The notes under the pieces are model-generated. The model was not told the origin of the DNA, searched no databases, and saw only the letters and a list, made by a program, of their open reading frames with translations. A stretch of 64,000 nt of DNA from Microbulbifer thermotolerans (lineage in GTDB: Bacteria > Pseudomonadota > Gammaproteobacteria > Pseudomonadales > Cellvibrionaceae), in NCBI RefSeq assembly GCF_900112305.1, contig NZ_FOKT01000008.1:1-64000 (forward strand), written 5' to 3'. The translations under genes and the position numbers were made by a program. Each line of letters opens with the position of its first letter. The first letter of the stretch is position 1. Of the stretch, positions 1-64,000 are shown piece by piece.

Positions 1-315
1 GGCGACAAATACCCGATGGTGATCAAATCCTGGCGCAGCAAGTGGCCCACACTATCGGCCTACTTCAAATATCCGGAATACGTACGCAAGCCAATTTACA
101 CCACAAACGCCGTTGAAGCCGTGCACAGGCAGTTTCGAAAACTGACCAAAACCAAGGGTGGCTTCGCCAATGAGAACAGCTTACTCAAGCTGCTGTACGC
201 CGGTATACTGAAGGTCTTCGAGCGCTGGGCGCACCCAATCCAGAACTGGAACCTGACGCTGTCACAGCTGGCGATCCACTTCCCGGAACGCTTGGAGAAA
301 TACATCAGTCTATGA
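1..315 (+). CDS. IS256-family transposase, C-terminal part (5' end outside window)
   Basis: The frame is open from base 1 and ends at a TGA at 313-315, giving 104 residues of the transposase C-terminus. The stretch around YTTNAVEAVHRQFRKLTKTK, followed by the helical tail with LLKLLYAGI and WNLTLSQLAIHF, is characteristic of the DDE mutator/IS256 family; the Glu of TTNAVEAVHR matches the region of the third catalytic acidic residue. The enzyme cuts and joins the ends of its own element. Full-length members have about 400 residues, so roughly three quarters of the gene lies upstream of the window. Whether the whole element is intact cannot be seen. Confidence 0.85.
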   Translation, partial: GDKYPMVIKSWRSKWPTLSAYFKYPEYVRKPIYTTNAVEAVHRQFRKLTKTKGGFANENSLLKLLYAGILKVFERWAHPIQNWNLTLSQLAIHFPERLEKYISL

Positions 316-348
316 CTATTTGGCTGACACAGAATTTTGAACACCCTC
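1..348 (+). mobile_element. 3' end of an IS256-family insertion sequence
   Basis: The window opens inside the transposase gene of an IS256-family (mutator-type) element. Some 10 bases after the stop codon lies a terminal segment containing TGACACAGAATTTTGAACAC and ending in CCCTC, which resembles IS256-family terminal inverted repeats. The left end lies outside the window, so target duplication cannot be checked. The element borders, and appears to interrupt, an HNH-like gene in an integron cassette at 450-610. Confidence 0.85.
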
Positions 349-349
349 A

Positions 350-449
350 ACCTGACGCTGTCACAGCTGGCGATCCACTTCCCGGAACGCTTGGAGAAAT
401 ACATCAGTCTATGAGGCTATTTGGCTGACACAGAATTTTGAACACCCTC
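350..449 (+). repeat. Second, tandem copy of the IS256 right end
   Basis: Bases 350-449 repeat 251-348 almost exactly: the last 21 codons of the transposase, its stop codon and the terminal inverted repeat through ACACCCTC. The second copy carries two extra bases just after the stop (ATGAGGCTAT against ATGACTAT). The element therefore has two right ends in direct orientation about 99 bp apart. The outer one forms the border with chromosomal sequence at 449/450. Confidence 0.85.
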
Positions 450-610
450 CACCAACTGTCAGACGACCGGTCAATAGGACTATCTTTGTCATCATTAAAA
501 GTAACTGCCTGGCCGTTGTTCGCCCTAAAAATACGCTTGAACACAGCATCTGGTATTACATGAGACTTTTTGAGCGTTTTTTGTTGTAAGCAAAGAGCGC
601 AGTTTGTCAC
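450..610 (-). pseudogene. HNH-nuclease-like gene fragment cut by the IS256 end
   Basis: On the minus strand a GTG at 608-610, preceded by GGAGAGAG seven to fourteen bases upstream, opens a frame reading MTNCALCLQQKTLKKSHVIP and continuing to the IS border at 449. A CxxC pair followed by L..SHVIP is the usual beginning of small HNH-endonuclease-like proteins; the rest of the domain is missing because the frame runs into the insertion sequence. The gene lies directly after the attC site at 628-699 in the reading direction, the position of the next gene cassette. About 53 residues remain, so it is presumably inactive. The HNH assignment rests on the N-terminal motif only. Confidence 0.55.
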
Positions 611-627
611 TTGAAACTCTCTCCGAA

Positions 628-699
628 AGCTAACGCCTGGGCTAAGCCGCCGGTACGGAGCGCAGCGTAGTACCGGTCGGCTTAAGCCCTTGGTTAGGC
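628..699 (-). other. Integron attC recombination site
   Basis: Read on the minus strand, this 72-bp segment starts with GCCTAAC (699-693), which fits the RYYYAAC core, and ends with GTTAGCT (634-628), close to GTTRRRY. Between them lie imperfectly paired arms (GGGCTTAAGCCG and CGGCTTAGCCC) and an inner pair CCGGTAC/GTACCGG around a short loop. This is the arrangement of an attC: two core sites, two inner boxes and unpaired bases for folding as single-stranded DNA. It begins right after the stop codon of the minus-strand YfbU-family gene (704-702), exactly where a cassette carries its attC. No integrase gene is visible. Confidence 0.75.
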
Positions 700-701
700 C
701 T

Positions 702-1253
702 TCACCTATTCTCTGGATGTACCCTTTCCTTAAGAACATCCACAATATTCTGCGGAGAAAGGGGCTCAAAATTTAGATCTCTCACAATTGGTTTAAATAC
801 TTCCAGCATACGCCGATATGACTCGATCGAAGGACAGTGGGAATTGAAGTTCCGCCCCTTAAACTCCTCAAAACGATCCAAATCATTAACTAAGAATGAA
901 GCTGTTCCCATATATTCAGATTCATTATTCCCATCAAAACCAGGGAATCTCGGATTTTTACCAAATGGTGCCGCTTCCTTTTCAACCCATTCTTTCTCTT
1001 CCTTGGATAGGTTTTCGTAGCTTCTCTCAATCATGCTCCACATATCGAGCACATCAAGAACTTCTTTCACAACCTCGGGAGTCTCTTGTTCCTCGAACGG
1101 TATGCCCACATACTTCCAAGGAATACTCCAAGTATTGTTGGAAAAAATAGCTGAGCGGATAAAATCAGGTTCCACCTCACCATCAACGCCAAGCTTATCG
1201 TAGATCTCGCTGAGCATTAACAGGATCAATTTTTCGCCGTCTGTAATCTTCAT
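702..1253 (-). CDS. YfbU-family protein (integron cassette gene)
   Basis: A 183-residue protein resembling E. coli YfbU, a small cytosolic protein of unknown biochemical function. The C-terminal half carries the family signature: FPGFDGNNESEYMGTASFLV, then FNSHCPSIESYRRMLEVF; the N-terminus (KLILLMLSEIYDKLG) also fits. The gene starts 12 bp after the stop of the membrane-protein gene upstream, and its stop adjoins the attC site, so both genes probably form one mobile cassette. Lower GC and plain codon use compared with the rest of the window agree with transfer. The family is clear; the role is not. Possibilities include stress or defence functions common among cassette genes, but nothing here proves it. 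Confidence 0.75.
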   Translation of the reverse strand: MKITDGEKLILLMLSEIYDKLGVDGEVEPDFIRSAIFSNNTWSIPWKYVGIPFEEQETPEVVKEVLDVLDMWSMIERSYENLSKEEKEWVEKEAAPFGKNPRFPGFDGNNESEYMGTASFLVNDLDRFEEFKGRNFNSHCPSIESYRRMLEVFKPIVRDLNFEPLSPQNIVDVLKERVHPENR

Positions 1254-1265
1254 ACACTAAACCCT

Positions 1266-1766
1266 TTATCTTATCGAGACGTTTTCTTTTCGTTCATCGG
1301 AGAGTTCTTTTACGAATGGCATAAAGCTGTCAATCTTGTAGTAAATGCTTTTTCCGGCGGCTTTTTTATCGTCAAAAGATTTGGCCTCAGAAAGAGCCTC
1401 GATATCGGGATGCAGGTCTTGGCATAGCTCTTTGGCTTTATTTTCGAAAAAGTCATTAAAATGAGAGCTATGCTCATTTATATATCTTGAGTATTCTTCA
1501 ACGTCCTTGGCGATTGAACCACAATTCACCCCCCTAAGGAGGGACGGATTACAAGCAGGCCCCACTGTTGAAACAATTTTCAGAATCCTCGCTGTCTCTG
1601 CATGAACTTGGGACACTTCGATTAATTTTCTGCGAGTAACAATCTCGTCCCTTACTCTCTCTGCTTTTGTAGCAGCTCTAGAGGACTTGCGAGCTTCAAT
1701 AAAAGCCCATATAGCACCACCAATCGATGCTATAGATCCGATAATCGATATTCCTGTCTCGATCAT
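1266..1766 (-). CDS. Small membrane-anchored protein of unknown function (integron cassette gene)
   Basis: About 166 residues with one hydrophobic N-terminal segment (IETGISIIGSIASIGGAIWAF), followed by a basic helical region (EARKSSRAATKAERVRDEIV) and a mostly helical, probably cytosolic, remainder. I do not recognise a named family. The ATG at 1766 is preferred over a TTG at 1772 because GGAAG sits seven bases before the ATG and only one before the TTG. It lies 12 bp upstream of the YfbU-family gene on the same strand and starts about 26 bp inside a putative cassette boundary (GTTAGGC, 1798-1792). It would be the first gene of a two-gene cassette, transcribed with its neighbour. Confidence 0.6.
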   Translation of the reverse strand: MIETGISIIGSIASIGGAIWAFIEARKSSRAATKAERVRDEIVTRRKLIEVSQVHAETARILKIVSTVGPACNPSLLRGVNCGSIAKDVEEYSRYINEHSSHFNDFFENKAKELCQDLHPDIEALSEAKSFDDKKAAGKSIYYKIDSFMPFVKELSDERKENVSIR

Positions 1767-1791
1767 ACTCAAACTTCCGAGTCCTTTATGG

Positions 1792-1798
1792 GCCTAAC
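1792..1798 (-). other. Probable cassette boundary (attI/attC core site)
   Basis: The minus strand reads GTTAGGC here, a perfect GTTRRRY core. It lies just before the first gene of the cassette ending at the attC at 628-699. This is where recombination would have joined the cassette to a preceding attI or attC. The upstream half of such a site is not convincing, so only the core is claimed. Confidence 0.45.
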
Positions 1799-2241
1799 AA
1801 TTTTATTCACAAGCCACCGGCTCTATATCATATTGGCCCTTGTTCACAGGCGCGCAATGCCACATTCTAGAAAACCTTCATTGAAATCAATTAGATAACT
1901 TACAGCTCTCTTTAAATTCAGGAGTTAAACGGGCCTGATGCTCAGTTATTTTTTTGTTTATGCAGCTCAAAGTTTTATCACTATGTCCTTTAAAGTCAAT
2001 AACTTAGCGGATGCTCATCGGTGAACAAGAGCCACTGGCTACTGAACACAGGCTTAACATAGCCGTTCCTGCAACAGCGCTGCATATAAAAACAGTTCCC
2101 AAGATCTCTACCATGATCATGGATGACGTTCACCACTAGATACTCGCCAGCACATTTTTTAAACAGTGTGCAGCTACGTATTTCCTCAGAACGGCTTAAT
2201 ATTTAAGATCAAGCGCTCCTATACCCATTGGGTGCGGCGTT
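1799..2241. other. Intergenic DNA without a recognisable gene
   Basis: AT-richer DNA than the rest of the window, with stops in all frames. A GTTAAAC at 1924-1930 could be the outer core of a degenerate second attC together with 1792-1798, but the arms do not pair well. No integrase, promoter or RNA gene is recognised. Confidence 0.5.
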
Positions 2242-2472
2242 TTATCTGATTTCATTAACAATGGCACCCTCAGGAAATAGACTCCGCGGCAGATCGTCCT
2301 GTCGGGGCTGCTGACGCCACCCGTACTTGAAGATCAACAGGCGTCCGGGATCTTCTCCCCCAGCGTTCAGTACCACTCCTCCGGAAGAATCGGTGAGCAG
2401 GCCTGTGGAGCCCAGATGGACACGCCATAGGAAGGTTTGTTTCTGACTTGCTGGGCGTAGTTGCGGTCGGTT
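2242..2472 (-). pseudogene. Possible C-terminal remnant of an unidentified protein
   Basis: A minus-strand frame of 76 codons between stops has protein-like composition (WRVHLGSTGLLTDSSGGVVL, later RLLIFKYGW and SLFPEGAIVNEIR before the stop) but no ATG and no plausible start. It could be the tail of a gene whose front was lost when the accessory DNA to the left arrived. The family is not recognised. A chance open frame cannot be excluded. Confidence 0.2.
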
Positions 2473-2616
2473 TTAACCTTGTACGCAGCCACGCCGATCT
2501 ACGTCCCGCTCCCCCCTGCCTGGGGACTGGATTTCCCAGCGCCAAAACGTCAATATGCGCAGCGTAACAACCTAGGGGATGCCTCTCCCAAAAGAACCAT
2601 TGTTAAGAGCAGATAC

Positions 2617-4017
2617 ATGCAAGTTGAATCCGTAGATTCCCTGTTGAAATCCAGCGGCCGCGAGGGCAGTGAGGCCCGCGTGCAGGGCTGGATCAGAACC
2701 CGTCGCGATTCCAAAGCGGGCTTGTCTTTCCTGGCCGTGCACGATGGAAGCTGTTTCGACCCGATTCAGGTGGTGGTCGAGGCGGACCTACCCAACTATC
2801 AGTCGGAAGTGCTGCGCCTGACTACCGGCTGTGCAGTGGATATTACCGGCACGCTCAAGCCCTCCGAGGGCAAGGGTCAGGCCATTGAATTGCTGGCGAG
2901 TGAGGTTCGGGTGGTCGGCTGGGTCGAGGACCCGGACACCTACCCCATGTCCCCCAAGCGCCACACCATGGAGCACTTGCGCGAGCACGCCCATCTGCGC
3001 CCGCGCACTAATGTCAGCGGCGCCGTGGCGCGGGTGCGCAACTGCATTGCCCAGGCCATTCACCGCTTTTTCCATGAGCGCGGTTTTTACTATGTACACA
3101 CGCCGATCATCACCGCTTCTGACTGTGAGGGCGCGGGCGAGATGTTCCGGGTGAGCACCCTGGATCTGCAAAATCTGCCGCGCAACGACAAAGGCGAGGT
3201 GGACTTCAGTAAGGACTTCTTCGGCGAGGAGAGCTTCCTCACCGTGTCCGGCCAGCTGAACGTGGAGAGCTACTGCCTGGCGCTGTCAAAGGTGTATACC
3301 TTCGGCCCCACTTTCCGCGCGGAGAACTCCAATACCACCCGCCACCTGGCAGAGTTCTGGATGGTGGAACCGGAGGTGGCTTTCGCCGATCTCGCAGACG
3401 TGGCCAATCTGTCTGAGGAGATGCTCAAATACATCTTTAAGGCGGTGCTTGAGGAGCGCGCCGACGATATGGCCTTCTTCGCTCAGCGCATCGACAAAGA
3501 AGCCATTTCCCGCCTGGAAAACATCATCGAGAACGACTTTGCGCGCATCGACTACAGTGATGCCATCGAGATACTGGAAAAATGCGGGGAGAAGTTCGAG
3601 TTCCCTGTATCCTGGGGGATCGATCTGGCTTCGGAACACGAGCGCTATCTGGCAGAAAAGCACTTCAAGAAGCCTGTCATCGTCATGAATTATCCGAAGG
3701 ATATCAAAGCCTTCTATATGCGTATGAATGATGACGGCAAAACAGTGGCAGCCATGGATGTGCTGGCACCGGGCATCGGCGAGATCATCGGCGGTTCTCA
3801 GCGCGAAGAGCGGCTGGAGAAGTTGGATGAGCGCATGGAGGAGATGAACATTCCCAAAGAGCATCTCTACTGGTACCGCGACTTGCGCCGCTACGGCACT
3901 GTGCCCCACTCCGGCTTCGGTCTCGGTTTCGACCGCATCGTGGCCTATGTGACCGGCATGGGTAATATCCGCGATGTGATTCCCTTTCCGCGCACACCCA
4001 AAAATGTGGCCTTCTAA
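2617..4017 (+). CDS. asnS: Asparaginyl-tRNA synthetase
   Basis: Class II aminoacyl-tRNA synthetase that charges tRNA-Asn with asparagine in the cytosol. The 466-residue length from the ATG at 2617 equals that of E. coli AsnS. An N-terminal OB-fold anticodon-binding domain ([20 protein letters not shown]) leads into the catalytic core, with motif 2 ([20 protein letters not shown]) and motif 3 ([15 protein letters not shown], near the C-terminus). The frame is open further upstream to 2461, but that extension is not protein-like and the family starts here. A strong terminator follows. AsnS indicates direct Asn-tRNA charging rather than reliance on the GatCAB route. Confidence 0.97.
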
Positions 4018-4024
4018 TCAGAAA

Positions 4025-4050
4025 GCCCCGCAAATGCGGGGCTTTTTTTA
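4025..4050 (+). terminator. Rho-independent terminator after asnS
   Basis: GCCCCGC, a short AAAT loop and GCGGGGC form a 7-bp GC stem followed by seven T residues, eight bases after the asnS stop. Confidence 0.9.
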
Positions 4051-4077
4051 TTCTGAAAGAAAGCGTCACTCCATCAC

Positions 4078-5301
4078 TTAAACAGTGCCGCCTTTTTTCA
4101 GTTGAGCGATCTCGCTATCGCTTTTACCCAGCAGCTCTCGCAACACCTCCTCGGTGTGCTGACCAAGCAACGGCGGCGCCTGCTCGTACTCCAGCTGGGT
4201 CTCGGAAAACAAAACCGGATTGCGTACGGTTTTTACCCTGCCTGCTTTGGGATGCGGTTGTTCGACAACCATCTCCCGGGCCTTCACTTGCGGATCGGCG
4301 AAGACTTCCTCCAGCGTATTGATGGGGCCGCAGGGTACATGGGCATCGCTGAGTTTTTCCAGCCACCAGGCGGAGTCCTGCTTGCGGGTCGCCTCTTCAA
4401 TCAGCGGCATCAACTGTTCCCGCGCCATCACCCGAGCGGCATTGGTGGCATAAGCAGGATTTTTGGCCAGCTCTTCTATTCCGGCGATATGGCAAAAGCG
4501 CTTGAACTGTTCGTCATTACCCACCGCGAGCATAAAATAACCGTCTCGGGAGGGCACCGCTTGGTAGGGAACAATGTTCGGGTGACCGGTACCCTGGCGC
4601 ACCGGGCTTACCCCGGAGGTGAGGTAGTTCTGTGCCTGGTTGGCCAGCCAGGCGACCTGTGTGTCCAGCAGGGCCAGGTCAATATGCTGGCCAACGCCAG
4701 TTTTATCGCGGTAAATCACTGCGGCGAGTACTGCGGAAACCGCGTACATACCGGTCATCAGATCCACAACCGCCACCCCCACTTTTTGCGGGCCGGCGCC
4801 GGGTTGCCCCTCGGGCACACCGGTAATACTCATCAAGCCGCCCATGCCTTGAATCATGGCATCGTAGCCAGCTCGATTCTTGTAGGGACCTGTCTGACCG
4901 AAGCCTGTGATAGAACAGTAAATGATGCGCGGATTGACTTGTTTTAAGGAGTCATAGTCCAAGCCATACTTTTTCAGGCCGCCCACCTTGTAATTTTCGA
5001 GCACAATATCACAGTGCTGAACAAGCTCCTTGATCAGCTTCTGCCCCGCCTCAGTGGTTATATCCACGGTGATGGACTTTTTACCGCGATTGGCGGCCAA
5101 ATAGTAAGCAGCATCATCCGTATCGACGCCCTTCCCGTCCTTCAGGTAGGGAGGGCCCCAGTGGCGGGTGTCATCTCCCCGCTGAGGGCGTTCAACTTTG
5201 ATCACTTCGGCGCCGAAATCGGCAAACACCTGGCCGGCCCAGGGGCCGGCCAGTATGCGGCTGAGATCGAGAACTTTCAGGTGTGCGAGTGGACCTGCCA
5301 T
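4078..5301 (-). CDS. CaiB/BaiF-family (class III) CoA-transferase
   Basis: A 407-residue member of the formyl-CoA transferase family, which moves CoA between carboxylic acids through an aspartyl-CoA thioester. The N-terminal LKVLDLSRILAGPWAGQVFA and DFGAEVIKVERP, the GRDD-like turn GDDTRHWGPP, and the region with the expected catalytic Asp (VVDLMTGMYA, around residue 180) are all present. The ATG at 5301 is preferred to one 24 bases upstream because AGAGGA lies just ahead of it. Substrate cannot be read from sequence; many relatives act on dicarboxylic or carnitine-type acyl-CoAs. The gene stands alone, converging on asnS and divergent from the Mpo1-like gene. A link to the glutaryl-CoA dehydrogenase 11 kb away is possible but unsupported by operon structure. 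Confidence 0.9.
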   Translation of the reverse strand: MAGPLAHLKVLDLSRILAGPWAGQVFADFGAEVIKVERPQRGDDTRHWGPPYLKDGKGVDTDDAAYYLAANRGKKSITVDITTEAGQKLIKELVQHCDIVLENYKVGGLKKYGLDYDSLKQVNPRIIYCSITGFGQTGPYKNRAGYDAMIQGMGGLMSITGVPEGQPGAGPQKVGVAVVDLMTGMYAVSAVLAAVIYRDKTGVGQHIDLALLDTQVAWLANQAQNYLTSGVSPVRQGTGHPNIVPYQAVPSRDGYFMLAVGNDEQFKRFCHIAGIEELAKNPAYATNAARVMAREQLMPLIEEATRKQDSAWWLEKLSDAHVPCGPINTLEEVFADPQVKAREMVVEQPHPKAGRVKTVRNPVLFSETQLEYEQAPPLLGQHTEEVLRELLGKSDSEIAQLKKGGTV

Positions 5302-5442
5302 AATTTCCTCTTTTAGCTTGCCCATTCTCCCCGTGGGAGAAACCTGCGCAGCCTACCAGATTTGAACCGACGCCGCCCGATTTGAACTTAAAACGCGAAT
5401 AGCCGTAAACTCACCCAAGCTATAACAATAAGGAACTGTGAC

Positions 5443-5760
5443 ATGACCACAGCGCAACCGCGAAAATTCCAATCCTTCCGCGACTTTTACCCCTTTTACC
5501 TGCAAGAGCACAGTAACCCAATCTGCCGCCGCCTGCACTTTGTCGGCACTGGCTTAGTGATCCTGCTCTTTGCCACCGCCTTGGTTACTGGCGAACTGCT
5601 ACTCTTCGCTGCCATGCCCATTGCCGGTTATGGGTTTGCCTGGATTGGGCATTTCTTTTTTGAGCACAATAAGCCGGCCACCTTCAAAAACCCCTTCTAC
5701 AGTCTGTGGGGGGATTTCGTGATGTTTAAAGATATGCTGCTGGGGCGGATAGCCCGCTAG
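5443..5760 (+). CDS. Mpo1-like (DUF962) membrane protein
   Basis: A 105-residue protein of the DUF962/Mpo1 family, whose yeast member is an Fe(II)-dependent dioxygenase of 2-hydroxy fatty acids. Characteristic pieces are present: FRDFYPFYLQEHSNPICRRL, LHFVGTGLVI, a hydrophobic middle with two likely membrane segments, and GHFFFEHNKPATFKNP. The conserved histidines in EHSNP, RLHFVG and GHFFFEHN are the metal-ligand candidates. AAGGA precedes the ATG. The stop codon adjoins a degenerate half copy of the dispersed repeat. Enzymatic activity in bacteria is inferred only. Confidence 0.85.
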   Translation: MTTAQPRKFQSFRDFYPFYLQEHSNPICRRLHFVGTGLVILLFATALVTGELLLFAAMPIAGYGFAWIGHFFFEHNKPATFKNPFYSLWGDFVMFKDMLLGRIAR

Positions 5761-5871
5761 AGGGCCTCTGATTCAATGGCTTTCTGTCGATAAAGAAGTT
5801 CCGGGGTAAGATGAAAAACCCTGGTGATGGGATAAACTTTTCGAAACCGACGGATGCAGTGCGCTATCCAG
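5761..5871 (+). repeat. Left-half, decayed copy of the dispersed cruciform repeat
   Basis: Starts with AGGGCCTCTGATTCAA, like the element end, and includes the inner block CTGGTGATGGGATAAA...TTTCGAAACCGACGGAT. It lacks the right half, so it is a truncated relic directly after the Mpo1-like gene. Confidence 0.6.
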
Positions 5872-5914
5872 CAAAGTGCTTGGCGTCGTGTAAAAGCATT
5901 TTTGCTCTCCTCCC

Positions 5915-7363
5915 CTACTTAAAAATTCCGTATTTACGCAATTTATTGGCCACTGCCGTGTGGGATATGCCCAAACGCTTGGCGAGCTTGCGGGCGGATG
6001 GTTGTTCCGCGGCCAAGTCGGTCAACAGCGCCCGTTCCACCTGCTCCATCATCTCCCGATAACTGAGTCCGCGCCCCCAGTCCCGCCAGGGTAGCTCCGC
6101 TCTCACCGCCAGGTCGGGCAGATCCTCGGGCTCAACCCGATCGCCTCCGCGCGCCCTACAGCGACGGACAGCGACGGACAGGTAATCCTTCAGTCCATAG
6201 AAATTATCCGGCCAGTCGTGTGTGCGCAGCAGGGGCAACACATCCTCGTGGATTGGCAGTGGATCGGCCCCGCCATCGGCTGCCGTCTCTTCCCGCACTA
6301 TGGCTGCGGCAAAACGCGCAAGCGACGGACGCATGGTACGCAACGGTGGCAGGCGAAGTGCCAGGCTTGAGAATAACTGCACCAGCACCGGTTGCAGGCG
6401 ATCCGTTGTGGTACAAGTCGCCACCAGCCTTATTTCTCGCGGCAGATCCCAAAGATTCCGCACCAGCGCGACTTGCGCCTCGGCACTGGTGTGGTGCAGG
6501 TCTTCGAGTATCAAGGTGGCCGGGGCGCGCAAGCTCGCGGGGAGCTGCAGGCGGCCTTCGCAGGGGGTACAGCGGTAACATCCGCCACTTGCCCCCAAAG
6601 GGGACAAGTAATGCAGGGCAGCGGCAAATGTACTCTTGCCGCTACCGCACTCGCCAGCGATCAGCAGGGGGGAGCCAAGGGTGGCCATCTCTTGGAGTTG
6701 GAGACACGTCTGCCGACGCTCGCCAAAGTCCCAAAGCGCCGCGGGCCGAGGCTGTTCCGCCAGGGGCTGGCCCGAGCCCCAGGGCTGCATCGTCAACACC
6801 GCGCCGGCCAGCGAGTCCACTGCCTCGAGCTGACTTCCGGGGCAATGGCCACCGTCGGCGAGTGCGATGGGCGCCCAGTCCATGCGGTAAGAGCGACCGC
6901 GCACCACAACCGGCAAGCCGTACCGGGGCACAGTGAAGTCGCGCAATAGCTCCGCTACCTGCATCAGCGGCAAGAAACGCTGCAACTGCAGACCGGGAAC
7001 CCGGTCCAGGTTGACCCCGAAAGCCCGCGCCGCGGCCAGATTGGCGGCGACCACCCGCCCCTCCCGGTCCACGGATAGCACGGGATCGGCCACATGGCGC
7101 AGCAGGGTATCCAGCTCGAAGTTGCGCCGTTCCGATGGAATCAGCGCAATGCGCCTCACCCGTTGCACACCCGGCACCTTGTACAGGGATTTCTCAATGG
7201 TTTGGTATTGAGTAGCCAGCATGCCCGGCGCCGACAGATAGACCTTGTCCCCACTGTCTCCACCCAGCTCACCAGAAGTTACGTTTATTCGGTATTCACC
7301 GAAAATATCCATAATTTCCGACAAAATACCGACTCGATTGGCGCAAGTTATCTCAATTCTCAC
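5915..7363 (-). CDS. TyrR/PhhR-like transcriptional regulator
   Basis: A 482-residue regulator with the TyrR layout: N-terminal ACT domain (MRIEITCANRVGILSEIMDI), PAS-like domain (LLRHVADPVLSVDREGRVVA), an AAA+ domain with Walker A GECGSGKST near residue 240 and an acidic ED pair in LILEDLHH, and a Fis-type helix-turn-helix at the end (SARKLAKRLGISHTAVANKL). The sigma-54 contact motif GAFTGA is not seen, as in TyrR. It is transcribed away from phenylalanine hydroxylase, the arrangement of phhR/phhA in pseudomonads, so it probably senses aromatic amino acids and controls phhA. The start is a GTG at 7363 and is moderately certain. The AAA+ part looks diverged, so ATP hydrolysis is uncertain. 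Confidence 0.85.
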   Translation of the reverse strand: MRIEITCANRVGILSEIMDIFGEYRINVTSGELGGDSGDKVYLSAPGMLATQYQTIEKSLYKVPGVQRVRRIALIPSERRNFELDTLLRHVADPVLSVDREGRVVAANLAAARAFGVNLDRVPGLQLQRFLPLMQVAELLRDFTVPRYGLPVVVRGRSYRMDWAPIALADGGHCPGSQLEAVDSLAGAVLTMQPWGSGQPLAEQPRPAALWDFGERRQTCLQLQEMATLGSPLLIAGECGSGKSTFAAALHYLSPLGASGGCYRCTPCEGRLQLPASLRAPATLILEDLHHTSAEAQVALVRNLWDLPREIRLVATCTTTDRLQPVLVQLFSSLALRLPPLRTMRPSLARFAAAIVREETAADGGADPLPIHEDVLPLLRTHDWPDNFYGLKDYLSVAVRRCRARGGDRVEPEDLPDLAVRAELPWRDWGRGLSYREMMEQVERALLTDLAAEQPSARKLAKRLGISHTAVANKLRKYGIFK

Positions 7364-7557
7364 CGTGCACCCGGCAATAATTATTTACAAAAAGTGTAGC
7401 GCTGGCGGCACTCATCTCACAAGAAAAGCCCCGCAACTCTCCCCGTAGAGCCCACTACGCCCTAAAAATAGACGCATAGATAACAACAAAGACAGAGCGG
7501 CGCGCCTCCACCCGGTCTTCCCGCCCGCAGGTGGACCGCCGCCGGGAGTACAAAGCC

Positions 7558-8361
7558 ATGACCAAAAACGCCAAGAAACCCAGCAAATATGTGGCCCGTG
7601 AACCGGATGAAAAGGGTTTTATCCACTACACCGATTTGGAGCACGATACCTGGCAGCGCCTGATCGAGCGCCAGCTCAAAGTAATTCCCGGCCGCGCCTG
7701 CGACGAATATCTGCGCGGCCTGGAGCTGCTGGATCTGCCCCGTGATCGCATTCCCCAACTGGACGAAATCAGCTCGGTGTTGAAGCGTGAAACCGGCTGG
7801 GCAGTGGCACGGGTTCCCGCACTGATCGGGTTCGAAACTTTCTTCCGGTTGTTGGCGGAGCGCAAGTTTCCTGTGGCTACCTTTATCCGTACCCCAGAAG
7901 AGTTCGACTACCTGCAAGAACCGGATATCTTTCACGAAATCTTCGGCCACTGCGCCATGCTCACCAATCCGGCGTTCGCCAACTTCACGCAAAAATATGG
8001 CCAACTGGGCTTGAAAGCGACCCCTAAAGAACGCGCCTTCCTGGCCCGCCTCTACTGGTTTACGGTGGAATTCGGCCTGCTGCATACCGACAAGGGGCTG
8101 CGGATTTACGGTGGCGGTATCCTCTCTTCGCCAAAGGAAACCCTCTACGCCCTCGGCGACGAGCCCGAGCGCTACGACTTCGATGTGCTGGATGCCCTGC
8201 GCACCCCCTACCGCATCGATATAGTGCAGCCCATCTACTATGTGCTCAATGATTTGCAACAGCTGCAGCAACTGACCGAGAGCGACTTAATGGCAATGGT
8301 GCGGCAGGCCATGGAGCTGGGGCTGTTCGAGCCCCGCTTCCCGCCCAAGGATGCCGCCTGA
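7558..8361 (+). CDS. phhA: Phenylalanine 4-monooxygenase
   Basis: Converts phenylalanine to tyrosine with tetrahydropterin, O2 and Fe(II), the first step of phenylalanine breakdown. The iron ligands are visible: His126 and His131 in DIFHEIFGH and Glu171 in YWFTVEFGL. The 267-residue length matches monomeric bacterial enzymes, which lack the animal regulatory domain. The ATG at 7558 is chosen over an in-frame GTG at 7531 because GGGAG stands about ten bases before it. The TyrR-like regulator is divergent and an Lrp/AsnC regulator follows, so amino-acid-responsive control is likely. The usual partner, a pterin dehydratase (phhB), is not in this window. Confidence 0.95.
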   Translation: MTKNAKKPSKYVAREPDEKGFIHYTDLEHDTWQRLIERQLKVIPGRACDEYLRGLELLDLPRDRIPQLDEISSVLKRETGWAVARVPALIGFETFFRLLAERKFPVATFIRTPEEFDYLQEPDIFHEIFGHCAMLTNPAFANFTQKYGQLGLKATPKERAFLARLYWFTVEFGLLHTDKGLRIYGGGILSSPKETLYALGDEPERYDFDVLDALRTPYRIDIVQPIYYVLNDLQQLQQLTESDLMAMVRQAMELGLFEPRFPPKDAA

Positions 8362-8642
8362 GCGATAACGATTTGTCTTTCCCCGGGAGCTGGCTTCGGC
8401 CACTCCCATCTCAATTTGCCCCCCCAATTGGATACCGCGGCAACATTGCGCTACCGGCACGATCAATCGGAGCCTATCGTTACACCAGTGAGTACCGCGT
8501 GAGCCCAGACACCCCCGAGGGGGTACCGGGCGGCGCTGACTCTAAGTAATCGGGTATTTTCACAGGGGTACCGCGCCATTGACGGCGCTGCGAACGTCAC
8601 TAAGGAATGCACGGCCCCGACTTCTGGGAGCTTAGTGGAACC

Positions 8643-9113
8643 ATGTCCTTACTCGACGCCATTGATCGACAACTTCTTGCCATACTTCAGTCCGATGTCA
8701 GCCTCTCTATAGAAGAACTGGCGGACCGTGTGGGGCTGACCAAAACCCCTTGCTGGCGGCGCATACAGAAACTGGAAAAGAGTGGAATTATCCGTCGCAA
8801 GGTAGCACTGCTGAATGCCGAAATCCTGGGACTGCCAGTGTCGGTATTCGCACAGGTCAAGGCTGGCCAGCAGACTCCGGAATGGGCTGATTCCTTCGCC
8901 GCCCACATGGCAAAACTGCCGGAAGTTGTGGACTGCTACCGCATGGCCGGCGACTATGACTATCTGCTCCGAATTGTGGTCAGGGACATCGCCGCCTATG
9001 ACCGCTTCTACAAAGAGCTGATCCAGCATGTGGGGATCAGCGATATTGTGTCCAATTTCGCACTGGAGCAAATTAAGAGCACAACAGAACTACCGATACC
9101 ACCGGTCGAGTAG
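8643..9113 (+). CDS. Lrp/AsnC-family transcriptional regulator
   Basis: A 156-residue protein with an N-terminal winged helix-turn-helix (LDAIDRQLLAILQSD, then IEELADRVGLTKTPCWRRIQ) and a C-terminal RAM/ACT effector domain (VVDCYRMAGDYDYLLRIVV). This is the standard length and order for the family, which binds amino acids and DNA as octamers or hexadecamers. The ATG at 8643 aligns with the family start; an ATG 36 bases upstream would add an unrelated leader. Lying downstream of phhA in the same direction with 280 bp between, it may regulate amino-acid catabolism, but its ligand is unknown. Confidence 0.92.
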   Translation: MSLLDAIDRQLLAILQSDVSLSIEELADRVGLTKTPCWRRIQKLEKSGIIRRKVALLNAEILGLPVSVFAQVKAGQQTPEWADSFAAHMAKLPEVVDCYRMAGDYDYLLRIVVRDIAAYDRFYKELIQHVGISDIVSNFALEQIKSTTELPIPPVE

Positions 9114-9221
9114 CGCGCGCCGCTGAGGGGTCCCCCTGCAGCTAACCACCACGGGATAAGAAAGCGCGCGTTCCGGCCCGCCCCACAACGGGGTGCAATG
9201 CCCACCGGCAAGGGATGTCTA

Positions 9222-10391
9222 GTGGCGGAACAAACTCTTTTTCAGTCATTTTTTCTGATCTTCACCGGCGCCGCCATTGTCGCTTCGCTGTTTCTTTACG
9301 GGCGACAGCCCTTATTGGTTGCCTACATTGCCCTGGGCGTACTGCTCGGCCCTTCGTGCCTGGCCGTTGTAGGCGACGTCAAGTTATTGGCGGAAATGTC
9401 GAGCATCGGCATTGTCTTTTTGCTGTTTCTACTCGGGCTGGAAATGCAGCCAAAAGCCCTGGCTTCCGTATTACGCAAGGTCACGGTGGTAGGTTTGGCC
9501 AGCTGTACCCTCTTTCTTGTCCTCGGCTTTGCCATTGGGCGGCTGTTCGGCTTTACCGATATCGAATCCTGGGTAATCGGTATGGCACTGATGTTTTCCA
9601 GCACAATTATCGGCATCAAGCTGCTACCCACCACAGTTCTGCACCACAAGTATCTGGGAGAGCTGATGGTTGGCCTGCTACTGTTTCAGGACTTTGCCGC
9701 CATCCTCTGCCTGGTGATACTGCTCTCCGGCAGCGCCGGTGCGGTGGATTTTGCACGGCTGATCCTTTCCTTCGCTGCCCTGCCCCTACTGCTCGTTTTG
9801 GCCTGGTTATTCGTAAAGTTTCCGCTGCGTCCTCTTTTCGCCCGCTTTGACCGCTTTCACGAGTATGTCTTTTTGCTCGCGCTAGGGTGGTGCATGGGGC
9901 TGGCGGAATTGGCGGAAGTACTGGGACTATCGCGGGAAATTGGTGCGTTTATCGCTGGTATTAGCCTCGCTACCAGTTCTATCTCCCAATACATCGCACT
10001 CAACCTGAAACCCTTGCGGGACTTTTTTCTGGTCATGTTTTTCTTCAGCCTCGGGGCCCAGTTCAAACTTTCGATGGTGCCGGAAATCGCCCTTCCCGCT
10101 CTGGCCACAGCCGCAGCGGTACTGACGATTAAGCCGCTGGTCTTCCGCTACCTACTGGGCAACCAAAGCGAACAGAAAGTGCTGGCCTGGGACATAGGCT
10201 TTCGACTGGGGCAAATCAGCGAATTTTCATTGCTGATTGCCTTCCTCGCTTTTAAACAACAACTGATCGGGAGTGCCGCCTCGCACCTGATCCAGGCCAC
10301 GGCGATCCTGACCTTTCTGGCCTCTTCTTACATTGTGGTGCTGAATTTCCCCAATCCCATTGCCATCAGGGACGAATTGCGCAGAGACTAG
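9222..10391 (+). CDS. CPA2-family cation:proton antiporter (KefB-like membrane domain)
   Basis: About 389 residues with some 11-12 hydrophobic segments and no C-terminal TrkA-N domain. Family landmarks include LLVAYIALGVLLGPS, LLFLLGLEMQPKAL, MFSSTIIGIKLL and LLFQDFAAILCLV, where QD carries the conserved transport aspartate, followed by LSREIGAFIAGISLA. It exchanges Na+ or K+ for H+ across the inner membrane; the ion is not predictable. A GTG at 9222 is preferred because AAGGGA lies six bases before it; an ATG at 9198 in the same frame is the alternative. Lacking the NAD-binding domain, it is not a standard glutathione-gated Kef channel. Confidence 0.88.
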   Translation: MAEQTLFQSFFLIFTGAAIVASLFLYGRQPLLVAYIALGVLLGPSCLAVVGDVKLLAEMSSIGIVFLLFLLGLEMQPKALASVLRKVTVVGLASCTLFLVLGFAIGRLFGFTDIESWVIGMALMFSSTIIGIKLLPTTVLHHKYLGELMVGLLLFQDFAAILCLVILLSGSAGAVDFARLILSFAALPLLLVLAWLFVKFPLRPLFARFDRFHEYVFLLALGWCMGLAELAEVLGLSREIGAFIAGISLATSSISQYIALNLKPLRDFFLVMFFFSLGAQFKLSMVPEIALPALATAAAVLTIKPLVFRYLLGNQSEQKVLAWDIGFRLGQISEFSLLIAFLAFKQQLIGSAASHLIQATAILTFLASSYIVVLNFPNPIAIRDELRRD

Positions 10392-10418
10392 GGATTAAAG
10401 AACAGGAGGTAAACCCAA

Positions 10419-10450
10419 CCCGCCGGACCGAAGGTAACCGGCGGGCAGGA
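10419..10450 (+). terminator. GC-rich hairpin after the antiporter gene
   Basis: CCCGCCGG at 10419-10426 pairs perfectly with CCGGCGGG at 10438-10445. There is no T-run, so this may be a weak or factor-dependent terminator. Confidence 0.4.
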
Positions 10451-10461
10451 TAAGCAGCGCT

Positions 10462-10678
10462 AGGGAACCTCTGATTAATTCGCTTCCCGACGGTAAAAAT
10501 TCTTTGGAGCTAGATGAGAAGCTCAGGTGATAGGATGGCTATTTCGAAACCGTCGGATACAGGGATGTATCCGACGGAGCTACAGGGAAGTACTCGTGCG
10601 TTTTCGAAATAGCCATCCTATTGCCTGAGCGCCACGGAACTAACCAAAGCGTTCGCGCGAATTAATCAGAGGTTCCCT
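10462..10678 (+). repeat. Full-length dispersed cruciform element (MITE-like), copy 1
   Basis: About 217 bp with inverted ends AGGGAACCTCTGATTAATTCG / CGAATTAATCAGAGGTTCCCT, written here as paired ends, bordered by TA on both sides. Inside, TGATAGGATGGCTATTTCGA pairs with the mirror block before TTGCCTGAG, and a small hairpin (CGGATACAGGGATGTATCCG) sits near the middle, so the whole element can fold into a cruciform. The right end overlaps the stop codon of the RND pump gene. Five further full copies lie in the window. Confidence 0.9.
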
Positions 10679-13600
10679 AGACCCGCGCTTTGGCCGGTTT
10701 TCTGCCATTGCGCAACAGGCCGAAAAACTGCGGAATATCCTTGGCAAACATCAGGTATAGACAAGGCACCAGCAATAGGGAAATGGCGGTCGCCGCCAGT
10801 ATGCCGTAGCCTAGGGAGATGGCCATTGGAATCATAAATCGCGCCTGTACCGATGTCTCAAAAATCATCGGCATTAAGCCGCAGAAAGTGGTCACCGTAG
10901 TGAGGATAATCGGGCGGAATCGGCGTGCTGCAGCCTGTTTGATTGCGTTAGTGATATCGACACCCTGCTCCCGCAAACGGTTGCCGTATTCAATCATCAC
11001 CAGCGTATCGTTAATCACCACACCGGCCAGCGCCACCATCCCCAGCAGGCTCACCATGCTCAGGCCATAGCCCATCACCAGGTGTCCCAGTAGTGCGCCA
11101 ATAACGCCAAAGGGAATCGCTACCATCACGGTCAGAGGCTGGATATAGCTCTTCAGAGGAACAGCCAGCAAGAGGTAGAGTGCGGCGATCGTCAGAGAGA
11201 AGGTCAAGCCCAGTGAGGCGAGTCCCTCGCGCTCGTCCGCCTGGCGCCCCTCATAGGAAATCGTGAGCCCCGCGAACTCCGCCTGCAGCTGAGGCACCAC
11301 ACTGCGGTTTAGTTCATTGATGACCAATGCGGCCTGATCCGGCGGATCCACATTGGCGGTGACCGTCATTACCCTGCGCCCCTCGCGCCGGCTGATGGTG
11401 GCATAGGCGCGGCCCTTATCCACTTCGACAAGGTCCGGCAGCGGCAGCCACAGGCCATTGCCAGCACGGATCATAATGCTGGACACATCATCCAGGGATA
11501 CTCGCTCCTCCTCGGGCAGGCGTACCATCACTTTGACTTGATCGCGGCCGCGCTGCTGACGCATCGCCTCGGCGCCGTACAGGGAGGCCCGCAACTGCCG
11601 CCCGATATCCTCCGCGCTAAGTCCCAGGCTCTTGGCAGTTTCGGTGAGTGTCAGATCCAGTTGCTGCTTGCCCAGAGAAATACCCGCATCGATATCGCTC
11701 ACTGCGGGAAAGGCTTCCAGCTCCCGTGCCAGCCGCTGTGCCGCCTCTTCGAGTACATTTGTATCCGTGTGGCGCAACTCCACTGTCAGCGCGGCGCCCG
11801 CACCGGGCCCACCGCGATCGGCGGCAAAGCTGGAACTGAGCGCACCGGGCACGATCCCCACCTCGCGGCGCCAATCGCGCACGAATTCTCCGGTGGTGAA
11901 ATCCCGCTGATCCGAAGGCACCAGATAAACATCCACCACCACCGAGTTATCCCGGACAAGTCCGCGCATTCCGAGAAATACCTTGTCGCGCTCCCTCTGC
12001 GCCAGCACCCGGTCCGCTGCGGCCATAATCTGGCTGCGCGCCCTGTTCAGCTGTTGCTCGGCGATACCCGGAGGAAAAGTGACCTCGACCCGGCCGGAAT
12101 CCCGTTCCACCTTGGGCATAAGGGTAAAGCCCATGCGCCCGCTGGCGGCGTAGCCGCCCACCACCAGCAAAACAGCGATCGCCACAGCGATTGAGGTGTA
12201 GCGGTGGCGCACACACAAATCCAGTAACGGCTTGAAGCGCATCTCGACAAAGCGGTCCAATCCCCGCGCAATTAGCTTTTGTCGCGCCGCGACACGGCGC
12301 GCCCAGCCTTTGCGGTAACCACGGCGGGAATAGGCCAAGTGCGCCGGAAGAATAAACAGAGCTTCCACCCAGGAGATCACGAACACGGAACCGACTACCA
12401 GGGGGATGACACCGAATATTTTGCCCATAAAGCCGGGCAAATACATGAGGGGAATAAAGGCGACAATATTGGTGAGAATCGCAAAGGTCAGCGGCACCGC
12501 CACTTGGCGCGCGCCCGCGATGGCCGCCTGCAGGTTACTGTAACCGCGGCTGCGCCATTCGTGAATGTTTTCACCGGCGATGATCGCGTCATCGACCACA
12601 ATTCCCAACGCGATGATGAAGGCGAACATACTGACCATATTCACCGAGATACCCATCCCCGGTAAAAACAGCAGCGCGCCGAGAAAACTGGTGGGAATAC
12701 CCAGCGTCACCCAGAAGGCCAGGCGCAGCTCGAGAAAGGCTCCGAGCACGACAAACACCAGCAGCAAACCGACAAAAGCGTTTTTCAGCAGCAGCGATAA
12801 ACGCTCCTTGAACACCAGTGAATCGTCATCGCGGATGGTCACGTGCACGCCCGGCGGCAGTGTGCTTTCCAACTCCGCCAGCACTTCGCGTACAGCCTCG
12901 CTGACACTCATCGGCGTTTGATCGCCGATCCGATATACGTCAATACCTACCGCCGGTTGGCCGTTGTAGAGCATATTGCGCGGCTCATCCACCAGCGCGT
13001 CGCGAATGCGCGCAATATCCCGCAGGTAGACAGCGCCACCCCCGGAGCCCTGGGCCACAACAATATCACCGAACTGTCGCGCCCAGTCGCGCCGCTCGGT
13101 GACCCGGACCAGAATCTCCCCCCCCTCATCCGATTTGACGCCGCCGGCCGGCACATCCACCGCGGCATTGCCCACCAGCTGCGCGACCTCCGGCAGCGAG
13201 AGACCGTAGCGGCGCAAGTCGTCGCGCTTCACTTCGATGGCCACCTCGAAATCGCGTACACCGGAGGTCTCGAGCTGGGTAATATCCGGGTGCGCTTCCA
13301 GCTTGTCGTACACCTGCATGGCGACATCGCGCAGAGTGCGGTCATCGAGATGTCCGTGGACCACCAGATCCATCACATCCCGCTTGCGTTCGGCGAGGCT
13401 GACCTGAGGGCGCTCGATATCGGATGGAAACGTGGTCACCCGATCTATCGCCTGCTGCACATCCTGGTAAACCTGGTTGGCATTGGCGTCCTCCTCCAGC
13501 TCCAGGGTCAGGCTGGCGCTGCCTTCGGAGGCGTTACCACGCATTTCCTTGATGCCGACGATCCCTTGCACCGCCTGTTCAGCGGCCACCAACACGCCTC

Positions 13601-13823
13601 TTTCCACCTCCGCGGGGCTGGCCCCTGGGTAAGAGATGCTCACTGTGACGGTGTCCAGGCTGAACTCGGGGAAGACCTCTTTCTTAATGGTGAGAGAGAA
13701 AAGCAAACCGCCGAGGATAAACACCAGCATCAGCAAATTGGCGGTGACGTGATTGTGCGTCATCCAGGCGATAGCGCCGGTGCGGGTATCCACCGGAGAT
13801 TTGGAGAGTTTGGCCTGATTCAT
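10677..13823 (-). CDS. RND efflux pump, inner-membrane transporter
   Basis: A 1048-residue RND permease, the usual length for AcrB/MexB relatives, with 12 membrane segments in two halves and large periplasmic loops. The TM4 proton-relay motif is present (GIVVDDAIIAGENI) and the TM10 region reads GVVINDTLVMIEYGN. It takes substrates from the periplasm or membrane and drives them out with the proton gradient, together with the adaptor and outer-membrane factor encoded just upstream. Its start overlaps the adaptor stop by 4 bp. The stop codon TAG is formed by the end of the MITE at 10462-10678. Substrate range is unknown; no regulator gene adjoins the operon. Confidence 0.93.
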   Translation of the reverse strand: MNQAKLSKSPVDTRTGAIAWMTHNHVTANLLMLVFILGGLLFSLTIKKEVFPEFSLDTVTVSISYPGASPAEVERGVLVAAEQAVQGIVGIKEMRGNASEGSASLTLELEEDANANQVYQDVQQAIDRVTTFPSDIERPQVSLAERKRDVMDLVVHGHLDDRTLRDVAMQVYDKLEAHPDITQLETSGVRDFEVAIEVKRDDLRRYGLSLPEVAQLVGNAAVDVPAGGVKSDEGGEILVRVTERRDWARQFGDIVVAQGSGGGAVYLRDIARIRDALVDEPRNMLYNGQPAVGIDVYRIGDQTPMSVSEAVREVLAELESTLPPGVHVTIRDDDSLVFKERLSLLLKNAFVGLLLVFVVLGAFLELRLAFWVTLGIPTSFLGALLFLPGMGISVNMVSMFAFIIALGIVVDDAIIAGENIHEWRSRGYSNLQAAIAGARQVAVPLTFAILTNIVAFIPLMYLPGFMGKIFGVIPLVVGSVFVISWVEALFILPAHLAYSRRGYRKGWARRVAARQKLIARGLDRFVEMRFKPLLDLCVRHRYTSIAVAIAVLLVVGGYAASGRMGFTLMPKVERDSGRVEVTFPPGIAEQQLNRARSQIMAAADRVLAQRERDKVFLGMRGLVRDNSVVVDVYLVPSDQRDFTTGEFVRDWRREVGIVPGALSSSFAADRGGPGAGAALTVELRHTDTNVLEEAAQRLARELEAFPAVSDIDAGISLGKQQLDLTLTETAKSLGLSAEDIGRQLRASLYGAEAMRQQRGRDQVKVMVRLPEEERVSLDDVSSIMIRAGNGLWLPLPDLVEVDKGRAYATISRREGRRVMTVTANVDPPDQAALVINELNRSVVPQLQAEFAGLTISYEGRQADEREGLASLGLTFSLTIAALYLLLAVPLKSYIQPLTVMVAIPFGVIGALLGHLVMGYGLSMVSLLGMVALAGVVINDTLVMIEYGNRLREQGVDITNAIKQAAARRFRPIILTTVTTFCGLMPMIFETSVQARFMIPMAISLGYGILAATAISLLLVPCLYLMFAKDIPQFFGLLRNGRKPAKARV

Positions 13824-15067
13824 TCCCCCCTCCTTCCCTGCGGCGGCATCTGTCTCTGCCGGGGCTCACCTTCCGCTCCAGGCGCACGCATACCTAGCGC
13901 CTCCGGGCGCTGCACGGGCTCCTCACCGGCAACCCTGACCGGCATGCCGCTGGTCACCGTGGTTAGGCGCGTGGTCACCAGCCGCTCCCCGCCGCGGAGG
14001 CCGCTGGCGAGCACCGCGTAGTCATCACTTAGGTACTCGATATTTACCGGCCGTATCTGGATGCGATTGCCTTGAACTATCCACACCACATCTCCATCCT
14101 GCACGGCGGTCAGCGGTACCCGTACCCTATCGGACGTTGTACGCGCGGTGATTTCCACCTGGGCAAGATCATTGAGCAGCAGTTGCGGCTGGGATGGATC
14201 ATCGATCGCCAGCGGATCCTTCAGTTCCACCAGCACCCGCGCCAGTCTGCCCTGCTCCTCCAGCACCGGGATGGCACGCACGAAGTCGCCCTGCCGATAC
14301 TGGTCCTCCGGCCACTGGCTGCCGCGGATACGCACTTCGGTGTCCGGGCTGCTGACATACCGCAAGCGGGATGCCGGCACTTCCACCTCGATCTGAAAAC
14401 GCTCGGCGCCGGCTAGGGTATAGAGCTCCGTGCCCGGGGCCACGCGGTCCCCCACATCCACACTGCGGCTCACCAGCAGAGCAGTAAAGGGAGAGGTGAT
14501 GCGGGTGAGGCGCAGATCCCGCTCGGCCAGGCGCACCTGAGCTTCCGCCGAATCCACCCGCGCCCTGGCTGCCGCCAGTTGCGGCTCGCGCAGCACTAGG
14601 GCCCGGTCAGCCTCCGGCAAGGTGGCCCCCAATAAGGCGTACTCCTCCTGTGCCACCGCCCGCTGGCCCTCTTCCTGCTGCAGTTCGGCGCGGCGCTCGG
14701 CCAGTGTGCTACGCGCTGTTTGCAGGGCGAGTTGGTAGGGCTCGGCTTCAATGCGCAGCAACGGTTGACCCCGCTCCAGGGTTGAGCCCGGTCCCAGTCC
14801 GTAATCGATCCACTCCACACGGCCTTCCACCTGCGGCTGCAGTTCTACCGTTTCCCTTGCGGTAACCAGCCCGAGCCCCGTGACCGTCAAAGGAAACTGT
14901 CCCCGCTCGGCCACCACTGTGTCCACCGTGGGCGGCGGCGTCTTGCGATCGCCGCGGCTCATGGTGGGCTTATCCCGCAACAACCAGCTGGCGATCAATA
15001 CCGCCAGCAGAATCAGCGCGATGGGCAGGGCAAAATTCCAGTTCAACCGTTTCAACTGCTTAAGCAT
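13820..15067 (-). CDS. RND efflux membrane-fusion (adaptor) protein
   Basis: A 415-residue periplasmic adaptor (HlyD/AcrA type) with an N-terminal membrane anchor (FALPIALILLAVLIASWLL). Next come the lipoyl-like halves (VTGLGLVTARETVELQPQVE and PFTALLVSRSVDVGDRVAPG) flanking an alpha-helical hairpin (LALQTARSTLAERRAELQQE onwards), then beta-barrel and membrane-proximal regions. It links the RND pump to the outer-membrane factor. It lies second in a three-gene operon, overlapping the outer-membrane-factor gene by 8 bp and the pump gene by 4 bp, which suggests coupled translation. Confidence 0.92.
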   Translation of the reverse strand: MLKQLKRLNWNFALPIALILLAVLIASWLLRDKPTMSRGDRKTPPPTVDTVVAERGQFPLTVTGLGLVTARETVELQPQVEGRVEWIDYGLGPGSTLERGQPLLRIEAEPYQLALQTARSTLAERRAELQQEEGQRAVAQEEYALLGATLPEADRALVLREPQLAAARARVDSAEAQVRLAERDLRLTRITSPFTALLVSRSVDVGDRVAPGTELYTLAGAERFQIEVEVPASRLRYVSSPDTEVRIRGSQWPEDQYRQGDFVRAIPVLEEQGRLARVLVELKDPLAIDDPSQPQLLLNDLAQVEITARTTSDRVRVPLTAVQDGDVVWIVQGNRIQIRPVNIEYLSDDYAVLASGLRGGERLVTTRLTTVTSGMPVRVAGEEPVQRPEALGMRAPGAEGEPRQRQMPPQGRRGE

Positions 15068-16508
15068 CTAGTTCCCCCGTCCGGTACAGCTCCAACTCCA
15101 CCGGCTCCGCCGCGGGCAGGTCTTCCCACGGAAGACCGCCGGAGAGCGCGCGATAGAGCGTTACCCGGTTTTCCAACAGTTCTCGCTGGGCGGTCAGTAT
15201 CTGCCGCGCCAGACTTTGTTGTGAATTAGTGGCGGTCAACACATTGAGGAAATCCACCGTACCGCGGGCATAGTTGCGCCGCTGGCGTTCCACAATCATG
15301 TCCGCCAGCCGCTCGCGCTCGCGCAGATGACGCAAGCGGTCGAGCACCGCCTGTTCGCGGATAAGAGCCTGCTCCACTTCGGAAAGGGCCTGAATCACGG
15401 TGCCGCGGTAAAGGGCCCAGCGCTCCTGCAGTGCCGCATCCGCCTGTTCCTGAGCAGCGGCCAACTGCCCTCCGTCGAAGATCACGCCTTCGACGGCGGC
15501 AGTGAGCGTCAGAAGCCAGTCGTCGACGATATCCGAGATGGCCGGGCCACCGCCCGAGGCCACGGCGGACAAGCTGATCACCGGCAGGCGGTCCGCCCAG
15601 GCCTGCTCCGCCGAGTAGTAGTCCGCGAGCAGTTCGCGCTGGGCTTGTTGCACATCCGGGCGACGCAACAGAAGGCGTCCAGGCACACCTGTGTCCGGAA
15701 GCGCGGGCATAGATGGCATTCCCGGAGCGGTTTGTACCAAAGGCTCGAGCCGCTGAACACTGATACCCAGCAGGGCCGCCAACTGCACTTTGAGCGTCTC
15801 TATATCCGCCTCTGCCTGCTGCAGCTCCTGCTCGGATTGCTGTACCAGCTGACGCTGCTGCAGCACGTCAGCGGCGGCGGAAACACCGCGGCCAAAACGC
15901 ATCTCCAAGACCTGCAGTGTCTGTCGGTTGATTTCCAGCTGCTGCGCCAAAAGATCCCGCTGTCCCCACTGTTCACGCAGCTCCAACCAAGCAATGGATA
16001 CTTCCGCGGCAAGGCTGAGTGCGGCAGTCTGTAGATTCTGCTCCTGGGCCAGGTAGTCCGCTTCGGCGGCCTTACTGCCGGCGCGCACCCTGCCCCAGAG
16101 GTCCACCTCATAGCTGGCCGCCAGACGCCCGCTCCAGGTGTTGCCCTCATTCTCACTGCCCTCGAAATCAAAGTCACCATCCGCGCGACGCTGCTCCGTG
16201 TTCTCCAGTCTGCCAGTCAGCCGCGGCCAAAACCCCGCGCGCGCGCCGCGCGCGGCGGCGGCCGACTGTTGCAGTCGCCACAGAGTGGCCTGAAGGTCAG
16301 GGCTGTCTTGTAGTGCTAGCAGTACCAGTCGATCCATCTGCGGATCATTGAAGCTCCGCCACCAGCGCATTTCGGCCATTTCAGTGCCGGAAGCGCGGAA
16401 GGTATCAGGCAGGCCAAGACTCTCTTTTGCCAAGTCCGGAGGCAGAGTCGGGGAGGCACAAGCGGTGAGTAGCGGCAGACAAAGCGCAATTAACCGATGA
16501 AATCGCAA
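15060..16508 (-). CDS. Efflux outer-membrane factor lipoprotein (NodT/OprM type)
   Basis: A 482-residue TolC-superfamily protein that forms the outer-membrane exit duct. The N-terminus is a lipoprotein signal ending in LPLLTAC, with Cys17 the lipidated residue. The mature part has two repeated halves rich in long coiled-coil helices (LQDSPDLQATLWRLQQSAAA; LQRQLV-type stretches around QQRQLVQQSEQELQQAEADI) and the family phrase ASYEVDLWGRVRAGSKAAEA. It is the first gene of the efflux operon. The region 16509-16738, between this gene and the divergent gcdH, must hold both promoters, though no clear sites were picked out. Confidence 0.92.
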   Translation of the reverse strand: MRFHRLIALCLPLLTACASPTLPPDLAKESLGLPDTFRASGTEMAEMRWWRSFNDPQMDRLVLLALQDSPDLQATLWRLQQSAAAARGARAGFWPRLTGRLENTEQRRADGDFDFEGSENEGNTWSGRLAASYEVDLWGRVRAGSKAAEADYLAQEQNLQTAALSLAAEVSIAWLELREQWGQRDLLAQQLEINRQTLQVLEMRFGRGVSAAADVLQQRQLVQQSEQELQQAEADIETLKVQLAALLGISVQRLEPLVQTAPGMPSMPALPDTGVPGRLLLRRPDVQQAQRELLADYYSAEQAWADRLPVISLSAVASGGGPAISDIVDDWLLTLTAAVEGVIFDGGQLAAAQEQADAALQERWALYRGTVIQALSEVEQALIREQAVLDRLRHLRERERLADMIVERQRRNYARGTVDFLNVLTATNSQQSLARQILTAQRELLENRVTLYRALSGGLPWEDLPAAEPVELELYRTGELDA

Positions 16509-16738
16509 AGATATACCACCAAATTATCTGTATTAGTGTGGATCTTGGAAAATTTTTGCGCTTATTATCGGAAACACCCCTGCGCCCGCAAGGTAATTTA
16601 CGGTTGTTTACGTTTCGGGGGGTGAGGCTTGAGACAATCCGGCCGTGCCGAGTGGCCTCTACTTAGGTATGATGCGCCACACTAAACTGAACGGTCACAC
16701 AGCGGCCGCAATCAAGTTGGAAGTAGACGAGAAATACA

Positions 16739-17923
16739 ATGAGTAAACATCAGCCCCTGGCCCACTGGGACGACATTCTCCTGCTGGACCGCCAGCTCAC
16801 CGACGAAGAGCGCATGGTGCGCGACACCGCGCGCGAATACTGCCAAACCAAACTCATGCCCCGTGTCCTGGAGGCCAATCGCCACGAAATCTTTGACCGC
16901 GAAATCATGCGCGAGATGGGCGAGTTGGGTCTGCTGGGTTCGACCATTGAGGGCTACGGCTGCGCGGGCCTGAACTATGTTTCCTACGGCCTTGTGGCCC
17001 GCGAAGTGGAACGGGTGGATTCCGGCTATCGCTCTGCTATGAGCGTACAGTCCAGCTTGGTGATGTACCCCATCTCGGCCTACGGCTCCGAAGAACAAAA
17101 AGAAAAGTACCTGCCCAAGCTGGCTACCGGTGAATGGGTCGGGTGTTTCGGACTCACTGAACCGGACGCTGGCTCCGACCCAGGCGGCATGAAGACTCGC
17201 GCCAAGAAAGTCGACGGCGGCTATCGTCTGACCGGTTCGAAAATGTGGATCACCAACAGTCCCATCGCCGATGTATTCGTAGTCTGGGCCAAGGACGACG
17301 AGGACGTTATCCGCGGCTTTATTCTCGAAAAAGGCATGGAGGGGCTGTCCGCACCGAAGATTGAAGGAAAGTTCTCTCTCCGCGCATCCATCACCGGCGA
17401 AATCGTGATGGATAATGTGTTTGTACCGGAAGAAAACAAGTTCCCGGAAATCGGCGGCCTGCGCGGCCCCTTCGGCTGCCTGAATCGAGCCCGCTACGGC
17501 ATTTCCTGGGGCGCCATGGGCGCGGCGGAATTCTGCTGGCACGCGGCTCGCCAGTACGGGCTGGACCGCAAACAGTTCAACCGCCCTCTGGCACAAACCC
17601 AGCTGTTCCAGAAAAAGCTCGCCGATATGCAAACGGAAATTGCCCTAGGCCTGCAAGGTTCCCTGCGCGTTGGTCGCATCATGGATGAAGACAAACACTT
17701 TGACCCCACCATGATCTCCCTGGTCAAGCGCAACAACTGCGGCAAAGCACTGGAAATCGCCCGCGTGGCTCGCGACATGCACGGCGGTAACGGCATCGCC
17801 GACGAATTCCATGTAATCCGCCACGTGATGAACCTGGAAGCGGTCAACACCTACGAAGGAACCCACGACGTCCACGCACTGATTCTCGGACGCGCACAGA
17901 CGGGCCTGCAGGCGTTTTGCTGA
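16739..17923 (+). CDS. gcdH: Glutaryl-CoA dehydrogenase
   Basis: FAD enzyme of lysine, hydroxylysine and tryptophan breakdown that oxidises and decarboxylates glutaryl-CoA to crotonyl-CoA. It is recognised among acyl-CoA dehydrogenases by [20 protein letters not shown], which holds the substrate-binding Arg, [20 protein letters not shown], and the catalytic glutamate in [16 protein letters not shown] (about residue 373). At 394 residues it is the normal bacterial length. It is monocistronic: the outer-membrane-factor gene is divergent and the next gene is 180 bp away. In many proteobacteria a LysR regulator and a CoA-transferase adjoin gcdH; here the CaiB-type transferase is 11 kb distant. 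Confidence 0.95.
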
Positions 17924-18107
17924 CATCTGGGCGCAAACCCGGGGCTCCGCTCGGAGGGCAACCGGACTACCGGGGGCCATCCGGGCCTTTCCATGCCCGT
18001 TATGGACGTAAACAGCTGTGGACTCGTATGCGCCGCCTCCGTAAATTCCCACCTGTGCGGCCTTGCGCCACATACAAACGCCGTCGCCACCCCGGAAGCC
18101 AAAACTT

Positions 18108-18725
18108 ATGGAACAATTGCTCCACTGGTTCGACCTAATCGGCATCGTGGTCTTCGCCTTCACTGGCGTGCTGGCCGCCGGGCACAAACAGATGGACCTG
18201 TTCGGAGCAGTGGTGCTCGCCTGCGTTACGGCCACTGGCGGCGGCACCACCCGGGACATGATTCTGAATATTCCAGTATTCTGGCTGCAGGATACGCACT
18301 ATCTGTGGATCGCCGCAGTCACTGGTGTAATCAGTTTTTACCTGATCCGCTATTTACAGGTCCCCATGCGCCTTCTCATGGTTGCCGATGCCATGGGGTT
18401 GGCGGTCTTCGTCGTTATCGGGACCCAAAAAGTACTGGAGCTCGGCCACTCCCCGACAATTGCCATTGTCATGGGGGTAATGACCGGTACCTTTGGCGGT
18501 CTGATCCGCGATATCCTTGCAGGCGATATCCCGCTTCTGCTGCGCCGAGAGATCTACGCCACTGCCGCGCTGGCCGGTGCTGCCACACTGGTGCTGCTGC
18601 GAGCCAGCGGCAAGGTGCCCGGCGAAGCGGTAGTGGCCACGGCAGTCTTGGTAACTCTGGCGATACGCCTCGCGGCATTGCGCTGGAATCTGTCCGCGCC
18701 CATCGCGCGATTCGGCAACAAATGA
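18108..18725 (+). CDS. TRIC-like (UPF0126) membrane protein
   Basis: A 205-residue protein with about seven hydrophobic segments in two repeats, each with a glycine-rich turn: LACVTATGGGTTRDMILN in the first half and VMTGTFGGLIRDILAGD in the second. This duplicated GG..RD pattern identifies the bacterial TRIC-type cation channel family (YadS/YicG relatives), inner-membrane trimers conducting K+ or other small ions. The ATG at 18108 begins the hydrophobic core; the frame upstream lacks membrane character. The stop overlaps the start of the alpha/beta hydrolase gene in ATGA, so the two are co-translated, although no functional link is obvious. Confidence 0.88.
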   Translation: MEQLLHWFDLIGIVVFAFTGVLAAGHKQMDLFGAVVLACVTATGGGTTRDMILNIPVFWLQDTHYLWIAAVTGVISFYLIRYLQVPMRLLMVADAMGLAVFVVIGTQKVLELGHSPTIAIVMGVMTGTFGGLIRDILAGDIPLLLRREIYATAALAGAATLVLLRASGKVPGEAVVATAVLVTLAIRLAALRWNLSAPIARFGNK

Positions 18726-20341
18726 ACGGCATGCAGTTTTTTACGAATTTCCCGGCGGAGAACCGCTTCCGCGCTGCGAATATTACTCTTCTTATCATCT
18801 GCCTCCTGCTCGCCGCCTGCGACCGGGAGTTGGCTCAGGATCAGGCCGTGTCCCCTGCCCGCCTGATTCCCAAGGCCTGCTGGTTTGAAACCGATGACAG
18901 CTGGCCGGAAAGCCAGTGCTTCATGATGGAGGTACCGGAAAATTACGCCCAGCCGGCGGGCCGCACAATTCGCTTTCCAGTGGTACGTTTTCTCGCCCCG
19001 GAGCGCGACCCCGACAAACTACCCCTGCTGCATCTGGGCGCTGGCGGCCCCGGCGCCAGCCTCGGGCTGGAGCCGGAAAACGCCAGCGAGTGGCTGTGGA
19101 TCAACTACGCCGCAATGACCGTCGACAACGGCCGCGACCTGATCGTAATGGACCCACGAGGTACCGGCATGGCCCAACCGCGGCTCACCTGCGATGAATT
19201 TATCCAGGACGCCGATACTGCATACCGGCAGAATTTGTCACCGGACGAGGAAGCGAGGGTATTCACCTTCAGCATGGAACGCTGCTACAGCCGCCTGTCG
19301 AAAATCGCCGACCTGACACAGTACAACAGTGCCACCGTGGCCCGGGACGTAGAGGAGTTGCGCAAACAACTGGGGCTGGAGAAACTCAACCTCTACGGGG
19401 TCTCCTACGCCTCCCGCTACGCCCTCACCCTCGCCCGCGACTACCCGGATTCCGTGCGCGCCCTGGTACTCAACAGCGCCGTGTTCCCGGACATCAAATA
19501 TACCCAGCAGCTGGCCGATGACGCACTGGCTGCCTACGAACGGGGTTTGCGCTACTGCAGCGAAAACAAAACCTGTAACAGCCGCTATCCCAATCTCAAG
19601 CAGAGACTGGAAAACCTGGTGCAGTCGCTGGATGAAAATCCGCTTACCGTAACCGTCAAACACCGATTCAGCGACAGTGAATACCCCTTTGTGCTTAACG
19701 GACAAAGGCTGTTGCGGGTACTGTTTCAAGCTCTGTACGATGAAAACTTCTACAGCGACCTCCCCCAACTGATCGAGGCCCTGGAAAACCGCGAAGAGGA
19801 GCCGGCCCGCGCGGCTGTCGCCAGCTTTATGGAGATACTGCTCGACCCCTATTTCGGTGACGCAGCTGGCATCAGTCACTTCTGCTATGAAGAAGCCCCC
19901 TTTGTGGACTTCGACAAAGCCCGCGCCAGTGCGGCGGAAAGCGGCATTCTGGGTGGTGCCGTGCGCAGCGACATCGATCTGATTCAAATGCAGTGCCGTA
20001 TCTGGGCCATCCCCTCCGCATCGCTACGAGAATCCCAACCGGTGGAGACATCATTGCCGGTGCTGGTGATGCACGGCGCACTGGACCCAGTGCTCCGCGC
20101 GGACGATGCCGACAAAGCGCGGCGCAAACTAGCCAATCACCAATGGCTGCTATTCCCGCAACTGGCGCACGATGTCGTATCCGCCAGTAACTGCGCAGAG
20201 CAGGCCGCGGCCCGCTTTCTCGACAACCCTCGAGAACCCCAGCGGGAAACAGTCCTGGTCTGCCGCGAGGAAGAGCTCGCGGGTCAGCGCTCCGCGAACG
20301 GCGCCTGGTCTGTGCCCGCCGTGGACGGCCAGGCGGAGTGA
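18722..20341 (+). CDS. Exported alpha/beta-hydrolase, tripeptidyl-aminopeptidase-like lipoprotein
   Basis: A 539-residue protein with a lipoprotein signal ending LLLAAC (Cys near residue 34). The hydrolase fold shows LLHLGAGGPGASLGL (oxyanion region), DLIVMDPRGTGMAQP, the nucleophile elbow LYGVSYASRYAL, the acid in VMHGALDPVLRADDA and the histidine in FPQLAHDVVSAS. This matches the TAP-like peptidases of the prolyl-aminopeptidase group, which release short peptides or amino acids outside the cytoplasm. It starts within the stop of the TRIC-like gene (ATGA), so it belongs to a two-gene operon. The substrate is unknown; an esterase role is the main alternative. Confidence 0.85.
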   Translation: MNGMQFFTNFPAENRFRAANITLLIICLLLAACDRELAQDQAVSPARLIPKACWFETDDSWPESQCFMMEVPENYAQPAGRTIRFPVVRFLAPERDPDKLPLLHLGAGGPGASLGLEPENASEWLWINYAAMTVDNGRDLIVMDPRGTGMAQPRLTCDEFIQDADTAYRQNLSPDEEARVFTFSMERCYSRLSKIADLTQYNSATVARDVEELRKQLGLEKLNLYGVSYASRYALTLARDYPDSVRALVLNSAVFPDIKYTQQLADDALAAYERGLRYCSENKTCNSRYPNLKQRLENLVQSLDENPLTVTVKHRFSDSEYPFVLNGQRLLRVLFQALYDENFYSDLPQLIEALENREEEPARAAVASFMEILLDPYFGDAAGISHFCYEEAPFVDFDKARASAAESGILGGAVRSDIDLIQMQCRIWAIPSASLRESQPVETSLPVLVMHGALDPVLRADDADKARRKLANHQWLLFPQLAHDVVSASNCAEQAAARFLDNPREPQRETVLVCREEELAGQRSANGAWSVPAVDGQAE

Positions 20342-20404
20342 AGCGCGAATGCCGCGCGTTTTGCGGTTCAGATAAAAAAGATCAAAGACAACTACAGCAA
20401 CACA

Positions 20405-21256
20405 ATGAGTATGGACACAAAGGAAGTGATCGAGGTCCGGGAACTGGCGGAGATAGCGCCATCCTCTAAAGTGGTGATCCTAGACTGCCGCTACGACTTG
20501 GCCGATCCCGAGGCCGGTGCCAGAGACTATGCCAAGGGGCACATTCCGGGAGCGCATTACGCCAGCCTGCACCGGGACCTCTCGGGTCCCAAGGCCCGCT
20601 ATGGCGGCCGCCACCCGATGCCCAGCGCGGAAGACTTTCAGCGCTTCGCCCGCGCCCTAGGCATTGAACGCGACTCTCTGGTGGTGTTATACGACGATCA
20701 CCGCCTGGCCTTCGCAGCCCGCGCTTGGTTTCTGTTCCACTACTTTGGCCACAATCGCATCGCGATATTGAACGGCGGGCTGAACGCCTGGCGAAATGCC
20801 GACCTGCCCCTGCAACACACGGTCCCTGCCCGACCTGACGACGGCGACTTTACCGCGATTCCACGCCAGGAAATTCTGTTGGATCACGGGCGTATATTCA
20901 GCGCCCTCGACAACCCGCCCTGGCAATTGATTGACGCCCGCGATCCCCGGCGCTTTGCCGGTATCGAAGAGCCGATTGATCCGGTCGCGGGTCATATCCC
21001 AACTGCCATCAATAAACCCTGGCAGGGAGTGACCCGGAAAGACGGCAGCCTAAAGAGCCGCTCCGAGCTGCGGAAACACTGGCAGGATATTCCCGCCGAC
21101 GATCAATTGGTGAACTACTGCGGCTCCGGTGTCACGGCCTGCGTAAACTACTTCTCGCTATATCTGATCGGCCGCACAGATGCCCTACTCTACCCAGGCA
21201 GCTGGAGCGATTGGTGCGCACATATGCTCTATCCGCAAACCGAACAATCGGAGTAA
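20405..21256 (+). CDS. sseA: Sulfurtransferase, 3-mercaptopyruvate type
   Basis: A 283-residue protein of two tandem rhodanese domains. The first is structural (KVVILDCRYDLADP, later GHIPGAHYASLHRDLSG). The second carries the active-site loop CGSGVTA with the persulfide-forming cysteine near residue 238. CGSGVT, rather than CRKGVT, favours 3-mercaptopyruvate over thiosulfate as donor, hence the SseA assignment. It would move sulfur from mercaptopyruvate to thiol acceptors or cyanide in the cytosol. It follows the hydrolase gene by 63 bp in the same direction and converges on msrA. Confidence 0.88.
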   Translation: MSMDTKEVIEVRELAEIAPSSKVVILDCRYDLADPEAGARDYAKGHIPGAHYASLHRDLSGPKARYGGRHPMPSAEDFQRFARALGIERDSLVVLYDDHRLAFAARAWFLFHYFGHNRIAILNGGLNAWRNADLPLQHTVPARPDDGDFTAIPRQEILLDHGRIFSALDNPPWQLIDARDPRRFAGIEEPIDPVAGHIPTAINKPWQGVTRKDGSLKSRSELRKHWQDIPADDQLVNYCGSGVTACVNYFSLYLIGRTDALLYPGSWSDWCAHMLYPQTEQSE

Positions 21257-21286
21257 TCCAGCACTGTACGCACCTATAGTCAGTCA

Positions 21287-21916
21287 TCAGCGAAGCAAGC
21301 AGGCACCGGTGCCCGCCAGGCCACAGTAGCCATCCGGATTCTTCGCCAAGTATTGCTGGTGGTCTTCCTCCGCATAATAAAAAACAGGCGCTTCTGCGAT
21401 CTCAGTTGTGATGGCGCCTAACCCTTTCTCTTCCAGCGCTTGTTGGAACAGCGCTTCCGAGGCCTGCGCTGCCGCCAGCTGTGCATCGCCAAAGCAATAG
21501 ATACAAGAGCGGTACTGTGTGCCCAAATCATTGCCCTGACGCATGCCCTGGGTCGGGTCATGCTCTTCCCAAAATCTCCGCAACAATTCCTCGTAGGAAA
21601 CTTTGTGCGGATCGAAGACGACTAGCACCACTTCGGCATGACCGGTACCTCCGCTGCATACCTCCCGGTAATTGGGGTTGGGCGTACTTCCGCCCGCGTA
21701 GCCCGCTGCCGTGCTGTAGACACCCTCTATCTGCCAGAAAAGCCGCTCGGCTCCCCAAAAGCAACCCATGCCGAAAATCGCTTTTTCCAACCCCGCTGGA
21801 AAAGGCTCCTTCATTGTATGCCCATTCACATAGTGCACGCCGCTGATGGGCATCGGCTGGTCTCGGCCGGGTAGAGCTTCTTCCGGACTGGGAATGGTGA
21901 ATTTGTCGTATTGCAT
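21287..21916 (-). CDS. msrA: Peptide methionine-S-sulfoxide reductase MsrA
   Basis: Reduces the S-epimer of methionine sulfoxide in proteins, repairing oxidative damage. The catalytic [11 protein letters not shown] is present with Cys52, as are the family phrases [27 protein letters not shown] and [21 protein letters not shown]-terminal cysteines ([13 protein letters not shown]) are the probable recycling pair used with thioredoxin. The 209-residue length resembles the E. coli-type long MsrA with an N-terminal extension. The gene is single, transcribed toward sseA and 59 bp from the methyltransferase gene upstream, with which it may share a transcript. Confidence 0.96.
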
Positions 21917-21975
21917 TGCGTTTCCTGTCTACAGCGTTAGCGAGGTCCGGCCACAAAAACCGCGCACCTCAAATG

Positions 21976-22596
21976 TTAAAGGTCCCCACCTGCGATCAAC
22001 AGACAACCACTGGCCTTCATCGGTCGGGTTACCGCCCAGTCAATAAAATCGGCGCCCAGTCTTTCCTGCGCGCGCGCCCCCAGGCGCAGAAACGGAGAGC
22101 GCCCGGGGTCCGCCAGAATCACTTTTCGGACACCGGACTGTAACGCACGCCGGGTCAGGTTGTACAAGGGATTCTCCAGCTGATCCCAAAAACAGATATC
22201 GGTGCCGATCAATACATCAAAGTTTGCCAGATCCACCCGCGTGACTCGCTCATAGCGGCAGCGCCAGGTTTTTACTTGAACATCATTGAGCTCCGCGTGA
22301 TATTCCACAAAGGGAAAAACACTCGGATCTGCATCCAGCCCGGTGACATCCGCCTGGAAATGTTTCGCGCAAAATATCCCGCCGAGCCCCCAACCGCAGC
22401 CTAGATCCAGTACCCGTGTGCCCTTTTTTAATGGATTTTTCTTCAGATAATCCATCATCAGACAGCTGCTCTTCCAAAATTTGTTGCCATGCAGTGCCGG
22501 CTCCCCGGCCTGCCGCCGCAGTCTGCGCATATCCGGATGGGCATTCTGACGGATGGTGAGCCCGAACAAGCGCCGACTGTATTTTATTTGTGTCAT
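21976..22596 (-). CDS. SAM-dependent methyltransferase, METTL/NNMT-like family 16 type
   Basis: A 206-residue class I methyltransferase. Motif I reads RVLDLGCGWGLGGIF, followed by VTGLDADPSVFPF, and the motif IV region is NFDVLIGTDICFWDQLENPL. The GTDICFWDQ stretch recalls protein-lysine methyltransferases of the METTL family (domain of family 16), but the bacterial substrate is unknown. The ATG at 22596 is used; a GTG at 22617 in the same frame overlaps the AGGAG that more likely serves as ribosome-binding site. It lies upstream of msrA in the same direction. The promoter side faces the MITE at 22700-22917. Confidence 0.75.
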   Translation of the reverse strand: MTQIKYSRRLFGLTIRQNAHPDMRRLRRQAGEPALHGNKFWKSSCLMMDYLKKNPLKKGTRVLDLGCGWGLGGIFCAKHFQADVTGLDADPSVFPFVEYHAELNDVQVKTWRCRYERVTRVDLANFDVLIGTDICFWDQLENPLYNLTRRALQSGVRKVILADPGRSPFLRLGARAQERLGADFIDWAVTRPMKASGCLLIAGGDL

Positions 22597-22699
22597 AACT
22601 TGGCAGTGACTCCTCACAGAAAGAGATCAGATGATAGTTAAGGGGGCCTGATGATCGCGTAAAGTCCCCGCTGGGCGGGATGCACTTGTTTCCGGATTT

Positions 22700-22917
22700 A
22701 AGGAACCTCTGATTAATTCGCGTGGACACTATGGTAGCTTCCGGGGCGCTCAGGCAATAGGACGGACATTTCGAAAACGCACGAGCACTTCCCTGTAGCT
22801 CCGACGGATACATCCCTGTATCCGACGGTTTCGAAATGCCCGTCCTATCACCTGAGCTTCACGTCCGCTCCCGAAGCGCCTCTGCCACCAGAAAGTGACT
22901 TAATCAGAGGTTCCTTA
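22700..22917 (-). repeat. Full-length dispersed cruciform element, copy 2 (inverted)
   Basis: Ends AAGGAACCTCTGATTAATTC and GACTTAATCAGAGGTTCCTT, with TTA/TAA borders. The inner order is opposite to the copies at 25170 and 55791, with which it is almost identical over its right flank (block containing GCTCCCGAAGCGCCTCTGCC). It faces copy 3 across the porin and J-protein genes. Confidence 0.9.
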
Positions 22918-22947
22918 AATTAAGGCTTTGCGGCCAAATGTTCATTC

Positions 22948-23009
22948 CATTGCCTGAGCGCCCCGAGAGCAACTACAGCACTGCTACGAATTAATCAATA
23001 GTTCCTCAA
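22948..23009 (+). repeat. Right-half relic of the dispersed element
   Basis: Begins at the inner block CATTGCCTGAGCGCCCCGAG and ends GAATTAATCAATAGTTCCTC, a degenerated element end. The left half is missing. The rest of the 660-bp gap between the methyltransferase and porin genes (22597-23277) shows no convincing gene; its right part must hold the porin promoter. Confidence 0.65.
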
Positions 23010-23277
23010 TGCCCCAACACAGAGATTCCAGCGATCAAATCCGCTCAATTTTATCTTTTGGCGAACAAAGCTTCATCTGTCGCGAAATACGCGTCGCGCA
23101 GAACAAGAAACTGTTCACCGCGCCTTTACGGCAGCTCTTTTGTCGCGGGGAAGTACCGGCTGGCGGCTTCAACATTGGTTATGCGGCATTCCACCTTCCA
23201 CACATCGATGATCTACCCTATAGGACGCGGATAAAAAATTGTCCGTACAACACAACAGGGAAGTGGTATAGAGCAAA

Positions 23278-24543
23278 ATGCGCAGATGTATATGGATTAT
23301 CCCCGCCTGTGGCGGCCTGCTGTTTTCAGGGATCGGCACGGCCCTGCCCCTATATGAATCCGATCTGGTATCCCTTCACATCAACGGCTACCTGACGGCT
23401 CATCAAATCAATATCGACGGTAACACGGAACTGATCGACGGCGCCTCGCGGCTCAGTTTAAAACTGGAGACACCCGCGTACGATCAATGGAATGTCGGGT
23501 TCTTTCTCGAGTGGGGCCTTCTGGCCGTTTCCCCCGATCAGGAAATCGTCATATCCGGTGACCAGCAGGCGGAATCCGGCGAGATCGCAGACCCGCTCTA
23601 CATCCGTCACGGCAACGCGTTTGCGCAACATGACTTTTGGGGCGACTTCCGTGTCGGCAAGCAGTGGTCGGTTTACTACGACATCGCCTATATCACCGAT
23701 TGGTACAACGTATCGGGCGCACTCGCCAGCGGTGCCTTTGCCTTGGGGGGAGATGGCGGCGTCACCGGTACTGGGCGTGCCGACGCGGCTCTCACTTGGC
23801 GCAAACGCTGGAAAGGTTTCGGCGGCGAGTTTCAAATAGGCCTACAGTACGCCGCGCACGCGGGAAAACTGGACTATATGGTGCAAGATGCCAGGGGGCC
23901 GGACACACTGCTCGTATGCCCGACAGATGACTGCGAGTACGGCATTTCACGCGGCGCCTCCCTAACCTACACGGTGGATATCGGCGATGGGCTGTTTCTC
24001 GGCACTGCGTACAACCGGGTGAACCTGGATCTCTTTACGGAAGATGGCATGCTGTTCGATATTTCCGACCCGGCCTTTCCTGTACTGATCCGCGACGACG
24101 AAGAAATTAACGAAAGCGGAAATGATTTCGCCTTTATCGGCGGTATCGCCTACGGTAAGGGCCCCCTGGAAGAAGGGCTGTATGCCGCCTTTAACTGGCA
24201 CCGCTCCCACAACAATGAAATCGCCCCGCCGAACTCAACCATGGGTGTCCTCAATTTTTTCAACGCGATCGGCTCTGAGTCCTACGTCAGCTGGACCTGG
24301 GGCGCCTTGAACTGCTACTCCATCTACGGTGGACACAACCTACTGAAATCCTATGACGACGACGAGTTTGAAGAGGGGCTGGTGACAGGGGATAAATACC
24401 GCCTGGCCAAGTACTTCCTGGGATTTAACTACAAGTGGAATTCCCACGTACGCCTCTATATCGAAGGAGGTATAGACGACAGTAACCGGGTGGCGGAATC
24501 CTCCGGTGACTTTATCGCGGCGGGCGTAAGGGTCGACATCTGA
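23278..24543 (+). CDS. Outer-membrane porin-like beta-barrel protein
   Basis: A 421-residue exported protein with a signal peptide (MRRCIWIIPACGGLLFSGIG then TALPL) and alternating hydrophobic/polar strands ending in a short barrel-closing strand (FIAAGVRVDI). Glycine- and aromatic-rich segments such as VGKQWSVYYDIAYITDWYNV and GGEFQIGLQYAAHAGKLDYM fit a Gram-negative trimeric-porin fold, which passes small solutes through the outer membrane. A cysteine pair (VCPTDDCEYG) may close a loop. No signature of a substrate-specific family is recognised. It lies between two inverted copies of the dispersed element, so it could lie on an invertible segment. Confidence 0.75.
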   Translation: MRRCIWIIPACGGLLFSGIGTALPLYESDLVSLHINGYLTAHQINIDGNTELIDGASRLSLKLETPAYDQWNVGFFLEWGLLAVSPDQEIVISGDQQAESGEIADPLYIRHGNAFAQHDFWGDFRVGKQWSVYYDIAYITDWYNVSGALASGAFALGGDGGVTGTGRADAALTWRKRWKGFGGEFQIGLQYAAHAGKLDYMVQDARGPDTLLVCPTDDCEYGISRGASLTYTVDIGDGLFLGTAYNRVNLDLFTEDGMLFDISDPAFPVLIRDDEEINESGNDFAFIGGIAYGKGPLEEGLYAAFNWHRSHNNEIAPPNSTMGVLNFFNAIGSESYVSWTWGALNCYSIYGGHNLLKSYDDDEFEEGLVTGDKYRLAKYFLGFNYKWNSHVRLYIEGGIDDSNRVAESSGDFIAAGVRVDI

Positions 24544-24583
24544 TAAGCTAGCGGACCGGAGTTCGACGCAAGAGGATTGACCT

Positions 24584-25084
24584 TTGGCCCGCATCATTCT
24601 ATTGATCGCCGTCGGTATCTTTGCCTGGCTGGCATGGCAAAAATTCAAAGCCAGCGCTCCGCGCGAGCGCCGCAAATTGTTGCTGCAATGGCTGCTGATC
24701 GGTCTGGCGCTAGCGGCGGTGCTGCTCGCCATTAGCGGCCGCCTGCACTGGGTTGGCGCCGCCGTGGCAGTCGCATTGCCGTTGGCCGGGAAAGCGCTCG
24801 GCTGGCTCGGCCGCCACCTGCCGTGGCTGGCACCGCTGTTGGCCCGCCACGCCCAGGCCAGAAAAGAGCAAACTGAGCGGAACGGCGGCGATACCGACCG
24901 CCAGCCGCCGCTAACCGCCACCGAGGCGCGCCGCATACTCAATGTTGGCGAAAACGCCAGTCGCGCTGAAATTATCGATGCGCACCGCAGGTTGATCCAA
25001 AAATTGCACCCGGACCGGGGAGGCAGTGATTATCTGGCCTCGCGGGTCAATGCCGCAAAGGAGTTGCTACTGCGCGACCTTTAG
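24584..25084 (+). CDS. Membrane-anchored J-domain protein
   Basis: A 166-residue protein starting at a TTG with AGAGGA six bases upstream. Two or three N-terminal hydrophobic segments (IILLIAVGIFAWLAW; LLLQWLLIGLALAAVLLAI; a third around VGAAVAVALPLAGKALG) precede a short linker and a C-terminal J-domain (EARRILNVGENASRAEIIDA, then the HPD motif in KLHPDRGGSDYLASRVNAAK near residue 142). This order resembles Tim14/Pam18-like bacterial proteins. It would stimulate a DnaK ATPase at the inner membrane; the partner is unknown. It lies 40 bp after the porin gene in the same direction, probably on one transcript. Confidence 0.85.
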   Translation: MARIILLIAVGIFAWLAWQKFKASAPRERRKLLLQWLLIGLALAAVLLAISGRLHWVGAAVAVALPLAGKALGWLGRHLPWLAPLLARHAQARKEQTERNGGDTDRQPPLTATEARRILNVGENASRAEIIDAHRRLIQKLHPDRGGSDYLASRVNAAKELLLRDL

Positions 25085-25169
25085 AAACCGCAGGTACATT
25101 CGCTGCCTGGCACAGAAACCTCTGCAGGCCCCAGTAACTCACGCGCCTTCCATCACGCTGGATACGCCT

Positions 25170-25387
25170 AAGGAACCTCTGATTAAGTCACTTTCTGATG
25201 GCAGAGGCGCTTCGGGGGCGGATGTGAAGCTCAGGTGATAGGACGGGCATTTCGAAACCGTCGGATACAGGGATGTATCCGTCGGAGCTACAGAGAAGTA
25301 CTCGTGCGTTTTCGAAATGTCCGTCCTATTGCCTGAGCGCCCCGGAAGCTACCAGAGTGTTCACGCGAATTAATCAGAGGTTCCCTA
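25170..25387 (+). repeat. Full-length dispersed cruciform element, copy 3
   Basis: Ends AAGGAACCTCTGATTAAGTC and GAATTAATCAGAGGTTCCCT, bordered by CCTA and TAAGG. Nearly identical to the copy at 55791 and to the reverse of the copy at 22700. Its right end gives the cmoM stop codon TAG (minus strand, 25387-25385). Confidence 0.9.
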
Positions 25388-26167
25388 AGGCAACATACAG
25401 AGCAGGTGGATATAGCGCGCCAGCTGCCGGTAAGGTTCCACACGGGAATAAGCCAGCTCCTTTTCCACGATCGCCGCCGCGGGCAGGCGGTCGCGCATTT
25501 CCGGCGTCATAAAATCGTGGAAACAGCGAATGCCACTGTGGGCGACAACCGCGAGCCCCGCCTGGGCCACCCAGTCCCCCACCCATTCCAGCAACAGCGG
25601 ATTCTGCGGCGTAAGGCTGCCAGGATGGCCGCCCCAATGCCCCGTTTCGATATTGTGGTCCAGCTGCCGGAAACTGCCCCGCTGCAGCAAACGGAATTCC
25701 AAGGCGCGCCGATTGTAGAAGGTCAGGGACAGATGCCCACCGGGTTTCAGCAGCGCGCGCAAACGGTCGATCGCTTCCTTGGGCCGTGCCAGCCACTCCA
25801 GCACAGCGTGGCAGATCACCAGATCGGCGTTTTGCAGCTCCGGCAATTCCGCCAACTCCTGCAGTGGCCGCTGCAACAGGGTCACCCGTTCCTGCAGCTG
25901 CCGCTCCTGCAACTGTTGCTCGGCTTGCGCCAACATCTGCGCGGAAATATCGGCCAGGAAAACGCGATGCCCGGCGGCGGCCAGATCCATCGCGAACTGC
26001 CCCTGACCGCCGCCGGCATCAATCACCTTCAGGCTCGGCCCGCCCTCCTCGAGCAATGGCGCCAAATCGCGGTTCAGCACGGCCAAGCGGATGTCCCCTT
26101 TGAGACCACCGTAGATGCGGTTGCGAAAGCGGTGCGCCAAATCGTCAAAATTGCGGTCTGAGGTCAT
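25385..26167 (-). CDS. cmoM: tRNA 5-carboxymethoxyuridine methyltransferase CmoM
   Basis: A 260-residue SAM methyltransferase that methylates the carboxyl group of cmo5U34 in tRNAs to mcmo5U, tuning wobble decoding. It matches E. coli CmoM along its length: RNFDDLAHRFRNRIYGGLKG at the start, motif I KVIDAGGGQGQFAMDLA, LVICHAVLEWLARPKEAIDR, LSLTFYNRRALEF and EPYRQLARYIHLL at the end. The last codons differ because the stop lies in the end of the MITE at 25170-25387. It overlaps the MazG-like gene by 4 bp (ATGA). cmoA and cmoB, which make the substrate nucleotide, lie 4-7 kb away in this window. Confidence 0.93.
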   Translation of the reverse strand: MTSDRNFDDLAHRFRNRIYGGLKGDIRLAVLNRDLAPLLEEGGPSLKVIDAGGGQGQFAMDLAAAGHRVFLADISAQMLAQAEQQLQERQLQERVTLLQRPLQELAELPELQNADLVICHAVLEWLARPKEAIDRLRALLKPGGHLSLTFYNRRALEFRLLQRGSFRQLDHNIETGHWGGHPGSLTPQNPLLLEWVGDWVAQAGLAVVAHSGIRCFHDFMTPEMRDRLPAAAIVEKELAYSRVEPYRQLARYIHLLCMLP

Positions 26168-26496
26168 CCGGGATAGACCTCCGCAGTTTTATCCGCGCAG
26201 CGGCGTCGGTTTTCGGCAATCTTTTCGGCCAGAGCCTTCTCCATATCCACGTCCAGTATCGCGGCCAATTTCATCAGGTACATCTGGATATCCGCCAGCT
26301 CTGCCGCCACCTCGCCCGCTTCCGGGGTGCGCATCATAGCCTCTATTTCCCCGTCACTGCGCCACTGCAAGTGCCGGCACAACTCGGCGACTTCCACGAA
26401 CAGCGCCATGGCCAAATTCTTCGGCTTGTGCAGCGGCTGCCAGCCGCGGCGGCGGGCAACGTCGTCAAAGGCTGCGAGGATCGTATTGCTATCCAT
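26164..26496 (-). CDS. MazG-like nucleotide pyrophosphohydrolase
   Basis: A 110-residue all-alpha NTP pyrophosphatase of the MazG/RS21-C6 type. The metal-binding helix pair is visible: KNLAMALFVEVAELCRHLQW (ExxEL-like) and EVAAELADIQMYLMKLAAIL (ExxD). Such proteins clear non-canonical nucleotides, for example dCTP analogues, by splitting off pyrophosphate. It stands between the DUF599 gene (whose stop directly precedes this ATG) and cmoM (4-bp overlap), forming a tight three-gene operon DUF599 - MazG-like - cmoM. The exact nucleotide is not predictable. Confidence 0.88.
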   Translation of the reverse strand: MDSNTILAAFDDVARRRGWQPLHKPKNLAMALFVEVAELCRHLQWRSDGEIEAMMRTPEAGEVAAELADIQMYLMKLAAILDVDMEKALAEKIAENRRRCADKTAEVYPG

Positions 26497-27207
26497 TTAC
26501 TTATCCCATCGCTGTTCCATTGCGCGCCCCTTCGCGGCCAGTATGGCCTGGAGAGTGCGTGAACGGAATTCCCGCTGGTAGAGCACCCAGACCACCATCA
26601 GATAGCAGGCGATAAAAAGCACCGGATGAATAAACCAGCCCATGACCGCCATCGCAAAGTAATAGGATCGCAGGCCATAGTTATAGCTGTGCCCAGCCTG
26701 ATCAATCACCTTGGCGGTACTGATGGCAAAGCGGCGCCGCTCCTCCTCAGTAATGTCATCGGCATCCGCTGGCGGCGCGGCGCCCATCAGCACATTGGCG
26801 AAAGAGTACTGGCGCAGGGACCAGGTGAAATTGAAAAACGCAAAGATAAAAATGAGCACTAACAGCAGTATCTTCAACTCGAACTGCTCCGCGGTTTGCT
26901 CGCCGAACGGCAGGCTGCTCAACACCTCTATCGCGGCCTTGTTTGCGGAAAGCGCCGTCACCAAACCCGCCAGGATCAGAATACTGGTAGAGGCGAAAAA
27001 GCCGATCACCCGTTCGAGGTTGCCGATAATGGCGGCATCCGGCATGCGCATATCCCGCTGTAGCATGCACAGCATCCACTCCACCCGATACCACTGCAAG
27101 GACGAAGACAGGGACCAGGTCACTTTCGCCTTCCTACGCGCAAACACGGTATAGCCCGCCCAGGTAATCATAAAGCCACTGACGCTAGCGATATCCAGCC
27201 AAGTCAA
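26497..27207 (-). CDS. DUF599-family inner-membrane protein
   Basis: A 236-residue protein with four hydrophobic segments: WLDIASVSGFMITWAGYTVF at the start, IGFFASTSILILAGLVTALS, LLLVLIFIFAFFNFTWSL and AVMGWFIHPVLFIACYLMVV. The polar stretch LRQYSFANVLMGAAP after the third is typical of the DUF599 family, which is common in proteobacteria and has no established function. It is first in the operon with the MazG-like gene and cmoM, its TAA touching the next ATG. The 283 bp between this gene and the divergent M16 peptidase gene hold both promoters. Confidence 0.85.
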   Translation of the reverse strand: MTWLDIASVSGFMITWAGYTVFARRKAKVTWSLSSSLQWYRVEWMLCMLQRDMRMPDAAIIGNLERVIGFFASTSILILAGLVTALSANKAAIEVLSSLPFGEQTAEQFELKILLLVLIFIFAFFNFTWSLRQYSFANVLMGAAPPADADDITEEERRRFAISTAKVIDQAGHSYNYGLRSYYFAMAVMGWFIHPVLFIACYLMVVWVLYQREFRSRTLQAILAAKGRAMEQRWDK

Positions 27208-27490
27208 CGCATTACTCCGTCTTCGTCTACAGTTATGCTCGGTCTACTCGAGTATCGCCAGTTTCAGTCATAAATTAAAGGCGTCGCGATACTTGGCCAC
27301 CAGTGGGAGAACGCAGACCGCTTGCCGACGATCCCGTAAAATTACCCCTCCGCGATCTTTGTGCAGCGAAGTCTTGGCCCAGCCGACAACCGTGTCAATA
27401 CTGTTATTCCCCGCGGGGCAAACGGTAGAATAGTGTCCCAATGCCGGCTTGGCCGGCCGCAGAATTTGCATAAATCAACGGAGCTGTCTT

Positions 27491-30400
27491 TTGAGCAACT
27501 CACACCCTGCTTTCGAACTGGTTACCAGCGCGGAAATCGAATCTCTCGGTGTACGCGTGGAAGAGTACCGCCACATCAAGACCGGCGCCCAGCACCTGCA
27601 TATCGCCGCAGACAATCCGGAGAACGTCTTCCTGGTGGCGCTGCGTACTGTCCCCCAGGACTCCACCGGTGTGGCCCATATTCTTGAGCACACGGCGCTT
27701 TGCGGCAGCGAAAAGTACCCGGTGCGCGATCCTTTCTTCACTATGATACGGCGTTCCCTGAACACTTTTATGAACGCCTTTACCAGTTCGGATTGGACCG
27801 CCTACCCCTTTGCCAGCCAAAACCGCAAAGACTTCAACAACCTGCTCGACGTCTACCTGGATGCGGTCTTCTTCTCCCGCCTCGATCCGTTGGATTTTGC
27901 ACAGGAGGGCCACCGTCTGGAGTTCGCGGAGATGGACAACCCGGACAGCGAGCTGGTTTACAAAGGTGTGGTCTACAACGAAATGAAGGGCGCCATGAGC
28001 TCTGTCGGCTCTCAACTGTGGCAGACACTGAGCAAATACCTCTTCCCCAGCACTACCTACCACTACAACTCCGGTGGCGATCCGGCGGATATCCCCAAGC
28101 TCACCTATGAGCAGCTGGTGGATTTCTACCGTTCCCACTATCACCCGAGCAACGCTATCTTCATGACCTTTGGCGATATTCCCGCCGCGGAACACCAAGC
28201 GGTGTTCGAGGAAAAAGCGCTGCACAAATTCGAACCATTGCAAGAGACCATATCCGTCGGGCGCGAAGACCGCTACCTGGCACCGCTGCGCGTCGAGGAG
28301 CACTACCCACTCAACGAGGAATCTCTCGAAAAGAAAACCCATATTGTGCTCGGCTGGCTGCTCGGTGACGTCACCAACCTGGAAGACGTACTGACCGCCC
28401 ACCTGATATCCGGCGTGCTACTGGACAACAGCGCTTCACCACTGATGAAACTGCTGGAGACCACGGACCTGGGGACCGCCCCGTCGCCACTGGTGGGGCT
28501 GGACGACTCCCAGCGCGAGCTGGTCTTTGTCTGCGGCATTGAAGGCAGCGAACGGGACCGCGCCGACGAGCTGGAAAAACAGATACTCGCCGTGCTCGAG
28601 GAAGTGGCCGAGAAAGGGCTGCCCTACGAACAGGTGGCCGCCAGTCTGCACCAACTGGAACTGCACCAACGCGAAATCACCGGGGACGGCTATCCATACG
28701 GCCTGCAGCTGATACTGACCGCGCTAACCGGTGCCACCCACCGCGGCGACGCCATCGGCCTGTTGAATATAGACCCCACGCTGGAGAAATTGCGCGAACA
28801 GATCAAGGACCCCCGCTTTATCGCCGATAAGGTGCGCCAACTGCTGGTGGAAAATCAGCACCGGGTACGGCTGGTGTTGACGCCAGATAACAAGCTGGCC
28901 GAGCGCCGCGAAGCCGAGGAAAAAGCGCGTCTGGCGGCAATCAAGGCTGGCCTCGATGAAAACGAAAAACAGCGTATTGTGCAGACTGCCCGCGCTCTAC
29001 AGGAGCGCCAGCAACAGGAAGACGACATATCCATCCTTCCCAAGGTGGGCGTCGAAGATATTCCCTCGCAACTCCCCGAAGTAGAAGGTGAAGAGGTTTC
29101 TCTAAGCGACCGGAAGCTCACCCGCTACAGCACAGGGACCAATGGACTCGTCTATCAGCAACTGATCTGCGCGCTGCCCGAATTCAGCGAGGAGGAAAAA
29201 CAACTCCTGCCCTACTACTGCCAGATACTCTGCGAAGTGGGCCTCGGCAATAAGGATTACCTGGAAGTGCAGCAGTGGCAGACCCGCGTCGCCGGCGCCC
29301 TGCACGGATATACCAGCAGCCGCACCGCCATCGACAACTTGCAGCAGCTCTCCGGTCACTTCGTGCTCTCCGGCAAGGCCCTGGCCCGCAACCAGGCTGC
29401 ACTTACCGAACTGATGCAGGCGACGGTGGAAGAAGCGCGCTTTGACGAACTCCCGCGCATCAAGGAGCTACTGCTGCAAACGCTGGCCCGGCGCGATCAG
29501 AGCGTCGTCGGCAATGGCCACGCCCTGGCCATGGCCGCCGCCAGCGCCGGCTACAACCGCGCCGCCTACGAAAGTCACGCCAGCGGCGGCCTGCTGGGTC
29601 TGCGCCAGCTGAAGACCCTGGTCCGCGATATCGACCGCGAGCAGGCCCTGGAGAATCTCGCGGCCACTCTGAGGGACATTCACAATAAAATTCTCAAGGC
29701 CGAGCGCCAGTTCCTTTTGATCGGCGAAGGCGACAGGCTGCAGGATTTCAGTCGGGTACTGGCGCCCCTCGCCGCCGCACCGGCCCTTGCTGCAGCGGAT
29801 CCCAACGCCCCCTTCGATCCCCGCCAGACGCGGGAATTGTGGGTCGCCAACAGTCAGGTCAACTTCTGCGCAAAAGCCTATGCCACAGTGCCCTTCACCC
29901 ATCCGGATGCCGCGCCACTGGCTGTACTGGGGGGATTCCTTCGCAACGGCTTCCTGCACCGGGCCATCCGCGAACAAGGTGGCGCCTACGGTGGCGGCGC
30001 CAGTCACGACAGCAATATCGGTGTGTTCCGCTTCTATTCCTACCGCGATCCACGCATGGCCGGAACCCTCAAAGACTTTGACGCATCCCTGCAGTGGCTC
30101 GCAGAGGAGCCCCACAAAGAGGAACAGGTGGAAGAAGCCATACTGGGCGTGGTGGGCGCTCTGGACAAGCCCGGCTCCCCCGCTGGCGAAGCCAAGAAAG
30201 CCTTCCATTCCGCGCTTTACGGTCGCACCCATCAGGTGCGCCAGGAATTCCGCCGCCGGGTGACCGAGGTGCGCCTGGAGGATCTCAAGCGAGTTGCCGA
30301 CACCTATCTCTCTCCGGACAGAGCAAGCACCGCAGTCGTTACCGGACAAGCGGGACGCGCGGAAGGGCTGGATCTCGGCCTGACGGAGGAGAAGCTTTGA
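27491..30400 (+). CDS. M16C zinc peptidase, PreP/presequence-protease-like
   Basis: A 969-residue insulinase-family peptidase of the PreP type. The inverted zinc motif HxxEH is His63-Ile-Leu-Glu66-His67 in [20 protein letters not shown]; the third ligand is the glutamate in [15 protein letters not shown]. PreP-length proteins fold as four homologous domains forming a closed chamber that degrades short unstructured peptides; [12 protein letters not shown]-like sequence ([20 protein letters not shown]) in the C-terminal half is the substrate-binding Arg/Tyr region. A TTG start at 27491 with GGAG seven bases upstream fits the family better than the upstream ATG. No signal peptide, so cytosolic. 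Its stop overlaps the cmoA ATG by one base (TGATG). Confidence 0.92.
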
Positions 30401-31227
30401 TGGGGCGAAACTCCGACCCGCAGAATCACGGGACCGCAATCCGACGCGACAATATCTACGCGAGCCCACTTGGCGAGGTGAGCGGCTTTACCTTCGACCA
30501 GTCCGTCGTTGACGTTTTCCCCGATATGATCCAGCGTTCGGTGCCCGGTTACACCACCATAGTGGCGATGATCGGCACTCTGGCCGAGCGCTATGCCCAG
30601 GCCGGCAGCCGCTGTTACGATCTGGGCAGCTCCCTCTGCGCGGCCACCCTCGCCATGCGCCACCGGATTCCGGCGGCGGATTGCGAGATTATCGCCGTGG
30701 ACAATTCCGAAGCCATGGTGGAGCAAGCGCGCAAAGTGCTGGCGGCGGACAGCGGCAGGATACCGGTGCAGCTGATCTGTGACGATCTGCAAAATGTGCG
30801 GATTGAAAACGCTTCCGTGGTGGTGCTCAATTTCACCCTGCAGTTTGTCCCGGTGGCGGATCGCCTGTCTATCGCGCGCAAGATTTACGACGGCCTGCGT
30901 CCCGGCGGCATACTGATCATCTCGGAAAAGGTGGACTTCACTGACCCGGACCACCGCGAACTGATGATCGATCTGCACCACGCCTTCAAACGTGCCAACG
31001 GCTATAGCGAACTGGAAATCGCCCAGAAACGCACCGCGCTGGAAAACGTGTTGATCCCGGAAACCCTCGATACCCACCGCGAACGTCTGAAAGCCGTGGG
31101 CTTCACTAGCGTGGACGTCTGGTTTCAGTGTTTTAATTTTGCCTCTCTTATTGCGATTAAAGCGAAGCCGACGCCCTCACATAGCGGCGCTAGTGACGCC
31201 AAGGAGCCTCTGATTCAATCCCCATGA
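30400..31227 (+). CDS. cmoA: Carboxy-S-adenosyl-methionine synthase CmoA
   Basis: Makes carboxy-SAM from SAM and prephenate, the donor used by CmoB at U34 of tRNA. The 275-residue protein matches E. coli Cmo[35 protein letters not shown] (SAM loop), [25 protein letters not shown] and [25 protein letters not shown] lies just ahead of the ATG, which overlaps the peptidase stop. The C-terminus carries about 20 extra residues, the last eight (KEPLIQSP) read from the end of a degenerate dispersed element. That tail is not part of the family and looks like a neutral extension after insertion. Confidence 0.95.
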
Positions 31228-31304
31228 GCGCTGTAGCTGATTCCGGGCCCTTCGGGCCCCGAAGTATCTTTACCGCCAGGACGCGACTTCTTCAGAGGTA
31301 CCCT
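31201..31304 (+). repeat. Short (about 104 bp) relative of the dispersed element, between cmoA and cmoB
   Basis: Ends AAGGAGCCTCTGATTCAA and CTTCAGAGGTACCCTAA match the element ends, but the large inner cruciform is missing and is replaced by a strong small hairpin (CGGGCCCTTCGGGCCCCG). It lies across the cmoA stop and ends a few bases before the cmoB ATG. The hairpin may attenuate transcription between the two genes. Confidence 0.65.
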
Positions 31305-31309
31305 AATCG

Positions 31310-32287
31310 ATGATCGACTACACTCCGCTCTACGCCGCCCTTCAGCATATTCCCGAGCTGCGCCCCTGGCTGGCACAACTCCCGGCACAAGTGGCCGAGG
31401 GCCTGAGCCCGCACCGCTGGGGCGACCTGCCGGACTGGCACGCGGCCCTCAGAGCACTGCCGGACATTGCCCCATCCACCATCGACGTACAATGTGCGGT
31501 AAGTATCGGCAGTGCAGAAGACGCCTCTCCAGAACAATTGGCGGAACTGGAGCAACAGCTGCGCAAACTGCACCCCTGGCGCAAGGGGCCCTGGGAAGTA
31601 TTCGGCCTCACCATCGACACCGAGTGGCGCTCGGACTGGAAGTGGGACCGGGTGTTGCCGCACCTGGCGCCACTCAAGGATCACTTGGTACTGGATGTCG
31701 GCTGCGGCAACGGCTACCACTGCTGGCGCAGTTTCGGCGCCGGCGCACGGCGGGTGATGGGCATCGACCCCTCGGCAAAATATGTGGCGCAGTTTTACGC
31801 TCTGAAAAAATACCTGGGCGAAGATCAGCCAGTGGACTTACTGCCTCTCGGCATTGAGGCCCTGCCCCCCAGATTGCGCGCTTTCGATACCACCTTTTCC
31901 ATGGGCGTGCTCTACCACCGCCGCTCGCCGATGGATCACCTGCGCGAACTGCGCGAAACTTTGCGCCCCGGCGGTCAGCTGATCCTGGAGACGCTGGTCA
32001 TTGAAGGTGAATTGGGCGAGTGCCTGGTTCCCGAGGGGCGTTATGCCAAGATGCGCAACGTTTGGTTTATTCCCAGCTGTGCCACTTTGGAGAGCTGGCT
32101 GCGCAAATGCGGCTTTGAAAATCCACGCACAGTGAACCTCAACACGACCAGCATTGAGGAACAGCGTCGCACCGACTGGATGCATTTCGAATCTCTGGCG
32201 GATTTTCTTGACCCCAAATCGCCACACAAAACCATTGAAGGGCATCCGGCGCCTCTACGGGCCGTTGTGGTCGCAAACGCGACCTAA
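31310..32287 (+). CDS. cmoB: tRNA U34 carboxymethyltransferase CmoB
   Basis: Transfers the carboxymethyl group from carboxy-SAM to 5-hydroxyuridine at position 34 of tRNA, giving cmo5U, which reads several third bases. The 325-residue protein matches E. coli CmoB (about 323): LHPWRKGPWEVFGLTIDTEW, RSDWKWDRVLPHLAPLKDHL, motif I VLDVGCGNGYHCWRSFGAGA, GIDPSAKYVAQFYALKKYLG, GVLYHRRSPMDHLRELRETL and MRNVWFIPSCATLESWLRKC. It follows cmoA by 83 bp, mostly a short dispersed element. Only the enzyme that makes ho5U is not in the window. Confidence 0.96.
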   Translation: MIDYTPLYAALQHIPELRPWLAQLPAQVAEGLSPHRWGDLPDWHAALRALPDIAPSTIDVQCAVSIGSAEDASPEQLAELEQQLRKLHPWRKGPWEVFGLTIDTEWRSDWKWDRVLPHLAPLKDHLVLDVGCGNGYHCWRSFGAGARRVMGIDPSAKYVAQFYALKKYLGEDQPVDLLPLGIEALPPRLRAFDTTFSMGVLYHRRSPMDHLRELRETLRPGGQLILETLVIEGELGECLVPEGRYAKMRNVWFIPSCATLESWLRKCGFENPRTVNLNTTSIEEQRRTDWMHFESLADFLDPKSPHKTIEGHPAPLRAVVVANAT

Positions 32288-32480
32288 TAGTCAGAAACTG
32301 TTGTAAGCGCCTGCGATTTTGCCGGCGCTTCCCTCATCCAAGCAGGATTCTGTACGCGTAAATGCGCTAGTTTCAGAGTTTTCTATCTTTTCCTCGCCTG
32401 CCTCTTGATCAGTGCCGCACGACTGGCACAGTCTGCGCTCAAATGGTGCATTATCCGGGTGTCCAGCCCCGAGAGCGTTT

Positions 32481-33866
32481 ATGAGCATTAGCGTATTTGA
32501 ACTTTTTAAAATCGGCGTTGGCCCCTCCAGCTCCCATACCGTGGGGCCCATGGTCGCCGCCCGCCAATTCGTCCACGACCTGGATAAACGCGGGCAACTA
32601 CAGGCAGCCGAGCGGGTGCAAGTCCACCTGTACGGGTCGCTGGCCCTGACCGGTGTGGGTCATGGCACCGACATGGCGGTGTTGATGGGCCTTCTCGGCG
32701 AGGCACCGGATACCATCGATGTGGACAGTATCGACGACAGGCTTGAAGCCATAGCGCGGGAAAGCCAATTGGCACTCGGGGGCAGCCACCCCGTTACCTT
32801 TGATCGCAACCGGGACCTGATCTTCCACGGCGACCAATTCCTACCGCAACACGCCAATGGCATGACCTGCCAGGCCTACCGGGGCGGCGAGCTGCTGTTC
32901 GAACGCAGCTATTTCTCTATCGGCGGCGGTTTCGTGCTATCGGAAGAAGATTTCGCCCACAAAGAGGAAATCGCCACCTTGCTGCCCTTTGACTTCAGCT
33001 CCGCCCGCCAGCTGATGGAATTGTGCGACAAACACGGCTGGACCATTGCCGAGCTGGCCATGGCCAACGAAAAAGCGTTTCGCAGTGAGCGGGAAGTAAC
33101 CGATCGTCTGTGGCATATCTGGCAGGTGATGGACGCTTCCATCCAACGCGGCTGCCGCCGTCAGGGCATACTGCCGGGCGGTCTCAATGTGCGCCGTCGC
33201 GCGGCTGAGCTTTACAGGGAACTCAGCGGGCAATCGGAGGAAGAGCGCAGGAGCGGTCTCGCTATTCTCGACTGGGTCAGCCTCTATGCCCTTGCGGTCA
33301 ACGAAGAAAATGCGGCCCGCGGGCGGATCGTCACAGCTCCCACGAACGGCGCCGCCGGCGTGATTCCCGCGGTTATCGCCTACTATGTCAATTTTGTCCA
33401 CGACCCAGCGGTGCACGGCGACCTGAAAGATCAGGTGGTCAAATTTCTGCTCACCGCTGGCGCCATCGGCATGCTGTACAAGAAGAACGCCTCTATTTCC
33501 GCGGCGGAAGTAGGCTGTCAGGGAGAAATCGGCGTGGCCTGCTCCATGGCGTCCGCGGGTCTGGCAGCGGTTCAGGGCGGCAGCAACCAGCAGATAGAAA
33601 ACGCCGCCGAGATCGGCATGGAGCACAACCTGGGCCTTACCTGTGACCCCATCGGCGGCCTTGTACAAGTGCCCTGTATCGAGCGCAACACCATGGGATC
33701 GGTCAAGGCAATCAACGCCGCACGCCTGGCACTGCGGGGAGACGGCGCTCATGTTGTCCCGCTGGACAGCGTTATCGAAACAATGCGCCAGACGGGTATC
33801 GATATGCAGAGCAAGTACAAGGAAACCGCTCTCGGCGGACTGGCGGTAAACGCGGTGAACTGCTAG
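32481..33866 (+). CDS. sdaA: L-serine ammonia-lyase, single-chain iron-sulfur type
   Basis: Deaminates L-serine to pyruvate with a [4Fe-4S] cluster. The 461-residue chain has the beta ([20 protein letters not shown] at the N-terminus) and alpha domains fused, the usual gammaproteobacterial form. Cluster cysteines are seen in [30 protein letters not shown] and VPCIERN; the substrate loop [13 protein letters not shown] is intact. The ATG at 32481 fits the family; the upstream open frame is not conserved-looking. The stop codon TAG is the first bases of the MITE at 33865-34080. No serine transporter adjoins. Confidence 0.96.
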
Positions 33867-34080
33867 GAAGCCTCTGATTAATTGGCTCCTGGACGACAAA
33901 GAGATATATCACACAAATAAGAAGCTCAGGTGGTGGGATGGATATTTCGAAACCGTCGGATACAAGGAGGTATCCGGCGGAGCTACAGGAAAGTACTCGT
34001 GTGTTTTCGAAATATCCACCATTACCTGAGCGCCCCGGAATCAACGACTGTGCTCAGGTGAATTAATCAGTGGCTCCCTA
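33865..34080 (+). repeat. Full-length dispersed cruciform element, copy 4 (second subfamily)
   Basis: Ends AGGAAGCCTCTGATTAATTG and GAATTAATCAGTGGCTCCCT with TA borders. The flank GGCTCCTGGACGACAAAGAG and inner GGTGGTGGGATGGATATTTC are shared with the inverted copy at 38415, marking a subfamily distinct from copies 2, 3 and 6. The left end overlaps the sdaA stop codon. Confidence 0.9.
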
Positions 34081-34182
34081 GAGAACTTCTGATGCGTTTA
34101 ATTCCTGTCGGTAAAGAGACTTCAGAGCCTGAGCGTCTCGATACTAACTACAGCACTTTTGCACATAAATCAGAGGTTCCCC
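34078..34182 (+). repeat. Short relative of the dispersed element, abutting copy 4
   Basis: Begins GAGAACTTCTGATGCG and ends AAATCAGAGGTTCCCC, with the GAGCCTGAGCGTCTCGA piece inside but no large cruciform. It follows the full copy directly, as if one element inserted at the end of another. Confidence 0.6.
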
Positions 34183-34243
34183 GAGCGGCAATCCCCTCGA
34201 TTGGTCACCATTGTCCCGTGTTCCCACACGGCATTACCAACGG

Positions 34244-35104
34244 TCAAGTCGGTATACCGTGCTTGGTATAGATATCAAAGCGCCCCGACTTACCCTGCAG
34301 TGACAGGGCAGGTTTTTTACCGGCCAGGAAGGGGGCGACACGCGGACGCTTGACCACCACCCGGTAATAGCAGGCGGCATAGGCCGGCGCCAGCAGTGCG
34401 TCCGCGTCCTCGTCAGAACCGACTAACTGATGAAAAGCCGCCATCTCCTTTTTCACTTTGGCACTTTTGTCCCGCGCGGGGAACATCGGGTCCAGATAGA
34501 CTACGGGTATTGAGTTCGCCGGCTGCTGCGCGAGCCAATCCAGCGCAGAAATTGGCCGCTCCTCCAAGGTCATGCGCGCGGCGATTTCAGCCAGTGTCGG
34601 ATCTTCGCTCGCCGCCCGCCGCAACCTTTCCAATCCATCCCGTAACAGTGCGCGCACAACCGTATTGCGCTCCAGCATATGCACTGCACAACCGAGAGAC
34701 GCCAGCACAAAGGCATCCCGCCCCAAGCCTGCGGTCGCGTCCACTACGCGCGGACCAAATCCGCCCCGTATCCCCACCGCCTTGGCGATCTGCTGTCCCT
34801 TGCCACCGCCATACTTGCGCCGGTGCGCCAGCGTGCCACCGACAAAATCCACCAGTACCGGACCGGGTGCCTTGCGCCCGGTAGCGCACAGTTGCAACTG
34901 CGCACCCAGCTGCAGCACATAAGCCGGCTCGGCGATATCCACCGGATCTACGCAGTCCAAACAGGGGATTTTCAACTCGTCCGCCAGTGCCCGGGCCTCG
35001 GGCAAGCATTCGGCCGCACCGGCGACCAGGGCCAATGGATTTCTCACATCCTGTCCAGAGGTTGTTTCAGAAGAGCGGAATGCTAACCCGGCTCGGCGAG
35101 CCAC
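34244..35104 (-). CDS. rsmJ: 16S rRNA (guanine-1516-N2)-methyltransferase RsmJ
   Basis: Methylates N2 of G1516 in 16S rRNA using SAM. The family core is clear: VLVDFVGGTLAHRRKYGGGK, IAKAVGIRGGFGPRVVDATA, GLGRDAFVLASLGCAVHMLE, VVYLDPMFPARDKSAKVKKE and the end FDIYTKHGIPT. The longest frame starts at a GTG at 35104 that overlaps the STAS-protein gene by 22 bp; a GTG at 35047 (VRNPLALVAG) gives a 267-residue product that fits E. coli RsmJ better and may be the true start. It is probably co-transcribed with the upstream STAS gene. Confidence 0.93.
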   Translation of the reverse strand: MARRAGLAFRSSETTSGQDVRNPLALVAGAAECLPEARALADELKIPCLDCVDPVDIAEPAYVLQLGAQLQLCATGRKAPGPVLVDFVGGTLAHRRKYGGGKGQQIAKAVGIRGGFGPRVVDATAGLGRDAFVLASLGCAVHMLERNTVVRALLRDGLERLRRAASEDPTLAEIAARMTLEERPISALDWLAQQPANSIPVVYLDPMFPARDKSAKVKKEMAAFHQLVGSDEDADALLAPAYAACYYRVVVKRPRVAPFLAGKKPALSLQGKSGRFDIYTKHGIPT

Positions 35105-35451
35105 TCCAGCGCCCGCGTATAGTCCGCCGAGGGAAAAGGCCGGACCTCGGCACTGACGAAATGGTCGACCAGGCGCGGCATATAACCGAGCAGGCCGTGA
35201 TCGGAGACCACCGCGATCCGGTGAATATAGCGGTGGTGATCGCGGACAAATTTACAGTGACAGACAAGCGTGGCAAAACTCTCCCAGCCGGCAAAATCCC
35301 TCGCATCAACCAAGAGCCCGTTCAGCCGGCCATACTCGCTGATTACCGGGTCCACCTGAGCTGCCAGTATCCGGAAATCTTCTTCCTCCAGAGGGCCCGA
35401 GGGCCGCACTTCGAGTACTTTGTGTCCCCAGTGCCAATTATGATCAATCAT
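35083..35451 (-). CDS. SpoIIAA/STAS-like protein
   Basis: A 122-residue single-domain protein of the SpoIIAA-like STAS group, seen from WGHKVLEVRPSGPLEEEDFR, LNGLLVDARDFAGWESFATL and RIAVVSDHGLLGYMPRLVDH, ending RPFPSADYTRALEWLAE. Members are small cytosolic proteins of uncertain function; some crystal structures suggest lipid or ligand binding, but no partner kinase or anti-sigma gene is nearby. The gene overlaps rsmJ slightly, giving a two-gene unit. Confidence 0.85.
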   Translation of the reverse strand: MIDHNWHWGHKVLEVRPSGPLEEEDFRILAAQVDPVISEYGRLNGLLVDARDFAGWESFATLVCHCKFVRDHHRYIHRIAVVSDHGLLGYMPRLVDHFVSAEVRPFPSADYTRALEWLAEPG

Positions 35452-35466
35452 CTGTCACGGTATAGC

Positions 35467-35493
35467 GGAAGCCGCGACGGGTGCGCGGCTTCC
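35467..35493 (-). terminator. Hairpin terminator downstream of the acidic membrane-protein gene
   Basis: GGAAGCCGCG and CGCGGCTTCC form a perfect 10-bp stem with a 7-base loop, 24 bases past the stop of the gene at 35518-35982. The T-run is poor. Confidence 0.55.
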
Positions 35494-35517
35494 ACTGACT
35501 GTGGTGAAATTAAAGTA

Positions 35518-35982
35518 TCAGTTCTGCGGTTCATCATCACTGTCGCTGTCAGAACTCTCATCACTGTCGGTGTGCTTGCCCCGCAGCTTGTCCGCCGCAT
35601 CTTCAGCGGCCTTCTTGGTGGCATCACCAGCGTCCTTCACCGCCCGTCCGGCATCTTCCGCAGCGTCGCCGACAGCCTTTCCGACATCCTTGGCAGCTCC
35701 CTCCGCTTTATCCATCAACGAGGGATCACTACTCGCTCCCGGCGGCACAGTATCCGGCCGATCGGATTCCTGTGGCATATCTGTGCCCATGCCATCGGGT
35801 GGTGTCTCAGTATCAGTTGGAGGGGCGGTGTTGTCCGGTGGAGTGGTATCCTCCATATGTTGTTCGGTTCCGGGCTTATCGAGCGAATCATAGGCATCTT
35901 TGGCCTTGTGATCGCCGCCGCGCGACATAAAGTAACCGATAATCAGCAGCAAGATTATCAGTGGAAGCAAAAGCTTTTTCAT
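35518..35982 (-). CDS. Membrane-anchored, acidic low-complexity protein
   Basis: A 154-residue protein of unknown function. An N-terminal membrane segment (KKLLLPLIILLLIIGYFMS) is followed by a Pro/Thr/Asp-rich linker, then a heptad-like helix with repeated Ala/Lys/Asp units (EGAAKDVGKAVGDAAEDAGR and onward, reminiscent of YtxH or LEA/apolipoprotein-like amphipathic repeats), and a Ser/Asp tail (DSDESSDSDSDDEPQN). The ATG at 35982 has AGGTGGG before it. It probably sits in the inner membrane with the rest in the periplasm. Repeats of this kind occur in desiccation- or salt-stress proteins, but that is only analogy. Confidence 0.7.
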   Translation of the reverse strand: MKKLLLPLIILLLIIGYFMSRGGDHKAKDAYDSLDKPGTEQHMEDTTPPDNTAPPTDTETPPDGMGTDMPQESDRPDTVPPGASSDPSLMDKAEGAAKDVGKAVGDAAEDAGRAVKDAGDATKKAAEDAADKLRGKHTDSDESSDSDSDDEPQN

Positions 35983-36490
35983 AAACCCACCTATTGACCC
36001 CTGGCTGTTGCGTATTGAGACTTTTGTAGCGAGGCATGCTGCAGCACCGGACCCCGGTGGCCAACAGTAACTCTGCACCCTCCACTCGCCCCTTGACGCC
36101 AAGCCGTTCTCCGCGATACGCGGGTTGGCAAAAGAAGTTGACGCCAATATTGATAAGAATAACTCGGCCTTTGGGTTCTTCAAGGAACATGCTTCCCCTT
36201 GTTCAGCACCAATTGCTATTAAAAAAAGCGAAATTACAACAAGAGGATTTATCAGTGTGCAGTGCTGGGAAACAAAAAACCACTAGCTACGGCACTTTGT
36301 TCCCGGGAAGCTTCAGTGCGTTACACCCTGGGGGTGAAGATCCGCTTCAGCCACACCAAAAAGTTATCTGATAAAGCGACAGAGAAAATTCCGCGGGCTT
36401 TCCACCAGCCCTCTTTGCCAGCACACAGCGAAGGAGATAAGCGGGTGAACCAACACTCGCCCTGTCCACCCGCATAAGTATCCAGGGGCT
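35983..36490. other. Intergenic region without a recognisable gene
   Basis: About 500 bp between two minus-strand genes. A plus-strand open frame at 36036-36371 has no protein-like composition or ribosome-binding site. Nothing else is recognised; promoter elements for the gene at 35518-35982 must lie at its left. Confidence 0.5.
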
Positions 36491-36949
36491 CTACCCCTGT
36501 AGCTGAAACTGTTTTAAACGCGCCAGCAGGGGCGCGGCCTCGGACTCTTCCATCACAGCATCACAACCGCGCAGCTGCAGGCGGCCCTTGCTGTCCGGAC
36601 TGGCAAATATCAGGTACCGGGCGCCCTTTTCCAATTTCTTGTCACAGGACTCAAAGCCGAGCCGGAAAGCGATCAAACCATCGGCCTTACCCTTCCAGAC
36701 CCGCATGGAGGTGGCTGAATAGACGTAGCCAGAAATGGCTACCATGCCCGGTTCGGACAGGGCGTTATCCACATCCCGGTGAATAGCGTTAATCTGCACC
36801 TGCGCGACCAGCTCCGCTTCCGCAAAACGCTCAGCGAGCGTGTCACCGTTCTCAACCTGCGCCGCCGCAAAAAGGGGCGCGATCAACATCGCCAAACCGA
36901 GGAAAATTGCCCTTGCGGACAGGCGCCTTCCACTTCCGTTGTTATCCAC
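36491..36949 (-). CDS. Exported protein of unknown function, possible NTR-like fold
   Basis: A 152-residue protein with a signal peptide (LSARAIFLGLAMLIAPLFAA then AAQ). The mature part has the pattern of small secreted proteins with a conserved cysteine pair: AELVAQVQINAIHRD, SMRVWKGKADG, FESCDKKLEKGARYLIFASP and LQLRGCDAVMEE. The C...G.RYLIF...C arrangement recalls bacterial relatives of the tissue-inhibitor (NTR/OB) fold; this is a visual resemblance, not a firm assignment. The GTG at 36949 with GGAGG seven bases upstream is preferred to an ATG at 36982. It lies downstream of the OmpA-like gene, after its terminator. Confidence 0.65.
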   Translation of the reverse strand: MDNNGSGRRLSARAIFLGLAMLIAPLFAAAQVENGDTLAERFAEAELVAQVQINAIHRDVDNALSEPGMVAISGYVYSATSMRVWKGKADGLIAFRLGFESCDKKLEKGARYLIFASPDSKGRLQLRGCDAVMEESEAAPLLARLKQFQLQG

Positions 36950-36979
36950 TCCACGCCTCCTTATCTTGTCTTGCGCCCA

Positions 36980-37006
36980 CAAAAAAGGGCACCAGAGTGC
37001 CCTTTG
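36980..37006 (-). terminator. Rho-independent terminator after the OmpA-like gene
   Basis: On the minus strand AAAGGGCAC, loop TCTG and GTGCCCTTT form a 9-bp stem running into TTTTTT. It stands just after the stop of the gene at 37015-37665. Confidence 0.85.
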
Positions 37007-37014
37007 TTCCCGTG

Positions 37015-37665
37015 TTATTTGAGCGGCAACAGCTCCAGCTCCACCCTGCGGTTGGCTTGGCGGCCAGACTCTGTGTCGTTGCTGGCAATGGGGTAGCGCT
37101 CTCCGTAGCCCACCGCTTGCACGCGGCCTGCCGCAACCCCACGGCTGACAAAGAAGTTGGCAACGGAATTGGCGCGGCGCTCACTCAGTGTTTGGTTATA
37201 AACATCAGAACCTGTGCTATCGGTGTGACCACTGACGCGGATTGCGGTCTGGTCAAACTCCTTGAGTACCAGAATGACGGAGTCCAGGGTGTCATAGAAG
37301 TCGGAACGAATATCCGCGCGGTTGGTGGCAAAGGTAATGTTGCCCGGCATAATCAAACGGATGTTGTCGCCTTCACGCTGTACTCGTACGCCAGTTCCCT
37401 CCAGGCGTTGGCGCAACGCCATTTCCTGACGATCCATATAGTAGCCGATACCACCGCCGATGGCCGCACCGCCCAGTGCGCCGGTAATAGCGCCCTTCTC
37501 ACGGTCTTTTTTGCTGGCGGTAGCCGCACCGACGATGGCTCCCGCCACGGCACCGATACCGGCCCCCTTTGCGGCGTTACTGGTCTTGCTCTCCCCGGTG
37601 TAAGGATCCAGCGTGGTACAGCCTACCAGCGAGCCCAGTGCGAGAATTGCTACCATTTTTTTCAT
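37015..37665 (-). CDS. OmpA-family lipoprotein with glycine-zipper segment (YiaD-like)
   Basis: A 216-residue outer-membrane lipoprotein. The signal ends LGSLVGC (Cys16). A glycine-zipper region follows (AAKGAGIGAVAGAIVGAATA, later ALGGAAIGGGIGYYMDRQE), then a periplasmic OmpA C-terminal domain that binds peptidoglycan: ITFATNRADIRSDFYDTLDS, IRVSGHTDSTGSDVYNQTLS, RRANSVANFF and ASNDTESGRQANRRVELEL, with the Asp and Arg for diaminopimelate binding in place. It anchors the outer membrane to the wall. The gene stands alone with its own terminator and reads away from an AT-rich upstream region that probably carries its promoter. Confidence 0.93.
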   Translation of the reverse strand: MKKMVAILALGSLVGCTTLDPYTGESKTSNAAKGAGIGAVAGAIVGAATASKKDREKGAITGALGGAAIGGGIGYYMDRQEMALRQRLEGTGVRVQREGDNIRLIMPGNITFATNRADIRSDFYDTLDSVILVLKEFDQTAIRVSGHTDSTGSDVYNQTLSERRANSVANFFVSRGVAAGRVQAVGYGERYPIASNDTESGRQANRRVELELLPLK

Positions 37666-37884
37666 CTAAGACTCTCCTAACGCTTTTTTTCGATGAAATG
37701 TGTCGAGTGAGGGGAAGTATGCCGGATACAGCTGTCTGGCAGCTGAATCGCCCCTTCATTTCGGTAGCGAAGCCTATGGCGAAAAAGCAGGCACGTCTAC
37801 TGCTTACCGCTCAAATCTCGACGGCAGAAGTGTCAGGGATTGTTAAGATGCCGTCGACCCATACGCCACCCGAAGCGCGCTCTT

Positions 37885-38160
37885 TCTTCCACAAATTCTG
37901 TGGATAACTCTGTGCAAGAACCGCTTAATGTCAGCGCTAGCCAGCGAAATTTCTTACCCTTAGCGAATCGAACACTTTTTAACCTTTTTAAATTTTTCCT
38001 TATAAATCAGTAGCTTACGTCGTATTAAAGTGCTTTCGTACCACTTTGGCGCAAGCTGAGGATAAACACGCACAATTGCCAAATACATGTGGAAAAAATT
38101 TTGTCAATACTTGACTTCCAGGTGGGAAATAAATTTTTAAGAAAAATTTATGATTAGATG
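37885..38160. promoter_or_regulatory. AT-rich region with a cluster of DnaA-box-like sequences
   Basis: A perfect DnaA box TGTGGATAA lies at 37899-37907. TGTGGAAAA, also matching the TTWTNCACA consensus in reverse, lies at 38088-38096. One-mismatch sites lie at 37885-37893 (TCTTCCACA), 37911-37919 (TGTGCAAGA) and 38057-38065 (TGAGGATAA). Between and after them are AT-rich stretches (TTTTTAACCTTTTTAAATTT; AATAAATTTTTAAGAAAAAT). There is no coding frame from 37666 to 38414. It could bind DnaA, as a replication-related or titration site, or simply be a strong AT-rich promoter region for the OmpA-like gene. Confidence 0.35.
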
Positions 38161-38414
38161 ACAGTGGACTATAGCGTGCTGGTAATTAAGGTACGTTTGT
38201 ACCAATCAGAAATCCCCCTGGCGACTACTCATTCTGTCGTCTCCGCTTCCGCGCAGGGATAACACACGTGCCGAGTATCACGAGGCTGAAACTTTGCCCC
38301 CTCGGACACAGGCCCTGAGCGATGGGGAAGAAAAGATGCGTTTTCCCGCTATCCCCCCTTGGCCCGAGCGCGCGAAAGCGGCATAGCTCCCGTGTGAATT
38401 CAGCAGAAGATCCT

Positions 38415-38631
38415 AAGGAGCCTCAGATGAATTCACCTGAGCACAGTCGTTGGTTCCGGGGAGCTCAGGTAATGGGATGGATATTTCGAAAACGCACGAG
38501 CACTCTCCTGTAGCTCCGCCGGATACCTCCTTGTATCCGACGGTTTCGAAATATCCATCCCACCACCTGAGCTTCTCATTTGGGTGATATGTCTCTTTGT
38601 CGTCCAGGAGCCAATTAATCAGAGGCTCCCT
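38415..38631 (-). repeat. Full-length dispersed cruciform element, copy 5 (inverted, second subfamily)
   Basis: Ends AAGGAGCCTCAGATGAATTC and CCAATTAATCAGAGGCTCCC with CCTA/TATC borders. Reverse-complemented it is nearly identical to the copy at 33865, including the block with CTCCTGGACGACAAAGAGAC. It ends five bases from the slyX stop codon. Confidence 0.9.
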
Positions 38632-38635
38632 ATCC

Positions 38636-38863
38636 CTAATAGTGCGGCGGCTTTTCGTTCCGGCTACCGGCGCCACCTTGTATCTCAAACGTCAGATCCC
38701 GGTACTTTTCCGCCAGCTCACGCACTTGTGCCACCAGCTGCCGGATATCCGCATCCTGTGCGGCAATCACATCGTTGAGCTGCCCCAGGAGGTCCTCCTG
38801 GAAGGCAACGCGGCTCTCCAACTCCTCCACCCTCGCCGACAATTCCGCCATACGTTGTTCCAT
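38636..38863 (-). CDS. slyX: SlyX family protein
   Basis: A 75-residue coiled-coil protein, the usual SlyX size. The helix MAELSARVEELESRVAFQED leads to LLGQLNDVIAAQDADIRQL and the conserved tail ends KPPHY. Its function is unknown in all species; it sits near slyD in E. coli but is not required for that protein. The ATG at 38863 with AAGGG upstream is chosen over upstream frame extension that would run into the esterase gene. It is 14 bp after the serine-hydrolase gene and probably co-transcribed with it. Confidence 0.88.
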   Translation of the reverse strand: MEQRMAELSARVEELESRVAFQEDLLGQLNDVIAAQDADIRQLVAQVRELAEKYRDLTFEIQGGAGSRNEKPPHY

Positions 38864-38877
38864 AACCGTACCGCCCT

Positions 38878-40023
38878 TCACAACAATTGATACAGGTGTT
38901 CCACCAAACGCACCGAACGCCGATCCATAAACAGGCTTTGGCCCAGGCGCGTGGTGACATACCCGCAGCCGAGGCCCCGATCCGGATCGGCGAATCCGAC
39001 ACTGCCACCGGCACCGGGATGGCCGAAGCCGTGCTCGCCGCCAAAGCGCAGATCCGCAGCCCTGCCACTGAGGATATAACCGCAACCAAAACTCACTTCT
39101 GCTTGCAGCACCGCGTCGCGCCCGCGACTCTGTTCCCGCCCGGCCTCTTCCACCAGCACTTTGGGCAGAGTCCGCGGTTGTTCTGCAGCGAGATCCCCGT
39201 AGATTGTGGCCAGGTCACGGGCACTGAAGTGACCGTTGGCGGCAGGTATCAGTGCACCGCGCCACTCGGCACTGTTGGTGCCCATCATCAGGCTCATGGG
39301 ATTGGTAAAGGCCATGGCCACCGGACCCTTGCGATCCTCCTTGATCGCCCGGCCCACGGCATTCTCACGCAATTCAGGCAACGGCTGTTTGAGTGGCCCC
39401 ACATCCGCAATCCGGCTTGATTTATGGCCCACGGCGCCGAAGCCCCCATCCAGATCCAGGGTCCCCCCCAGCCCTTGCCGATACAGTTGCAGCAGTCCGG
39501 TGGCGGCGACACGCTCGAGCAGACCGCCGAGACTCCAGCCGTATAGGAATGGCGCATAGCCCTGCTTGCTGCCGGGCTCCCACCAGGGTTCGGTAGCAGC
39601 CACCTGGGCACAGGCCCCGGGCCAGTCATAGATCAGGCTGTCAGCAACCTTTTCGCGGAATGCCACCAGGCCCGCGCGGTGGCACAGTAACTGCCGCGCA
39701 GTAACTTGCGCCTTGCCGGCCGCGGCAAACTCAGGCCAGTAATCCGCCACTGGCCGATCCAGATCCAGCCTGCCCTCTGCCACCTGCTGCAGTACCAACA
39801 GCGCCAATACCCCTTTAGAAGAGGAGAAAACATTGGCCAGAGTATCTTCGGTATAGGGAGTTTCACCGTTGCGGTCCGCGCTACCCGCCCACAGGGACAC
39901 GACCAGTTCACCGTGCTGACGCACCGCAAAAGCTGCACCGCTGTCGCCGCACTCGCGGAAATTGGCGGCAAAGGTATCGTACAGCGGCTCCAAACCGGGG
40001 GCGCAAAAACCATAGATCTCCAT
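38878..40023 (-). CDS. Serine hydrolase of the class C beta-lactamase/esterase fold
   Basis: A 381-residue protein of the EstB/beta-lactamase-related family. The nucleophile motif SxxK is in LANVFSSSKGVLALLVL (near residue 68-71), the tyrosine motif in KQGYAPFLYGWSLG, and the third element near FGHPGAGGSVGFADPD (HxG in place of KTG). No signal peptide is seen, so it is probably a cytosolic carboxylesterase rather than an antibiotic-resistance lactamase. The gene precedes slyX by 14 bp and is divergent from the thioesterase gene. The substrate is unknown. Confidence 0.88.
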   Translation of the reverse strand: MEIYGFCAPGLEPLYDTFAANFRECGDSGAAFAVRQHGELVVSLWAGSADRNGETPYTEDTLANVFSSSKGVLALLVLQQVAEGRLDLDRPVADYWPEFAAAGKAQVTARQLLCHRAGLVAFREKVADSLIYDWPGACAQVAATEPWWEPGSKQGYAPFLYGWSLGGLLERVAATGLLQLYRQGLGGTLDLDGGFGAVGHKSSRIADVGPLKQPLPELRENAVGRAIKEDRKGPVAMAFTNPMSLMMGTNSAEWRGALIPAANGHFSARDLATIYGDLAAEQPRTLPKVLVEEAGREQSRGRDAVLQAEVSFGCGYILSGRAADLRFGGEHGFGHPGAGGSVGFADPDRGLGCGYVTTRLGQSLFMDRRSVRLVEHLYQLL

Positions 40024-40123
40024 GGGTCTCCATCCTGCGGGGTAAAATGAGGCGCAATAGTAGTTTCTTCCACAGCCCGGCTCAAATCGTTAGCATGGCG
40101 CCGAATCAACTGGGAACACAACA

Positions 40124-40588
40124 ATGAGTGAACAAAAGGCAATACAGGATCAGATCCCGGGCAACCACTGTTTCGGCTGCGGCCCGGAAAATGAACGGGG
40201 ACTGCGCATCAAAAGCTACTGGGATGGTGAAGATAAAACCCGCTGCGAGTTCCTGCCGCTCCCCCATCACAATGCGGGCCCACAGCAATACCTAAACGGC
40301 GGTATCATAGCCACCGTAATCGATTGCCACACGGTGTGCACAGCCATCGCCGATGCCTACCGGCAGGCGGGACGAGACCCGGGCACAGGAGACAAAATCT
40401 GGTATGCCACCGGGAAACTGGAGGTGAACTACCGCGCACCGGCAGCCATCGACAAGCCGGTCATTCTCGAGGCAACCATCATCGAACGCTCAAATCGAAA
40501 AACGCTGCTGCACTGCACCCTCTACAGCAGTGGACGCGTTTGCGCCACGGCCGAGGTGGTGGCAGTGCGGGTGCCGGACAACTGGTAA
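40124..40588 (+). CDS. PaaI/hotdog-fold thioesterase
   Basis: A 154-residue single hotdog domain, seen from the N-terminal NHCFGCGPENERGLRIKSYW, then YLNGGIIATVIDCHTVCTAI (the central helix with the active-site Asp region), TGKLEVNYRAPAAIDKPV and ATAEVVAVRVPDNW. Members hydrolyse acyl-CoA thioesters as dimers or tetramers. The CFGCG start is typical of a subgroup common in proteobacteria. It is a single gene, convergent with the ion-channel gene. The acyl substrate is not predictable. Confidence 0.87.
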   Translation: MSEQKAIQDQIPGNHCFGCGPENERGLRIKSYWDGEDKTRCEFLPLPHHNAGPQQYLNGGIIATVIDCHTVCTAIADAYRQAGRDPGTGDKIWYATGKLEVNYRAPAAIDKPVILEATIIERSNRKTLLHCTLYSSGRVCATAEVVAVRVPDNW

Positions 40589-40630
40589 TCCGGGCGCGGC
40601 AGTGCCGTAACGATAGCGCAAATGCGACGG

Positions 40631-41458
40631 CTACAGCTCCGCATGGAGGTCCTCCAACTTGTAGCCACAGTACTTACAGTACTCCGCATCCCGATCGTGC
40701 CCCGCCCGGCTGCAGTTATCGCAGCGGCGCAGACTGCGTTCCTGATGCAGCTCGGAAGCCAGTTCCGCGGTCACTATGCCGGTGGGCACGGCAATAATGG
40801 AATAGCCGATCAACATGGTCATGGAGGCAATCGCCTGCCCCAGCACGGTGTGTGGCGAAATATCGCCGTAGCCCACGGTGGTAATGGTCACAATGGCCCA
40901 GTAAACGCTCTTCGGGATACTGGTGAAGCCGTGTCCGGGGCCCTCCACCAGGAACATCAGCGCACCGAATATCACACACATTACCAGTACGCTGGCGTAA
41001 AAGACCAATATCTTGCGCCGCGCCAGGCCAAATGATCGCAACAGCACATTGGCATCGCGCAGATAACGCACCAACTTGAGCACACGGAATATGCGCAACA
41101 CCCGCAACAACCGCACAACCAGCAGATAGCTTGCTCCGGTGTACACCAGTGCCAAATAACTCGGTAATATCGCCAGCAGATCGACAATACCGTAAAAACT
41201 GAAGATATAACGGCGGCGCTCCACGGCACAGTAGATACGCAAGAAGTACTCGACGGTAAACAAAGCGGTAAAAAACCACTCGAGCGCAAAGAGGGTTTCA
41301 CCGTAACGGCCGGCAATGCGCTCCACCGAAGCCAGCAACACCAGCCCGACACTGACCAGGATGGCCCAGATCAAAAAAACATCGAAGTTTCTTCCGGCCG
41401 GTGTATCCGTACCGAAAATCACCTCATTGAGCCATTTTCGTCTACCTGTCAGTGCCAT
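40631..41458 (-). CDS. Voltage-gated potassium-channel-like protein with C-terminal zinc ribbon
   Basis: A 275-residue six-segment channel subunit. The voltage sensor S4 is RLLRVLRIFRVLKLVRYLRD, with a basic residue every third position; the selectivity filter TTVGYGD lies near residues 193-199 between the pore helix (SVYWAIVTI) and S6 (IASMTMLIGYSIIAVPTGIV). After S6 comes a short cytosolic tail with two CxxC pairs (RCDNC and YCKYCGYKL), a zinc-ribbon-like end. It should form a K+-selective tetramer in the inner membrane. The ribbon may serve assembly or metal sensing. It is a single gene, divergent from yciH. Confidence 0.9.
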   Translation of the reverse strand: MALTGRRKWLNEVIFGTDTPAGRNFDVFLIWAILVSVGLVLLASVERIAGRYGETLFALEWFFTALFTVEYFLRIYCAVERRRYIFSFYGIVDLLAILPSYLALVYTGASYLLVVRLLRVLRIFRVLKLVRYLRDANVLLRSFGLARRKILVFYASVLVMCVIFGALMFLVEGPGHGFTSIPKSVYWAIVTITTVGYGDISPHTVLGQAIASMTMLIGYSIIAVPTGIVTAELASELHQERSLRRCDNCSRAGHDRDAEYCKYCGYKLEDLHAEL

Positions 41459-41578
41459 GGTTCCTCCGGAAAAAACCGCACTATAGCGCCGGCGCCTTTT
41501 TACCGGAAGCGACAGGTGACAGACCCGGCCTGGTACCGTACCCTTGCGCGGTCGAAAACGGGTGAAATAGTGGTTGCC

Positions 41579-41902
41579 ATGAAAAAAGAAAGCCGCCTCG
41601 TCTACTCCACCGACCGGGGGCGCATCAAGGAAACGTCTAAAACGGAAATCCGCCGCGAGGGCGATGGCGTAGTGCGCATCCAGCGTGAAACCAAGGGGCG
41701 CAAAGGCAAAGGAGTAACCTGTGTGCGCGGCCTCGGCGGCACCGATGCAGAACTGAAGCTGCTGCTGGCGGAGCTGAAGAAACGCTGTGGCTGCGGCGGA
41801 GCTCTCAAAGACGGGGTGATCGAGATCCAGGGCGACAAGCGCAGCGAAGTCAAAGCCCTACTCGAGGCGAAGGGTTTCACAGTGAAGATGGCGGGCGGCT
41901 GA
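41579..41902 (+). CDS. yciH: SUI1/eIF1-like translation factor YciH
   Basis: A 107-residue protein matching E. coli YciH (108), the bacterial eIF1 homologue that discriminates against aberrant initiation complexes and non-AUG starts. The family core is KGRKGKGVTCVRGLGGTDAE, LKLLLAELKKRCGCGGALKD and VIEIQGDKRSEVKALLEAKG. The ATG at 41579 gives the family length; a GTG at 41516 would add an unlike leader. The gene stands alone between the divergent channel gene and the convergent M48-like gene. Confidence 0.92.
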   Translation: MKKESRLVYSTDRGRIKETSKTEIRREGDGVVRIQRETKGRKGKGVTCVRGLGGTDAELKLLLAELKKRCGCGGALKDGVIEIQGDKRSEVKALLEAKGFTVKMAGG

Positions 41903-41910
41903 AGCCGCCT

Positions 41911-44388
41911 CTACACCTGCTTCACCAAGCGCAGCGGGCGAATCTGCAGCGCCTGCTCTCTTTTCAGGCAGAGTTCCACCAACCGCGCCAACTGTATCCG
42001 GTAGTGTTCGTAAATGGCCGCACAGGCATTCTTGCTTCTGAGTTCCAGTGCCTGCAAAGCATCCACGAGTTCCTGGCGCCGCTGCGGCAGTGCCATTGAC
42101 GCAGTGTCACCCAGGCGCTCCCGCAGCGCCGTATCCAGGCCCAGAGCGCGCAGATCCGCGGAAGCCTTTACCGCTGTGAGGAGCCCCTCCAGCGCCTGCC
42201 CCGCCATTAAAAAATATTTTTGTACCAGTTCGCGCTGAGCGGCTTGGAGAGACAAGCGGTCGATCATCAGGCTAAGAATGTCCACGTAGCTCTCCAACTT
42301 CTCCAATCGCAGCGCCAGATCCGAATAGGCGCGCAATGCCGCAAGCTGCCGCTGGGCCGGCTGCCGCTCAGCTGCGGACATGGATTGTAGCGCGCGCTGC
42401 ACGCGCAAAAAGAAAACCCGGTGAATCTGCGTTAACTGTTGCTGCAGCTCTCCCCGCTGGACCCGGTTGTCGCGGATACATTCCTCCGCCGCCGCCGGCG
42501 TGGCACCGCTGAGGAAGAACGCCCGCGGATCGATCTTTTCCTGAATTTTGATCAGGCCTGTGCCCAGCTGCATGGCCGCGCCGCGTGCACGCAACTCCTC
42601 GCCGCGCTGTTCCAGCTCCCGCAGCTCGACCAGCTTGCTCCGCAACCAGTCAACCGTCTCTTGCAAATCCATCGACTGCATCGTCTCACCCGCGGGCAGC
42701 TCCAGCGCCAGGAAGCGGCGCGGGGGCATTTGATTGAAGTACTCTCCCAATACCTTTTGCGCCTGCTCCGCCTCCTTGCTGACGCAGAGCAGCTGCCGGT
42801 TTTCCACTGGGCGTGCCCCATCGGGAGCCACCAAAGCACTGACCGCCTCGGCAGCGGCCTCGGGGTTGTCAAACAACTTGCGGAAGGAAAAATCCCGCCC
42901 GACCAGCGGTTGCAGATTAAGCGCCTCGACCGCGGCAATACGGTCGTTGTCAGGCGGCTGGGTAACATCCCAGGCATCGCTGGTCTGCGCCATTGCCAAT
43001 TCGATATTGGAGCGGGTCTCGCCGTCGAGGTTGTTCAATATCCAGTGCACCGCCTCGGGGTAATCCCGCAGCCGCTGCCCTGATACCGATGCCTCGCGGT
43101 TGATTTCCGATACGAGCAACTCCGCGTGAATCAACTGGTGCCACTTTTCCGCGAAATGGGCATAGCCTTCGCTGCCGAGTATTTGCGCGGCCCAGGCATC
43201 GCCCCTACGCACCAACAGACGCGCAAGAGCCCCCGTCAACAGGCGGTGCCATTCACACAAGCGATCCACCAGGGGCAGTAGTACCCCACCACAGGCAGCG
43301 AAGAAAGTGTGTAGTGATTTGAGCCCACGGGGCTCCCCCTTGGGAGCGAGTATATGGCGCTCGTTTTCCAGCGCCCACTGCATTTGCTGCAGTCGCCGTG
43401 CGCTATCCAGTACCAGCCAAGTGGCAAGCCCGCTCAACTGGCCCCGGTAAATCCCCAGTGCCTGGGCGACCAGGGCCAGCATTTCACCACCACTCAGCGA
43501 GCGCACCGCTGCCAACCCGATGTTGAGAGGCAGTCGCTGGTGGCGAATATCCGTCAGCCCGGGCTGCGTCAGCACCTCTACACCGGCAGTTACGGATATG
43601 CGGTCCGCGACTGGCAGGCCGGCCTTTTCGGCCAACACCTCCAGTAAAAGGTATAAACCCGGCGCCTCCTGCCGCTTCAGCGGCACCGCGCGCCACTCCG
43701 GCTGCGCCAGACGCCGACCGGCAAAAAAAGGCCAGACGAAAAGTGCTGCGACAAATGCGGCCATCAATATCGCAAACAAACTACCGACAGCGGTGAGCGC
43801 ACTGAATTGCCCCGCAAAAACCGCCTGGGGAATCCGCCACAGCGCGCTTGCCGCGCCGTATGCACACACTCCCGCCAAAAAAACAAACAGCGCCGGAACC
43901 AGTGCCGCCGGGAAGAGCCCCAGCAACAGCTGCATTTTTTCCGCCGGAGACTCGCTCACGGCCGGTGACGCTTCGACAAATAGCGCATCGATCTGCGCTC
44001 TGGCACTGTCGCGTGGCTTCTCTGCCGAAGGCGCCGCCGCCGTAGGGGAGTCCGGCTTGACCCGCGCCGCTTTTTTTACTGACTGGGCGGAGGCTCGCGC
44101 CCGCCGCTTCTGCGCGAACTGCATCCGCGCAACCAGTGCTCGGTTATCAAACTTTCCGGCCGGAAACACCTCCACTTTGAGGCCGATTTGCTGCAGCCGT
44201 ACGCGGTATTCCAGCGCTTGTTTCGACGATAGTTGGTCCTTGATCACCCAACCCTTGAGCAACAACCTACGCGCCTGGGACAGAGGAATGGAAAAAGCCT
44301 GTGCCGCATCCCGCAGCACCTCCTCCGGCGCCCTGGCACGCAGCGTCTTTCCCGCGGAAACCAGCTGATATTTTTCCTGCCCGGACAT
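41911..44388 (-). CDS. Large M48-like membrane protein lacking the zinc site (pseudopeptidase)
   Basis: An 825-residue protein with a short N-terminal domain (KYQLVSAGKTLRARAPEEVL), a basic linker, two membrane segments (about residues 155-230, including LFPAALVPALFVFLAGVCAY) and an M48-like block. That block has the lead-in LKRQEAPGLYLLLEVLAEKA and LPLNIGLAAVRSLSGGEMLA, but HELGH is replaced by QALGI (VAQALGIYR), and the usual ExxAD ligand region reads RRGDAWAAQILG. Both zinc-binding elements are therefore lost. A long helical C-terminal half follows, with coiled-coil-like stretches such as LRELEQRGEELRARGAAMQ. The ATG at 44388 has GGGGAG upstream. It is probably a structural or regulatory protein; its role is unknown. 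Confidence 0.7.
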   Translation of the reverse strand: MSGQEKYQLVSAGKTLRARAPEEVLRDAAQAFSIPLSQARRLLLKGWVIKDQLSSKQALEYRVRLQQIGLKVEVFPAGKFDNRALVARMQFAQKRRARASAQSVKKAARVKPDSPTAAAPSAEKPRDSARAQIDALFVEASPAVSESPAEKMQLLLGLFPAALVPALFVFLAGVCAYGAASALWRIPQAVFAGQFSALTAVGSLFAILMAAFVAALFVWPFFAGRRLAQPEWRAVPLKRQEAPGLYLLLEVLAEKAGLPVADRISVTAGVEVLTQPGLTDIRHQRLPLNIGLAAVRSLSGGEMLALVAQALGIYRGQLSGLATWLVLDSARRLQQMQWALENERHILAPKGEPRGLKSLHTFFAACGGVLLPLVDRLCEWHRLLTGALARLLVRRGDAWAAQILGSEGYAHFAEKWHQLIHAELLVSEINREASVSGQRLRDYPEAVHWILNNLDGETRSNIELAMAQTSDAWDVTQPPDNDRIAAVEALNLQPLVGRDFSFRKLFDNPEAAAEAVSALVAPDGARPVENRQLLCVSKEAEQAQKVLGEYFNQMPPRRFLALELPAGETMQSMDLQETVDWLRSKLVELRELEQRGEELRARGAAMQLGTGLIKIQEKIDPRAFFLSGATPAAAEECIRDNRVQRGELQQQLTQIHRVFFLRVQRALQSMSAAERQPAQRQLAALRAYSDLALRLEKLESYVDILSLMIDRLSLQAAQRELVQKYFLMAGQALEGLLTAVKASADLRALGLDTALRERLGDTASMALPQRRQELVDALQALELRSKNACAAIYEHYRIQLARLVELCLKREQALQIRPLRLVKQV

Positions 44389-44792
44389 TGCGCGCTCCCC
44401 AGACAATAAGTGACAGGCAGTGTCACATTTGAACCGAATGAGCGGCGGAGCCTAATGGATTCCGCCAGCATAGGGTGAGCACTGGTTCTCAACGGAATGG
44501 CCACTGGCGGCGTTTTTTACAAAAGCCGGTGGGGCGCACAGATTCAAAGAGAAAAAAACCCGTCTTTACTGAGTAGCACGCCCCATGCACGACGTGAAAA
44601 TACACACGGAGAGGGGCTTCCCCATACGCCGCGCTGCTACACACACGCCTCTCTTTCGAGGAGCCCACATATTGATCCGCGCGCGCACTAAAGTAGATGA
44701 CCAGCGACCGCCTCCCCAACGGCTTGTATTGCCTGCCGGCGACCGGCAGAATTCGCCGCGAACCGCCCCAGGCAAAAAAAGGAAGCAACCCC
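44389..44792. other. Divergent intergenic region
   Basis: Four hundred bases between the M48-like gene and the S9 peptidase gene. No convincing gene; it must contain the two divergent promoters. An in-frame ATG for the S9 gene at 44697 lacks a ribosome-binding site. Confidence 0.5.
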
Positions 44793-46739
44793 ATGAGCGA
44801 CGCCACCGCAGTAAAAACCGCTCCATTCGGCAGCTGGAGATCCTCCATAGATGCGGATCTGCTGGTCCAAGGCAGTGTGCGCCTGAGTGAAGCCAGCCTG
44901 GTGGACGGGCGCTACTATTGGCTGGAATCCCGCCCGGCGGAAAAGGGCCGCTCTGTGCTAGTGCAGTTTTCCCCGCAAGAAGGCAGGCGCGATGTGCTCC
45001 CGGCGCCCCTTAGTATCCGCTCCAAAGCGCACGAATACGGCGGTGGCAGCTATTTGGTCGACGGCAACACCGTCTACTTTGTACTGGCGGACGACCAGCA
45101 AATCTACCGCATGGATTTGAACAGCCAGCTGCCAGAACCCATTACCGCGGAAAACAACAGCCGCTATGCTGATCTCACCCTCGACCGCAAACGCAATCGC
45201 CTATTGTGCGTGGAGGAAGACCACACTCCATGCGCCCGAGGCGGACAGCCGGTGGCACGCATACTGTCCATTGATCTGGACCGACCACTGCAGAATGCAC
45301 CACGCATTCTCGCTCAGGGCGCCGACTTTTATTCCAATCCCCGACTGAACCCCAAAGGCGACCGGCTCTCCTTTCTGCGCTGGCACCACCCGGACATGCC
45401 CTGGGATGCCACTGAACTCTGTGTGGCCGAACTGGATGCCGATGGAAACGTAAGTGATGTCGCCCAGGTCGCCGGTGGCAGCGGGGAATCGATTTTCCAG
45501 CCACAGTGGTCCCCGGAGGGGGAGCTGTTTTATGTCTCGGACAAAAGCAACTGGTGGAACATCTACCGCCTGGGCAGCGAGCGTCCACTGTGGGAAAAAA
45601 AAGCCGAATTCGCCACACCGCAGTGGGTATTCGGTATGTCCACCTACGGTTTTCTAACCTCAGACGAAATCCTGTGCACTTTCACCGAAAGCGGCCGCTG
45701 GCAATTGGCAACCATCGATATTCACAGCGGCGAGCACCGGCTGCTGGCACTCCCCTACTGCGACATCGAAAGTGTCCGCTGTGAAAGCCACAGCGCCGTG
45801 ATGATCGCCGCTGGCGCCGATCGCTTCCCGGCGGTGGTGTCCTACAACAGCCACAGCGGTAAATTCGAGACCATCGCCAGCAGCAATAACACCACTCTGC
45901 AACCAGCGCTTTTCTCCATTGCCCAAGAAATTGAATTCCCCGCTGGCGGACGCAGTGTGTACGGCTTTTACTATCCGCCACACAATCCGGCCTACACAGC
46001 GCCGGAAGGTGAAAAACCACCGCTGATTGTATTCAGCCATGGCGGTCCCACCGGAGCCACCTCCGCCGGGCTAAATCTGAAAATCCAGTACTGGACCAGC
46101 CGCGGCTTTGCCATTCTGGATGTCAACTATTCCGGCAGCACCGGCTTTGGCCGCGCTTACCGGGAACGTCTGCGCGGCAGCTGGGGAATCACCGATGTAG
46201 AGGACGTCTGCGCCGGGGCTGAATACCTGGTCGCCAAGGGGCTGGCGGACCCGGAGCGGCTGTTGATCAAGGGCGGCAGTGCCGGCGGTTACACGGTACT
46301 CGCGGCACTGACTTTCCACAATACATTTAAGGCCGGAGCCAGTCACTATGGTATCGGCGATCTCACCACACTGGCTCGGGACACGCACAAATTCGAATCC
46401 CGTTATCTGGACAAGTTAGTGGGCCCCTGGCCGGAAGCGGAAGCCATTTACCGAGAACGGTCGCCGATCCAACACGTGGAACAGCTGAACTGCCCGGTAA
46501 TCTTCTTCCAGGGTTTAGAAGACAAGGTAGTGCCTCCCAGCCAGGCGAAAACCATGGCCGATGCGCTGAGACGGCGCGGTATACCGGTGGCTTATATTAC
46601 CTTCGCAAATGAAGGGCACGGATTCCGCAGTGGCGAAAACATAAAAATGTCACTGGAAGGCGAGCTGGAATTCTACAGCCGCATTTTCAATTTCCCTCTG
46701 CCGGAATCCGGCCCCGGCATTACCATTGAGAACCTGTAA
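44793..46739 (+). CDS. S9-family (prolyl-oligopeptidase-type) serine peptidase
   Basis: A 648-residue protein with an N-terminal beta-propeller (blades with phrases such as KAHEYGGGSYLVDGNTVYFV and FLRWHHPDMPWDATELCVAE) and a C-terminal alpha/beta-hydrolase domain. The catalytic triad is visible: Ser in KGGSAGGYTVLAAL, Asp in FQGLEDKVVPPSQA and His in FANEGHGFRS. HGGPTGATSAGLN forms the oxyanion region. It resembles the acylaminoacyl/dipeptidyl-peptidase S9C branch that trims short peptides. No signal peptide, so cytosolic. AAGGAAG precedes the chosen ATG. greB follows after 16 bp and is likely in the same transcript. Confidence 0.9.
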   Translation: MSDATAVKTAPFGSWRSSIDADLLVQGSVRLSEASLVDGRYYWLESRPAEKGRSVLVQFSPQEGRRDVLPAPLSIRSKAHEYGGGSYLVDGNTVYFVLADDQQIYRMDLNSQLPEPITAENNSRYADLTLDRKRNRLLCVEEDHTPCARGGQPVARILSIDLDRPLQNAPRILAQGADFYSNPRLNPKGDRLSFLRWHHPDMPWDATELCVAELDADGNVSDVAQVAGGSGESIFQPQWSPEGELFYVSDKSNWWNIYRLGSERPLWEKKAEFATPQWVFGMSTYGFLTSDEILCTFTESGRWQLATIDIHSGEHRLLALPYCDIESVRCESHSAVMIAAGADRFPAVVSYNSHSGKFETIASSNNTTLQPALFSIAQEIEFPAGGRSVYGFYYPPHNPAYTAPEGEKPPLIVFSHGGPTGATSAGLNLKIQYWTSRGFAILDVNYSGSTGFGRAYRERLRGSWGITDVEDVCAGAEYLVAKGLADPERLLIKGGSAGGYTVLAALTFHNTFKAGASHYGIGDLTTLARDTHKFESRYLDKLVGPWPEAEAIYRERSPIQHVEQLNCPVIFFQGLEDKVVPPSQAKTMADALRRRGIPVAYITFANEGHGFRSGENIKMSLEGELEFYSRIFNFPLPESGPGITIENL

Positions 46740-46755
46740 TAACGAGTAATACACA

Positions 46756-47268
46756 ATGGCAAGATGGAGACCACCGCGCCCGCGCGGCTCCCGCTATATC
46801 ACACCAGAAGGCGCGCGGCGTATGCGCGCTGAACTGAAACAACTGTGGGAAGTGGAGCGACCCCGCGTTACCCACGCTGTCAGCGAGGCCGCCAAGCTGG
46901 GGGATCGCTCCGAAAATGCGGACTATATCTACGGCAAGAAACGCCTGCGCGAAATCGACAGCCGGGTGCGTTTCCTCACCAAGCGGTTGGAGGAAGTCAC
47001 TGTGGTGGACCGCATCCCGGAAGATACGGAAAAGGTCTTCTTCGGCGCCTGGGTAACTCTCGAAGACGACGAGGGCAATAGTAAAACCTACCGCATCGTC
47101 GGCCCTGACGAATTCAACGTAAAGGCTGGGTTGATCTCCATGGACTCCCCCGTGGCCCGCGCCCTGCTGGGCCGACGTCTCGACGACGAGGTGGAGCTCA
47201 AGAACAGTGACCGTTGGACTCGCTACTACATTGTAGATATCCGCTACGAGCAGCCCGACAAGACATAG
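46756..47268 (+). CDS. greB: Transcription elongation factor GreB
   Basis: Rescues backtracked RNA polymerase by stimulating cleavage of the nascent 3' end. The 170-residue protein has the coiled-coil arm with the acidic tip (AAKLGDRSENADYIYGKKRL; the two acids of GDRSENAD coordinate Mg2+ in the polymerase) and the C-terminal FKBP-like domain (FFGAWVTLEDDEGNSKTYRI, IVGPDEFNVKAGLISMDSPV, ALLGRRLDDEV). GreB rather than GreA is indicated by the basic N-terminus and by YIYGKKRLREID. It is 16 bp after the S9 peptidase gene. Confidence 0.95.
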   Translation: MARWRPPRPRGSRYITPEGARRMRAELKQLWEVERPRVTHAVSEAAKLGDRSENADYIYGKKRLREIDSRVRFLTKRLEEVTVVDRIPEDTEKVFFGAWVTLEDDEGNSKTYRIVGPDEFNVKAGLISMDSPVARALLGRRLDDEVELKNSDRWTRYYIVDIRYEQPDKT

Positions 47269-47396
47269 ATACTCCGCAGGCTGCCCGCCACTGAACCCCG
47301 ATGGTTCTGTTCTTACCGGCCTATCCAGCGGCTACGAAAAAAAATCATTTCGCGCCCTTGAAAAATTCGATTTCACACCCACATCTCGCCCCTGTA

Positions 47397-47425
47397 TGCG
47401 CCCCGAGGAGGCGCGCACATCTTTT
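47397..47425 (+). terminator. Possible terminator in the greB downstream region
   Basis: GCGCC at 47398-47402 pairs with GGCGC at 47410-47414 around CCGAGGA, followed after five bases by CTTTTT. It is a short stem about 130 bp after greB, so only a weak call. Confidence 0.35.
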
Positions 47426-47461
47426 TACCATTTGATTTTTTATGATCTTTACGGAGGTTGT

Positions 47462-47545
47462 ATGGAAAAATCATCTGGTCACCCAAACCACTTCATGACG
47501 TTTTCCTTTGGCGGGGATTCCACTCCCGCAACGAATCCGCCCTAG
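47462..47545 (+). CDS. Possible 27-residue small protein or leader peptide
   Basis: An ATG preceded by a strong ribosome-binding site (GGAGGT five bases upstream) opens a 27-codon frame starting MEKSSGHPNHFMTFSFGGDS and ending TPATNPP before a TAG at 47543-47545. It stands alone, 182 bp upstream of the inositol-phosphate synthase gene in the same direction. The peptide is hydrophilic and not recognised. It could be a translated leader for the inositol operon, a small protein, or a chance frame with a good ribosome site. Confidence 0.4.
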   Translation: MEKSSGHPNHFMTFSFGGDSTPATNPP

Positions 47546-47727
47546 TTGATCTCCGGAGCCGACCTTTTTTCGACGGCCTCCACTTTCTGTAGTCCCTTCA
47601 TTTGCCAACGGCGCACTGTCCTGATGGCCGCTGCTCCTTTGTGTTCAGCCGGGCCGTGTCCGCTCCGTGGCGAAAACAGGGAATCCAGTCTTGTTGACCA
47701 ACACACTGAACAATACAGAGGTGAAGC

Positions 47728-48885
47728 ATGAAAAGAATCAAGGTTGCCATTGCCGGCATTGGGAACTGCGCCAGCTCTCTGATTCAGGGTATCCACTACT
47801 ACCGCAACCGGGATCCACAAGAGGCGGCCGGACTCATGCACCCGGTGATTGGTGGCTACGGTGTCAGTGACATCGACATTGTCGCCGCCTGGGATATTGA
47901 CGCCCGCAAGGTCGGGCAGGATGTTGCTACGGCCATCTTTGCCCCGCCCAACTGCACCCAGGTGTTCTGCAAGGATATTCCGCCCACTGGCGTCAAGGTG
48001 CGCATGGGCCGAATCCTCGACGGTTATTCCGACCACATGGCCCAGCATCCCCAGGAGCACACCTTCGTACTGGCGGACCAGCCGGAGCCGGACAAGGATA
48101 CGGTGGTCTCTCTGCTCAAGGAGAGCGGCGCCGAGGTGTTCATGAACTACCTGCCGGTGGGATCCGAGGAGGCCAGCCGCTTCTACGCCGAGTGTGCCCT
48201 GGAAGCGGGGGTCGCCTTCGTCAACAACATCCCCGTATTCATCGCTTCCGACCCGCAATGGGCCAAACGCTTCGCAGAGAAAAAGGTGCCCATCATCGGT
48301 GATGACATCAAGGCGCAGCTGGGAGCGACCATCACCCACCGCACCCTGACCGACTTGTTCAGGAAGCGGGGGGTCAAACTGGAGCGCACCTACCAGCTCA
48401 ATACCGGTGGTAATACGGACTTCCTCAACATGAAGAATCAGGACCGCCTCGCCTCCAAGAAGGAGTCCAAAACCGAAGCGGTACAATCCGTTGCCGCCAA
48501 GCGGCTGGACGAAGCCAATATCCATGTGGGTCCCAGCGATTACATCCCCTGGCAGAAGGACAACAAGGTCTGCTTCCTGCGCATGGAAGGCAAGCTCTTT
48601 GGGGATGTACCCATGAACCTGGAGATGCGCTTGTCCGTTGAAGACTCCCCCAACTCCGCCGGGGTGGCCATCGACTCCATCCGCCTTGCCCGACTGGCGC
48701 TGGACCGGGGTATCGGCGGAGTTCTAGAGGGGCCCAGTGCCTACCTGTGCAAGCATCCGATGAAGCAGTACCCGGATGACGAAGCCTATCGCATGACAGA
48801 AGCCTTTATTCAGGACAACAGGGTGGACCTCGATGAAGTGCGTCATACTGGCCGCTGGACAAGGCCGGCGGCTGAAGCGGTCTGA
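47728..48885 (+). CDS. ino1: Inositol-3-phosphate synthase (myo-inositol-1-phosphate synthase)
   Basis: Cyclises glucose 6-phosphate to L-myo-inositol 1-phosphate with catalytic NAD+. The 385-residue length is that of the short prokaryotic/archaeal type. NAD-binding VAIAGIGNCASSLIQGIHYY, MNYLPVGSEEASRFYAECAL, the active-site PIIGDDIKAQLGATITHRTL and YQLNTGGNTDFLNMKNQDRL with the catalytic lysines downstream (PSDYIPWQKDNKVCFLRMEG) are all present. GAGGTG lies just before the ATG. The 3' end overlaps the next gene by 53 bp. It heads a three-gene operon that would turn its product into CDP-inositol and then an inositol phosphodiester. Confidence 0.95.
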   Translation: MKRIKVAIAGIGNCASSLIQGIHYYRNRDPQEAAGLMHPVIGGYGVSDIDIVAAWDIDARKVGQDVATAIFAPPNCTQVFCKDIPPTGVKVRMGRILDGYSDHMAQHPQEHTFVLADQPEPDKDTVVSLLKESGAEVFMNYLPVGSEEASRFYAECALEAGVAFVNNIPVFIASDPQWAKRFAEKKVPIIGDDIKAQLGATITHRTLTDLFRKRGVKLERTYQLNTGGNTDFLNMKNQDRLASKKESKTEAVQSVAAKRLDEANIHVGPSDYIPWQKDNKVCFLRMEGKLFGDVPMNLEMRLSVEDSPNSAGVAIDSIRLARLALDRGIGGVLEGPSAYLCKHPMKQYPDDEAYRMTEAFIQDNRVDLDEVRHTGRWTRPAAEAV

Positions 48886-50146
48886 CAGCAAACCCCTCAC
48901 ATCCCTGTTGGGTCTTCCCCTGATCGAGAGGACCATGCGCACCGCCATGGAGGGCGGTGTCACGGGATTTGTCGTGGTGACCGGCTACCAGGCCGAGCGG
49001 GTCAGCACCTTTGTCAGGGCTCTGGGAGAACGGCTACAGGTCGAGGTCACCACGGTAAACAACCCGGATTGGGAACACCGGGAGAACGGCTATTCGTTAC
49101 TCTGCGCCCGCCCGTATCTGCAGCAGGCCCCCTTTCTGCTGACTATGGCCGACCACCTCTTTGAGGCGGATACGGTGCGCCGGTTGCTGGGCGCCTCCCT
49201 GCCGGAGGGCGGCATCCTGCTGGCCTGCGACCACCACCGGTGCAATCCGCTGGTGGATCTGGAGGATGTCACCCGAGTACGGGTCGATACCCACAGCGGA
49301 GCCATCCAGGCAATCGGCAAGGGATTGGCGGACTACAACGCCTTTGACACCGGCCTGTTTCTCTGTGCACCCGGTTTTCTCGACCGGCTCCAGGAGGCCA
49401 TCGACACCGGTGACAGCACCCTTAGCGGTGCCGTGCGCAGACTGGCCGACCAGGGACAGGCGCGAACACTGGATGTGAGCGGTGCCTTCTGGATCGATGT
49501 AGATGATGACGCCGCTTTCCGCCGGGCGGAAGAGGCCCTGCTGGGGCTGGCTCGGGGCAAGGAGCGGGACGGCCCCGTCTCCCGCTATCTGAACCGCCCC
49601 CTCTCGGCGCGGCTGTCTAAACGCCTGGCCTACACCGGGCTGACGCCCAATCAGATCAGTCTGTTCTCCTTTGGGCTCTCGCTGCTCGGTGCAGCGCTGA
49701 TGCTGATCCCCCACTACTGGGGGCTATTACTGGGCGGCATTCTGGCCCAGGGGGCGTCCATTGTGGATGGCTGCGATGGGGAAATCGCCCGGCTCAAACA
49801 CCAGCAGAGCGACTACGGCGGCTGGTTGGATGCGGTACTGGATCGCTACTCCGACGCCCTGCTGCTCACCGCGCTCGCCCTGCACTGCTGGCAAATCGGT
49901 ACTCCGGCTGCCATCCCCATCGGCTTTCTCGCGGTCACCGGGGCTCTGGTGCTCAGCTATACGGCGGACAAGTACGACGGCCTCATGCGTGACAAGGGCG
50001 GCAGTCGCTTCCGCCTGGGGCGGGATCTGCGCCTGCTGGTGATCGCCCTGGGGGCCCTCTTCAACCTGCCCCTCACCACCCTGGTGGTGATCGCCACAAC
50101 CATGAACGGGGAAGCGATCCGCCGTATGGTGGTCTGCCGTGGATAG
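48833..50146 (+). CDS. Bifunctional inositol-1-phosphate cytidylyltransferase / CDP-alcohol phosphotransferase (IPCT/DIPPS type)
   Basis: A 437-residue fusion. The N-terminal nucleotidyltransferase (residues about 1-235) opens with the sugar-nucleotide motif VILAAGQGRRLKRSDSKPL and has TMADHLFEADTVRRLL and FWIDVDDDAAFRRAEEALL. The C-terminal half is a membrane CDP-alcohol phosphotransferase with the full motif DGCDGEIAR...G...D...D (DGCDGEIARLKHQQSDYGGW continuing LDAVLD, about residues 311-338), the four Asp being the metal and catalytic residues, plus several membrane segments. This architecture is that of archaeal and thermophile IPCT/DIPPS, making CDP-inositol and condensing it with inositol 1-phosphate. 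A lipid or other alcohol as acceptor is the alternative. Confidence 0.88.
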   Translation: MKCVILAAGQGRRLKRSDSKPLTSLLGLPLIERTMRTAMEGGVTGFVVVTGYQAERVSTFVRALGERLQVEVTTVNNPDWEHRENGYSLLCARPYLQQAPFLLTMADHLFEADTVRRLLGASLPEGGILLACDHHRCNPLVDLEDVTRVRVDTHSGAIQAIGKGLADYNAFDTGLFLCAPGFLDRLQEAIDTGDSTLSGAVRRLADQGQARTLDVSGAFWIDVDDDAAFRRAEEALLGLARGKERDGPVSRYLNRPLSARLSKRLAYTGLTPNQISLFSFGLSLLGAALMLIPHYWGLLLGGILAQGASIVDGCDGEIARLKHQQSDYGGWLDAVLDRYSDALLLTALALHCWQIGTPAAIPIGFLAVTGALVLSYTADKYDGLMRDKGGSRFRLGRDLRLLVIALGALFNLPLTTLVVIATTMNGEAIRRMVVCRG

Positions 50147-50717
50147 GGTTCTGCAACAGGCCATGGCGGCCATTCGCCGCTATATCGCCGGCTCCTCCAC
50201 CGAGGAGGATCCGGCCCATGCGGACAACACTCTGGAGTGGTTGCTGCGGCTCAGGGCGGACGCGGATCCAGCCCTGCAGCTGGCGGCTCTAGGGCACGAT
50301 ATCGACCGAGCCTCCCCCGACAAGGTCCGCCGCCAGGACTTTGCCGATTACGATGCCTTCAAAGCGGCCCACGCCCACCATGGGGCACAGCTACTGGAAC
50401 GGCTGCTGGAGGAACAGGGGGTGGAGCGGGCAATCATCGAGCGCTCCTGCCAACTGGTACGCCTGCATGAGGTGGGCGGTAACGAAGATGCGGACCTGCT
50501 CCGGGACGCGGACAGCCTCTCCTATTTTGATACCAACCTGCCGCTTTATCTGCGCCGGGAGGGGGAAGCGGAGGCCCTGCGCCGCAGTCTCTGGGGCTTG
50601 CGGCGGCTCTCCCCTCGCGGGCTGGCGCTGCTGCGACAGCATCCGGTGACAGACCCGGCAGCGGCGGCTGTCCTGACCCGCGCCCTGGCACTGTTCGACC
50701 GGCTCGACAGCGGCTGA
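50139..50717 (+). CDS. HD-domain metal-dependent phosphohydrolase-like protein
   Basis: A 192-residue cytosolic protein with HD-superfamily spacing: His27 (EDPAHADNTLEWLL), His53-Asp54 (LAALGHDIDRAS), His78/His80/His81 (FKAAHAHHGAQLL), a later His in VRLHEVGGNEDAD and the acidic LLRDADSLSYFD. These residues would bind two metals and hydrolyse a phosphate ester. The GTG start at 50139 overlaps the preceding stop by 8 bp, so it is co-translated with the IPCT/DIPPS-like gene. Position suggests it removes the phosphate from the phosphorylated inositol product. I do not recognise the exact HD subfamily. Confidence 0.75.
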   Translation: MDRVLQQAMAAIRRYIAGSSTEEDPAHADNTLEWLLRLRADADPALQLAALGHDIDRASPDKVRRQDFADYDAFKAAHAHHGAQLLERLLEEQGVERAIIERSCQLVRLHEVGGNEDADLLRDADSLSYFDTNLPLYLRREGEAEALRRSLWGLRRLSPRGLALLRQHPVTDPAAAAVLTRALALFDRLDSG

Positions 50718-51131
50718 CCGGGAGCCAGCCTTCGCTACGGCCAGAAGTCCAAAGCTATCGCCCACTGCTCTGCAAACCTCGGCCTGGCTCTACGCAGCCT
50801 CCGATAAACACAAGGCTTACCCACCACCCAGTGTGCAGTCTCAAAAGGCGATAGCCACTCGGGGTTAAAATCCGCTGTCCGGTGGAAAGTCAGGCGCCAG
50901 CTGCGCAAAAATCCAGTCCGGATTCTGAACCGATGATCTACATTGATAGCGGCCTGTGATCGGACCATCAGTCGCACAATGACATCCGACCGGGTGCTGT
51001 AATTCCCCCCAAGGTTCATCGTTTCCCACCACTGGTTGGCGTTAGCCGCAATGCCTCGGGACCGGTGGCGCAATCGATGTGTGGTTCAAATACTCCCTGA
51101 ACAAAAATGCCGGGTGGCAAAGGAGATTCAT
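50718..51131. other. Intergenic region before the patatin gene
   Basis: About 410 bp. A minus-strand open frame at 50735-51073 is Arg/Trp-rich, lacks a ribosome-binding site and is not believed. The right end holds the patatin ribosome-binding site AGGAG. Confidence 0.5.
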
Positions 51132-52478
51132 ATGGGAAGTTCAAATTGGTTTGAGAGCGCAATCGCCAAGGCGGATGCGCAATGGGAACTATCCAAGTCC
51201 CACATTATTGGCAATACCTACAGCGATGTTCGCGACGACGAGGGCCATCAATATGTCGACCTGGTTCTGGAAGGCGGTGGTATGCTGGGCATCGCGCTGG
51301 TCGGCTATACCTACGTCCTGGAAAAAGCCGGCATCCGCTTTCGCAAAATAGCGGGAAGTTCGGCCGGCGCCATCAACGCTCTGTTCCTCGCCGCAGCCGG
51401 TAAGCCCAATGAAATCAAGAGCGAGCGACTGTTGACGATTTTGTCCAATACTGACTTCTCCAGTTTCGAAGACGGCAGGGATTTCAGTAAGAAAACGGTC
51501 CAGCGACTGCTCTCCGGCAAGGGTTTCTTCGGCGCCCTCGCCTTGCATCCGATCGATGCCTTCCGCACCCTGCAATACCTACTCAAGCACAAGGGATTAA
51601 ATCCCGGCGACAACTTTAAGCAGTGGCTGCAGGATCAGCTCAAGCAGTTGGGCATAGAGTCCACCGCGCAACTCAACACGCGAATTAATCAGTTTCCGGC
51701 CCTGAAATACCGTGGCAAGAAGGACACCCAGGTGGGCAATGGCGCCGTTGCCCTGGTCGCCGCGGATATCCGTACGGAAACCCGGGCCATATTCCCAGAG
51801 ATCGCTCAGCTTTACTTTTCCAATCCCGATGCGGTCAACCCCGCGGAGTATGTGCGCGCGTCCATGTCGGTACCCGGTTTCTTCGAACCGCATCGAGTGC
51901 GCAATATTCCCCATATCGAACTCCACAGCGAAGTGGCGGAGAACTGGAAAAAGTTCAAGGGGATCAGGAACCCGAAAACCTTCTTTAAAAAGGGTTTCCC
52001 CCAAAGCGTGGAGTTTGTCGATGGCGGCTTGGTCTCCAACTTTCCCTTTGATATTTTCCATATCAAATCCGGCGTACCCAAGCTGCCTACCTTCGGCGTC
52101 AAACTGGAACTGGATCTGTACCAGCCGACTAGCAACAAAATCGGCCGTTTCACCATGGGGCTGATCAACACTTGCCGGAACATGCTCGACAACCACTTCC
52201 GCGCCAGTGTGAACGCGGAGTACAACCAGCTGGTTAAAGAAATCGCAATCACCAGACTGGCGAACGGTGAGCGCCCGCACTGGCTGGATTTCTCCATGCC
52301 ACAATCACACTTGGAGCACCTGTTCGTGTGCGGCGCCCGCGCAGCCATCGACTTTCTGCGCAAGGACCCGGCCGACCCCAACCAGGGTTTCAGCTGGGAT
52401 AAGTACCTGCAAATCCGCATGACAGAGGCACCCCTGCCCACAGTGGTCGAACCCGAAGTGGAGAAGCAGGAGCAGTAA
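51132..52478 (+). CDS. Patatin-like phospholipase
   Basis: A 448-residue acyl hydrolase with the Ser-Asp dyad of patatins: oxyanion loop GGGMLGIAL (from residue 48), nucleophile Ser77 in IAGSSAGAINALF and Asp297 in EFVDGGLVSNFPFD. The usual Arg of GGGxRG is absent. There is no signal peptide or membrane segment, so it acts on membrane lipids from the cytosol or at the inner face. AGGAG with seven bases spacing precedes the ATG. No cyclic-nucleotide synthase or other CBASS gene adjoins, so a phage-defence effector role is not supported. It is likely a housekeeping or lipid-turnover enzyme. Confidence 0.9.
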   Translation: MGSSNWFESAIAKADAQWELSKSHIIGNTYSDVRDDEGHQYVDLVLEGGGMLGIALVGYTYVLEKAGIRFRKIAGSSAGAINALFLAAAGKPNEIKSERLLTILSNTDFSSFEDGRDFSKKTVQRLLSGKGFFGALALHPIDAFRTLQYLLKHKGLNPGDNFKQWLQDQLKQLGIESTAQLNTRINQFPALKYRGKKDTQVGNGAVALVAADIRTETRAIFPEIAQLYFSNPDAVNPAEYVRASMSVPGFFEPHRVRNIPHIELHSEVAENWKKFKGIRNPKTFFKKGFPQSVEFVDGGLVSNFPFDIFHIKSGVPKLPTFGVKLELDLYQPTSNKIGRFTMGLINTCRNMLDNHFRASVNAEYNQLVKEIAITRLANGERPHWLDFSMPQSHLEHLFVCGARAAIDFLRKDPADPNQGFSWDKYLQIRMTEAPLPTVVEPEVEKQEQ

Positions 52479-52602
52479 TCCGCTTTCTCTGGCAGCGCCG
52501 CGCCCCGCGCGCGGTGCTGTTGTGCCCGGAATATTGCCCCGCACCTCACAGCAACCCGACACTTACCTCGAAAAGCAGTCTCCTGTCGCGCATTCGCACA
52601 CT

Positions 52603-52621
52603 TCAATCAGAGGTTCTCTAA
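52603..52621 (+). repeat. Right-end relic of the dispersed element
   Basis: TTCAATCAGAGGTTCTCTA matches the right end of the dispersed elements with TA at the border. No left partner is seen. Confidence 0.45.
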
Positions 52622-52661
52622 AATCATGCAATGGCATCTTTGAGAGGCCACCGGAGTAGCG

Positions 52662-53966
52662 ATGCAGCAACCCCCACCTCCAGCCAGCACCAAAGACGCA
52701 ATACCTGAATCGCTAAAAGCATTTATCGACTCGGAAAGTGTCATCGCCTTTGCCATTGCGCTGGGACTGGGCCTGTTAATAGGACTGCAGCAGGAAAGGA
52801 CGAAAGACCGCCTTGGCGGGATTCGCACCTACCCGCTGATCGGTATTTTCGGCGCCCTCGCCGCTAGAATCGGCGCACTGAACGACATTCCCTGGCTGGT
52901 ACCCACCGGACTGCTGTGCATGACGACACTGATCGTACTCGGCAATCTGGAGCGGATTCGCGGCGAGCAGGAAAGCAGTGGTATCACCACAGAAGTGTCC
53001 GCCCTGCTGATGTACCTGCTGGGCGCTTTTCTGATTCTCGGCGATTTGTCGGTGGCTGTTGTCCTCGGCGGTACCACCGCCGTGCTGTTGCACTTGAAGC
53101 CCAGCATGCACCGGTTCGCCCACAAGCTACCGGAACAGGACCTGCATGCCATCATGCAGTTTGCGCTGATCTCAATGATCATTCTGCCGGTACTGCCCAA
53201 CCGTACCTTCGGTCCCTATGACGTGCTCAACCCTTTTAAAATCTGGCTTTTAGTGGTCTTGATTGTCGGCATTGGTCTTGGGGGTTACGGCGCCTACAAG
53301 CTCGTGGGCGCACGCGCCGGCACTCTGCTGAGCGGCTTGATCGGTGGCCTGATCTCCTCTACTGCCACCACAGTCAGCTACGCGCGCCGCGCAAAGACCG
53401 AAAAGGGGGTGGTGAACATGGTGGCACTGGTGATACTGATCGCCTCTACCAGCATGTTTATCCGCATGTTTGTCGAAATTGCCGTGGTAAGCCCACACAT
53501 GATGTCCAGGCTGCTGCCACCGCTGGTATTTTTACTGGCGGTCAATGTCGCCACCTGCGCGGTGGCTTACCGCTTCGCGGAACACCGCAATAGTGAAATG
53601 CCAGAACAGAGCAACCCCGCGGAATTGGTGCCGGCGCTGCTGTTCGCCGCACTCTTTGCCGTCATTCTGCTGGCCATTGCAGCCGCCCGTGATTATTTCG
53701 GCGACCGGGGGATTTACGTAGTCGCCCTGATCTCTGGTTTTACCGATGTGGACGCCATTACGCTTTCCAGTGCCAATCTCGCCGAGCGCGGCACGCTTTC
53801 CCCTTCCACCGCATGGCGTGCCATGGTTATCGCCCTGCTGGCCAATCTGGCATTAAAAGCCGCAGCAGCGGGTGTGCTTGGTGGCCAGTTACTGTTCCGC
53901 CGACTGCTACTGCTTTTTGCCGCGCCATTTGTTTCCGGACTGGCAGTGATTCTGCTCTGGCCCTGA
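52662..53966 (+). CDS. MgtC/SapB-type membrane protein with DUF4010
   Basis: A 434-residue polytopic protein. The N-terminal third is MgtC/SapB-like: AFAIALGLGLLIGLQQERTK, LGGIRTYPLIGIFGALAARI and EVSALLMYLLGAFLILGDLS. The C-terminal part is DUF4010, with YKLVGARAGTLLSGLIGGLI, SSTATTVSYARRAK and VVALISGFTDVDAITLSSAN. Around a dozen hydrophobic segments are present. MgtC relatives affect Mg2+ and pH homeostasis; the DUF4010 form is common in free-living bacteria and its transport role is unproven. It is a single gene, convergent with maeA. Confidence 0.9.
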   Translation: MQQPPPPASTKDAIPESLKAFIDSESVIAFAIALGLGLLIGLQQERTKDRLGGIRTYPLIGIFGALAARIGALNDIPWLVPTGLLCMTTLIVLGNLERIRGEQESSGITTEVSALLMYLLGAFLILGDLSVAVVLGGTTAVLLHLKPSMHRFAHKLPEQDLHAIMQFALISMIILPVLPNRTFGPYDVLNPFKIWLLVVLIVGIGLGGYGAYKLVGARAGTLLSGLIGGLISSTATTVSYARRAKTEKGVVNMVALVILIASTSMFIRMFVEIAVVSPHMMSRLLPPLVFLLAVNVATCAVAYRFAEHRNSEMPEQSNPAELVPALLFAALFAVILLAIAAARDYFGDRGIYVVALISGFTDVDAITLSSANLAERGTLSPSTAWRAMVIALLANLALKAAAAGVLGGQLLFRRLLLLFAAPFVSGLAVILLWP

Positions 53967-54011
53967 GCGCGCCGACGCAACGGCAGCGCTCACGCCAATG
54001 ATCAGAAGGCT

Positions 54012-55691
54012 TTAGAAGGAGCGGCGGCGGTAGTGCCGATAACAGGGGGTCCAGAAATTGCGTTCGATAGCGCGCAAAAGTCGCTCATCGTCCACCACTG
54101 GAGCCACACCATCTTCCTGGGCCTGCTTAGCCACCGCAAAGGCGATGCTGCGGCTCAAGTCGCGGATTTCCGAAAGTGGCGGCAACAGTGCCCCCTCCCC
54201 TTTTTTCACTACTGGCGATTGCTCCGCCAACGCATTGGAAGCCGCCATCAGCATATTATCGGTCACCCGGCGGGCACCGGCGGCGATCACGCCGAGACCG
54301 ATCCCAGGGAAGATATAGACGTTGTTGCACTGTGCAACCACATGGCACTGCCCGTCCAGTTCCACAGGCTCAAAAGGACTTCCGGTGGCCACCATTGCCC
54401 GGCCCTGAGTCCAGTTGAAGATATCCTGAGGCCTGGCTTCGGCACGGGAAGTGGGGTTTGAGAGGGGCAGCACCAGGGGCCGCGCGCAGCCCTCGTGCAA
54501 GCGCTCGATCACCTCGCGGGTAAACAGTCCACCCTGCCCCGACACGCCGATGAGAACGGTGGGCTTTACCTGCGCAATCAGATCGGTCAGCTCCCACTCA
54601 GTCGAGCCTTCCAGTTTAGCGGGGTCCTGGGCCAGCCGGGCCTGAAAATCATGCAGCCCCTTCATGTCTTTGGTAACCAGGCCGTAACGGTCAAACATAT
54701 AGATGTGGCTTCTGGCCTGCTCTTCACTCAGCCCCTCATCCACCATGGCGGTAACTATCTGCTCAGCGATACCACAGCCGGCGGAGCCGGCTCCCACCAC
54801 CACAACGCGCTGCTCGGCAAGACTTTCCTTTTTCGCTTTACAGGCCGCGAGTATGGTTCCCAGACTCACGGCGGCGGTGCCCTGAATATCATCGTTAAAG
54901 CAGCACAGCTCATCTCGGTAGCGCTGTAACAACGGCATCGCATTGGCCTGGGCGAAATCCTCGAACTGCACCAATACCCGCGGCCAACGGCGCTTGACCG
55001 CGGCGATAAACTCGCCCACAAACTCGTCGTACTCCTCCTGAGAGATGCGCTCGTGCCGCCACCCCATATACATGGGATCGTCCAACAGCGCGCGATTATT
55101 GGTGCCCACATCCAGCATCACCGGCAATGTATAGGCGGGGCTGATGCCACCACAGGCGGTGTACAGGGACAGCTTGCCAATGGGGATACCCATGCCGCCG
55201 ATCCCCTGGTCTCCCAGACCGAGAATGCGCTCGCCATCAGTCACCACGATCACTTTGACATTCTCCTTGGTCGCGCTGCGGAGTATGTCGTCCATATGTT
55301 CACGATCGGGGTAGGAAACGAAAAGCCCACGGTGATTGCGATAAATATTGGAAAATTCCTCACAAGCGGCACCCACCGTCGGCGTATAAATAATCGGCAG
55401 CATCTCTTCGATATGCTGCTCGATCAAATGGAAAAACAGTGTCTCGTTATCATCCTGGATAGCGCGCAGATAAACATGGCGATCCAGATCCGTCTTGCAC
55501 TGCTGGTATTGACGGTAGGCCCGGCGGGCCTGCTCCTCGATAGATTCCACATTATTCGGCAGCAGGCCGATGAGGTTGAATTCAATCCGCTCCTTCAACG
55601 TAAAGGCACTGCCCTTGTTGAGTAGCGGCATTTCCAACAGAGAAGGTCCGGCGTGCGGGATATAGAGGGGGCGTTTATCTTTGGTGCTCAT
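54012..55691 (-). CDS. maeA: NAD-dependent malic enzyme
   Basis: Oxidatively decarboxylates malate to pyruvate. The 559-residue length and sequence match E. coli MaeA/Sfc[41 protein letters not shown] (catalytic Tyr), [40 protein letters not shown] with [15 protein letters not shown] (metal-binding acids), the Rossmann [18 protein letters not shown] and [20 protein letters not shown]. It supplies pyruvate from C4 acids, coupling to serine deamination by SdaA only in the general sense of pyruvate supply. A dispersed element begins about 100 bp upstream of its start. It is a single gene. Confidence 0.96.
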
Positions 55692-55790
55692 AAACCTGCT
55701 TACATCTTGTGCATTTGGGCTGCCACTGCAGCAAAGCGGGAAGACTAGCGACTGCTCCCGGGGATCACAAGACCCAAACAGAGTTCATCT

Positions 55791-56008
55791 AAGAAACCTC
55801 TGATTAAGTCACTTTCTGGTGGCAGAGGCGCTTCGGGGGCGGATGTGAAGCTCAGGTGATAGGACGGGCATTTCGAAACCGTCGGATACAGGGATGTATC
55901 CGTCGGAGCTACAGGGAAGTACTCGTACGTTTTCGAAATGTCCGTCCTATTGCCTGAGCGCCCCGGAAGCTACCATAGTGTCCACGCGAATTAATCAGAG
56001 GTTCCCTA
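55791..56008 (+). repeat. Full-length dispersed cruciform element, copy 6
   Basis: Ends AAGAAACCTCTGATTAAGTC and GAATTAATCAGAGGTTCCCT with TA borders. It differs from copy 3 (25170) by only a few bases, including the GCAGAGGCGCTTCGGGGGCG block, so both arose recently from one source. It lies in the maeA upstream region. Confidence 0.9.
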
Positions 56009-56262
56009 ACAGGTCCGTAGAAGGCAACAAACGATTCTATTGTGCCGCGACTGTTCTATGGACTTTTCCTCTGCCCGTGACCCATAGCGCACTTTTGAGT
56101 CATATCTCCAATTTATCCAACAACAGATCCTTAATGACCGCAGTTTGGCGGGCTGAATCACGATGATATACCCACGACCGCAGAATACTGTGCCCCGGCA
56201 CCCGCTGAAAGGTAAGAAGACGCGCCCCTTTTTAATAGCACAAACAGAATGACCTATTGTTT

Positions 56263-56340
56263 AAGAAACTTCTGCTGAATTCGCTTTCTGGCTGTAGTGA
56301 CATATTGGGTCCCTATGAAAGCCTCCGGTGATGGGTGGAA
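56263..56340 (+). repeat. Left-half relic of the dispersed element
   Basis: AAGAAACTTCTGCTGAATTC followed by GCTTTCTGGCTGTAGTGACA and later CTCCGGTGATGGGTGG resembles the left half of the elements, strongly decayed. The rest of the gap 56009-56503 shows no gene; it should contain the promoter of the HAD gene. Confidence 0.5.
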
Positions 56341-56503
56341 AAGCACAAAATGTGCCCGCAAGCGCCTATCCCAATAGCGAATGGTTTCGCAAGGCCCAAA
56401 ACCACATTGCCGAGGCGGGATCGCGCAATGTTGCGGATGCGAATGCGGTGTACTTATCTGAAAAGCACAGAGCGCTTCTTGACCCAACAGTGGTGAACAA
56501 CCC

Positions 56504-57580
56504 ATGAGAGCTTACCGCCACTCAGTTTTACTCAGCCTTTTAATGGCATCCACAACACTCATATTAAGCAATACGCTTCTTGCAGCAGCAGATCCCCTCC
56601 CCTCATGGAACGAAGGCCCGACAAAACAGGCCATCACCGCCTTCGTGAACCGGACAACCAACCAATCCAGCCCAGACTTTATCCCGCAGGAGCATCGCAT
56701 TGCCACTTTTGATAATGACGGCACTCTCTGGCCATCCCATCCCATGTATACCCAGCTCGCGTTTGCCATAGAGCGTATAAAGGCAATGGCGCCGCAACAC
56801 CCGGAATGGAAGACAAAACAACCTTTCAAAGCGGTCCTGGAAAATGATATGGACACTCTGGCGAGTTCGGGCGAGGAAGGTGTCGCACAACTCGTAATGG
56901 CCTCCCACGCGGGAATGAGCACTGCCGAATTCGAAGCCATTGTCACAGAATGGTTTAAAACCGCGCAGCATCCCCACTTCAAAAAGCGCTACACTCAACT
57001 GGCCTACCAACCGATGATCGAGCTGCTCAAATATCTGCGTCACAATGGTTTCAAAACGTATATCGTTTCCGGGGGTGGCATTGAATTCATGAGACCAATG
57101 ACACAAGCAGTTTACGGTATCCCCCCAGAACAGGTCATCGGCTCAAGCATAGAGATCAAGTACGAATTGCAGCAGGGAAAGCCGGTTCTGATGCGGCAGG
57201 CTAAAATCGATTTTATCAGCGACAAAGCCGGGAAACCCGTTGCCATTAACCGTTTTATCGGCAAGCGCCCTGTCGTCGCCATAGGCAATTCCGACGGTGA
57301 CCGCCAGATGTTGGAGTGGACCGATGCAGGAAGTAAATCAAGTCTGAAGATGCTGGTGCTCCACGATGACGCCAAACGCGAATACGCCTACGGACCCGCA
57401 GAAGGCCTGCCTGACACCAAAGTCGGCGCTTTTTCCGAATCATTGTATAAAACGGCGAAAAAAAGAAACTGGATTGTGATCAGCATGAAAAGAGATTGGA
57501 AACGGATATTTTCCTTTGATTCCGCCGAACAGCTTGGCACTCAAAATACGGGCGCTAAAACATTTAGCACCAATGAGTAA
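56504..57580 (+). CDS. Exported HAD-superfamily phosphatase, phosphoserine-phosphatase-like
   Basis: A 358-residue protein with a signal peptide (LLSLLMASTTLILSNTLLAA) and a HAD phosphatase core. Motif I is RIATFDNDGTLWPS with Asp70 and Asp72, motif II is TYIVSGGGIEFM, and motif IV is VVAIGNSDGDRQMLEW. The helical cap lies between motifs I and II. It should release phosphate from small molecules in the periplasm. The sulfatase gene starts 166 bp downstream in the same direction, so the two may act in one pathway, for example stripping phosphate and sulfate from an external substrate. Substrate unknown. Confidence 0.85.
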   Translation: MRAYRHSVLLSLLMASTTLILSNTLLAAADPLPSWNEGPTKQAITAFVNRTTNQSSPDFIPQEHRIATFDNDGTLWPSHPMYTQLAFAIERIKAMAPQHPEWKTKQPFKAVLENDMDTLASSGEEGVAQLVMASHAGMSTAEFEAIVTEWFKTAQHPHFKKRYTQLAYQPMIELLKYLRHNGFKTYIVSGGGIEFMRPMTQAVYGIPPEQVIGSSIEIKYELQQGKPVLMRQAKIDFISDKAGKPVAINRFIGKRPVVAIGNSDGDRQMLEWTDAGSKSSLKMLVLHDDAKREYAYGPAEGLPDTKVGAFSESLYKTAKKRNWIVISMKRDWKRIFSFDSAEQLGTQNTGAKTFSTNE

Positions 57581-57746
57581 TAGAGATGATGATGTGGAAA
57601 ATTTTCGGGCACAACCCCAAATCGCACAGTCTCGAAATATCCAGTTCACCAACCGGACTTCCGGTCCCAGCATATCTCCCGGAACCCCAAATACATGAAT
57701 TCTCAGCACAGCAAATGCACCGCCAAACCATCACCCCGAGGCAGCC

Positions 57747-59363
57747 ATGAATAGGAAGAGATCGCAAACGGTTCTGTTACTCAGCCTACTGATACTGATC
57801 GCTGCGCCTGGAATTCTAACCGCCCAGTCGAAGCCCAATATTGTATTTATCATGGGCGACGATATCGGCATGTGGAATATCAGTGCCTACCACCGAGGCT
57901 TGATGGCGGGACGCACACCGAATATCGATCAACTCGCCAACGAAGGTGTTTTGTTCACGGATTACTATGCCGAGGCGAGCTGCACGGCGGGGCGAGCAAA
58001 CTTTATCACGGGTCAGCTGCCCATTCGCACCGGCATGACTACCGTGGGCCAGGCTGGCGCCAAAATCGGACTGCCCGCCCGCGCGCCGACCCTTGCCACC
58101 GCGCTGAAAGAACTAGGATACGCAACGGGCCAGTTTGGCAAAAATCACCTCGGTGACAGAAATGAGTTCCTTCCCACGGTCCACGGTTTCGACGAATTTT
58201 TCGGATATCTTTACCACCTGGACGCCATGGAAGACCCTTTTCACCCCAATTATCCGAAAGACCTGTTAAATACCGTTGGACCGCGCAACGTTTTGCACAC
58301 CTTTGCCACCGATAAGTATGACGACACCGAAGACCCGCGCTGGGGCAAAGTGGGACGGCAAAAAATCATCGATAAGGGCCCCCTTCCGCCGCACCCTATG
58401 GAAGGCATAGAGTACAACATGGAAACTTTTGACGAAGTTATCCTGCAATACACCTTTAACTTTATGAACAAGGCCCAGAAGGAGAATAAGCCTTTCTTCG
58501 TATGGCTCAATCCCACACGAATGCATGTGATAACACATCTTTCCCCCAAATATAAAGCCTTGCGAACCCCAGAAAATAATTGGAGCCTGCAGGAAGCCGG
58601 TATGGCACAGTTCGACGATATCGTCGGCAGTGTGATGAAGCAACTAGAGCAAATGGGAGTCGCCGACAATACCATCATCGTTGTCACCACAGACAACGGC
58701 GCAGAAGGCTTTACTTGGCCCGATGGCGGAACCACACCATTCAAAGGCTGGAAAGGTATGGCAACGGAGGGCGGCTTTCGCGTTCCCTGCATCGCCCGCT
58801 GGCCGGGCAAAATTAAGCCCAACCAAGTGAACAATGAAATCATGTCCGGGCTTGACTGGTTTCCCACCTTCGTTGCCGCGGCGGGATACGATGGAGATAT
58901 CATCGAAGATCTCAAAAAGGGAAAAACGCTCAACGGCAAGAAATACAAGGTCCATCTGGACGGATACAATCAAATGGATATGCTCACCAAGGGCAGCAAG
59001 TCCGCTCGCAATGAAATCTGGTATTTCACAGAGTCCAGTCTGGCAGCGGTCCGTATAGGGGATTACAAATACACCTTTCTAAACCAACCTCAAGGCTGGT
59101 TTGGCCCCAAAGTTCCAATGGACTGGCCGGGTATTGTGAACTTGCGCCTCGACCCGTTTGAAAAGATGGGACTCAATGAATCCCTTTTTGCCGCGAATTG
59201 GTGGGCCTACGAATTCTGGCGTTTTGTCTTTGTCCAGCAGCAGGTTGAAAAGCTGGCTAAGACCGCCGTTGAATTCCCCCCCATGCAACCCGGCGCAAGC
59301 TTTAATCTCACCAGTGTCAAGCGGCAGATCGAAAAAGCTATTTCCAGTCGAACTGGCCAATAG
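57747..59363 (+). CDS. Exported arylsulfatase, formylglycine type
   Basis: A 538-residue sulfatase with a signal peptide (VLLLSLLILIAAPGILTAQ). The active-site Cys79 sits in EASCTAGRANFITGQ, matching the CxAxR signature that a formylglycine-generating enzyme converts to formylglycine. Metal-binding residues are in IVFIMGDDIGMWN (Asp38, Asp39) and VTTDNGAEGFTWPDGG; GKNHLGD gives the Lys/His pair. It hydrolyses sulfate esters in the periplasm. No formylglycine-generating enzyme is in the window, so maturation depends on a gene elsewhere. It lies between the exported HAD phosphatase and an eight-haem cytochrome, all in one direction. Confidence 0.92.
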   Translation: MNRKRSQTVLLLSLLILIAAPGILTAQSKPNIVFIMGDDIGMWNISAYHRGLMAGRTPNIDQLANEGVLFTDYYAEASCTAGRANFITGQLPIRTGMTTVGQAGAKIGLPARAPTLATALKELGYATGQFGKNHLGDRNEFLPTVHGFDEFFGYLYHLDAMEDPFHPNYPKDLLNTVGPRNVLHTFATDKYDDTEDPRWGKVGRQKIIDKGPLPPHPMEGIEYNMETFDEVILQYTFNFMNKAQKENKPFFVWLNPTRMHVITHLSPKYKALRTPENNWSLQEAGMAQFDDIVGSVMKQLEQMGVADNTIIVVTTDNGAEGFTWPDGGTTPFKGWKGMATEGGFRVPCIARWPGKIKPNQVNNEIMSGLDWFPTFVAAAGYDGDIIEDLKKGKTLNGKKYKVHLDGYNQMDMLTKGSKSARNEIWYFTESSLAAVRIGDYKYTFLNQPQGWFGPKVPMDWPGIVNLRLDPFEKMGLNESLFAANWWAYEFWRFVFVQQQVEKLAKTAVEFPPMQPGASFNLTSVKRQIEKAISSRTGQ

Positions 59364-59400
59364 CGCCGACAGACAGGAAAGCACTGTGACTATGACATCT

Positions 59401-59480
59401 CTAGGGTACCTTTGATTTATCTGCCTTAAAGCAGGATTTGATTTTGAGTCGCTTATGCGAACGAATCAGAGGTGCCCTAG
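59401..59480 (+). repeat. Short 80-bp inverted-repeat element related to the dispersed family
   Basis: TAGGGTACCTTTGATTTAT at one end and CGAATCAGAGGTGCCCTA at the other mirror each other and resemble the ends of the full elements, but the inner cruciform is absent. CTAG is present at both borders. It lies between the sulfatase and the cytochrome genes, and overlaps neither. Confidence 0.7.
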
Positions 59481-59501
59481 TGTCACCGATAGAGCGGAAG
59501 C

Positions 59502-61856
59502 TTGAATACAAACATTTACAACATAAATATTTTATTACACCGTATCTACAGCGCTCTATCGCTCAAGGGTAGCCCTACCGCTATACCCGGTCAGCTGTTA
59601 CCACTGCTATTGACAGCTTTGGTTTTCGTCGGATGCGATCGCAATGCAAATTCTGACTCGGACCAGCAGGTCAGAAAGTCAGCAACCCAAAGCGTGCAGG
59701 GTACCTCCGATGCAACATCCCAAAAGCTGCGCTTTGTCGGCTCTTCCAAATGTGCCGGCTGCCACCAGCAGCAATTCCAGCAATGGAATCGATCGCATCA
59801 CAGGTTATCCATGCAGAAGGCCGACGAGCATAGAGTCCTCGCAAATTTCGATCATTCCGAGTACACACATTACGGACAAGTGTCTACTTTTTATAGGGAA
59901 AATGACGCGTATTTTGTGCGCACTCCTGGACCAGACGGTACCCCACGCGATTACCGTATCGCCTACACCTTTGGCGTCCATCCCTTGCAGCAGTATTTGA
60001 TCGAATTTCCCGACGGAAAACTGCAAGCATTCAGCATTGCCTGGGACAGCCGCGAAAAATCTGAAGGCGGCCAGCGCTGGTTTCACCTCCACCCCGATGA
60101 ACCCATAGCCTACGGCGACGAACTCCACTGGAGCGGCATCAACTACAACTGGAATTTTATGTGCGCCGATTGCCACTCCACCGGTCTGCAGAAAAACTTT
60201 AACCTGGCAACCCAGAAGTACAACACCGAATGGGCCGAAATCCATGTCGGCTGCGAAGCCTGCCACGGTCCCGGCTCCCGACACCTGAACTGGGCGCAGA
60301 ATCCCGATTTATCGCTCGGCAACAAAGGCTTATCGGTTTCCTATAGCAAACGCCGACAAGCAGTCTGGGCCATGAATACGGAGAGCGGTATCGCCACCCT
60401 CAAAGAACCCGTGGAAACACAGCGAGAAATCGAGACCTGCGCCCAGTGTCACGCACGCCGTGCCGCCAGCTTTCCAGGCGCACAGGCAGGCGATCCATTT
60501 TTGGACCATTTCAATCCCGCTCTGTTGCAAGAAGATCTCTATCACGCAGATGGACAAATCAACGGCGAAGTTTTCGTCTACGGCTCCTTTTTGCAGAGCA
60601 GGATGTATGCCGCCGGGGTAACTTGCAGCAACTGTCACAACCCACACAGCCTGCGCCTGAACGCGGAAGGCAACGGTGTCTGCACCCAGTGCCATCTACC
60701 GGCAAAATTTGATACGTCAGAACACCATTTCCACCCCGCCGGAAGTACCGGAGCCCAGTGTGTCAACTGCCATATGCCGGCAAAGACCTACATGCAGGTG
60801 GATGCACGCCGGGATCACAGTTTTCGGAAACCGCGTCCAGACTTATCCGACAAGCTCGGCACCCCCAATGCCTGCAGCGGATGCCACCGAGATATGCCTG
60901 TCGCCTGGGCTGCGGAAGTATTGAAAGAACACTTTGGCTCTCCCAAAGAGCGGCACTTCGGTGAGGCAATTTACGCGGGGCGTCACGGCTTGCCGGGTGC
61001 TGAGGATCAGCTGGTGGCGTTAATCCTGGACACCAGCCAGCCGGCCATCGCCCGCGCTACTGCCACCAGTCTGCTGACCCGCTACCTGTCACCGGCCTCT
61101 CTGCAACTGCTGCAAACCATTGCCCAGAGTGATGAGCCTCTCTTGAATCTGGGAATCGCACAATCGCTGGAATCGGTATCGCCGCAGTTGCGCCCCTCAC
61201 TGGCCATTCCACTGCTCTATAGCGACCACCGGGTAATTGCCGCAATGGCGGCCAACAGCCTATCCGGCCTGGTCACGCGCGATTACCCGCCGGCAGTACA
61301 AAATCAATTTAACCGGGCCATGAAAGACTATCTGGAGTCAGAAACATTTAATGCCGACCGCCCCGAATCCCTCTCCAATCTCGCTGCACTGCACGCACAA
61401 CGCGGCAATCGCAAACAGGCAGAGGCTTTCTATCGACGCGCCCTGACTGTCGCCCCCTTCTATACTCCGGCTTATGTCAACCTGGCCGATGTATACCGCA
61501 CCGAAGGACGGGAGCGGGAAGCGGAGATATTGCTGCGACAGGCACTGAACAAGGTCAGAGCCCGGTCGCCAGTTGAGCATGCATTGGGGCTTTCCCTGGT
61601 GCGCCAAAAGCGCCTGTCAGACGCCCTGCCTCACTTGCGCCGGGCCGCCGAAGGGCAGCCCGGTAGCCCGCGTTATATCTATGTCTATGCAATCGCCCTG
61701 AATGACAGTGGCAATCCGCAGCAGGCCATTGCTGTGCTGGAACAGGGGTTGAAACGATTCCCCGGAAACCGGGAAATTCTCGGCGGACTGGTGGCCCTGC
61801 TGCGCTCCCAGGGAAACTTAAGTCTGGCGGAGCAGTATCAGGAGCAACTCAACTAA
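59502..61856 (+). CDS. Eight-haem c-type cytochrome lipoprotein with TPR domain
   Basis: A 784-residue exported protein. The N-terminus has a lipobox ending LTALVFVGC (Cys45). Eight CxxCH haem sites follow: CAGCH, CADCH, CEACH, CAQCH, CSNCH, CTQCH, CVNCH and CSGCH, within roughly residues 80-470, together with extra His residues that could be sixth ligands. The C-terminal third is helical repeats, first HEAT-like, then TPRs (ESLSNLAALHAQRGNRKQAE; TPAYVNLADVYRTEGREREA). It would carry electrons in the periplasm at the outer or inner membrane; its partner is not evident. The TTG start at 59502 has a poor ribosome site, so the true start is uncertain. Confidence 0.88.
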   Translation: MNTNIYNINILLHRIYSALSLKGSPTAIPGQLLPLLLTALVFVGCDRNANSDSDQQVRKSATQSVQGTSDATSQKLRFVGSSKCAGCHQQQFQQWNRSHHRLSMQKADEHRVLANFDHSEYTHYGQVSTFYRENDAYFVRTPGPDGTPRDYRIAYTFGVHPLQQYLIEFPDGKLQAFSIAWDSREKSEGGQRWFHLHPDEPIAYGDELHWSGINYNWNFMCADCHSTGLQKNFNLATQKYNTEWAEIHVGCEACHGPGSRHLNWAQNPDLSLGNKGLSVSYSKRRQAVWAMNTESGIATLKEPVETQREIETCAQCHARRAASFPGAQAGDPFLDHFNPALLQEDLYHADGQINGEVFVYGSFLQSRMYAAGVTCSNCHNPHSLRLNAEGNGVCTQCHLPAKFDTSEHHFHPAGSTGAQCVNCHMPAKTYMQVDARRDHSFRKPRPDLSDKLGTPNACSGCHRDMPVAWAAEVLKEHFGSPKERHFGEAIYAGRHGLPGAEDQLVALILDTSQPAIARATATSLLTRYLSPASLQLLQTIAQSDEPLLNLGIAQSLESVSPQLRPSLAIPLLYSDHRVIAAMAANSLSGLVTRDYPPAVQNQFNRAMKDYLESETFNADRPESLSNLAALHAQRGNRKQAEAFYRRALTVAPFYTPAYVNLADVYRTEGREREAEILLRQALNKVRARSPVEHALGLSLVRQKRLSDALPHLRRAAEGQPGSPRYIYVYAIALNDSGNPQQAIAVLEQGLKRFPGNREILGGLVALLRSQGNLSLAEQYQEQLN

Positions 61857-61956
61857 GCCCCCTTTTGGACTTTCGGGCGCTCGGACCTCGAAGTATATTT
61901 GCCACCATCGAAGGAATCTGTCGGAGATTCGCAGGATAAGTACACCTGAAGCCGTT

Positions 61957-62415
61957 TTACTCTGGCGTATCCTTGTCGACAATACGGCTTCTCACCACAA
62001 TTTCGGATGTCAGTGTGCGGTGTACCGGACAGTGATCGGCGATTTCCAACAGTCGCTGCCGCTGTGCTTCGCTCAGCTCCCCGATCAATGTTATCTCTCG
62101 CACAATTTCATCAATCTTACCCATTTTCGACTCGCAGTCCTCACAATCATCCGCATATATTTTTCGGTGAGAGAGTGTTACCTGAACTCTTTCCAACGGT
62201 ATTCCTTTGCGGTCCGCGTACATGCGAATCGTCATCGATGTACAAGCACCAAGCCCCATCAATACATACTCATAGGGCCCCGGTCCTTTGTCATCGCCCC
62301 CGTATTTTTTCGGCTCATCCGCCACCAAGTGGTGTGAACCGGAGCATATTTTATTGACGAACTTCCCCTCCAGAGTTTCCTCTACGGTAACTACGGTTTT
62401 CGGTGGGCGGGACAT
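61957..62415 (-). CDS. OsmC/Ohr-family protein
   Basis: A 152-residue peroxiredoxin-like protein of the OsmC superfamily, which reduces organic hydroperoxides using two cysteines. These are in [17 protein letters not shown] and [15 protein letters not shown]. The N-terminal strand [20 protein letters not shown] and [17 protein letters not shown] are typical of the general OsmC/YhfA branch rather than Ohr. The ATG at 62415 with GAGGAA upstream gives the family start; a longer frame to 62520 is not family-like. It is a single gene between the cytochrome and FadL genes. Confidence 0.9.
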
Positions 62416-62652
62416 AAATGCATTCCTCAATATTGTGGCTGGGAATTCGCTGTTGTCAGGGAAGTCTATTGCAGTCGTGCCCAGCTGCAAAAATTCTGCA
62501 ATGTGGCCGAATAACCACATATATCAAGGCTTTCCGGCAGCAAGCGAAAGTATCCAGCCTTGGCTTCAAGCGATTAGCGCCCTTGATCAGGACGCAGGCA
62601 TCAATCGGGGTGAGCACCTAATTACCACAAAGCCCGCAGTGTGTCACGCGGC

Positions 62653-63945
62653 CTAAAACTGGAACTGCACCGAGGCACCCAAAAAATGTAACGCCGTATT
62701 CTTGTAGCTGCCCTCCAGGCGCGGGCTAAACGGTTCCCTGCCAATCTGGTCAATATCAATATCGCCAGACCATACCAAGGTGTAGCCGACATCCAGGTGA
62801 ATACCGGGGCAAACCTCTTTGCCCGCCCCTACCCCAAAACGCCAGGCTTTCCACGTGGGTGTATCCGCTGTCACCTGGGCCTTAGTGCTCATGGAGCTGT
62901 CATAGGCAAACCCTGTGGACATGGACCAACCTTTTAAATAGCCGCTTGCGATAGCGTGGCGAATCCCTAGCGCAAAGTGACCCGTATCCCTGTAACCGCG
63001 ATTCACTCGAATGGTAATCTGTTCCGGACTATCTATCGCCAAAGTTACACCCGCATATTCGGTCCATCCCTGCCAGGCAAGATTTGAATAAAGTGTTGTC
63101 GAAGCAGTCAATTTCTGCTGCAGACTCACTGTTGCGGTGGCGGGTATCGTGATATCGATTTCAGTTTTTGCGCCATTAAACCGCTCGGCAAGTGGCTGAA
63201 AAAAAGGGCCGAAGTTATCTAGCGTTAGCCGGTCTGTAAAATCTACTTCGACTTCAGAGGTGTAACTCAATCCCAGTGTTGTTCCCGGAACCGGCCGGTA
63301 CATAATACCCAGATTACCGCCATAACTGATTTCGACATCGCGGTACTTGAGCTTGGCATCCTCAGGGATCAGCCCTGCCCGGGGAGCAGACAGGTATTTG
63401 AAATAGACACCCATGATGTTCAAGCCCGCGCCAACTGACAGACAGGGGTGAACCTTCCAGCTCAGGGAAGGAATCAGGCTCAAGCCGATCAGATCCACCT
63501 CCTGTGCAAAGCGTCTCCCAGCCCAGTCTTCATCATAATCCAACCCCAAGCCAAAGTTTCCAGCCAGTGCCACCCCCCAGCCAAACTTGTCCGATAGCCG
63601 GCCCGCCGCATAACCGCCGCCACCGGGAAACCATTGGATGGGGTTGCCGCCGTCATTGCCGGGAACATTCGTCAAGCCGCCGTTGGAAAAGCCGATATCG
63701 CCGTACAGTGCCTGCCCCGCCGCGCGCACTTCGGTATGCTCGCGCCAGACGGTCCCTGCGGGGTTGGTGAAGGCAGTGGCGGCATCCTCTGGCGTAGCGG
63801 CCCAACCGGCACTGGCGGTGCCGAGTGTGGGCGTGCCTATCTCCCACAGCATCAAACCGCCCGCTGCAGCGGGAAGGGAAAACAGCGATAGAATTACGGC
63901 AACAGCGGATACATTTGCGCTAAAACAAAAGCCCCCAAAAGACAT
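62653..63945 (-). CDS. OmpP1/FadL/TodX-family outer-membrane transporter
   Basis: A 430-residue beta-barrel protein for hydrophobic molecules such as long-chain fatty acids. A signal peptide (VAVILSLFSLPAAAGG) precedes the family N-terminus TLGTASAGWAATPEDAATAF with TNPAGTVWREHTEVRAAGQA, the hatch region that plugs the channel. Strand patterns continue to the C-terminal ALHFLGASVQFQF, ending in aromatic Phe as outer-membrane proteins do. The protein is complete. The gene is single and reads away from another dispersed-element end at the window edge. Its link to acyl-CoA metabolism is by family only. Confidence 0.92.
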   Translation of the reverse strand: MSFGGFCFSANVSAVAVILSLFSLPAAAGGLMLWEIGTPTLGTASAGWAATPEDAATAFTNPAGTVWREHTEVRAAGQALYGDIGFSNGGLTNVPGNDGGNPIQWFPGGGGYAAGRLSDKFGWGVALAGNFGLGLDYDEDWAGRRFAQEVDLIGLSLIPSLSWKVHPCLSVGAGLNIMGVYFKYLSAPRAGLIPEDAKLKYRDVEISYGGNLGIMYRPVPGTTLGLSYTSEVEVDFTDRLTLDNFGPFFQPLAERFNGAKTEIDITIPATATVSLQQKLTASTTLYSNLAWQGWTEYAGVTLAIDSPEQITIRVNRGYRDTGHFALGIRHAIASGYLKGWSMSTGFAYDSSMSTKAQVTADTPTWKAWRFGVGAGKEVCPGIHLDVGYTLVWSGDIDIDQIGREPFSPRLEGSYKNTALHFLGASVQFQF

Positions 63946-63984
63946 CTCCTGACCCCTCTATATCCAACTGTGCATATAAGTGCT

Positions 63985-64000
63985 AAAGAACCACTGATTC
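63985..64000 (+). repeat. Start of a further dispersed element, cut by the window edge
   Basis: AAAGAACCACTGATTC at the window edge resembles the left ends of the elements (RGGAACCTCTGATT), with TA just before it. The rest is outside. Confidence 0.45.

Follow-up and report, generated by a model that had tools for sequence, protein, structure and literature searches.

The window, a stretch of 64,000 nucleotides from a contig of Microbulbifer thermotolerans, contains three overlapping genes at 47728-50717 (Table 1). The preliminary description read them as an inositol-phosphate synthase, a cytidylyltransferase/CDP-alcohol phosphotransferase fusion and an HD-domain protein, and open reading frame coordinates and Pfam matches confirmed this reading. 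The fusion starts with an ATG inside the MIPS reading frame (overlap 53 nt), and the DUF4202 gene starts with a GTG (overlap with the fusion 8 nt). The MIPS, the single PF01658 match in the genome, scored 122.9 bits against that family (cut-off 27) and 442.6 bits against TIGR03450, below the equivalog cut-off of 638, and matched PDB 1gr0 with E = 1.6e-119. The overlapping order recurs in further genomes (e.g., L003-L005) and is therefore not due to chance. The promoter scan, which was not informative, returned none.

Table 1. Genes of the operon and genes at the edges of its insertion site.
Feature	Position	Strand	Basis
MIPS (myo-inositol-1-phosphate synthase, mycothiol-INO1-like type), 385 aa	47728..48885	+	PF01658, TIGR03450, PDB 1gr0
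IPCT-like/CDP-alcohol phosphotransferase fusion (P0002)	48833..50146	+	Pfam, NF041135, PDB 4mnd/4o6m/2xme, AF2 model
DUF4202/HD-type predicted metal-dependent phosphatase (P0003), 192 aa	50139..50717	+	PF13875, conserved residues, AF2 model, Foldseek
GreB-like gene, left edge of insertion site, outside the pathway	46756..47268	+	Pfam
Patatin-like gene, right edge of insertion site, outside the pathway	51036..52478	+	Pfam

The fusion was present in 1 of 144 family genomes and in none of the other 143. Among 29 genus partners matching GreB, the region was fetched for 12; the GreB-like gene adjoined an S9 peptidase gene in 10 of these 12 congeneric regions, and the operon was in none. One congener (L157) has an empty site, with the patatin-like gene 287 bp after GreB and no operon between them. 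Since the other family genomes lack the fusion and this congener has both flanks without the operon, the operon was probably acquired horizontally; GC content (63.2% vs. 57.7 ± 3.0) was also counted toward acquisition. Insertion via direct repeats (longest word common to both flanking gaps, 9 bases) and insertion at a tRNA (none within 40000-56000) were rejected.

The fusion consists of a cytidylyltransferase-like domain (about residues 1-240), related to CTP:inositol-1-phosphate cytidylyltransferases (2xme, 4jd0), and a CDP-alcohol phosphotransferase domain (about residues 245-437), with Pfam scores of 59.7 bits (NTP_transf_3) and 43.1 bits (CDP-OH_P_transf). The motif called perfect in the preliminary description is exact (D312-x2-D315-G316-x2-A319-R320-x8-G329-x3-D333-x3-D337), and none of its eight signature residues was missing from any of the 81 aligned rows (P0002 plus the 80 best of 108 relatives). 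With both domains fused and every signature residue in place, the protein would, judged by its sequence, belong to IPCT/DIPPS in the functional sense. In the AF2 model (pLDDT 93.3) the transferase was predicted to be membrane-embedded and to end about where 4mnd does, and in structure the whole fusion came closest to A. fulgidus IPCT-DIPPS (4mnd; TM 0.78/0.83). Against NF041135, the NCBIfam equivalog for IPCT/DIPPS, the fusion scored 255.1 bits (curated cut-off 580), and an A. fulgidus-type protein used as positive control (L225) scored 641.8 bits. The C-terminal domain scored 160 bits with AF2299 (4o6m), its closest relative by sequence, 83 bits with DIPP synthase (4mnd) and 26-29 bits with PIP synthases. 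The earlier identification with the known IPCT/DIPPS thus held for domains, motif and 4mnd fold but not for the NF041135 score or for the transferase half, which is nearer to AF2299; calling the fusion a canonical DIPP synthase would be too simple and is not supported by NCBIfam. Identity as a PGP or cardiolipin synthase, which would have spoken against the preliminary description, was rejected: the nearest matches were AF2299, DIPPS and PIPS, PRK10832 (PGP synthase) reached 26.4 bits (cut-off 304), and the 10 PDB sequences at E ≤ 1 for the C-terminal domain included no PGP or cardiolipin synthase.

The fusion resembles the A. fulgidus enzyme in the order of the two domains, the eight signature residues and the R400 equivalent, but here the operon also has MIPS and DUF4202, whereas the inspected Archaeoglobi-type fusions had no DUF4202 or IMPase match alongside. 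It shares E427 and the R430-R431 pattern with AF2299-type rows (L232-L234), but the IPCT part of its profile had no match to the N-terminal domain of AF2299, the alignment beginning at column 223. It resembles the PIP synthases of Renibacterium and Mycobacterium (5d92, 6h53) in the signature and in the equivalent of Arg155, the residue that binds the acceptor phosphate in MtPIPS (PMC4634129). That equivalent, R400, was Arg in 79 of these 81 rows (P0002 and the best 80 of 108) and in all 37 archaeal rows that covered the position, and would fit a phosphorylated acceptor. Unlike the PIP synthases, the fusion has Asp398 at the position of donor-binding Pro153, in 81 of 81 rows of the same set (P0002 and the best 80 of 108), in all of which R430 and R431 were also present. 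For the second acceptor arginine (MtPIPS R195), MAFFT set the Archaeoglobi Arg at column 427 and HMMER set the 4mnd Arg at R431. Actinomycete PIP synthases were set aside as an arginine reference (match in 1 of 16 genomes, below the cut-off).

The third protein scored 66.7 bits against PF13875 (cut-off 35.1). Its earlier label as an HD-domain protein agrees with its family, in which PF13875 matched 46 of 46 aligned DUF4202 members and Pfam HD 41 of 46; P0003 itself had no Pfam HD match and scored 23.3 bits against TIGR00277 HDIG (cut-off 27.6). In the 46 sequences H53, H78, H110 and D125 were invariant, and H27 and D54 were conserved at ≥90%. This H...HD...H...H...D pattern we take to be that of HD enzymes, from which the metal ligands are assigned, and DUF4202 proteins appear on this basis to carry the His/Asp metal-ligand pattern of HD phosphohydrolases. 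The best Foldseek matches of the AF2 model (pLDDT 96.5) were HD-type proteins (E 0.001 or worse; YpgQ TM 0.62), and the nearest folds included YpgQ, YqeK and alarmone hydrolases; by E-value, this support for a predicted HD fold is weak. The predicted fold is like that of the hydrolases YpgQ and YqeK, but the operon context differs. The PDB, searched with phmmer and a profile, gave no convincing sequence match to the DUF4202 protein, and a literature search for DUF4202 found no paper.

Relatives of the fusion were collected in a single scan with degenerate patterns derived from P0002. The scan returned 108, of which the best 80 were compared, so that the set leans to close relatives; archaeal and Bacteroidota samples give the view of more distant loci. 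Among these fusion loci (best 80 of 108), DUF4202 lay immediately downstream in 54, an IMPase-type gene was directly upstream on the same strand, without DUF4202, in 11, neither was at the fusion in 15 (in 12 the contig continues; one of these 12, L059, has a different HD protein), and both were in the operon in none; a phosphatase-type gene adjoined the fusion in 65, and a MIPS gene lay within about 3 kb in 58. At two of the IMPase loci, L076 and L080, the contig runs out and no MIPS is visible, and the 94-residue piece at L080 had no Pfam match. The home-made IMPase profile missed a divergent IMPase at L274, which Pfam recovered; scanning the best 80 of 108 loci with an IMPase motif gave no further adjacent IMPase, and two non-adjacent ones at loci with DUF4202 (L043 and L044). 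On a quick fusion tree, the DUF4202/IMPase states need two changes, one on the long branch L274. Fusion and DUF4202 distances were correlated with r = 0.937 (37 loci), MIPS and fusion distances with 0.759, and MIPS and DUF4202 distances with 0.690, six partial-gene loci (L008, L011, L028, L032, L036, L068) and the duplicate L001 being left out. The preliminary description saw no clue to the acceptor in the context; the context does bear on it, because DUF4202 or IMPase stands beside the fusion at most of the best 80 of 108 loci, and never both in the operon, an alternation that points to a phosphorylated acceptor and a phosphatase acting afterwards.

Among 274 gammaproteobacterial genomes, eight had a full-length fusion; seven of these were all seven genomes with a strong DUF4202, the eighth had the order MIPS-IMPase-fusion, and at least three genomes (G288, G233, G209) are not independent of L003, L004 and L014. 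Starting instead from DUF4202, a search of three groups yielded 33 full-length loci with strong matches (fragments L299-L301 and L319 excluded, neighbours there judged in 1.5-kb flanks), of which 29 adjoined a fusion, two were at contig ends, and two (L125 and L328) lay beside MIPS without a fusion, so that the DUF4202 substrate may be inositol-1-phosphate. Of 246 genomes from the archaeal phylum to which G417 belongs, 62 had a fusion-type match and just 6 of these 62 had this DUF4202 type, with the fusions closest to the family of P0002 (768-782 bits). No DUF4202 or IMPase match was found beside the fusion in 38 archaeal regions (34 genomes) outside ANME-1, which rules out a universal phosphatase slot. 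In Bacteroidota, 27 of 30 matching genomes had the IPCT part alone; CDP-inositol, if made there, therefore has other uses. There was no DUF4202 or IMPase match at the 18 of these 27 loci that were fetched or at seven gammaproteobacterial IPCT-only loci (L116 cut by a contig end), the pooled Pfam scan covering 69 of 99 neighbour proteins, none from L117 or L120, and 25 of 48 families.

On the observed gene identity, predicted fold, catalytic residues, operon conservation, DUF4202/IMPase alternation and empty congener site, the chances are somewhat better than even that these genes, gained by horizontal transfer, form a pathway whose product is a soluble inositol phosphodiester, di-myo-inositol phosphate (DIP) being the likeliest. 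We infer the substrates and the DUF4202 activity as follows. MIPS would convert glucose-6-phosphate to inositol-1-phosphate, and CDP-inositol would come from the cytidylyltransferase half of the fusion. The membrane half would then transfer inositol phosphate from CDP-inositol to a phosphorylated acceptor, most likely a second inositol-1-phosphate, so that phospho-DIP is formed. The remaining phosphate would be taken off by the DUF4202/HD protein, which is a good candidate for the final phosphatase of the pathway and occupies the place held by an IMPase-family gene in related operons. DIP is the best of the three products proposed earlier (DIP, glycero-phospho-inositol or an inositol lipid), of which the lipid is disfavoured. 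Counting against certainty are the nearness of the transferase to AF2299, the missed NF041135 cut-off, the archaeal fusions mostly lacking DUF4202 and the MIPS-DUF4202 pairs without a fusion. There is an even chance that the fusion-linked DUF4202 subfamily is, more widely, the missing phosphatase of DIP synthesis, an HD-fold protein doing the job of IMPase and replaced by it at least twice, and that it marks a DIP branch which gene transfer has spread through numerous marine and subsurface microbes, bacterial and archaeal (ANME-1 and Gammaproteobacteria included), mostly apparently non-thermophiles.

An inositol lipid would result if the transferase half passed inositol phosphate from CDP-inositol to diradylglycerol, as in the route reportedly described for Rhodothermus marinus by Jorge, Borges and Santos in 2015. 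That precedent, the predicted membrane embedding and the predominance of IPCT-only genomes in Bacteroidota would agree with it, but with a lipid acceptor there would be nothing left to dephosphorylate, whereas most fusions (65 of the best 80 of 108) have a phosphatase-type gene next to them and the inspected IPCT-only loci showed none. R400 as a putative ligand of a phosphorylated acceptor also makes a lipid improbable, as does the predicted C-terminal end close to that of 4mnd: PMC4634129 states that AF2299 and AfDIPP synthase process no lipids and that enzymes using a lipid acceptor (e.g., PE and PC synthases of eukaryotes) typically carry extra helices. Glycero-phospho-inositol, formed from CDP-inositol and glycerol-3-phosphate (or CDP-glycerol and inositol-1-phosphate) and then dephosphorylated, would need a phosphatase by either route and would suit a transferase closest to AF2299, whose structure holds CDP-glycerol (PMC4634129); it is nonetheless quite unlikely, given a fused domain akin to inositol-1-phosphate cytidylyltransferases and the frequent nearby MIPS gene (58 of the best 80 of 108).

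The DUF4202 protein could instead be an inositol-1-phosphate phosphatase yielding free inositol rather than acting on phospho-DIP, with DIP still possible as end product. The MIPS-DUF4202 pairs without a fusion favour this, one of them (L328) with an adjoining PIP-synthase-like gene (NF040950, 105 bits; cut-off 180), and PMC1224877 gives an early scheme of the DIP pathway in which inositol-1-phosphate is hydrolysed by an inositol monophosphatase. It is rather unlikely, since the fusion is present at 29 of the 33 strong DUF4202 loci, DUF4202 distances track the fusion more than MIPS, and free inositol production would presumably compete with the fusion for substrate. A regulator or a housekeeping HD hydrolase of nucleotide or alarmone type, travelling with the operon, would accord with the folds nearest the model, but an IMPase-family gene often adjoins the fusion where DUF4202 is missing, with both in the operon in none of the best 80 of 108, and this role is improbable.

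DIP genes outside thermophiles are already in print: IPCT/DIPPS or DIP-synthesis genes were proposed in deep-sea Thaumarchaeota (PMC7265257, PMC8397731, PMC10773090) and SAR116 (PMC12262181), and Thaumarchaeota with such genes were termed in 2021 the first non-thermophilic organisms able to make DIP (PMC8397731). In these sources, a merged IPCT/DIPPS gene has an inositol monophosphatase gene nearby (PMC7265257) and 'IMP' is labelled as DIPP phosphatase (PMC8397731), whereas the operon here has a DUF4202 protein. A literature search for di-myo-inositol with Atribacteria or methane hydrate found none. The proposed pathway would assign DUF4202, whose function is unknown, a definite role that can be tested and, if true, would extend the range of a protective solute traditionally associated with heat-loving marine microbes. 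A working operon would also be a compact three-gene cassette for DIP production in laboratory E. coli.

The three genes that the preliminary description had reported as one operon were all confirmed on the forward strand, and overlapped by 53 bases (MIPS and fusion) and 8 bases (fusion and HD protein). The transferase signature, described there as perfect, was exact in the fusion, and all eight residues were present in 81/81 aligned rows (the fusion and 80 relatives).

Location of the operon genes and of two further genes of the window
Feature	Position	Strand	Domain matches
Myo-inositol-1-phosphate synthase (MIPS)	47728-48885	+	Pfam Inos-1-P_synth
Fusion (P0002)	48833-50146	+	Pfam NTP_transf_3 and CDP-OH_P_transf
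HD protein (P0003)	50139-50717	+	Pfam DUF4202
Arylsulfatase-like gene	57747-59363		
Large protein	59502-61856		Multihaem cytochrome and TPR (NCBIfam; those shown under cut-off)

The solved proteins nearest to the fusion by sequence were A. fulgidus IPCT/DIPPS (4mnd), AF2299 (4o6m) and an IPCT (2xme). Its AlphaFold2 model was confident (mean pLDDT 93.3) and had 4mnd as best structural match (TM 0.78/0.83). Against the NCBIfam IPCT/DIPPS equivalog the fusion scored 255 bits, under the cut-off of 580, and an A. fulgidus-type protein 642, above it. The fusion shared the build of 4mnd but differed in its transferase half, which was closer to AF2299 (160 bits) than to 4mnd (83 bits), and on the fusion tree the Archaeoglobi-type outgroup was set apart from the fusion's group. 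The fusion thus looks like an IPCT/DIPPS in build, yet on a separate branch. Formation of CDP-inositol by the operon is likely.

In the available text of PMC4634129, R155 and R195 of PIP synthases (M. tuberculosis numbering) are required for inositol phosphate, and P153 is located at the lipid donor. Alignment had been proposed in the preliminary description to ask which acceptor-pocket residues match. In the phmmer alignment to the PIP synthase chain 6h53 (numbers hand-counted), R400 of the fusion paired with R155, D398 with P153 and S375 with S132. The R400 position was Arg in 79/81 rows, the exceptions being L018 and L019 with Asn, and was also Arg in 37/37 archaeal rows with coverage. R430 and R431 were invariant across the 81 rows and common to AF2299-type rows also. 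The second Arg was placed differently by the two programs, MAFFT assigning the Archaeoglobi-type residue to column 427 and HMMER pairing that of 4mnd with R431. Read from sequence, the pattern favours a phosphorylated acceptor without singling one out. That the acceptor carries phosphate is likely; di-myo-inositol phosphate (DIP) is the best single guess for the product.

DUF4202 was matched by 46/46 aligned members of the HD protein family and HD also by 41/46, P0003 itself matching DUF4202 only. H27, H53-D54, H78, H110-E111 and D125 were invariant or almost so, a pattern which we take to fit metal-binding HD phosphohydrolases. With the confident P0003 model (pLDDT 96.5), HD-type proteins were the top Foldseek matches, none reaching E ≤ 0.001; likeness in fold to YpgQ gave TM 0.62.

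Gene context within P0002's branch gave good support to the DUF4202 protein as a candidate phosphatase of the pathway. One scan of genome contigs provided 108 relatives, the best 80 of which came from Gammaproteobacteria, Alphaproteobacteria, Bacteroidota, SAR324, Nitrospirae, Atribacteria, ANME-1 archaea and others. Of these 80 loci, 58 had MIPS no more than about 3 kb away from the fusion, and 54 had DUF4202 directly 3' of the fusion (≤250 bp, with overlap in most). An inositol monophosphatase (IMPase)-type gene was immediately 5' on the same strand in 11/80, none of them with DUF4202 (0/11); the Pfam IMPase match was obtained in five of six loci checked (L066, L070, L073, L076, L082), the L080 fragment having none. 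DUF4202 occurred with an IMPase 1 kb away on the opposite strand in L044, and with a non-adjoining IMPase in L043. Neither gene was present in 15/80, of which L023, L069 and L077 were cut by a contig end and L059 had a different HD protein 3' of the fusion.

A quick maximum-likelihood tree covered 92 fusions, 56 of which were labelled DUF4202 and 13 IMPase, and two changes were enough to explain these labels. The first led to a mainly alphaproteobacterial clade of 14 rows that included the gammaproteobacterium G154; the second was at L274, a long branch of unsure placement. When the tree was rooted on the Archaeoglobi-type rows, both changes fell within DUF4202-bearing lineages. Fusion and DUF4202 distances correlated (r = 0.937, 37 loci; 0/999 permutations as high), more closely than MIPS and fusion (0.759) or MIPS and DUF4202 (0.690); since the permutations ignore shared ancestry, this shows co-inheritance and is not evidence of function.

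Full-length or near-full-length fusions were found in 8/274 gammaproteobacterial genomes, seven of which were all seven with a strong DUF4202 match (E < 1e-70); the eighth, G154, had the order MIPS-IMPase-fusion. The IPCT part alone was matched in seven further genomes, with a weak transferase match on a separate gene in L114, L117 and L120. When the search started from DUF4202, in the 274 Gammaproteobacteria, the ANME-1 phylum (246 genomes) and the L031 phylum (395 genomes), 29 of 33 strong full-length loci adjoined a fusion, two were at contig ends and two adjoined MIPS without a fusion. Twelve weak loci (8 + 4) had neither fusion nor MIPS within 1.5-kb flanks, so the link is a property of the subfamily of the strong loci and not of DUF4202 at large. 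The real DUF4202 substrate might instead be inositol-1-phosphate, chiefly because of the fusion-less MIPS-DUF4202 pairs, L125:5137-6849 and L328:8641-10397, the latter adjoined by a divergent gene resembling PIP or archaetidylinositol-phosphate synthases.

In the ANME-1 phylum, fusion-type matches (E ≤ 1e-30) occurred in 62/246 genomes, this type of DUF4202 in eight and both in six; these six carried the fusions nearest the P0002 family (768-782 bits; next 521). Neither DUF4202 nor IMPase was found beside the match in 38 archaeal regions from 34 of the other genomes. The DUF4202 link thus characterizes P0002's branch, and other branches must manage with a different gene or with none. In one of the 38 regions, a HAD-type phosphatase gene immediately 3' of the fusion (L214:265-912) may encode a further phosphatase for this pathway. 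Among Bacteroidota, 30/296 genomes matched, three with full fusions and 27 with the IPCT part only. Each full fusion adjoined a phosphatase-type gene (DUF4202 in L024 and L273, IMPase in L274), and neither type was matched near the 18 IPCT-only loci fetched of the 27. Neighbours at IPCT-only loci included CDP-glycerol glycerophosphotransferase-like and flippase-like genes, which hint at surface polymers.

DIP genes have been published beyond thermophiles, in the available text of reports on hadal and deep-sea Thaumarchaeota (PMC7265257, PMC10773090, PMC8397731) and SAR116 Alphaproteobacteria (PMC12262181). An inositol monophosphatase gene is placed close to the merged gene in the part of PMC7265257 available, whereas the M. 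thermotolerans operon has the DUF4202 protein; a legend in PMC8397731 gives 'IMP' as DIPP phosphatase. No publication on DUF4202 was found, which is weak evidence of absence as most subscription journals fell outside the search. The finding carries a specific prediction for this domain of unknown function.

PfkB-type kinase genes near fusions (L018, L019, L024, L038, L045, L051, L073, L205) occurred without MIPS in six of the 80 loci and with it in L073; they may be inositol kinases that provide inositol phosphate through salvage. Glycosyltransferase and/or GH130 mannooligosaccharide-phosphorylase-like genes near fusions of ANME-1 and some bacteria (L025, L032-L034, L039, L027, L012, L035, L056) suggest a glycosylated inositol phosphodiester. 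MIPS-like genes with a stand-alone IPCT (L275-L292, L113, L115-L120) were in some cases near CDP-glycerol glycerophosphotransferase-like, flippase or glycosyltransferase genes, and CDP-inositol there possibly serves surface polymers or lipids. A second DUF4202 subfamily (L329, L331) was 3' of genes resembling, by eye, molybdenum hydroxylase subunits and 5' of a HAD-type hydrolase gene (NCBIfam run on that of L329 only).

The operon was probably acquired. The fusion was found in 1/144 genomes of the source family, its nearest relative among the best 80 of 108 being from Granulosicoccaceae (73% identity), and operon GC was 63.2% vs 57.7 ± 3.0% for equal-size windows. None of the 12 congeneric GreB regions fetched (L156-L167) had a match to any of the three operon proteins. 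L157 kept the order peptidase-GreB-patatin-MgtC, with 287 bp from GreB to patatin. The distance between GreB and MgtC varied, with values of about 0.1 to 5.8 kb over the 8/12 regions with both genes found, which makes this a variable site, seemingly one of frequent gene uptake. Elsewhere in the window, the arylsulfatase-like gene adjoined that of the large multihaem/TPR protein.
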